Shown: one piece after another, positions 1 through 22,431 of the stretch
How the letters are laid out: each line of letters opens with the position of its first letter
Numbering within the stretch: position 1 is the first letter of the stretch
Source of the DNA: a virus
Direction: 5' to 3' (one strand)
DNA: 22,431 bases
Virus record (IMG/VR): IMGVR_UViG_3300033551_000280
Location: 1-22,431 of that record
The notes under the pieces: generated by a model
Told to the model about the DNA's origin: nothing
What the model saw: only the letters and a program-made list of their open reading frames with translations
The model's database searches: none
Position numbers and translations under genes: made by a program

Positions 1-68
1 ATGATGTGCTTCTCTACATACTCCGTAACCGCCTTACTGATCTCTTCGCCGTTCAGCCAGAGTTGCAT
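1..68 (-). CDS. Partial hypothetical protein, C-terminus cut by window edge
   Basis: Only the first 22 codons are in the window. The reading starts MQLWLNGEEISKAV and runs open off the left edge. The ATG shares one base with the TAA stop of the metallophosphoesterase gene upstream (TAATG), a typical translational-coupling junction in this operon. Too little is present to name a family. Confidence 0.6.
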   Translation of the reverse strand, partial: MQLWLNGEEISKAVTEYVEKHI

Positions 69-832
69 TACGAGTACCTCCTTCTGAGATACTCAATGCT
101 CACCGGCATCTCATCGAAACTTCCATCACGCACTTCATGGAAGACGTAGATTCCGCGCCAGTGGTTATTGGTAAATGGCGATAGATAATCCTCGTCGTGC
201 GGGTAATAGGAACCCGCGATGATGGCGGTGATGGGAGTACCATCAGCGCGCTTACCATAAGCGATGTCCCTACCCTGGAGATGACCGCACACCGCGCTCT
301 GGTGATACTTATTTATGATCCCCTTGGCGGTTCCGATGGGATGGCCCTTCGGTCCCGAGGGGAAGTAGTGCATATAAACGACGCCATCAATGCACGCTTG
401 CTTGAGGAAGGGATGGACTGTCCAGCCCCATTGCTGCAGGGCTAAGTCTTCTAGCCCAATCGTACCTTCGAGCTCAGCCTGCGCATCTACCGCCCGTTGA
501 ATCCTGTACTCGTGATTCCCCAGGAAGAAGTTTAGCTCAGGCATGTAGCCCGCTGTGCGGTGCCGCTTGTTCCACTTGTCCATGGGAGCAAACAACCTGC
601 ACATCGCCTCGTATCCTGCCGCTATGTCTTTTTTGTATCTCCTTCCTTCGAAACTCTTCTTCCCCTTGTCGTAGGAAGAGAGCGAAGGCATGTCCCACCA
701 ATCACCGATGCAGTTAACGACATCCGGTTTTTTATCTAGGATGTACTGTCCGAGCCAGTCAATGTAATTAAGGTTGTTTCCAGGCTTTACTTGCGTGTCG
801 GTGATTAGCAAATGAGTTCGTGGTTTCCTCAT
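68..832 (-). CDS. Calcineurin-like metallophosphoesterase
   Basis: A 254-residue protein with the ordered metal-binding motifs of the calcineurin-like phosphoesterase superfamily: D12-x-Q14 (H in many relatives), G43-D-W-W-D47, G105-N-H-E108, an isolated H155, and G183-H184-x-Q. These bind two metal ions and hydrolyse phosphoester bonds; phage members near polymerases are often assumed to act on DNA ends or nucleotides, but the substrate here is not visible. The start at 832 is chosen because AAGGAG lies about 7 bases upstream and begins only 10 bases from the preceding helicase stop. A longer in-frame reading back to 964 would overlap the helicase gene by about 120 bases and adds a low-complexity stretch. 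It follows polymerase and helicase genes, which fits a replication role. Confidence 0.85.
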   Translation of the reverse strand: MRKPRTHLLITDTQVKPGNNLNYIDWLGQYILDKKPDVVNCIGDWWDMPSLSSYDKGKKSFEGRRYKKDIAAGYEAMCRLFAPMDKWNKRHRTAGYMPELNFFLGNHEYRIQRAVDAQAELEGTIGLEDLALQQWGWTVHPFLKQACIDGVVYMHYFPSGPKGHPIGTAKGIINKYHQSAVCGHLQGRDIAYGKRADGTPITAIIAGSYYPHDEDYLSPFTNNHWRGIYVFHEVRDGSFDEMPVSIEYLRRRYS

Positions 833-842
833 GCTAATCTCC

Positions 843-1862
843 TTATACTCTTTGTGCTGCTGCTCTATAGCGATAGAGCTGTCTGATTGATATTCCGAGC
901 CTCGCTGCCAAGTCTTGGTTCTGCTGTACCTTACTCTTCTTGTGCCAGCCTGGGGTTTGCGCACAGGCTTGCTCCGCGGTCAGCAACTTCGCTTTATCCT
1001 GCTGCTGTGTCGCATCATCCCACAGATGGACCTTTACTAAACGGTCATCCAGGAAGACGCTCATGGGGTCATCCAGCATCGGATAGACTTGGCTCTTTGT
1101 TACATTTACCTCCGTCACTACTTGGTTGGTTTTGTGTAGGGCAATGCCCACCTGCGCCAAGTTTGTCCAGTACTTCGAACCGTGGGAATCGTCGTCCGTT
1201 CCCCCGCTTATAGCGCGGCCACTCTGGTCGAATCGTGACTTGCGCGTGTGATGTATCAGACAAACTGTAACCCCCGGCATCCAGGCTTTCAGTTCGGCGT
1301 AAACCTTCTGCGCTACATCGTCATCGTTAAGGCTCCTGCTATGCACTTCCCTGAGAGCATCGAAGATGACAAAGCCGATCTTCTTCTGCCTGACAACCGC
1401 GAGCAGGTGCAGGAACACGGTGCTCGTGCGGAAGTCTAAAGCAAGGCAGTCGAAAGGATCGAAGCTGTAGAAATCGAAAGTTCGCGTGAACGGTGGAACC
1501 GGTGGATTTGCGTTCGGGTTCCCTAACCACCTGTTAAAAACAACACACTTCGGCATATCGAGAGATACGAAAAGCGTGTTAGTCCTCGTCGTCGCCCGAC
1601 CCAGAAACGTCTGTCCAGTCTGCACATGCTCCGCCAGATCGAACATGAAGGTGCTCTTGCCCACGCTAGGGGGACCGAAGAGAATCACCTTGTTCATATC
1701 GTTGGGCGCCGAGGAAGGGATGATACCCTCCCAGATCGCATTAGGAATCGGGGCATCCGCAGGGGTAACTTTGTATATTCCGGGATACCACGTGTCCTTA
1801 AAGATACTTCCAAGATCAAACTTGTCTGGATCGAACGGGCCTGTTATCTGCTTGTTCTCCAC
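843..1862 (-). CDS. RecA-fold replicative helicase-like ATPase (RepA/DnaB type)
   Basis: A 339-residue P-loop ATPase. Numbered from the GTG start, Walker A is GPPSVGKS (63-70), Walker B is FVIFD (164-168), and LIHHTRKS (202-209) matches the sensor region of RepA/AAA_25-type hexameric helicases. The C-terminus ends in a helix-turn-helix-like segment (NQDLAARLGISIRQLYRYR). It probably unwinds DNA for the family A polymerase encoded just upstream. An ATG at 1895 exists in frame but has no useful RBS and would overlap the polymerase gene. The GTG at 1862 has AGGAGGGGG 3-11 bases upstream and begins 10 bases after the polymerase stop, so I prefer it. A recombination ATPase is the main alternative. 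Confidence 0.8.
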   Translation of the reverse strand: MENKQITGPFDPDKFDLGSIFKDTWYPGIYKVTPADAPIPNAIWEGIIPSSAPNDMNKVILFGPPSVGKSTFMFDLAEHVQTGQTFLGRATTRTNTLFVSLDMPKCVVFNRWLGNPNANPPVPPFTRTFDFYSFDPFDCLALDFRTSTVFLHLLAVVRQKKIGFVIFDALREVHSRSLNDDDVAQKVYAELKAWMPGVTVCLIHHTRKSRFDQSGRAISGGTDDDSHGSKYWTNLAQVGIALHKTNQVVTEVNVTKSQVYPMLDDPMSVFLDDRLVKVHLWDDATQQQDKAKLLTAEQACAQTPGWHKKSKVQQNQDLAARLGISIRQLYRYRAAAQRV

Positions 1863-1872
1863 CTTCCCCCTC

Positions 1873-4305
1873 CTACTTCGTATGTAGAAGGTCATCCTTG
1901 ATCGCGTTGAAGTTATATTTTTTAGCGGCCCAAGATTCCCATTCTTCTTTGGTTAATGTTTCTTCGCCTTCCCATCCCTTCATGGCTAACCACGAATAAC
2001 CGCAAGCGGTTTCCGCGGGGATGGTGAGCGTCCTCGTGATTCCGTCGATACCCTCTACTGCCAAAGGCATCGTGCAGAACACCTTAATTGCTGTTGCTAC
2101 TTCATGCAGCATCTCCACGGGCACAGCGGTTAAAAATGCATCATGGCCCTGGTGGAAAAAGCGTGCTTCGGGAAACTTCTCCCATAGCTGGATCATCGCC
2201 TTGTTCACAATATCGGGGATCGTGGCCTGTGGTTTATAAGCCAGCGATTCCCGCCATGCATCATTGCTCATTTTCCCCGTGAGCATGATCTCGGCGCGTG
2301 CTTGGTAGAACAATCGCTCTCTGCCGAAAGGTGTTCTGAGCACACCGGTTCGGAACACTTCATCCCGGATGTGCTGGTGCCACTGTCTGATCTCGGGGTA
2401 AGTGGCGTGGTATCCTTCAAGTACCTCTGAAGCCTTGCGCAGTGTAATCCCCGCTTGCACGGAGAAGGTCTTCGCCTGCATTCTGTAATTTGAAGCATGG
2501 ACGCAAGCCTTAGCCAGCACGTAATCAGGAGAATCCTTAACTGGGTAAGCACCGAAGATGCTCTTCCCGTTTTCCATGTGGATATTTTTCGATGTGTCAT
2601 TGAATAACCCTATTAGCTTTTCGCACCCTGCGAGATACGCTACCATCCGTGCTTCCGCCTGGGATAGGTCCGGTTGCACAAAGATGTATCCGTCCGGTGG
2701 TACAACCATGTGGCGTAACGGTTTGGGAATGGTTTGTAAGTTGGTGCCCCTGCCCCGGTTCGACTTGCCACTTGACCATCGCCCTGTCTCCGTTCCGCAG
2801 ACGTACCACGCTCCGGGTAATCTCCCATCCGCGTCCCTCGGAACGTCGATATAGGAAGATTTCAACTTGCGCAGATGTCTTTCTTCGAGTAGCCACTTAA
2901 GCTCCTTTACGTCCGGATACTCCGCCCTTAACTCCATGATGGCGTCTTCGTCCGCACGAAGAGATTGCTGTCCAGAGCCAAACTTGTACTTTCCCTTTAA
3001 GCCTAACGTAGTGTAGAGATACTCTGTTACCTGCTTCGGGGAGTTGCAATTCAGTTTGGAATCTTGGGGCCATCTCCCACGTACTTCCTTCAGGGCCTCG
3101 TCGATACAGTTCGATAACTCTAACCGGTTGTCTTCGCTGATGGGCAGCCGCAGCCGCTGCATTTCCAAAGCTAAGCCAAGCTCGACATTCACGTAGTCGT
3201 GGTAAAGTGAAGCGAGGTTTCTTTGCTTTAACTCTTTCTCTATCTCTTGCGCTGCCCAGAGAGTGGTAATCGTGTCCTTGTTGTTGTACTCCCAGAGCTG
3301 TTTGTCTGGGACTTTCGAGTTCCACGTTTTCCCCTCGTCCTTGTAGTAAGGCATCGAGGTATAGATCGACGCCAAGAAATCTAATCCCTTCGGAAATTCT
3401 GGATGCAGGATGGCGTGGGCGACCATGGTATCCATAAAGATCCCACTCGGTTCGAGTCCACGATCCATCAAGTAATCCAGATCGAAGGTCAGGTTCTGGC
3501 CGATCAAATTGGGGTTGCGGTTCATCAGTTCCTGCAACGCCCGCCAGATGCGTGCCTCGTCGCCCACGAAATAGTTTGTCCCGCAGGTATTTTGCAACGG
3601 CACGCACAGTGCGGTACTGCCACTCGCTACAGAGAAACATGCGATGTAACCCCCTCTGGTTTCTATATCAATGCACCATAAGGCATCGCTGCCTATGGAG
3701 TTGAAGAACGCTATGACATCCTTGGCCTGGGGATTTATATGTGAAGTCCAGGCAAGGGGCTTTATTACTTTCGAAACTGATTCGCGCCGCACCCTCTGGA
3801 AGTCTTGCATTCCTATCCAGAAGTATTTCCATTGTCCTTGGAGGATAAAGGAGGGGCGAAGCAGAGGAATCACTTTCAGCCCAGGTACTAGGTTCGAAGG
3901 TAAGATTGAACCGCGGTACTTTTGAATCCCCTGCAGGCCCGTTAAACTCCTTAATGCTTCCTCTCCGACTGCTACTGCTACATTCGGTTGGTAGGTCGAA
4001 TAACCAGACAGCTCTTTCTTTAACTGCTCGCGATACTGCAGGAGCCTTGGTGTTGGTTCGAGTTGCCTTGCATCCTTGTAAAGATGCGAGACATCCCCGT
4101 TCCGGCAGGCTTCCTTGATTACATAATTGAGTGTACATTCATCCATCCTGAGCTGCGCCCCGTTCATCATCTTACTCAAGATGCGACCGGCGCTGCCCGT
4201 AAAAGGCTTCTGTTCACCTATGTCACTATCGCTTGCGCAATCTCCGATCAGAGCTATTCGAGCGTTGCGAACCAGCTTCGAGGGACAGCTTGGTTCGTTT
4301 GCCAT
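1873..4305 (-). CDS. Family A DNA polymerase with N-terminal UDG-like domain and 3'-5' exonuclease
   Basis: An 810-residue replicative polymerase. Residues about 15-170 resemble the family 4/5 uracil-DNA glycosylase fold: IALIGD (17-22), KPFTGSAGRIL (33-43), VAVGEEAL (111-118) and LLRPS (148-152), where active enzymes have GE-x-PG and HPS. The DEDDy exonuclease follows with D213-I-E215, N271-L-T-F-D275 and Y340-x3-D344, all intact. Polymerase motif A is D546-L-S-Q-x-E551-x-R553; motif B has K599 and Y607 at the family spacing; motif C is QGHDA with catalytic D722. Oddities: Y595 and R608 stand where Taq polymerase has an arginine and a glycine in motif B, and motif C has alanine where HDE is usual. 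The glycosylase catalytic signatures look degenerate, so that domain may only bind DNA. The helicase gene follows 10 bases downstream. Confidence 0.95.
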   Translation of the reverse strand: MANEPSCPSKLVRNARIALIGDCASDSDIGEQKPFTGSAGRILSKMMNGAQLRMDECTLNYVIKEACRNGDVSHLYKDARQLEPTPRLLQYREQLKKELSGYSTYQPNVAVAVGEEALRSLTGLQGIQKYRGSILPSNLVPGLKVIPLLRPSFILQGQWKYFWIGMQDFQRVRRESVSKVIKPLAWTSHINPQAKDVIAFFNSIGSDALWCIDIETRGGYIACFSVASGSTALCVPLQNTCGTNYFVGDEARIWRALQELMNRNPNLIGQNLTFDLDYLMDRGLEPSGIFMDTMVAHAILHPEFPKGLDFLASIYTSMPYYKDEGKTWNSKVPDKQLWEYNNKDTITTLWAAQEIEKELKQRNLASLYHDYVNVELGLALEMQRLRLPISEDNRLELSNCIDEALKEVRGRWPQDSKLNCNSPKQVTEYLYTTLGLKGKYKFGSGQQSLRADEDAIMELRAEYPDVKELKWLLEERHLRKLKSSYIDVPRDADGRLPGAWYVCGTETGRWSSGKSNRGRGTNLQTIPKPLRHMVVPPDGYIFVQPDLSQAEARMVAYLAGCEKLIGLFNDTSKNIHMENGKSIFGAYPVKDSPDYVLAKACVHASNYRMQAKTFSVQAGITLRKASEVLEGYHATYPEIRQWHQHIRDEVFRTGVLRTPFGRERLFYQARAEIMLTGKMSNDAWRESLAYKPQATIPDIVNKAMIQLWEKFPEARFFHQGHDAFLTAVPVEMLHEVATAIKVFCTMPLAVEGIDGITRTLTIPAETACGYSWLAMKGWEGEETLTKEEWESWAAKKYNFNAIKDDLLHTK

Positions 4306-4314
4306 TTCTCTCCT

Positions 4315-4743
4315 TTATTGCCACTCTCCGATTAAGATTTGTTTCGCTAGCCGGTGCGCCCTGTCACCCACCTGCTCTACGTAATGCGGGTCAGCGCATT
4401 CCCGCGCTGCGGTTTCCCAGTCGTTACTGCGCAAGGCTGCGAGCATGTTCTTGAACTTCAACAGCCGGTCTATGCCCATGTTAAATGACATGTTCACGAG
4501 CACGCCATGTCTTACGGGATCAAGGAACTTAGCCCACGGAATCCGCTGCGCTATCTCGTCACAGGCAATCTTCCAATCGGTATCGAAGATTACTTCTATT
4601 GCTGTCTCGGAAAGCTTCGGGCCGGTTTGTATGTTATGGCCTATCGCGATGGTCCAGTACCCCGAGGTACACTTGTACCCCCGATACCGCTTCCCCTCAT
4701 CCCTCTCAAGCTGCTTTCGGCTTGCCGCTTTATGATCTATCAC
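4315..4743 (-). CDS. T4-type lysozyme / endolysin (GH24)
   Basis: A 142-residue muramidase aligned by eye to T4 lysozyme. E16 in RDEG is the catalytic acid, and YWTIAIGHN (29-37) matches the YYTIGIGH strand of T4. The catalytic triad reads E16-x8-C25-x5-T31: the usual aspartate (T4 Asp20) is a cysteine, a substitution found in natural E-x8-D/C-x5-T endolysins and known to be tolerated in T4 lysozyme. The C-terminal helices include FNMG and the tryptophan-bearing NDWETAA segment. There is no signal peptide, so release would need a holin. The start overlaps the DUF3310 gene by ATGA. A lysis enzyme placed between DUF3310 and polymerase genes is unusual, as these normally sit with late genes. Confidence 0.9.
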   Translation of the reverse strand: MIDHKAASRKQLERDEGKRYRGYKCTSGYWTIAIGHNIQTGPKLSETAIEVIFDTDWKIACDEIAQRIPWAKFLDPVRHGVLVNMSFNMGIDRLLKFKNMLAALRSNDWETAARECADPHYVEQVGDRAHRLAKQILIGEWQ

Positions 4744-5009
4744 TTGGTTTCCTCCAGGCGCCTGAGGTAGAACCGCGCCTTTTGTACATCCTGGGTTTGC
4801 CCCTTGAGCCGCTCGCGCCAGATGTACTTAAGCGCGTTGCCCTTACAAAAACCGCGGAACTCTTCTCTTGTTAGAGCTGCCTCGATTGCAGCTATGCACT
4901 CGACGCTTCCGCTGGTGTAGTGCGTAGGGTGGTTCACTGGGTCTGGGTTCGTCTTGGCCTTTAGGTGTTCTTCGAACGGGCCTTCCTCTTTGAAAGGTTC
5001 GGAACTCAT
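4740..5009 (-). CDS. DUF3310 family protein
   Basis: An 89-residue protein whose residues about 24-87 carry the DUF3310 signature: VNHPTHYTSG, then VECIAAIEAA, a FCKGNALKYIWRE core and a closing KARFYLRRLEE helix. The family is widespread in phages; a related region occurs in T7 gp1.7, which has nucleotide kinase activity, but this short form has no visible P-loop and its job is unknown. It is joined by ATGA overlaps to the genes on both sides, so it is probably made together with the lysozyme and the 122-residue unknown. Confidence 0.85.
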   Translation of the reverse strand: MSSEPFKEEGPFEEHLKAKTNPDPVNHPTHYTSGSVECIAAIEAALTREEFRGFCKGNALKYIWRERLKGQTQDVQKARFYLRRLEETK

Positions 5010-5374
5010 TTGCCTAGCTTCTCCATTTGCAATTCCTCATGCAGCTTTGTCACAAGCTGCGCGAGTACATCTCGCTTGATTGAAAGCTTCGCGACTCCGA
5101 TGGAGACTTCGATCATGTCGCTGCCCTTGCCGATCTTCGCCTCAAAGCTTGCGCCCCCTACTCCCGGGACAACCAACGAAGTAAACTCTTCCAGCTTCTG
5201 CGTCTTTGGTTCCTTGTAAGCGGGATAGAGTGTGCCCGGTTTGATCTGCATCTCCTTCACTAGCTGTTCCATCCTTCTGTAGTCTTCATAGAGTTTGTCT
5301 CTTGGGTACTTCAGTTCGTAACCCCAGTCAGGTGGTTCAAGCCCGAGCGGGTCTTTCGGATTCTGTATTGCCAT
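5006..5374 (-). CDS. Hypothetical protein, 122 aa, ends in EKLGK
   Basis: Not recognised. The N-terminal half is rich in proline, tyrosine and charged residues (YELKYPRDKLYEDYRR). Residues about 65-95 look like beta strands (VVPGVGGASFEAKIGKG), and the last 25 residues form a likely amphipathic helix ending LQMEKLGK, close to the C-terminal tail of the zinc-finger proteins to the right. AGGAGG lies 5 bases before the ATG. A very stable UUCG hairpin sits 20 bases upstream of the start, so expression may be tuned by RNA structure. Confidence 0.75.
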   Translation of the reverse strand: MAIQNPKDPLGLEPPDWGYELKYPRDKLYEDYRRMEQLVKEMQIKPGTLYPAYKEPKTQKLEEFTSLVVPGVGGASFEAKIGKGSDMIEVSIGVAKLSIKRDVLAQLVTKLHEELQMEKLGK

Positions 5375-5393
5375 TCATTCCTCCTAAGCTAGA

Positions 5394-5415
5394 GGGAGGG
5401 GCCGAAGCCCCTCCC
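5394..5415 (-). terminator. Very stable hairpin with UUCG tetraloop between two genes
   Basis: On the minus strand, GGGAGGGGC and GCCCCTCCC form a perfect 9-bp stem closed by C(UUCG)G, the classic extra-stable tetraloop. It lies in the 64-base gap between the SSB-like gene and the 122-residue unknown. No U-run follows the 3' arm; the AGGAGG of the next gene comes instead. It may therefore be an RNA-stabilising or processing element or a weak attenuator rather than a true intrinsic terminator. Confidence 0.6.
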
Positions 5416-5438
5416 CCTGTGTTTATCGTTACCCTATC

Positions 5439-5873
5439 TTAGGAGAACGAACGGATGGCGCGCGCCCGCAAGCTGCCGCTGTCATCTTCGTGCAACGAGA
5501 TTGGAACGATCTTACCTGCGGTGTCACCGTTGATAGCCGAGACTAAACGCTCAGCGTCATTGAAGTCCTTGCAGATTGGAATATTCTTCGTACCCGCGGG
5601 GACCACGCCCAGGGCGCGATACCAGCCGAGAGCCATCTGTTTCACGCGGGGATGTGAATCCTCCTTCGCGAAGTTGATGTACTCTTTATGCCGAAGAGTA
5701 CCGGTGCCGTTCTTGCGCGGCGCCTCGAACTGCGCGACCATCATGTAGCCGCCCTTCTTGGTAACCCGAGCTTCTCCGCCCACGAAGATGGCGTCTTCGT
5801 AAGCTCCCACATCGGGATTAGTAACTTCCTCAACGGTGAATTCGCTTAAAAGCTGTTCTGCTAATGCACTCAT
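5439..5873 (-). CDS. Candidate single-stranded-DNA-binding protein (DUF669-like)
   Basis: A 144-residue protein starting MSALAEQLLSEFTVEEV. The pattern of a short helix, then strands such as GEARVTKKGGYMMVAQFEAP, then an HKEYINFAK strand and a helix with ALGWYRALGV resembles phage DUF669-type proteins, many of which are thought to be OB-fold ssDNA binders. This is a resemblance from memory, not a firm match. The C-terminus is not strongly acidic (ends RAIRSFS), unlike E. coli SSB. The ATG at 5873 has AGGGGAG about 6 bases upstream. An in-frame start at 6005 would overlap the next gene by 75 bases and has no RBS advantage. Confidence 0.7.
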   Translation of the reverse strand: MSALAEQLLSEFTVEEVTNPDVGAYEDAIFVGGEARVTKKGGYMMVAQFEAPRKNGTGTLRHKEYINFAKEDSHPRVKQMALGWYRALGVVPAGTKNIPICKDFNDAERLVSAINGDTAGKIVPISLHEDDSGSLRARAIRSFS

Positions 5874-5929
5874 GTGTAACTCCCCTTCTGTTGCGCACGT
5901 TAATCTTTCCGCCTGCTCATCCCTCTTCT

Positions 5930-6280
5930 TTAGACAATGGGTACACGTAAGGTGTGTTTCTTCCGTGTAGCCTGTCTCTTCCGGTTGCGGAGTAGCTTCT
6001 TCCACTCTTGGTCCAGAAGGTCGTAGGTAACCGCGTTGTCCTTGTCTTGCTCGAACCCGAGAGTTCGTGCCATAGTCAGGGAGTTCCCATCCGCGTCAAT
6101 CAGTTCCAACTCGTCGATGCCATAGCTGTAATCCCCGAAGACTTGGCCGAGGATGCACGCCTCACCGTTCGATATGGCTAAGCGTTCCGCATCAACCTTC
6201 TTGGTCCACTTGGTTCCAAGAGCTGCATCGAGGAAAGCTGCACCCGCAAACACTCTTGCTTTCACGTCATCGAAAATCAT
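5930..6280 (-). CDS. Conserved phage hypothetical protein, 116 aa
   Basis: The segment VFAGAAFLDAALGTKW, followed by ACILGQVFGDYSYG and GFEQD, resembles a small protein seen often in actinobacterial phages and genomes (GAxLLD..W..CVLGQ.xGDY..G), whose function is unknown to me. The C-terminus is very basic (RNRKRQATRKKHTLR), which could bind nucleic acid. I chose the ATG at 6280 because AGGAGG sits 8 bases before it; a GTG at 6289 directly abuts the SD. The leader contains ATCTTAAACGAAAGG, also found at 6975-6989. Confidence 0.75.
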   Translation of the reverse strand: MIFDDVKARVFAGAAFLDAALGTKWTKKVDAERLAISNGEACILGQVFGDYSYGIDELELIDADGNSLTMARTLGFEQDKDNAVTYDLLDQEWKKLLRNRKRQATRKKHTLRVPIV

Positions 6281-6313
6281 TTCATTCACCTCCTTTCGTT
6301 TAAGATCCTACTA

Positions 6314-6580
6314 CTACTTCACCTCTGCCCTCTTAGGCCCGCTTGGTTTCTCCCCGCATACATCACCTGCGCCGATTGACGGTGCTTGCCCACACCATTC
6401 GATACAATTCCCATCACCTACTCCCTGCTTCGGGCAGTGAAGGGGTGTGTGTGCTCCGAGATCGCGGGCAAGATACTGGATTTCCTTTAACGTACAGTCG
6501 CCTTCAGCCCTGTAGTTTCCCGTTCCATCCGGGATAATCGCGCACTGTAATGCGAGTAACAGCACAATCTCCGCAAGCAT
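6314..6580 (-). CDS. Small cysteine-rich, probably exported protein
   Basis: An 88-residue protein with a short hydrophobic start (MLAEIVLLLALQCAII) and six cysteines (about residues 13, 29, 49, 59, 63 and 75) spaced irregularly, which suits disulfides outside the cytoplasm better than a zinc site. ALQC is not a convincing lipobox because glutamine precedes the cysteine. The ATG shares one base with the stop of the fibronectin-III-like gene (TAATG), so the two are coupled and may act together at the envelope. No family recognised. Confidence 0.65.
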   Translation of the reverse strand: MLAEIVLLLALQCAIIPDGTGNYRAEGDCTLKEIQYLARDLGAHTPLHCPKQGVGDGNCIEWCGQAPSIGAGDVCGEKPSGPKRAEVK

Positions 6581-6960
6581 TAGAGAGCCTCGATAGCACC
6601 GTTCGTCGGACCCATGGGTATGTCCCCGGCCTTAAACGATACTTCGTTTGTAGTGGTTTCCGATGGACCGAACTCGTTAAAGGATTCCACCACACAGAAC
6701 CACGTTCCCAGTCCGTCGATTACCGCGAGTATCGGAACCCTGCGCGTGTCGGCAGTGACAACGGTGAGCTTGGTGTATTGGCCAGAGGCAGATCCGCATT
6801 TCACGCGGAACCCATCTGCCGGTCCACCCGTTCCCTGCTCCCACTCCCAAGTCAGCGCAGCTTTCTTGATGTTCACGGTTATTGTGCTCTGTGCCTGCGA
6901 GGTTTCGGGTATCCAAAACCACAAGGCCCCAAGCACCAAAGCTAATAGTAACTTCTTCAT
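6580..6960 (-). CDS. Secreted fibronectin type III-like protein
   Basis: A 126-residue protein. MKKLLLALVLGALWFW followed by SQAQS is a clear signal peptide with a plausible cleavage after QA. The mature part fits one Fn3-like beta sandwich: ALTWEWEQG strand, ADGFRVKCGSASGQY, then a WFCVVESFNEFGPSE segment typical of the last Fn3 strands (Y/F-x-V-x-A-x-N-x-x-G). Two cysteines lie in strands. Fn3-like domains in phages usually mediate weak surface or carbohydrate contacts. The ATG at 6960 has AAGGGGG 9 bases upstream, better placed than the ATG at 6969, which nearly touches the SD. Confidence 0.75.
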   Translation of the reverse strand: MKKLLLALVLGALWFWIPETSQAQSTITVNIKKAALTWEWEQGTGGPADGFRVKCGSASGQYTKLTVVTADTRRVPILAVIDGLGTWFCVVESFNEFGPSETTTNEVSFKAGDIPMGPTNGAIEAL

Positions 6961-6980
6961 TTCGCTCATCCCCCTTTCGT

Positions 6981-7145
6981 TTAAGATAATCTCCTAAGTA
7001 GGTCTTGCTCTCGCGCCTTTCGCGCAGCCCTGCGTGCTCCCCAGTTGGTACGCACCGAATCCCACATGAACCAAAGCGAGAACCCGATTATGATCAGCGA
7101 CGCTATGAGCTGCACGATGGACACGATAAGCTTGACTGTTTCCAT
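6981..7145 (-). CDS. Small single-pass membrane protein, 54 aa
   Basis: Begins METVKLIVSIVQLIAS. A single transmembrane segment covers about residues 4-28 and is followed by a strongly basic tail (RTNWGARRAARKARE) ending LLRRLS. The basic tail would stay in the cytoplasm. Small size and position beside exported proteins make it a holin or spanin-accessory candidate, but this is inference. AGGTGA precedes the ATG at 7145. A longer reading from 7190 would overlap the 44-residue gene upstream and has no RBS. Confidence 0.7.
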   Translation of the reverse strand: METVKLIVSIVQLIASLIIIGFSLWFMWDSVRTNWGARRAARKAREQDLLRRLS

Positions 7146-7158
7146 TACTTCACCTGCT

Positions 7159-7293
7159 TTACTGAGATAGTTTCTTGAGCAACTCTTCACCGCGCACTCT
7201 CTGCTCTTCCTTATCCACGCGGTATGAGTGTCTAAGAGCTACGACGAACTCAGCTATGAGAAGCGCGTACACTGCGAAGAGTGCCCAGTCCAT
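7159..7293 (-). CDS. Small membrane protein, 44 aa
   Basis: Starts MDWALFAVYALLIAEFVVAL and continues into a charged tail (RVDKEEQRVRGEELLKKLSQ). One transmembrane helix spans about residues 3-20. AGGTGA lies 6 bases before the ATG, which directly follows the TAG of the 50-residue zinc-ribbon gene (TAGATG). It ends 13 bases before the next small membrane protein gene, which has the same layout (helix, then basic tail ending LLxxLS), so the two may be a pair acting in the membrane. Confidence 0.7.
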   Translation of the reverse strand: MDWALFAVYALLIAEFVVALRHSYRVDKEEQRVRGEELLKKLSQ

Positions 7294-7446
7294 CTACTTC
7301 ACCTGTTCTGCGTAGCCGTTACACTTCTCGCACCACCTACGCATCACGCCCTTGCCGTAGAACTTCACGGGTTTTATTTCGTGGCCGCACGTACCCATGA
7401 GTTTCTTCTGCTCCGCCTTCTTCTTATCCCCTGTCTTTGCACTCAT
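7294..7446 (-). CDS. Small zinc-ribbon-like protein, 50 aa
   Basis: Lysine-rich start (MSAKTGDKKKAEQKKLMG), then C20-x-H22 and C39-x2-C42 (WCEKCNGYAEQ), a likely single zinc site. It overlaps the 35-residue gene upstream by ATGA and is followed immediately by the ATG of the 44-residue membrane protein. Probably binds nucleic acid or a partner protein; no family recognised. Confidence 0.7.
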   Translation of the reverse strand: MSAKTGDKKKAEQKKLMGTCGHEIKPVKFYGKGVMRRWCEKCNGYAEQVK

Positions 7447-7550
7447 TGTTTAGTTGCTCCACACGCTGAACACTTTTTGTAATGGAAGGTTCCAGCGCTG
7501 ACGATTAGGTAAGCAGTTGCTTTGAGACATCGTTGACACCACGATTTCAT
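7443..7550 (-). CDS. Tiny four-cysteine zinc-finger protein, 35 aa
   Basis: Starts MKSWCQRCLKATAYLIV and contains C5-x2-C8 and C27-x2-C30, a compact treble-cysteine zinc ribbon. It begins 2 bases after the stop of the Sak4-like ATPase and ends in an ATGA overlap with the next gene. Both flanking junctions and the regular C-x2-C pairs support it as a real gene despite its size. Confidence 0.65.
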   Translation of the reverse strand: MKSWCQRCLKATAYLIVSAGTFHYKKCSACGATKQ

Positions 7551-7552
7551 AA

Positions 7553-8449
7553 CTAACCTGCCAACTTCTGCATGGCCTGCACGTTGTTCATGTCCACGAC
7601 TTTGCCGAACACCTTCTCAAACGGAAGTATCGGATCAGGTTTCTTCGGATCAATCGTCACATCTATGAGAGCGTCGAACCCGTAAGCATCTCGAAACCCC
7701 ACCCGTTGGATTTCGGGTGTGCTCTGCGTGCGCACGTAGTACTTGCCCCCTGCGCTGTACTGATAGATACATCCATCGAATAACCCTGGCCCCCACACAT
7801 TCAGCTTCCCTCCTATGTCGGGCTCTTTCGTTTGCGATACGATGTTCCCGAAGTCATCCTTCACCATCTTGATGTCTTCCCATGTGAGTGCTGCCACGTT
7901 GCATGGAAGAGAGATTACAAGAGAGAACATCTTCGAGATGTTACTCAGCCTCCTGCCCCAGAACTTCTGCGTTCCACCACCCACCTTGCCCTTGGAATCC
8001 ATCGCATCCCCTGGGTCACAGATGTTGTTGATGGCGCAGAACCCATCGACGATGATGGTATCTAAGCGCACTAAACCATCGAGGATCAGGGTGTCTGGAA
8101 GAGGCGCCTTCGTGCCATCCCAGAACGTGATCTCCTGCTTACCCGCTTCGAAGCTTTCAACCACGGCATCTAAATCTTTAATCACGTGCTCGTAGTTGAC
8201 CTTGCTCCTGTTCCACTTATCCTTCTGACCGTTGAGAACCTTCCTATCCGTTTCGGGATAGTCCTGTACCCACACAGTCTGGGGATTTACTCCTGGCGGG
8301 ATGGTTGTGCTTCCTAGATCGTACTGGAGAACTAGCTTGTTCCCCGGCGCGGTCATCGCGAAGCTCGTCTTACCCGCTCCCTTAGGCGGACCGAAGCTTA
8401 GGTATTTCCACTTACGGTTCTGCCTTATCTGATCTGCTCGCTGTGCCAT
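7553..8449 (-). CDS. Sak4-like RecA-fold ATPase (candidate single-strand annealing/recombination protein)
   Basis: A 298-residue P-loop protein. Walker A is GPPKGAGKTS (20-29), a YDLGS segment follows (43-47), Walker B is LDTIIVDGF (129-137), and CNVAALTWED (183-192) matches the region after the Walker B strand in phage AAA_24/Sak4 proteins. These act in phage homologous recombination with the phage SSB. The C-terminus ends MQKLAG, reminiscent of the tail shared by the small proteins nearby. The ATG at 8449 has AAGGAGGG 4 bases upstream; earlier in-frame starts read through an apparently non-coding stretch. The Cas4-like nuclease is encoded 1.4 kb upstream, which supports a recombination set. 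Confidence 0.85.
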   Translation of the reverse strand: MAQRADQIRQNRKWKYLSFGPPKGAGKTSFAMTAPGNKLVLQYDLGSTTIPPGVNPQTVWVQDYPETDRKVLNGQKDKWNRSKVNYEHVIKDLDAVVESFEAGKQEITFWDGTKAPLPDTLILDGLVRLDTIIVDGFCAINNICDPGDAMDSKGKVGGGTQKFWGRRLSNISKMFSLVISLPCNVAALTWEDIKMVKDDFGNIVSQTKEPDIGGKLNVWGPGLFDGCIYQYSAGGKYYVRTQSTPEIQRVGFRDAYGFDALIDVTIDPKKPDPILPFEKVFGKVVDMNNVQAMQKLAG

Positions 8450-8553
8450 TAGCCCTCCTTTCAATCTATGTTTGCTGGTGCTGCTGCGGCGACCAACAGC
8501 GCACCCTAGACGCACCTCTCCCACTTTAGGTTGAAAAAAATATGTCCCCCTTT
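8450..8553. other. 104-base gap before the Sak4-like gene
   Basis: One of the larger gaps inside the operon. On the minus strand it holds AAAGGGGG soon after the upstream stop, followed by a run of seven T and no ATG, GTG or TTG at a suitable distance, then the AAGGAGGG of the Sak4-like gene. It could be a leader or the remains of a small gene. I see no convincing promoter or terminator. Confidence 0.4.
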
Positions 8554-8823
8554 CTACTGTGCTAGCTTCCACATAATCAGGTTCTTCTCGTGCAGCTTGG
8601 TTTCCATGTGCGGCCACACCGAAGTCCTGTTCTTCATGGTCTTGTTACAAACCTTGCATAGGTAGAGAGACCTGAACCGCTGGAACCTCCCTGGTATTAA
8701 CGTCAGGGGTTCCACTGTCCGGGTAAAGCAGGTCGGAAGAGTACGCCATCGCATCCTGCGTGACGCCCTTCGACTTGCTGCCTCTATCTCGTAGGCACTC
8801 GTTAAAGTACTCTTGAGTTTCAT
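8554..8823 (-). CDS. Small U1/matrin-type C2H2 zinc-finger protein, 89 aa
   Basis: Starts MKLKSTLTSAYEIEAAS; an arginine-rich middle (RRASRRMRWR) precedes a C-terminal finger CKVC-x12-H-x5-H (VWPHMETKLHEKN) and the tail IMWKLAQ. Spacing C-x2-C-x12-H-x5-H is that of eukaryotic U1/matrin fingers, which bind RNA or DNA; the phage role is unknown. The ATG at 8823 forms an ATGA overlap with the gene upstream. It is the last member of a five-gene tandem cluster (8554-9851) of related proteins. Confidence 0.8.
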   Translation of the reverse strand: MKLKSTLTSAYEIEAASRRASRRMRWRTLPTCFTRTVEPLTLIPGRFQRFRSLYLCKVCNKTMKNRTSVWPHMETKLHEKNLIMWKLAQ

Positions 8824-9047
8824 TTCGCCAGCTTCTCCAGTACGTGATTCTCTTTGTGCTCTTCCCAGTGATCTGAGCAAACCTTCATCCGGCACCCATG
8901 CTGCTCACACTGGTAACCTGTCTCGCCATTCTTTATCCGATGCCTGCCCCTAATCTGTATGCTCCTGTTGCGCACATCACACACCTGTACCTTCTCTTTG
9001 TGCAGGCAATACACTCGCGCCTTGGGTGGATAGATTATGATAATCAT
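8820..9047 (-). CDS. Small Cys/His zinc-finger protein (HW-type), 75 aa, tail EKLAK
   Basis: Starts MIIIIYPPKARVYCLHK. The C-terminal half has YQCEQHGC, then VCSDHWEEHKENH, a set of C and H ligands (C-x4-C-x4-C-x2-H-x3-H-x3-H) that differs from the U1-type neighbours but matches the genes at 14321 and 14094 in the phrase C-x2-HW-x2-H. It ends HVLEKLAK. The ATG at 9047 gives an ATGA overlap with the upstream gene; an in-frame ATG at 9107 would overlap that gene by 64 bases. Confidence 0.78.
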   Translation of the reverse strand: MIIIIYPPKARVYCLHKEKVQVCDVRNRSIQIRGRHRIKNGETGYQCEQHGCRMKVCSDHWEEHKENHVLEKLAK

Positions 9048-9340
9048 ATGGATAACTTCAGCAGCAGCTCTGCGTCCTTGTGCGCTCCGCTTTTGATGTG
9101 CCTCCACATAGTATTCACGTCATGCATCATGTAATCACAGATGACGCAGTGCAGGTCTGGCTCCTCGCTTACTTTGTAAACCCACCCGGAAGTTGCAATG
9201 CCTGATTCCCAGGCGAGGAAGATGTCCTCGGTTGGAATGTCTATACGCCCTTTGTCGAACGGCTTGCCGCTTCTGTAATGAGATACAGCGTTGCGCAGTC
9301 GCCGCAACCTGTCCAAGCTTTCTTCTCTGCTCATCTTCAT
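9044..9340 (-). CDS. Small U1/matrin-type C2H2 zinc-finger protein, 98 aa
   Basis: An arginine-rich N-terminal helix (MKMSREESLDRLRRLRNAV) and a middle with acidic and aromatic residues lead to a finger CVIC-x12-H-x5-H with the phrase MWRHIKSGAHKD, very close to the H-x-x-GKxH phrase of eukaryotic U1/matrin fingers. The tail is ELLLKLSI. Both ends are ATGA overlaps. Role unknown; it probably binds structured nucleic acid if the finger works as in eukaryotes. Confidence 0.82.
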   Translation of the reverse strand: MKMSREESLDRLRRLRNAVSHYRSGKPFDKGRIDIPTEDIFLAWESGIATSGWVYKVSEEPDLHCVICDYMMHDVNTMWRHIKSGAHKDAELLLKLSI

Positions 9341-9606
9341 TTCGCTAACCTGTTCAGCATTACGGTTTCCGCGTGAGCCTTACTCGTAAGGTGCGTTTCT
9401 ACATCCTTGGCATGCTTAAGCTGCTTCTCCGGACAGTTGGTGCAGCGCCAGCCCTTGGCGTTGTAAGGCTTGATGATCCCATGCTTCTGCCACTCGATAG
9501 ACTTCCTTAATCTTTCCTCCAGGTCTGCTTGCCACGCACGTTGCCGCTGCCGCATGTCTTCACGGTTCTTCTCGTACCGCGCCATGATTTCGTCATTCGC
9601 GTTCAT
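9337..9606 (-). CDS. Small U1/matrin-type C2H2 zinc-finger protein, 89 aa
   Basis: A helical, charged N-terminus (ARYEKNREDMRQRQRAW, probably coiled-coil) is followed by GWRCTNC-x13-H-x5-H (VETHLTSKAHAE) and the tail VMLNRLAK. Joined by ATGA overlaps to the paralogs on both sides. The N-terminal part is unlike those of its neighbours, so only the finger and tail are shared. Confidence 0.82.
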   Translation of the reverse strand: MNANDEIMARYEKNREDMRQRQRAWQADLEERLRKSIEWQKHGIIKPYNAKGWRCTNCPEKQLKHAKDVETHLTSKAHAETVMLNRLAK

Positions 9607-9851
9607 TCCCCTAACCTCACAAGGATCATGTTTCTCTTGTGCTTCCTACTCTTAATGTGCTTGCTCACACACAGGGGTTTACGCATGTCCAGGAACTCAT
9701 TGCAGGCTAGGCAAGCCCACTCGAATTCAGCCGGATCCCTGTTCACGATCCTTAAGTGAATCTGATTGGACATCCACGCTTTGTCGAAGGACGGTTTCCA
9801 ACTCTCTTTTGAGTCGGTCAACTTCCCCCCTGAGGATATTGCACTCTTCAT
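9603..9851 (-). CDS. Small U1/matrin-type C2H2 zinc-finger protein, start uncertain
   Basis: Residues 44-82 carry FEWACLACNEF, the finger C-x2-C-x14-H-x5-H (SKHIKSRKHKRN) and the tail MILVRLGE. The start is uncertain: the ATG at 9851 has AAAGG 9 bases upstream within an ACGAAAGG leader, but would overlap the 61-residue gene by 125 bases. An in-frame ATG at 9773 gives 56 residues and a 47-base overlap but no RBS. The finger and the ATGA junction to the next gene are secure. Confidence 0.7.
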   Translation of the reverse strand: MKSAISSGGKLTDSKESWKPSFDKAWMSNQIHLRIVNRDPAEFEWACLACNEFLDMRKPLCVSKHIKSRKHKRNMILVRLGE

Positions 9852-9912
9852 CCCTAATGACCTTTCGTTTGAATAACTCTTCGACCTGCTCCGGTGTGAA
9901 TCTATGCTGCAT
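9727..9912 (-). CDS. Short coiled-coil protein, 61 aa
   Basis: Reads MQHRFTPEQVEELFKRKV and then a long charged helix (LRGEVDRLKRELETVLRQ) with leucines at heptad spacing. It starts inside the last codons of the Cas4-like gene, with GGGAG 9 bases before the ATG at 9912, and overlaps the following zinc-finger gene in another frame. FTPEQVEEL reads like genuine protein. Function unknown; it might dimerise or pair with the finger protein next to it. Confidence 0.55.
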   Translation of the reverse strand: MQHRFTPEQVEELFKRKVIRDEECNILRGEVDRLKRELETVLRQSVDVQSDSLKDREQGSG

Positions 9913-10774
9913 CCTTGTCATCTCCCTCTACCCCTATGCCTAGGTAAGCCAGGGGATTAGCCTTCTTGGGTAAGCGCGCAATCATTTCCGGAGGATTACC
10001 AGCTTCACATGCCGAGAGGAAGTAGCACTCCCCCATGTAGCGGGTGCAGCCCTTCGGAACTATGGTAGGCCACACATCCTGTTCATAAGAACGCTTCATG
10101 GTTTCGATGCGGAACTTGATGTTCTTGGCCCACACTTCCATGTCCTTTGCCCGCGGGACTATCTCTTCGCGGATGCAGAGGAACTCACTCCACTTGGTAT
10201 CCTTCGGGGTTACGAGGGTGAAGAGGCAGCCCTCTCCGCCTGTGTTATTCACTTGGCCTAAGACCTGGGCGTTAAGTGAAGCCCCGGTCATAATGAAGCT
10301 GTGCCCCGAGAACTTGAGCTCAGCAGTCCATGGTGTGGTTGTTGCTAGTTCCAGCAACAGCACGTCCGGCTTTGAACCAAAGTCCAGCACGGGATCAATG
10401 ATGTATTTTTCTATATCCATAACCTGGAAACGAGCTCGATCCCCCGGCCCATAGGTATCTATGTAAGTCTGGAAGGCTCGCTGCGCGGTCGCAATGGTGT
10501 ACTTCTGGTGCTTGTCCACGAAGGCAGGGGCGCCTGGATTAAACTGCTCCTGCTCTGCCATTGCTTTGTCATAACTGTCACGGCACTTCACCCAGTCTGG
10601 TTGCCAGGTTTGTACCATTTTGTTCATGTACCACTCAGTAAGGGGGACGTGGATTAGGTGCTCCGAGAAGATCGCATTGCGTGACATCGGCTCTGCGAGA
10701 TTCAGGTTGTACAACTTGTTGTATAGCTCCGGACACGTCTGATAAGTTTCTAATCTCGAATTATCAAAATCCAT
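9902..10774 (-). CDS. Cas4/RecB-like PD-(D/E)XK nuclease with Fe-S cysteines
   Basis: A 290-residue protein with the four-cysteine layout of Cas4/AddB nucleases: C14 in YQTCPELY near the N-terminus and C243, C250 and C256 in GCTRYMGECYFLSAC at the C-terminus, expected to hold a 4Fe-4S cluster. Between them lie the nuclease residues D137 (SKPDVLLLE) and E152-x-K154 (TAELKFSG), with Q170 in a following helix and H39 in the usual N-terminal histidine position. Such enzymes resect DNA ends; in phages they accompany RecA-like or annealing proteins, and a Sak4-like ATPase is encoded downstream. The ATG at 10774 follows GAGGGGG; a GTG at 10804 would place the promoter-like box inside the gene. No cas genes are present. 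Confidence 0.85.
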   Translation of the reverse strand: MDFDNSRLETYQTCPELYNKLYNLNLAEPMSRNAIFSEHLIHVPLTEWYMNKMVQTWQPDWVKCRDSYDKAMAEQEQFNPGAPAFVDKHQKYTIATAQRAFQTYIDTYGPGDRARFQVMDIEKYIIDPVLDFGSKPDVLLLELATTTPWTAELKFSGHSFIMTGASLNAQVLGQVNNTGGEGCLFTLVTPKDTKWSEFLCIREEIVPRAKDMEVWAKNIKFRIETMKRSYEQDVWPTIVPKGCTRYMGECYFLSACEAGNPPEMIARLPKKANPLAYLGIGVEGDDKDAA

Positions 10775-10793
10775 TTCGTCCCCCTCACTTGTT

Positions 10794-10821
10794 GAGATAA
10801 CCACGATTTTCTGTGTGTCAA
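10794..10821 (-). promoter_or_regulatory. Candidate internal promoter upstream of the Cas4-like gene
   Basis: On the minus strand, a perfect TTGACA (10821-10816) is followed after 16 bases by TATCTC (10799-10794). The -10 match is only partial. What raises confidence is that the same two blocks, GGAACTTGACA and TGGTTATC-x-CAACAAG, recur at 12022-12055 with a 1-base longer spacer and an unrelated spacer sequence. It lies in the 51-base gap after the 87-residue gene, directly before the RBS of the nuclease gene. Confidence 0.5.
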
Positions 10822-10825
10822 GTTC

Positions 10826-11089
10826 CTAATCGCCCCGCTTAAATGCGGTGTCCTTGAGAACCTCTTGGTAAAAGTCCGTTGGCGGTCCTTCGTGTCTCTG
10901 CTCCATAGCTGGAAGCGTGACAAGCATCCCTTCGACTGCATGCAATACCCTTTGCAGGTTGACGATGATCTTCCACATATTCCAGTCGGCAGTAGAAGTA
11001 GCAAAGCCGCAACCACGAACACATCTGTACTTCTTTTCCGCATAATAAACACCCGAGTCACATTTTGGGCACGTATGACTTAGTGACAT
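10826..11089 (-). CDS. Zinc-ribbon protein, 87 aa
   Basis: The N-terminus MSLSHTCPKCDSGVYY with C7-x2-C10 and CVRGC (C23-x3-C27) forms a zinc ribbon like those of small transcription or primase-associated proteins. The rest is helical and unrelated to the C2H2 neighbours, and the usual tail is missing (ends FKRGD). A GGGAG lies 13 bases before the ATG, a rather long spacing. Its stop nearly touches the candidate promoter of the Cas4-like gene. Confidence 0.7.
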   Translation of the reverse strand: MSLSHTCPKCDSGVYYAEKKYRCVRGCGFATSTADWNMWKIIVNLQRVLHAVEGMLVTLPAMEQRHEGPPTDFYQEVLKDTAFKRGD

Positions 11090-11125
11090 GGTAATTCTTG
11101 GCTCCCTTCCGCACGTTCCACACAG

Positions 11126-11524
11126 TTAATTCTCCACCTGCTCCACCTTCTTTCCGTCGCACTTATAGAAGATACGCTGCAGTGGTGGTACTAGGATTTC
11201 CCAGACCCCCGGCTTAGTCTCCGATGGTATCGGAGTACGGACCCAATCCGCGAGCCAGTTCGTCACGTCTTGGTAATCCCACCACGTTCTAGCCTTGTCT
11301 CCCTCGACGTGAAAGTGTGATACATCCGGCATCTCAATCGAGCCGGTTCTAGTCTTCCCCTCTTCTCCGACACAGTTGGTACAGACGTAGAGTTCCGCGT
11401 TGTGTTTGCACGGTAGCTCTACCTCGTACCTAACCTTCATGTTCCGTCCGCGCTGGCCGCAGATAGCACAATCTATATCGCGCTTCTGGGCACCTCCGGC
11501 CATGCGCTTAAGCTGAATTCGCAT
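11126..11524 (-). CDS. Zinc-binding hypothetical protein, 132 aa
   Basis: Two probable zinc-binding pairs: C19-x2-C22 (CAICGQRG) and C48-x2-C51 (CTNCVGEEG), with C39-x-H41 between them. The C-terminal half has no cysteines until the last segment and is rich in tryptophan (TWWDYQDVTNWLADW), suggesting a small globular domain. GGGAGG ends 3 bases before the ATG at 11524, while an in-frame ATG at 11557 lacks an RBS. No family recognised. Confidence 0.7.
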   Translation of the reverse strand: MRIQLKRMAGGAQKRDIDCAICGQRGRNMKVRYEVELPCKHNAELYVCTNCVGEEGKTRTGSIEMPDVSHFHVEGDKARTWWDYQDVTNWLADWVRTPIPSETKPGVWEILVPPLQRIFYKCDGKKVEQVEN

Positions 11525-11603
11525 AAACCTCCCTGTAGATTTGTCGGTGCTTGGCACACTGTAGGTAATAGCAACTTAAATACCACACAGTTTTGCCTTG
11601 TTG

Positions 11604-11966
11604 TCATTCCGAGCCTGCCACTTCTGTCACGTGGGTGGTATCATTTAGCACACCTTCTTTATCTTTGGTAACTCTTTTCTTCCTCTCCTTCTTAGGCTTG
11701 GAACACAAAAACTTTTCACACTTACAGCATACTTCTATCTCTTGTACTGTATGCATACAGTGCCTCTTGTGAATTTTAATTTTTGCCCCGCGCTTTACTT
11801 TCGGCTTCATCGCCTCGCGCTTCTTCTGTTGGGCCAGAGCCCGTGCCAGGGTCCGGTCCTCTTGCAGCTTGGTCACCTGCGCAACCAGCTCATCAGCGTC
11901 GAGGCTTTCGAGCAGGCGCACCCCCACCCGCTCTCTTAATCCATCACCCTTTGGTCCAATACCCAT
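11604..11966 (-). CDS. Basic zinc-finger-like hypothetical protein, 120 aa
   Basis: The N-terminal third is a charged helix (LLESLDADELVAQVTKLQ). The middle is very basic (KPKVKRGAKIKIHKRH), followed by CMHTVQEIEVCCKCEKFLC with several possible zinc ligands and then KPKKERKKR. It looks like a nucleic-acid-binding protein. The RBS is weak, but the promoter-like block at 12022-12050 lies just upstream. Confidence 0.65.
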   Translation of the reverse strand: MGIGPKGDGLRERVGVRLLESLDADELVAQVTKLQEDRTLARALAQQKKREAMKPKVKRGAKIKIHKRHCMHTVQEIEVCCKCEKFLCSKPKKERKKRVTKDKEGVLNDTTHVTEVAGSE

Positions 11967-12021
11967 TAGCTTTTACCCGCGATGCAGGTGCTGCTGCACA
12001 CAGCATCCCCTTTCGCTTGTT

Positions 12022-12050
12022 GCGATAACCATGTCACGCCGCGCTGTCAA
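12022..12050 (-). promoter_or_regulatory. Second copy of the candidate internal promoter
   Basis: On the minus strand, TTGACA (12050-12045), a 17-base spacer, then TATCGC (12027-12022). Compared with the copy at 10794-10821, GGAACTTGACA is identical and TGGTTATC-x-CAACAAG differs at a single base, whereas the spacer is unrelated. The upstream part overlaps the last codons of the TFIIIA-type finger gene. The -10 is a partial match, so an activator or phage sigma factor may be involved. Confidence 0.5.
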
Positions 12051-12333
12051 GTTCCCGGCGCCGCACTAAGTTCTCCACTGGATCACAGTACACCCACTTG
12101 CGCGGGATGTATGCTTCCTCATCCCTGAGCGGACGCTTCGCCCACGACTTGCCCAGGTTGATAGGGATCCCTGGTTGTATGCCCCACGCTGCGCGCTCGG
12201 CCAGCTCAACCTCGACGTTGCTGCTGTGAATTTGCCGACCGATTCTCCGCATGTAACCCGGATGCCCTAAGCTATAATGGGTACGCAGTTCAGAAACCTT
12301 GCCAAATACCTGTTCACATAACTTGCACTTCAT
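12034..12333 (-). CDS. Protein with N-terminal classical (TFIIIA-type) C2H2 zinc finger, 99 aa
   Basis: Residues 2-25 match the classical C2H2 finger exactly: C-x2-C-x3-F-x5-L-x2-H-x4-H (KCKLCEQVFGKVSELRTH and the final H). This is the only gene here with the finger at the N-terminus and with the conserved F and L of DNA-binding fingers. The rest contains RRIGRQIH and a basic C-terminus without the shared tail. AAGGAG lies 6 bases before the ATG. A candidate transcription regulator, because single-finger C2H2 proteins in bacteria (Ros/MucR type) regulate transcription. Confidence 0.75.
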   Translation of the reverse strand: MKCKLCEQVFGKVSELRTHYSLGHPGYMRRIGRQIHSSNVEVELAERAAWGIQPGIPINLGKSWAKRPLRDEEAYIPRKWVYCDPVENLVRRRELDSAA

Positions 12334-12343
12334 CTTGTTCTCC

Positions 12344-12523
12344 TTATTGTCCTAGTCTTATGAGTAGCTTTGCTTCATCGACGCACGCCTGGCAGTACAG
12401 TCCCGCTGGCAAGATGTCATTGTCCGTTTCCCTGGTGCAGACACACCAGATGGGAGGGGTCATACACTTCTTGCACGCTACGCCTAATCTAAATGCTAAG
12501 TCTGGATCGCTTATCGGATGCAC
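12344..12523 (-). CDS. Small zinc-ribbon protein with GTG start, 59 aa
   Basis: The GTG directly follows the TAA of the membrane protein gene upstream (TAAGTG) and has GAGGTG just before it. Cysteines occur as C17-x2-C20, C27-x-C29 and C44-x2-C47 (ACKKCMTPP, WCVCTRE, YCQACVDE), enough for one or two zinc sites. It ends AKLLIRLGQ, matching the shared tail. Its stop codon lies in the RBS region of the TFIIIA-type finger gene. Confidence 0.65.
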   Translation of the reverse strand: MHPISDPDLAFRLGVACKKCMTPPIWCVCTRETDNDILPAGLYCQACVDEAKLLIRLGQ

Positions 12524-12664
12524 TTACCACCTCTGCCCGTAGTAAAAGAACTTGATCGCCACGAGGACCAGGTTCACCGCGGTTGAGACCACGAGCAAAC
12601 GAAACGGCATAGCCTGCATGTAACCTACAAGGCTTAGGGTATAGATCCACAGATTGTCATTCAT
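12524..12664 (-). CDS. Small membrane protein, 46 aa
   Basis: Starts MNDNLWIYTLSLVGYMQ and has a strong transmembrane segment (RLLVVSTAVNLVLVAIKFF), possibly two. The ATG at 12664 makes an ATGA overlap with the zinc-finger gene upstream; an in-frame start at 12724 would overlap that gene by 64 bases. No family recognised. Confidence 0.65.
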   Translation of the reverse strand: MNDNLWIYTLSLVGYMQAMPFRLLVVSTAVNLVLVAIKFFYYGQRW

Positions 12665-12891
12665 TTGCTTAGTCTCCGTAGCAAGTAATTCTCCTTGTGC
12701 TTTGGGGTTTCGATGTGCTCCCACACCAGGGGCTCAGAGTCATCGTAGAACCACTCTTGGTTGCAGGCATGGCAGCGGAAGATACTTTTCGGGTATCCCT
12801 CTGGCCACGCCCAGCCCCATGTTCCGATGTCTTCGCGAAGAAGCACCTTAAGTGCAGCTTCCCTGCGGTTTACTTCCGATCCCAGTATCAT
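12661..12891 (-). CDS. Small U1/matrin-type C2H2 zinc-finger protein, 76 aa
   Basis: A charged N-terminal helix, then FRCHACNQEW with a finger C-x2-C-x15-H-x5-H (VWEHIETPKHKEN) and the tail YLLRRLSK. The ATG is placed right after the TAA of the VWA gene (TAAATG), and the stop overlaps the membrane protein gene by ATGA. The phrase WEHIETPKHKEN is strikingly like WPHMETKLHEKN in the gene at 8554. Confidence 0.82.
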   Translation of the reverse strand: MILGSEVNRREAALKVLLREDIGTWGWAWPEGYPKSIFRCHACNQEWFYDDSEPLVWEHIETPKHKENYLLRRLSK

Positions 12892-14097
12892 TTAGTTCAC
12901 CGTAATTACTTTGTAATCTTTCGGCACGCCTTGGCGCTCGCCGCGCGTCAAGATCACCACCGTCCGGTACGGCATGGGTTCATCCGGCCACGGGGTATCA
13001 CCATCGGTAAAGACCACCACTACATCCAAGCGAGGACGAAGGATCGCCGCTGCTTCCATGCCCACCCGCATGTCTGTTCCTCCACCGCCCCCAAGCTTGA
13101 CTTGCTTCATGCTGTTTGCCTTGCCCGCCGCAGCTACCGCCGCATCGACGGAGAAGTAATGCACCCCTATGCCCGAGCCGGTCATGGCATCAAGCACGCC
13201 CTTACATTCCGAGAGGGACTTCTGTATGTCCTTGTCTCCCATGCTACCTGAGGTATCAAAGATCAATCCTACCTGCGGCAAGTAAGAAACCATTGAGGGT
13301 TTGATAACGCACTGCTCACCCGGGATAGTTCTCCGTGAAGCCTTGCGGTAAGAGTAGTTCTGCTTACCCGAAGCTTCGGCGCTGGCTCTGCGCACCCTAC
13401 TCGCTAACTCCTTGGTCCACTTTACTTGAGGATGAAGCAGCTCATCCGCCCACCGTTTCAGGTTCCCCGGTACGTTACCCCTTCCCTCTTTGATGGCCTG
13501 CTCGATCTGCTTGGCCGCTTCATGGGTAAGAAGATCGCGCTCAGCCTTGGAGATAACATCCCCCTCTGCGGGTGCCGGGTCTTCCCCTTCCATCGGGTTC
13601 CCCGAGCACGAGCCGCACTTGCCAGGCTGCGGTGGTCCCTTGCCCTTCTTGCCCTGCCCGCCTGGTCCGTCTTCGTATTTGTCCTGGAGCATCTTGTAAT
13701 ACTCTTCAGCCAGTTTCCCATCCGGGAATCCTTCCTTGCTAGGCAAGGCATAGTCTATACATGCAGGAAGCTTTAGCCCTGAATCCAAGATGCCTTGGTT
13801 CATCTCCATATCCCCGGCCACGTTGTAAAGCTTCTTGTCGTGGTAGAAATCAGCCCGCTCGAAGTGATGGCACAAGAGGTGCTGCATCTCATGCACCAGC
13901 GTCCCCTCAAGCTCTTGCCTTGAACACTTCTTAAGGAACTCCGGGTCGTAGTAGGTACGCCAGTGCTTGTCCGTGCCCATCGTACCTATCCCAGGCTTCT
14001 CGATGAACTGAAGGTTCCACAAGATGCTGTTGAAGTAGTCATGGGTTTTACCCAGGCTAGTTCGCGCCGCTTGTAGTTCTATCGGTAATGGTTTCAT
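12892..14097 (-). CDS. Metallopeptidase-like and von Willebrand factor A (VWA) domain protein (DUF2201 type)
   Basis: A 401-residue protein of two parts. The N-terminal part (about 1-135) has a zinc-protease motif H69-E-M-Q-H73 (TLVHEMQHLL) and a downstream NVAGDMEMN that may give the third ligand. A low-complexity Gly/Pro/Lys linker with CGSC follows (145-175). The C-terminal VWA domain has a full metal-binding site: DTSGS (281-285), T341-D342 in GGGGTDM, and FTDGD (363-367). This is the DUF2201 layout, which pairs with MoxR-type ATPases; one is encoded just upstream, separated by two zinc-finger genes. Such pairs act as chaperones or metal-insertion machines. ATGA overlap at the start. Confidence 0.88.
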   Translation of the reverse strand: MKPLPIELQAARTSLGKTHDYFNSILWNLQFIEKPGIGTMGTDKHWRTYYDPEFLKKCSRQELEGTLVHEMQHLLCHHFERADFYHDKKLYNVAGDMEMNQGILDSGLKLPACIDYALPSKEGFPDGKLAEEYYKMLQDKYEDGPGGQGKKGKGPPQPGKCGSCSGNPMEGEDPAPAEGDVISKAERDLLTHEAAKQIEQAIKEGRGNVPGNLKRWADELLHPQVKWTKELASRVRRASAEASGKQNYSYRKASRRTIPGEQCVIKPSMVSYLPQVGLIFDTSGSMGDKDIQKSLSECKGVLDAMTGSGIGVHYFSVDAAVAAAGKANSMKQVKLGGGGGTDMRVGMEAAAILRPRLDVVVVFTDGDTPWPDEPMPYRTVVILTRGERQGVPKDYKVITVN

Positions 14098-14324
14098 TTA
14101 CTTAATGCCTCCATGATTAGTTCCCGTTCGTGTGCAGTCCAATGTTTCGCACAGACATGATGACTATGTGTGACACACCAGTACATTGTGCCGCTGGTGC
14201 AGCGATGGTTCCCTTCCCAGTTATCACCCGTGGGCCTACAGGTTAGATAAGCTTCCGCTGAATCCTTCCTCACCCGCAGACGGATCTCGGTGTACATCTC
14301 CTTCTGTCTTTGTCCCGGTCTCAT
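14094..14324 (-). CDS. Small Cys/His zinc-finger protein (HW-type), 76 aa
   Basis: Starts MRPGQRQKEMYTEIRLRVRK, then LTCRPTG, HRCTSG, YWCVTHSHH and VCAKHWTAHERE, giving up to four cysteines and several histidines. The phrase C-x2-HW-x2-H is shared with the genes at 8820 and 14321. Ends LIMEALSK. ATGA overlaps at both ends tie it between the other finger gene and the VWA protein. The cysteines at the start of the finger are spaced unlike the other members. Confidence 0.75.
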   Translation of the reverse strand: MRPGQRQKEMYTEIRLRVRKDSAEAYLTCRPTGDNWEGNHRCTSGTMYWCVTHSHHVCAKHWTAHERELIMEALSK

Positions 14325-14539
14325 TTCGCTAAGCTCTCCATCGTTTCGTGCTCTATATGCTGCTTCCAGTGGCGGGAACAGAACTTCCTCTGGCACTTAT
14401 GGCAGTGATACACATCACCCTCTGAGAGCATGTGTGCGCTGCTCACGCTGAGAGATACCCCGTAACAGATGAAGGCATCATCCTCGACAAGGTGATAGCG
14501 TAGTGTCTTGTAGTTCCGCCCCGCCACTTGGGTTTCCAT
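14321..14539 (-). CDS. Small Cys/His zinc-finger protein (HW-type), 72 aa
   Basis: Ends with a compact site YHCHKCQRKFCSRHWKQHIEH: C-x2-C-x4-C-x2-H-x3-H, close to B-box-like cross-braced or treble-clef fingers, followed by the tail TMESLAK. The N-terminal half (METQVAGRNYKTLRYHLVED) is unlike its relatives. AGGAGG lies 4 bases before the ATG, 8 bases after the stop of the MoxR ATPase, so it is made with that enzyme. Confidence 0.78.
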   Translation of the reverse strand: METQVAGRNYKTLRYHLVEDDAFICYGVSLSVSSAHMLSEGDVYHCHKCQRKFCSRHWKQHIEHETMESLAK

Positions 14540-14547
14540 TCTTCCTC

Positions 14548-15645
14548 CTATAAACCCGCAGCCTGCAAGACAGGCGCGAAGGGTTCGAGCATCTTCGTAA
14601 CACTCGGCAGCTTGCCGTTACGGTTACGAGCTAAGGATCTGCAAGCCGCGGCAGCCACATCCACATGCCCTTGCTTGGCGCACTCTGCGAGGATGGTCCA
14701 CGCTGCAACCCAGTAATCAGGCGTGAGGTTGCCGATGGCAGCAGCAACAACGCTATTGAGAACTGCGAAGTTCTTATCCTGCCGGTCATACATCTTGAAC
14801 TTCTTTGGATCCTTCAAAAGATCCAAGGGATTCGGCAGATCCATCTTGCGTAGCCAGGAAAGGAACTCGATAGCCACTGAGTTACCTACTGCCCCACCTA
14901 GGAGCAAGGTCTGGACTTCGTTGCTTGCATTAGCAGCGCGCGCCGCTGCCAGAGCTGGGATCGCAAGGCCATACCACGAACGGGGAGAGGGCCAAGCTTC
15001 GCATCTCTTGCTCTCTTCCTTGGGCACAGCATGCACATGCTGCGGGAAGGTCTGCAGGAAGGATGCTACCAGGGTACGCACGCCCCGGATCTCATTGCGC
15101 CAGCCTTCCGGCACGCGAGGGAACACAGGTTCCGGGAATTCATCCAAGAACCCCTGGATTACAACCTTCGGGTCTGTCACCCAATCAAGGTGGATCATCC
15201 GGTTAGCCACAGGTGCGCCGATCTCATTGGCGTTGATCGCCGTGTCCGTTGGGTTCATGTCAAGGACGATAGAGATACCATCAGGTAGCTTCACATCCCC
15301 CGCATAACGCTCTTGCACCACCCGCATCAAGGCTGCTTGCATTGCAGGAACGGTGCTGCCGATCTCGTTGATTAAGAGAACGCCCTTGCCTGCGGCAATC
15401 AGTTCCGAGAAGCAATCGCCTACGGGTAAGAGTCGTACCCGGTTATTAACCAGGTCCACTACTGGATAACCGCCGATGTCCTCTGGCAAGCGGCAGGTTC
15501 CGACGAAACACCCGAATGGCCAGCCAAGAGCCTTGCTCATGGCGTTGATGATGCTGGTCTTGCCGTTACCCGGATCGCCCTTCAGGACGCATGGGGTATT
15601 GGCTTGGATCGCTAATCCTAAGGCTGCTGTGCTTACTTCATTCAT
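14548..15645 (-). CDS. MoxR/CobS-type AAA+ ATPase
   Basis: A 365-residue AAA+ protein. Walker A GDPGNGKT (23-30); Walker B LLINE (90-94), with asparagine instead of the usual aspartate before the catalytic glutamate; sensor 1 N131 in LDMNPTD; and a probable arginine finger R149 in VANRM. The spacing and the IGGYPVVD segment (57-64) fit the MoxR/CobS branch. It likely remodels or loads metal into a partner using ATP, working with the VWA protein encoded 0.45 kb downstream. The C-terminal 180 residues are helical. It overlaps the 238-residue gene upstream by 8 bases. Confidence 0.88.
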   Translation of the reverse strand: MNEVSTAALGLAIQANTPCVLKGDPGNGKTSIINAMSKALGWPFGCFVGTCRLPEDIGGYPVVDLVNNRVRLLPVGDCFSELIAAGKGVLLINEIGSTVPAMQAALMRVVQERYAGDVKLPDGISIVLDMNPTDTAINANEIGAPVANRMIHLDWVTDPKVVIQGFLDEFPEPVFPRVPEGWRNEIRGVRTLVASFLQTFPQHVHAVPKEESKRCEAWPSPRSWYGLAIPALAAARAANASNEVQTLLLGGAVGNSVAIEFLSWLRKMDLPNPLDLLKDPKKFKMYDRQDKNFAVLNSVVAAAIGNLTPDYWVAAWTILAECAKQGHVDVAAAACRSLARNRNGKLPSVTKMLEPFAPVLQAAGL

Positions 15646-16354
15646 CTTCTTTCTCTCCTTTTGGTTGGAAACGATAATCGAACGCCTTGATTCTTATCCC
15701 TGCATTGAACTGATTCTTCGCTGACGATCCGCTTGGGCGGTAGTGTCCGCGAGGGCTGAAGCTCCGCTCATAACCGATGTCGAACTTGGCCTTCAGCCTA
15801 GAGCAGATGTCCTGTACCCTGTCATACACACGAGCCTTGAAGGGTATCTCCATGTACTCTTCCTTAGGTAGTTCCCTCCGAGCTGCCTTCAGAGCTAGGC
15901 CGAAGGCTGCCCCGCTCTTACCCTTAAAGCCATTGTGCAGCGCATCCACCTCTTCTGTGATCTCGAACGGTAGCTTCATGGCCGCGCGCCGTGCCTTCAT
16001 CTCTGGCGTATCCGAGTAGCTCTCATCTCCGAGAAAGAGATTGCGATACGCTTGTAAGAAGGCGAAGCAGCGCGGTACTTCGGATCCTAACTGCACCATC
16101 GAAAGCTCACCCTTGAAGTCCTTGTGGTCCAAGAGCTGCACGGGTCCACGTTGATGCAGACGCACTCTATGCGTCGAGCCCTGACAAGCCATGCTTACAA
16201 CGTGCGTGTAGCCCCGCTCTTCCTTGTGCTTGAGGTACTTGTTGTACTCCACGCCCAGGTGATACCTCTCCGCTTCATCGGTTTGTATCCGGTAGATCGC
16301 GGTGCTTGTCCTGGTCTTGCCATAGCTGCGACCCCACGCTCTTCTACGCGCCAT
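15638..16354 (-). CDS. Hypothetical protein, 238 aa, coupled to the MoxR gene
   Basis: Not recognised. Arginine/lysine-rich at both ends (MARRRAWGRSYGKTR at the start; RGHYRPSGSSAKNQ near the end), with a central region of mixed charge (PFEITEEVDALHNGFKG). AGGAGG lies 5 bases before the ATG and the gene overlaps the MoxR ATPase start by 8 bases, so it may be a client or adaptor of the ATPase. No zinc motif or membrane segment. Confidence 0.75.
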   Translation of the reverse strand: MARRRAWGRSYGKTRTSTAIYRIQTDEAERYHLGVEYNKYLKHKEERGYTHVVSMACQGSTHRVRLHQRGPVQLLDHKDFKGELSMVQLGSEVPRCFAFLQAYRNLFLGDESYSDTPEMKARRAAMKLPFEITEEVDALHNGFKGKSGAAFGLALKAARRELPKEEYMEIPFKARVYDRVQDICSRLKAKFDIGYERSFSPRGHYRPSGSSAKNQFNAGIRIKAFDYRFQPKGEKEDE

Positions 16355-16781
16355 TGTTCCTCCTTTGCTTCAGTGCTTCCAAAGCTTTCATTGCTCCGAG
16401 CATTGCTCCGGTGTGCTTTACTACTGGCTTGGGATAACCCAGCGCATCACGTGGATCGTAAGTCACCCTCCCAGTCTCAGTACCGTGGACCCTGAAGCCT
16501 TCCCATGCACCGACCCTAGCCTCAAGCTGACCGTGTATGGTAAAGCTATTCGGATGATCCTTGATGCTGTCGAGAGGAGTACCAACCACAACTGGTGGAT
16601 ACACCACTGCCTTGTGAGTAGGCTTGACTACCTCCTGAAACTTGACATTCTCGCCCCAAATGTGCGGGCAATGCGTGCCATCCACTACGCTCTCAGCAAT
16701 CATGTCGAGCCTATCCAAGGCATCCCACACCGGAACAGGCTTACGCTCTCGCGTATTCTTGATCTCGTCCTCGATGCTCAT
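16344..16781 (-). CDS. Hypothetical protein, 145 aa
   Basis: Not recognised. An acidic helix at the start (MSIEDEIKNTRERK), then strand-rich sequence with prolines (AVVYPPVVVGTPLD) and a basic C-terminal helix (GAMKALEALKQRRNNGA). It overlaps the 238-residue gene by 11 bases and the 63-residue gene by ATGA, so it belongs to the same translational unit as the MoxR ATPase. Confidence 0.7.
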   Translation of the reverse strand: MSIEDEIKNTRERKPVPVWDALDRLDMIAESVVDGTHCPHIWGENVKFQEVVKPTHKAVVYPPVVVGTPLDSIKDHPNSFTIHGQLEARVGAWEGFRVHGTETGRVTYDPRDALGYPKPVVKHTGAMLGAMKALEALKQRRNNGA

Positions 16782-16969
16782 TCATCTACCTCCTCGATCC
16801 TGTCCGGATCATAGTCATGCAAAAGGTTGAGCAACCACTTTGTCTTGGCCGAGTCGTAAGCTTCTAAGGCTGCTTCGCACTCTTGGAAAAGCTTTATCCT
16901 TAGTGCATGGTGTGCAGCCTCCGGTGATTCCCAAACCTTTACCCACTTCTTACGTCCGGTAAGAATCAT
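16778..16969 (-). CDS. Hypothetical protein, 63 aa
   Basis: Mostly helical: a basic start (MILTGRKKWVKVWESPE) followed by two predicted helices (AHHALRIKLFQECEAAL, TKWLLNLLHDYD) and an acidic end. No motif recognised. Fixed by ATGA overlaps at both ends. Confidence 0.7.
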   Translation of the reverse strand: MILTGRKKWVKVWESPEAAHHALRIKLFQECEAALEAYDSAKTKWLLNLLHDYDPDRIEEVDE

Positions 16970-17193
16970 ACACTCTTCTCCCTATGCCCCTTCTCTATCT
17001 CATCCATCTCCGCATCTGTCGCTGCTTCGGATGCCACGTACTCCGAGTAACGCTGCACCCAACACAGTTCATGCCAAAGCAAGACATAGATAGGTACGAT
17101 GAAGCCCCGGTGCAGCAGGTCGAGCATCTTGGCATACACGCTATGATGCGGATGCACTTCCTCACCGCAGCCGAGACAGTTCCTTCGTTTCAT
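16966..17193 (-). CDS. Hypothetical protein with N-terminal C-x2-C/His cluster, 75 aa
   Basis: Starts MKRRNCLGCGEEVHPHHSVY; C6-x2-C9 with H14, H16 and H17 could bind zinc. The middle is hydrophobic (LLHRGFIVPIYVLLWHEL) and the end is acidic. AGGAGG lies 9 bases before the ATG. No family recognised. Confidence 0.7.
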   Translation of the reverse strand: MKRRNCLGCGEEVHPHHSVYAKMLDLLHRGFIVPIYVLLWHELCWVQRYSEYVASEAATDAEMDEIEKGHREKSV

Positions 17194-17210
17194 AAACCTG
17201 GTCCTCCTTC

Positions 17211-17480
17211 CTATTTCGCTAGCTTCTCCAGCTCTTCGGCGTAACGAATGCCTTCGACTAATCGCCTGCCCTGCTCTGGGCTAGTCATGGCCCGGAAGAC
17301 AAGCTCATCGAACTCGTTGAAGAATCCGATATAGACTGAATCAGTTACTCCGCCTTCCCATATTCTGCACCTCAGGGTATCACCCTTGATCCCCTTCGTG
17401 TCTGAAGGCAGGACGTAAGGCATGTCATCAATCTTTATGAGTACGTCTTCGTACCTAGGGTTATTCGGTCGGTTTGCCAT
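17211..17480 (-). CDS. Hypothetical protein, 89 aa, with the EKLAK tail but no zinc finger
   Basis: Starts MANRPNNPRYEDVLIKIDD. The body is predicted beta strands (LRCRIWEGGVTDSVYIGFF) with one cysteine, so no zinc finger is possible. It closes with a helix ending YAEELEKLAK, identical in its last five residues to the finger protein at 8820. This shows that the tail is separate from the finger. AAAGGGG lies 8 bases before the ATG at 17480; longer in-frame readings run into the 57-residue gene. Confidence 0.75.
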   Translation of the reverse strand: MANRPNNPRYEDVLIKIDDMPYVLPSDTKGIKGDTLRCRIWEGGVTDSVYIGFFNEFDELVFRAMTSPEQGRRLVEGIRYAEELEKLAK

Positions 17481-17634
17481 TATGCTTCCCCTTTCTGCTC
17501 CTTGGCGCATCACACTCTCCGTAATGCTCCCAGTAAACACGCCCCTCATGCTTTACCGGCAGGTGCAGGTACTTCTCTAACTCAAACCTCTTGCACCTAA
17601 AGCACCTGTGCTTTTTATTCTGCGAGTTTGCCAC
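17461..17634 (-). CDS. Small zinc-finger-like protein with GTG start, 57 aa
   Basis: Reads VANSQNKKHRCFRCKRFELE with C11-x2-C14, later EGRVYWEHYGEC (H37, C41), so C-x2-C-x22-H-x3-C is possible, then a basic end. The GTG lies in the last codons of the 67-residue gene (20-base overlap) and the RBS is weak, so the start is uncertain, but the composition reads as real protein and fills a gap otherwise empty of genes. Confidence 0.55.
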   Translation of the reverse strand: MANSQNKKHRCFRCKRFELEKYLHLPVKHEGRVYWEHYGECDAPRSRKGKHNGKPTE

Positions 17635-17818
17635 AGATGCACTTCTCTTTCATGCTGTGATTCTTATGGGCCATGTCGTCAAGTAACTTGTTCATCTCAT
17701 CAAGCTCTTTCTCTAAGGCTAAGAACTGCTCAGAGTTCACCCTGCGCGACACACACATCGGACAGTTCTCAGTCTCATATCCGATCTTAGCGTGCCCATC
17801 TATGCAGGTCTTAATCAT
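17615..17818 (-). CDS. Small zinc-ribbon/coiled-coil protein, 67 aa
   Basis: C5 with H9 (MIKTCIDGHAKIG) and C19-x2-C22 (ENCPMCVSRR), then a charged coiled-coil (LALEKELDEMNKLLDDMA) and C59-x-C61 in MKEKCICGKLAE. The tail GKLAE fits the shared consensus. ATGA overlap with the gene upstream. Confidence 0.72.
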   Translation of the reverse strand: MIKTCIDGHAKIGYETENCPMCVSRRVNSEQFLALEKELDEMNKLLDDMAHKNHSMKEKCICGKLAE

Positions 17819-18093
17819 TTTGCTAGCCTCTCCATGAGTACGATCTCGGTGTGCTTATCTGTCTTGACGTGAGCCCACGCCTTGGACCAGCTCCCTATCT
17901 TCAGCGAGTGATTAGGGTGACACTTGTAACAGCACCAGCCCTTGCGCGTAATCCAGTCCATGCCCAGAACTTGAAGCTTCAGCCTTCTCCGATCTTTGCG
18001 TCGCATCATAGCTTCCTGCCGCTCTGCGAGAAGGGTTTCCCGCCTCATCTGCTTGGCAATCCCGGCAATAAGCTCATCCATTGTTTTGCTCAC
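17815..18093 (-). CDS. Small U1/matrin-type C2H2 zinc-finger protein, 92 aa
   Basis: A long basic helix (LLAERQEAMMRRKDRRRLK) is followed by GWCCYKCHPNHSLK with a finger C-x2-C-x16-H-x5-H (WAHVKTDKHTE) and the tail VLMERLAK. The basic helix plus finger suggests nucleic-acid binding. ATGA overlaps on both sides. Confidence 0.82.
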   Translation of the reverse strand: MSKTMDELIAGIAKQMRRETLLAERQEAMMRRKDRRRLKLQVLGMDWITRKGWCCYKCHPNHSLKIGSWSKAWAHVKTDKHTEIVLMERLAK

Positions 18094-18311
18094 TTAGCTA
18101 GCCTCCGCATAAGCTTCAGCTCCTTGTGATCCTCAGACCTAATGTGCTCGTAAGCTTTCTTCTGATTACCCAAGGCTATGTACTGAGGTGGCTCAAAGTC
18201 ACGGAGAGCTTCCTCAAAGTTGGGCGCACAGCTTATGCACACGTAGCCGTAGCCAAAGACCCTGGTCAGCCCTTCCTTGACCAAGAGTGCTTCCTTAGCG
18301 CGTCGCTTCAT
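18090..18311 (-). CDS. Small C2H2 zinc-finger protein with enlarged loop, 73 aa
   Basis: YVCISC and YEHIRSEDHKE give C-x2-C-x27-H-x5-H: the same ends as the U1-type fingers here but with about 12-15 extra residues in the loop. Tail LKLMRRLAK. ATGA overlaps on both sides, with the HD hydrolase upstream. The larger loop may change what it binds. Confidence 0.8.
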   Translation of the reverse strand: MKRRAKEALLVKEGLTRVFGYGYVCISCAPNFEEALRDFEPPQYIALGNQKKAYEHIRSEDHKELKLMRRLAK

Positions 18312-18859
18312 GCTATCTTCGCAAGCTTAGCCTTGGCATCATTATGCTCCGCTATCTTCTGGCCGCATCTCCGCACGCTCTCGCAGGCTTCGTGAAAGAG
18401 CTTCTTATCGCCATGCCCCAGAAGATCCAGGTTCTTCTCGATCTCCGGGAGATAGACCTTGGCGAAGTTGATGTCGTTGGCGCAGATGTCTTCGGTATTA
18501 TCTATGATGTCTGCAAGCTTGATGGTTGCGCCTTCGTGGTCACACTGGGCCAGGTGATCCCGATCTATGGCCTTGCGGATAGCCCTATTTCCATCTTCGA
18601 GCTTAGACACATCCGTAACCTGCTCCACCAGGTTTTCAACCATGGCGCCGAACTCTATCCGAATCCTGAGCAGAGTAACGCCACAGTCTTCCACCACGTC
18701 ATGGAGCATCGCCGCGGCTATTACATGAGGCAGAGCCCCAGTCTTAGCCACGCGCTCAGCTACCCTGAGAGGATGGATGATGTAAGGATCTCCGCTGTAC
18801 TTGCGCTTCTGATTCTTATGCGCCTCTGCTGCGAACCTTGCTGCTTTAGCTACATTCAT
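18308..18859 (-). CDS. HD-domain phosphohydrolase, SpoT/MESH1-like
   Basis: A 183-residue protein with the hydrolase half of RelA/SpoT enzymes: AAEAHKNQKRKYSGDPYIIH (11-29), metal ligands H29, H53-D54 in MLHDVVED, and D117 in IKLADIIDN, with the FG and VTDVSK segments between. In SpoT and MESH1 these residues bind manganese and remove pyrophosphate from (p)ppGpp. No synthetase, TGS or ACT domain is present, so it is a stand-alone hydrolase, though the substrate could be another nucleotide. The ATG at 18859 has AGGAGG 6 bases upstream. Joined by ATGA to a zinc-finger gene. Confidence 0.85.
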   Translation of the reverse strand: MNVAKAARFAAEAHKNQKRKYSGDPYIIHPLRVAERVAKTGALPHVIAAAMLHDVVEDCGVTLLRIRIEFGAMVENLVEQVTDVSKLEDGNRAIRKAIDRDHLAQCDHEGATIKLADIIDNTEDICANDINFAKVYLPEIEKNLDLLGHGDKKLFHEACESVRRCGQKIAEHNDAKAKLAKIA

Positions 18860-18968
18860 CTTGCACCTCCTGCCACGCATACTTCATTGTACACCTTCGG
18901 CAGGCGTAGATGGTCTTCTTTACACCCGTGAAGATTATGTGGAGTAATCCACCGCATTTACATCTCAT
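18846..18968 (-). CDS. Tiny zinc-ribbon protein, 40 aa
   Basis: Starts MRCKCGGLLHIIFTGVKK and has C3-x-C5 and C23-x2-C26 (YACRRCTMKYAW), the layout of a complete small zinc ribbon similar to Com-type translational activators of phage Mu. The ATG overlaps the upstream stop (ATGA) and the end overlaps the HD gene by 14 bases; its last codons carry the AGGAGG that serves the HD gene. Likely real and possibly regulatory. Confidence 0.7.
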   Translation of the reverse strand: MRCKCGGLLHIIFTGVKKTIYACRRCTMKYAWQEVQDECS

Positions 18969-19258
18969 TTTCGTAACTCCTTGTGACATCTCTTAATATG
19001 CTTGTCCCACTCAGGTCTAACCTTATCTGAGATTTCGCTTACACGTCCGCCCCACAGTCCGAGACCCTTAGGGGATTCTCTCGCCAGGTCTCGCACGTCC
19101 TTGAAGGTCTGGGAGGTAAAGCCCGAAGCTTCCCACTTATCCAAGAGATCAAGCATCTTGGGCACGAAGGTTTCCAGATAAGCTTTCCGCTCTGCTCGAT
19201 CTGTGTAGAAACTGTCTATAGCCTCGACGGAGGCTTGCCATCGCTTAAGCGGATTCAT
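18965..19258 (-). CDS. Hypothetical helical protein, 97 aa
   Basis: Predicted all-helical, with aromatic and charged residues (MNPLKRWQASVEAIDSFY; MLDLLDKWEASGFTSQ) and a basic end (DKHIKRCHKELRK). No family recognised. AGGAG lies 7 bases before the ATG; 14-base overlap with the 53-residue gene upstream. Confidence 0.72.
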   Translation of the reverse strand: MNPLKRWQASVEAIDSFYTDRAERKAYLETFVPKMLDLLDKWEASGFTSQTFKDVRDLARESPKGLGLWGGRVSEISDKVRPEWDKHIKRCHKELRK

Positions 19259-19406
19259 CTTGCTTCTCCTGTGCTACAATTTCGTTACGAAGCTTACCGA
19301 AGCCTTTGTGACCAAGCTTCTTCTCCATCCCTTTGCCAAGCTTGTTGGGCTTGCACATTAGGCACCCAGCCCTAGAGCCCTTGGGCCTTCCGCGCTTATG
19401 CTTCAT
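19245..19406 (-). CDS. Small basic protein with a C-x2-C pair, 53 aa
   Basis: Starts MKHKRGRPKGSRAGCLMCKP and continues with glycine and lysine-rich sequence (GKGMEKKLGHKGFGKLRN). The RGRPKGSR stretch looks like an AT-hook (core RGRP), which binds the minor groove, and C15-x2-C18 is the only cysteine pair. AT-hooks are rare in phages, so this is an inference from a short match. ATGA overlap upstream. Confidence 0.65.
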   Translation of the reverse strand: MKHKRGRPKGSRAGCLMCKPNKLGKGMEKKLGHKGFGKLRNEIVAQEKQDESA

Positions 19407-19546
19407 TTCCTGCGCTCCTTGTGCTTATCCGGGCGAGGCTTACGCTTAGCGTTCTCTCTCCTGTTGTATGGACAGAGCCCGCACTTGATAAGCCTGCGCT
19501 TAGCCAGATAAGCTTTACGCTCTTTATTTCCTCTATCACCTGTCAT
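19403..19546 (-). CDS. Small very basic protein with a C-x2-C pair, 47 aa
   Basis: Starts MTGDRGNKERKAYLAKRRLI, then C22-x2-C25 (KCGLCPYNRRENAKRK) and a lysine/arginine-rich end. GGAG lies 5 bases before the ATG. It resembles the first part of an HNH-type zinc knuckle but is too short for a nuclease. It follows the structured RNA element directly and ends in an ATGA overlap. Confidence 0.65.
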   Translation of the reverse strand: MTGDRGNKERKAYLAKRRLIKCGLCPYNRRENAKRKPRPDKHKERRK

Positions 19547-19558
19547 AAGCTCTCCACA

Positions 19559-19646
19559 TTGGGATTAGGGGTTCCGGTATTCGCAAAGGTAGCATCCAGC
19601 AGACCGGATCTGGTAGCATTGGACGCGAATCCCCCTGTAATCCCAA
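19559..19646 (-). ncRNA. Candidate pseudoknotted structured RNA element
   Basis: An 88-base gap element with nested pairing. TTGGGATTA and TAATCCCAA (19559-19567 with 19638-19646) are perfect. GGGG (19568-19571) pairs with CCCC (19632-19635), and ATTCGC (19579-19584) with GCGAAT (19625-19630). Inside, CCAG/CTGG (19596-19599 with 19610-19613) closes a 10-base loop. Six bases of that loop (ACCGGA, 19603-19608) are complementary to TCCGGT (19573-19578) in the internal loop, giving a possible pseudoknot. GGTAGCAT occurs twice (19588, 19612). It lies just upstream of the gene starting at 19546, so it could be a regulatory leader or a small RNA. Coordinates are given on the + strand. Confidence 0.55.
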
Positions 19647-19656
19647 GTCGCAAAGC

Positions 19657-20049
19657 TTAGGAAAGTAATGCGAGTAAATCTCTCGCTTGGTAATCTGAAC
19701 GGACGTTAAGCGTATCATCCGCGATGTAATTGAGCTGCTTGAGCATTGCCTCAACTCTTGCGAGCCTAGCCTCTGCTTCGCTCTTCCGAACATTCCCAGA
19801 GTACTGAGCGTTTCGGAGATGCCAGCCATCGTTCACGCTGGGCTGCGGTGGGAAACCATCTTTCGAGGGATCCCACGCCTCAAGCCTATCAAGGAATCGC
19901 GTGTAGGCTTCAATAGCTGCACGCTTGATCTGCTTGAACTCTTCGGCATGAGTAGGCCGTGGCACAGACTTCTCAGCCTTCACCGTTTTTTCCAGCGCAG
20001 TCTTGGACTTCTCCAGGTCTGCAATGACTTTCTTCCGATCAAATTTCAT
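19657..20049 (-). CDS. Hypothetical protein, 130 aa
   Basis: A lysine-rich helical start (MKFDRKKVIADLEKSKTALE) and a longer helical C-terminal part (RLARVEAMLKQLNYIADD), with a proline-rich break between (DGFPPQPSVNDGWHLRN). Predicted coiled-coil at both ends. Ends RDLLALLS. AAAGGAG lies 6 bases before the ATG. No family recognised. Confidence 0.72.
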   Translation of the reverse strand: MKFDRKKVIADLEKSKTALEKTVKAEKSVPRPTHAEEFKQIKRAAIEAYTRFLDRLEAWDPSKDGFPPQPSVNDGWHLRNAQYSGNVRKSEAEARLARVEAMLKQLNYIADDTLNVRSDYQARDLLALLS

Positions 20050-20134
20050 CCTCTTCTCCTTTGGTTAGGGTTAATTTTAGGACTCTAGTTTCTAGCCTAA
20101 CGGTAGAACTCCTTTGGTCAGAGCGTGAAAGGCT
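20050..20134 (-). other. 85-base gap with small inverted repeats
   Basis: Contains GTTAGG/CCTAAC, TTAGG/CCTAA with an inner CTAG-TTT-CTAG hairpin, and AGAGC/GCTCT further right. ACCAAAGGAG occurs twice on the minus strand; the left copy serves the 130-residue gene and the right copy has no start codon after it. I see no terminator. Confidence 0.45.
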
Positions 20135-20320
20135 CTATTTCTCCCATCGTGTAACAATAGGCTCGATGCGTTCGACGCACTTGTTCCCAAACTTGTATTC
20201 ATCGAGAATCTTGGGAACGCACTTCCAGCCCATCCTGCGGTCAAGTGTTGCTTGATCCTGCAGCAACTGCACGAACTGGGCAGGCGTCATCTCATCGTGA
20301 TCTACGAAAGTCTTTGTCAT
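20135..20320 (-). CDS. Hypothetical protein, 61 aa
   Basis: Starts MTKTFVDHDEMTPAQFVQ; TPAQF and LLQDQATLDRRMGW suggest a short helical bundle. Two cysteines are far apart, so no zinc site is obvious. GGGGGAG lies 6 bases before the ATG. No family recognised. Confidence 0.65.
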   Translation of the reverse strand: MTKTFVDHDEMTPAQFVQLLQDQATLDRRMGWKCVPKILDEYKFGNKCVERIEPIVTRWEK

Positions 20321-20362
20321 ACTCTTCTCCCCCTTTCCTCTAGCCTCTTAATAGTCCATCTG

Positions 20363-20390
20363 TGAAGGCATGGGTCGAAGCATGCCTTCA
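20363..20390 (-). repeat. Perfect 10-bp inverted repeat in an intergenic gap
   Basis: TGAAGGCATG and CATGCCTTCA (20363-20372 and 20381-20390) flank an 8-base loop. It lies between the 47-residue basic gene and the 61-residue gene. No U-run follows on the minus strand, so a terminator is unlikely. It may be an RNA processing site or an operator. Confidence 0.55.
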
Positions 20391-20398
20391 GGGTTAGA

Positions 20399-20542
20399 CT
20401 AATACTTTAGGGCTAGTCCTAACTCTATCGCCCTAAGGTGCATCCGATACGCGAAAGCCTTGTCGGTCTCGCGGATCTTAGCCACAGTCTTAGTTTTAAC
20501 CTTCCGCCCTACTTGCTTTCGAGCTTTTCTTTTTTTGGCCAT
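20399..20542 (-). CDS. Small highly basic protein, 47 aa
   Basis: Starts MAKKRKARKQVGRKVKTKTV, with an amphipathic helix in the second half (RMHLRAIELGLALKY). AGGAAGG lies upstream at a rather long distance. It overlaps the 72-residue gene by 34 bases in another frame. The charge suggests nucleic-acid or ribosome binding; no family recognised. Confidence 0.6.
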   Translation of the reverse strand: MAKKRKARKQVGRKVKTKTVAKIRETDKAFAYRMHLRAIELGLALKY

Positions 20543-20727
20543 ACGCTTTTCTTCCTTCCTGCATCCTGCATCAGTCTGAATTCTACGCCTAGGCTGTTAC
20601 TCTTGGGCCTACGCATTAAGTCCTTGGGAAACTTCCGTGGTTCGCCTGCACACTTGCTGAAGCGTTTATGCTTTAGCCTAGCGTTCTCCGCTTCAAGCTG
20701 TTTGATACGTTCGAGCAATAAGTTCAT
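20509..20727 (-). CDS. Small coiled-coil basic protein, 72 aa
   Basis: MNLLLERIKQLEAENARLKH is a leucine-zipper-like coiled-coil start (leucines spaced by seven with an asparagine). The remainder is basic and proline-containing (AGEPRKFPKDLMRRPKSN; ends KKEKLESK). The zipper plus basic tail could dimerise on DNA or RNA. GGAAAGGGG lies 6 bases before the ATG. Confidence 0.68.
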   Translation of the reverse strand: MNLLLERIKQLEAENARLKHKRFSKCAGEPRKFPKDLMRRPKSNSLGVEFRLMQDAGRKKSVWPKKEKLESK

Positions 20728-20741
20728 GCTTTCCCCTTTCC

Positions 20742-20779
20742 CTTTCCTGAGTCATCCTGTGTCAGCCTACTCAGGAGAG
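20742..20779 (-). repeat. 11-bp inverted repeat in an intergenic gap
   Basis: CTTTCCTGAGT and ACTCAGGAGAG (20742-20752 and 20769-20779) pair over 11 positions with one G-U. The 16-base loop holds CCTGTGTCAGC. The left arm overlaps the purine-rich RBS region of the 72-residue gene on the minus strand, so folding could hide that RBS. Confidence 0.5.
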
Positions 20780-20841
20780 TAAGCTGCAAGCCGGATGGCT
20801 ATTGGTAGGTCATCAGGATAGAAACAGCTAACGGCTTTCAC
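20767..20841 (-). CDS. Possible 24-residue peptide
   Basis: A GTG overlapping the TGA of the upstream zinc protein (GTGA) opens a 24-codon frame reading VKAVSCFYPDDLPIAIRL and ending AAYSPE. An AAGGGA lies 7 bases upstream. Its amino-acid composition looks natural, but it is too short to be sure and could be chance. Confidence 0.35.
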   Translation of the reverse strand: MKAVSCFYPDDLPIAIRLAAYSPE

Positions 20842-21212
20842 GCATTGTCCCTTACCTCCTTCTGGTAGTCTTGCCTGCACTTGCGGCAGATACAGTCATC
20901 GCTATGCTTCTTGCCTACGCCAGGGATAACAGGCTCGCTGGGTAGCACCTCAACAGGCTCGATCTTTGGCCTCATGTACGGGAACTGCACGTCATCTTCG
21001 AAGCTCTTCCGATACCTGGGCGGATGGCTGCAAGGCTTATTGCACCTGTAAATGCACTCTTCACCTAGCCTGAACCTAAGAGCCCGGATGAAGTCTTGCC
21101 TCTCACCGCAAGCGTGGTCCTTCAGCTCGTGGAAGTGTGGGCAGCCTTCAGTCCTACACTCGAAAGTGCAGTCACAGTACTTGCAGTAATGCACATGAGT
21201 AACGCTTAGCAT
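20838..21212 (-). CDS. Cysteine/histidine-rich zinc protein, 124 aa
   Basis: Contains many likely ligands: YCKYCDCTFEC near the start, then CPHFHELKDHAC, CIYRCNKPCSH in the middle, and CICRKC near the end. Probably two or three zinc sites. The first block resembles a C2H2 finger with extra cysteines. Proline/valine-rich spacer (KIEPVEVLPSEPVIPGVG). AAAGGGG lies 10 bases before the ATG. No family recognised, but it is the most cysteine-rich protein here. Confidence 0.72.
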   Translation of the reverse strand: MLSVTHVHYCKYCDCTFECRTEGCPHFHELKDHACGERQDFIRALRFRLGEECIYRCNKPCSHPPRYRKSFEDDVQFPYMRPKIEPVEVLPSEPVIPGVGKKHSDDCICRKCRQDYQKEVRDNA

Positions 21213-21245
21213 CTAGCTTGTTCCCCTTTCCTGGTAGTCTAGCTT

Positions 21246-21325
21246 CAAGGCTGGGCAGCGGTGTTAGGCTCTCTTGGCAATTAAGCAAGGTTGGTGTAGC
21301 CAGTTACCGTCAAAGGCCAGCCTTG
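21246..21325 (-). repeat. 9-bp inverted repeat spanning an intergenic gap
   Basis: CAAGGCTGG (21246-21254) and CCAGCCTTG (21317-21325) are perfectly complementary and enclose 62 bases, within which GTTAGGC-type direct repeats (21263 and 21328, the latter outside) and a CTTG/CAAG pair occur. The gap (21213-21337) has no convincing gene. Confidence 0.45.
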
Positions 21326-21337
21326 GAGTTAGGCCAC

Positions 21338-21520
21338 CTAGTAGCGTGGCCGGTCTGGTGCCTCCACATCCCGCACTTCGATCTTGGCTAGCACGCTTGA
21401 CACATAGCCGTGTCGGTCCATAACCTGGGACGTTATCTCATCCATCAGCCTGCGCAGAACCTTGGGGTTATCCACAAGGAATCCGGGCGTAATCTCTAGC
21501 GTTATCATTGGCTTCTTCAT
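21338..21520 (-). CDS. Hypothetical protein, 60 aa
   Basis: Starts MKKPMITLEITPGFLVDNPK with an alternating pattern of strand, helix (LRRLMDEITSQVMDRH) and strand (VLAKIEVRDV). Looks like a small alpha/beta fold. AAAGGGG lies 6 bases before the ATG. Not recognised. Confidence 0.65.
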   Translation of the reverse strand: MKKPMITLEITPGFLVDNPKVLRRLMDEITSQVMDRHGYVSSVLAKIEVRDVEAPDRPRY

Positions 21521-21537
21521 GCTTTTCCCCTTTCCCG

Positions 21538-21587
21538 TTTACTCTCATTGCTAACCCCTGGGTGAGAGGGGTTAGCGTGGGAGTAAA
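21538..21587 (-). repeat. Long intergenic hairpin (about 21 paired bases, one bulge)
   Basis: The core GCTAACCCCT/AGGGGTTAGC is a perfect 10-bp stem (21550-21559 with 21567-21576) with a 7-base loop. After a one-base bulge the stem continues through two G-U pairs to TTTACTC/GAGTAAA (21538-21544 with 21581-21587). It fills the gap between the 60- and 90-residue genes. There is no U-run after it on the minus strand, which argues for RNA processing or stability rather than termination. Confidence 0.65.
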
Positions 21588-21589
21588 GC

Positions 21590-21862
21590 CTAACGCTTTT
21601 CGGTAAGCTCAGAGTCATGGTCTTGGATGAATTGCACGATAACTGCGGCAAATTCCAAGAGTTTCAGCCACTGAGACTTGTACAGCGTGACAGGGAAGCG
21701 CCCTAGACCGTACAAGCTTAGCCCACCTTTCTCCGATACCTTCAGGCGTAGGGTCTGGCTACGGGTATTCTTAGCCCGTTCTGCTTCGTTCTCCTGCTCA
21801 AGATAGGCAATCTTCTCTTCAGGTGTCATGGCAGCGTACGCTGCGGTAGTGATAAAGCTCAT
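21590..21862 (-). CDS. Conserved phage hypothetical protein, 90 aa; first gene of the leftward block
   Basis: Starts MSFITTAAYAAMTPEEKIAYLE with a helical charged segment, then the striking block LKVSEKGGLSLYGLGRFPVT and LYKSQWLKLLEF. I recall similar SEKGA-x-S-x-YGLGRFPVTLY-x-x-QW proteins as hypothetical phage or prophage proteins of unknown function; this is memory, not a search. AAGGAG lies 7 bases before the ATG. It is the first gene after the promoter at about 22.05 kb, so it is probably expressed earliest. Confidence 0.78.
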   Translation of the reverse strand: MSFITTAAYAAMTPEEKIAYLEQENEAERAKNTRSQTLRLKVSEKGGLSLYGLGRFPVTLYKSQWLKLLEFAAVIVQFIQDHDSELTEKR

Positions 21863-22034
21863 CGTTCTCTCCTTATGCCCTATGGCCTGTCGTTAGTCTT
21901 GCCCCATCCCATCCCTGTTGCTGTTGCCTGCTTCAGCACCAGCACCGCCACCGCAGCGACAAGAAAGCAAGTGCTGTGCCACGTCGCACTTGGCGCTCGT
22001 TGTCCATTCGTTTCCGGCGCTGTCGCGTTTTGGC
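21863..22034 (-). other. Probable 5' leader of the leftward transcription unit
   Basis: About 170 bases between the candidate promoter and the first gene. The plus strand is C-rich with repeated CAGCACCAGCACCGCCACC-type triplets, so the leader RNA is rich in GGTGCTG repeats. I see no small gene and no recognisable riboswitch. Confidence 0.4.
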
Positions 22035-22062
22035 AATGTAAACTTTGACAACATGGTGTCAA
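22035..22062 (-). promoter_or_regulatory. Candidate main leftward promoter
   Basis: On the minus strand a perfect -35 TTGACA (22062-22057), a 16-base spacer and a -10-like TACATT (22040-22035, four of six consensus bases). It points toward the block of leftward genes and is the best sigma70-type match in the large gene-free end region. Confidence 0.55.
22045..22062. promoter_or_regulatory. 18-bp palindromic operator overlapping the promoter
   Basis: TTGACAACATGGTGTCAA is a near-perfect palindrome: only the central A/G pair outside CATG breaks symmetry. It covers the -35 and most of the spacer of the candidate promoter, the expected place for a dimeric repressor to block RNA polymerase. Confidence 0.5.
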
Positions 22063-22102
22063 TGGCTGTCAAAATGCGTCAAAGTGCATGCGTTGCTGTC
22101 AA
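22045..22102. repeat. Cluster of TGTCAA repeats
   Basis: TGTCAA or its near form GTCAA recurs at 22057, 22067, 22078 (GTCAA) and 22097, with an inverted copy at 22045. Three neighbouring copies lie 10-11 bases apart, about one helical turn, which resembles iterons or a multi-site operator. Confidence 0.5.
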
Positions 22103-22143
22103 TTTCACGTTTTGTCACGTTTTGGCGCGGCATGGGAATTGCA

Positions 22144-22241
22144 ACGTGCGTGCGTGCGCAAGCGCCTGCGCGAGTGCGCGTATATGCGTGCATGCGTATG
22201 CGTGCGTATGTGTGTGCGAGCGCGTGCAGGCGCGAGCGCGT
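22144..22241. repeat. Alternating purine-pyrimidine (GCGTGCGT-rich) tract
   Basis: About 100 bases made largely of GC/GT/GA dinucleotides (CGTGCGTGCGTGCGC, GCGCGTATATGCGTGCATGC, and similar). Long alternating runs like this are prone to form Z-DNA or to unwind. No gene with normal composition is present on either strand. Confidence 0.6.
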
Positions 22242-22288
22242 AGCAACAAGCGTGCCAAGTGCGCAATCGGGCAATACATTCCGATCAT

Positions 22289-22361
22289 AAAGATGGCATG
22301 ATCTTTGCTATCCTTGCCAAAAATACTGCAAGCAATTCTCGTGCCAGGGCAAAAATGCCCT
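22289..22361. repeat. Two small hairpins near the right end
   Basis: AAAGAT-GGCATG-ATCTTT (22289-22306), with an alternative GATCAT/ATGATC pairing (22283-22288 with 22298-22303), and AGGGCA-AAAA-TGCCCT (22346-22361). Neither is followed by a U-run, so they are not clear terminators. Confidence 0.45.
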
Positions 22362-22405
22362 ATGCCTACCCCTACCCTGGGGGGTCTGCCCACCCCCTGG
22401 GGGGG

Positions 22406-22431
22406 CGCGCGCCGTATAGATCCGGCGCGCG
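22406..22431. repeat. Perfect GC-rich inverted repeat at the window end
   Basis: CGCGCGCCG and CGGCGCGCG (22406-22414 and 22423-22431) flank TATAGATC. The window ends at the last base of the right arm. A GGGGG/CCCCC pairing lies just left of it (22379-22397). It could be a terminus, an origin hairpin, or a point where sequence assembly stopped. Confidence 0.6.

Follow-up and report, generated by a model that had tools for sequence, protein, structure and literature searches.

Seven minus-strand genes and a shared C-terminal tail

The window analysed here comprises 22,431 nt of an uncultured phage (IMG/VR record IMGVR_UViG_3300033551_000280, positions 1 to 22,431). Seven of its genes, designated here as family A, lie on the minus strand and each ends in C-x2-C-x(12-27)-H-x5-H (Table 1). 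An earlier note made from the sequence alone had claimed at least seven such genes, and all seven are present with the Cys/His layout that it gave. The gap between the second Cys and the first His is 12 residues in genes 8554 and 9044, 14 in 9337 and 9603, 15 in 12661, 16 in 17815, and 27 in 18090; the His-x5-His spacing is invariant (7/7), and in 7/7 genes the stop falls exactly 11 residues past the last His. The only invariant columns in the finger alignment are the four Cys/His ligands and a Leu within the tail. Gene 8554 most likely starts at 8823, not 8895, because the former yields an ATGA overlap with the preceding gene. An ORF at 9727-9921 overlaps 9603 and leaves two possible starts for that gene, 9851 and 9773.

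Table 1. Family A, family B and other tail-bearing genes of the window
Product	Coordinates	Strand	Features
Family A finger protein, 73 aa	18090..18311	(-)	C-x2-C-x27-H-x5-H-x11-stop; tail LMRRLAK; overlaps next gene
Family A finger protein, 92 aa	17815..18093	(-)	Long basic N-terminal helix; x16; tail LMERLAK; ATGA overlap with next gene
Family A finger protein, 76 aa	12661..12891	(-)	x15 finger; tail LLRRLSK
Family A finger protein, 82 aa (56 aa if start is 9773)	9603..9851	(-)	x14; tail ILVRLGE; overlaps next gene
Family A finger protein, 89 aa	9337..9606	(-)	x14; tail MLNRLAK; chosen for structure prediction
Family A finger protein, 98 aa	9044..9340	(-)	x12 finger MWRHIKSGAHKD; tail LLLKLSI; weakest in leave-one-out
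Family A finger protein, 89 aa from ATG at 8823	8554..8823	(-)	x12; tail IMWKLAQ; uncoupled to following gene
Family B protein, 75 aa	8820..9047	(-)	Cys-rich beta part, C-x2-HWxxH-x11-stop; tail LEKLAK; inside family A array
Family B protein, 76 aa	14094..14324	(-)	C-x2-HWxxH-x11-stop; tail MEALSK
Family B protein, 72 aa	14321..14539	(-)	C-x2-HWxxH-x11-stop; tail MESLAK; weak zf-AN1 resemblance
Cys-rich protein, another layout	12344..12523	(-)	Ends CQACVDEAKLLIRLGQ, same tail; own Shine-Dalgarno follows, uncoupled
Non-finger protein	17211..17549	(-)	Ends EELEKLAK; next gene has own GGAGG, uncoupled
Small Cys-containing protein	17615..17818	(-)	Ends CICGKLAE
Small protein, N-terminal hydrophobic stretch	7159..7293	(-)	Ends EELLKKLSQ; uncoupled
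Non-finger protein	5006..5374	(-)	Ends LQMEKLGK; coupled (ATGA)

That these genes form a paralogous family, as the note had proposed, is borne out by leave-one-out HMM searches of ~21,700 ORFs from the window and 70-odd related phages, in which a profile built from six members recovered the seventh at E values of 7.3e-9, 5.6e-7, 7.5e-7, 2.5e-5, 2.7e-5 and 7.4e-5 for six of the left-out members. Recovery of 9044 was weaker (E=0.011) and outranked by one chance ORF. A stricter DNA pattern combining finger and tail matched twice in the window and in none of 100 shuffles. The N-terminal parts, which the note had described as differing, are mostly helical and do vary in length, but they are not unrelated: the alignment shows a basic helix in most of them, along with a GI/GL...GW/GY lead-in ahead of the first Cys.

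Family A proteins end in the tetrapeptide [KR]L[ASG][KQEI], a motif only four residues long. The same tetrapeptide ends 6/46 other genes of the window, as against 0/1,635 predicted and 0/262 annotated genes of other phages (p=3e-10). The note had noticed neither this spread of the tail nor the three tail-sharing genes of family B, whose Cys/His layout is unlike that of family A; in these, too, a His stands 12 residues short of the C-terminus. With respect to an AN1/B-box/treble-clef finger, family B gave a zf-AN1 match (E=0.006) under the cut-off and a predicted model (pLDDT 74.5) with no fold match.

Predicted fold and search for relatives

The note had also likened the fingers to those of U1-C and matrin, and on this point profile similarity, a sub-cut-off Pfam tendency and the predicted fold agree. 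Against solved fingers, the family A profile matched the MBP-1 finger at 4e-5, PRP11 at 0.011 and U1-C at 0.035 (both borderline), and ZNF593 at 0.18. Two of the checks that the note had named, an HMM search and structure prediction, were carried out. In the former, zf-C2H2_jaz matched 9044 with E 4.9e-4 (20.6 bits, below the curated cut-off of 22.6); this was the best result, the other members scoring lower or not at all, and no member exceeded the Pfam curated cut-offs for zf-C2H2_jaz or zf-met. In the latter, a paralogue-guided AlphaFold2 model of 9337 (pLDDT 89.3) begins with a long helix, followed by a hairpin and then by a folded finger whose split helix reaches the C-terminus; the two parts of this helix (residues 66-73 and 76-88) are separated by the x5 loop, and the second continues past the last His. 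By use of Foldseek against the PDB, this model was matched to PRP11 (probability 0.95, rmsd 1.3 over 45 columns), SF3A2 (0.90), an SF3A3/U2 chain (0.84) and TUT1 with U6 (0.84), with JAZ ZF3 also among the highest-probability matches; nearly all of the most probable matches are RNA-associated proteins. The domain is short, and no Foldseek match was obtained at E <= 0.001. Assignment of family A to the U1/matrin/JAZ type is supported, with the fold standing as a confident prediction.

The family shares with U1/matrin/JAZ fingers (PRP11/SF3A2, SF3A3, U1-C, TUT1, JAZ/ZNF346; PF12171, PF12874) the C-x2-C...H-x5-H arrangement, an aromatic residue ahead of the first Cys, and a two-part helix after the first His. 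Unlike them, it presents a single finger at the extreme C-terminus with a fixed 11-residue tail and a loop of up to 27 residues, resides in a phage genome and scores below the Pfam cut-offs. Classical TFIIIA-type C2H2 fingers have in common with family A the Cys2His2 ligands together with a beta-hairpin and helix, whereas family A has H-x5-H in 7/7 members instead of H-x3-4-H and carries no tandem array within a protein. Among viral proteins, the AFV1p06 family of archaeal viruses likewise consists of small single-finger proteins with a eukaryote-like fold (PMC3541406); AFV1p06, however, is a DNA-binding protein with the classical motif, and its fourth ligand is missing. Archaeal viruses typically carry one or two ZNF sequences each, as against seven paralogues in this bacterial-type phage.

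The note's further claim that such fingers are rare in phages is consistent with three observations. Among 50,697 phage records, tblastn with single fingers and with the consensus finger gave no homologue (nothing below E=5), the viral structure library yielded no convincing phage match to the family A model, and bacteria are reported to be practically devoid of classical C2H2 fingers (PMC3541406). The tblastn search of phages with family B also returned nothing below E=5. DNA patterns for finger plus tail gave 0 matches in IMG/VR and in 85,000 genomes, an absence that is only indicative as the patterns require particular codons and a K-TGA end. A tail-free finger pattern had six viral matches, all rejected as one WWGHIHWWGH low-complexity frame encoding no finger protein, and one genome match, rejected for an internal stop. 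The polymerase alignment identified one contig, L005, as the same virus (99.9%), spanning only positions 1-6471 of the window; none of the ~74 phages near 28% polymerase identity carries the finger family. Searches of viral contigs for relatives with the MoxR-like ATPase and the 9902 protein singly, and an exact DNA search over gene 17815 for more contigs of the same virus, yielded none, and the open-access literature contained no report of U1-type fingers in phages.

Candidate roles of the fingers

The reading we favour, to which we assign a probability of about 0.45, is that family A is an old paralogous family of single-finger U1/matrin/JAZ-type zinc proteins. These would serve as small RNA-binding regulators encoded in an operon, and their tail helix would attach to a shared partner. 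The finger would bind structured or double-stranded RNA, of phage or host, the basic N-terminal helix would strengthen binding or let the protein self-associate, and docking to one partner common to all tail-bearing proteins would fall to the last helix (h-h-x-[RK]-L-[AS]-K). Most members would be produced together, their genes overlapping by ATGA within the replication/recombination operon, and the phage would have a set of small RNA-binding regulators all working at one site. Zinc binding we infer; RNA binding, one of the two functions that the note had suggested, is plausible given the model's fold matches, whereas the other, a part in an arms race, is a speculative reading. Phage Mu Com, a small zinc finger protein reported to bind mRNA and to activate translation (PMC6483171), offers a working analogy only; Com is a single gene, not a family.

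A somewhat unlikely alternative is that the fingers are protein-interaction modules whose variable N-termini grip different host proteins (e.g. polymerase, ribosome or nuclease), forming a host-takeover or counter-defence panel. U1/matrin fingers can also make protein contacts, a point against the RNA reading. A panel of this kind would be in keeping with genes that are small, variable and present in several copies within a phage operon, and with the density of zinc-like small genes, which is ~7x higher in the window than in related phages (0.67 vs a mean of 0.096 per kb). Furthermore, some members may not bind RNA, since 9044 (pI 7.0) and 12661 (pI 6.3) are overall neutral or acidic. Against this alternative, the closest folds are mostly RNA-associated fingers and most members are strongly basic (pI 9.4-11.0 in 5/7). 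The favoured reading also draws on the finger helix plus tail, which carries net positive charge in 7/7.

U1/matrin-type fingers in multiple copies are characteristic of eukaryotic RNA biology; seven paralogues in a bacterial-type phage would mean either that this fold occurs more widely or that it has been reached by convergence. Family A also offers small single-domain proteins for testing RNA reading by such a finger.

Origin of the tail

Could the tail be a by-product of translational coupling, with the Shine-Dalgarno sequence and AAATGA overlap of the next gene forcing R/K-L-x-K? In ten tail-bearing genes there is indeed a 4-base overlap with the next gene, AGG or GGAG lies 8-12 nt ahead of the ATG in several, and the tail Leu codon is YTA in 13/16 cases against a 25% background (p=3e-6), a bias at the nucleotide level. 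Yet genes 8554, 12344, 17211, 7159 and 6981 are tailed and uncoupled, and coupled genes 16778, 16966, 19403 and 18965 have no tail; because several tail-bearers are uncoupled, coupling is not the whole reason for the tail. Other phages, whose genes also overlap, show the motif in 0/1,635. Moreover, tail position 3 holds a small residue throughout by way of unlike codons (GCG, GGA, TCT, AGC), in keeping with selection at the protein level. The coupling explanation is unlikely, and the idea that the tail DNA is a pure RNA operator was set aside, as position 3 preserves residue size, not base.

It is just as doubtful that the tail is left over from domain shuffling, in which all bearers derive from one finger gene, the finger was lost or replaced in some, and the tail has no function beyond capping a helix. 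A metal-ligand-like residue 12-13 from the end in families A and B and in 12344, and the tandem arrangement of several members, fit this scenario, but the unrelated 17211, 7159 and 5006 retain the tail with diverged codons, which is unexpected for a functionless relic. An ssrA-like degron, by which a host protease would keep early proteins short-lived, is very improbable: many small proteins that finish in a short hydrophobic motif would suit one, but ssrA-type signals end in uncharged LAA, whereas the last residue here is K, Q, E or I (13/13 strict cases).

Family A and the recurring tail on otherwise unrelated proteins suggest a set of regulators, binding RNA or a partner, that has so far gone undescribed. 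We consider it unlikely that a helix-end address, [KR]L[AS][KQ]-COOH, on a quarter or more of the early-region proteins, U1-type RNA-binding fingers and unrelated folds alike, is a genome-wide sorting or assembly tag for one phage or host receptor, of a kind not reported in phages. Should the tail prove to be a docking signal, it would provide a simple handle to the common target of many phage proteins at once.

A finger of eukaryotic type in seven phage proteins

The seven minus-strand genes (named by window position: 8554, 9044, 9337, 9603, 12661, 17815 and 18090) all encode, at the C-terminus, the finger that the earlier note described, C-x2-C-x(12-27)-H-x5-H; His-x5-His is invariant, the gap between Cys and His takes values of 12 to 27, and every protein ends exactly 11 residues past its final His. 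Since any profile will find the sequences it was built from, each member was left out in turn, and these leave-one-out profiles recovered six of the seven at E 7e-9 to 7e-5; 9044 was recovered at E 0.011, with one chance ORF just ahead. Across the final 19 positions the members share 26-58% identity (46-65% at the DNA level); having diverged this far, they do not, judged from the sequences, stem from a recent burst. Where 9603 really begins is uncertain, given an ORF in another frame that overlaps its 5' part; codon usage lends that ORF no support.

Identification of the fingers as U1/matrin-type proved correct, both through profile matches to solved U1/matrin-type and related fingers (MBP-1 4e-5, PRP11 0.011, U1-C 0.035, ZNF593 0.18) and through the predicted fold. 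The proposed Pfam search helped in part: zf-C2H2_jaz matched 9044 at 4.9e-4, yet below the curated cut-off. AlphaFold2, supplied with the seven window paralogues only and no templates, folded the 9337 protein with a mean pLDDT of 89.3, predicting a helix at 3-41, a hairpin, and helices at 66-73 and 76-88, the last reaching the protein end, with the helix break at the x5 loop. Foldseek of this model against the PDB returned nothing with E <= 0.001, which is not surprising given how short the domain is; almost all the high-probability matches belong to a single type (PRP11, SF3A2, SF3A3, TUT1 with U6, ARS2, JAZ), the PRP11 match having a probability of 0.95 and an rmsd of 1.3 over 45 columns. 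From these nearest folds, which bind RNA, and the strongly basic character of five of the seven proteins, we infer their function: by analogy, the most likely role of the fingers is to bind structured RNA, although this may not extend to the two members that are not strongly basic.

The supposed rarity in phages is consistent with the searches: no homologue turned up among 50,697 phage records or in the polymerase-related phages, predicted viral structures gave no convincing homologue, and DNA scans with narrow patterns across IMG/VR and a genome set with a single representative of each bacterial and archaeal species gave no coding match. The literature portrays C2H2 fingers as practically absent from bacteria and as scarce both in archaea and in archaeal viruses (PMC3541406); searches of open-access papers brought up no account of U1-type fingers in a phage. 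The arms-race function suggested in the earlier note gained no direct support, as these searches brought up no finger-bearing relatives.

A C-terminal tail common to unlike proteins

The earlier observation is real, and the family's character is broader than the earlier note conveyed, because its tail, the residues after the last His, crosses families. The tetrapeptide [KR]L[ASG][KQEI], derived from the seven proteins alone and then counted at other gene ends, closes 6 of 46 other window genes versus 0 of 1,635 predicted genes of polymerase-related phages (Fisher 3e-10; 5 of 43 and 9e-9 with family B left out), p-values that are indicative only because the gene lists were made differently, the window's curated by eye and the others by a greedy ORF caller, some of whose genes are false. 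None of 262 annotated phage genes ends in it. Its bearers include 7159 (small, with a hydrophobic stretch), 12344 (Cys-rich), and 17211 and 5006, which have no metal site. Since the last helix of the 9337 model runs to the protein end, the 11-residue tail of the finger family is predicted to be the terminal stretch of the second helix of the finger itself. That different folds have the tail in common suggests one docking partner, to which all tailed proteins would bind.

The tail might instead be a ribosome-binding by-product of translational coupling to the next gene: many tailed genes have an ATGA overlap with their neighbour, the R/E codons provide part of a Shine-Dalgarno, and 13 of the 16 tail Leu codons are YTA where the background is 25% (p=3e-6), a nucleotide bias that is not fully explained. 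However, tailed genes 8554, 12344, 17211, 7159 and 6981 have no such overlap, other coupled genes have no tail, and a small residue is kept at position three via unlike codons; selection on the protein is therefore the better overall reading, with coupling contributing. The YTA bias also occurs in uncoupled tailed genes, and YTA before G or A makes an out-of-frame stop just ahead of the gene end.

Family B and the surrounding genome

Three genes beyond the seven of the earlier note make up family B, in which 11 residues likewise follow the last His of HWxxH. Its structure model is moderate (pLDDT 74.5) and a fold search with it gave no convincing match; it is named as a separate set, and kinship to the finger family is at most a possibility. 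Two of its genes sit between the AAA ATPase and metallopeptidase/VWA genes. By a simple regular expression, small zinc-like genes number 0.67 per kb in the window, whereas 62 other phage loci plus one genome locus average 0.096, and on this count the genome is unusually rich in small Cys-rich, zinc-ribbon-like proteins.

Features of the window other than the seven finger genes
Feature	Position	Strand	Remarks
Family B gene	8820-9047		Cys-rich beta part + C-x2-HWxxH
Family B gene	14094-14324		as above
Family B gene	14321-14539		as above
AAA ATPase and N4-gp25-like putative metallopeptidase/VWA protein	12892-15645	-	pair resembles N4 gp24/gp25
Coiled-coil-like ORF	9727-9921	-	overlaps 9603
Eighth C2H2-like finger	12034-12333	-	CKLCEQVFGKVSELRTHYSLGH; N-terminal; classical H-x4-H; no tail; zf-C2H2 E=0.015
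Small Cys-rich, zinc-ribbon-like	7294-7446	-	
Small Cys-rich, zinc-ribbon-like	10826-11089	-	
Small Cys-rich, zinc-ribbon-like	11126-11557	-	
Small Cys-rich, zinc-ribbon-like	11604-11966	-	
Small Cys-rich, zinc-ribbon-like	17461-17634	-	
Small Cys-rich, zinc-ribbon-like	18846-18989	-	
Small Cys-rich, zinc-ribbon-like	20838-21212	-	
HD-domain protein	18308-18880	-	HD_4 7.6e-17

The window (22,431 bases) is an entire IMG/VR virus record; being classed as linear, it is probably a fragment. Almost every plausible gene is on the minus strand. Besides the pair in the table, the products include a family A DNA polymerase, a Sak4-like annealing protein, a metallophosphoesterase and a lysozyme, and the virus is a bacterial-type tailed phage. 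Its polymerase is ~28% identical to the nearest others, except that of L005, a second IMG/VR contig (6507 bases) from another metagenome, which covers window positions 1-6471 at 99.9% (7 mismatches in 6471 bases) and is the same virus; the finger genes lie beyond its reach. The HD-domain product looks, by sequence, like a small alarmone hydrolase (the HD part of RelA/SpoT) and is a possible candidate for a stringent-response modulator.
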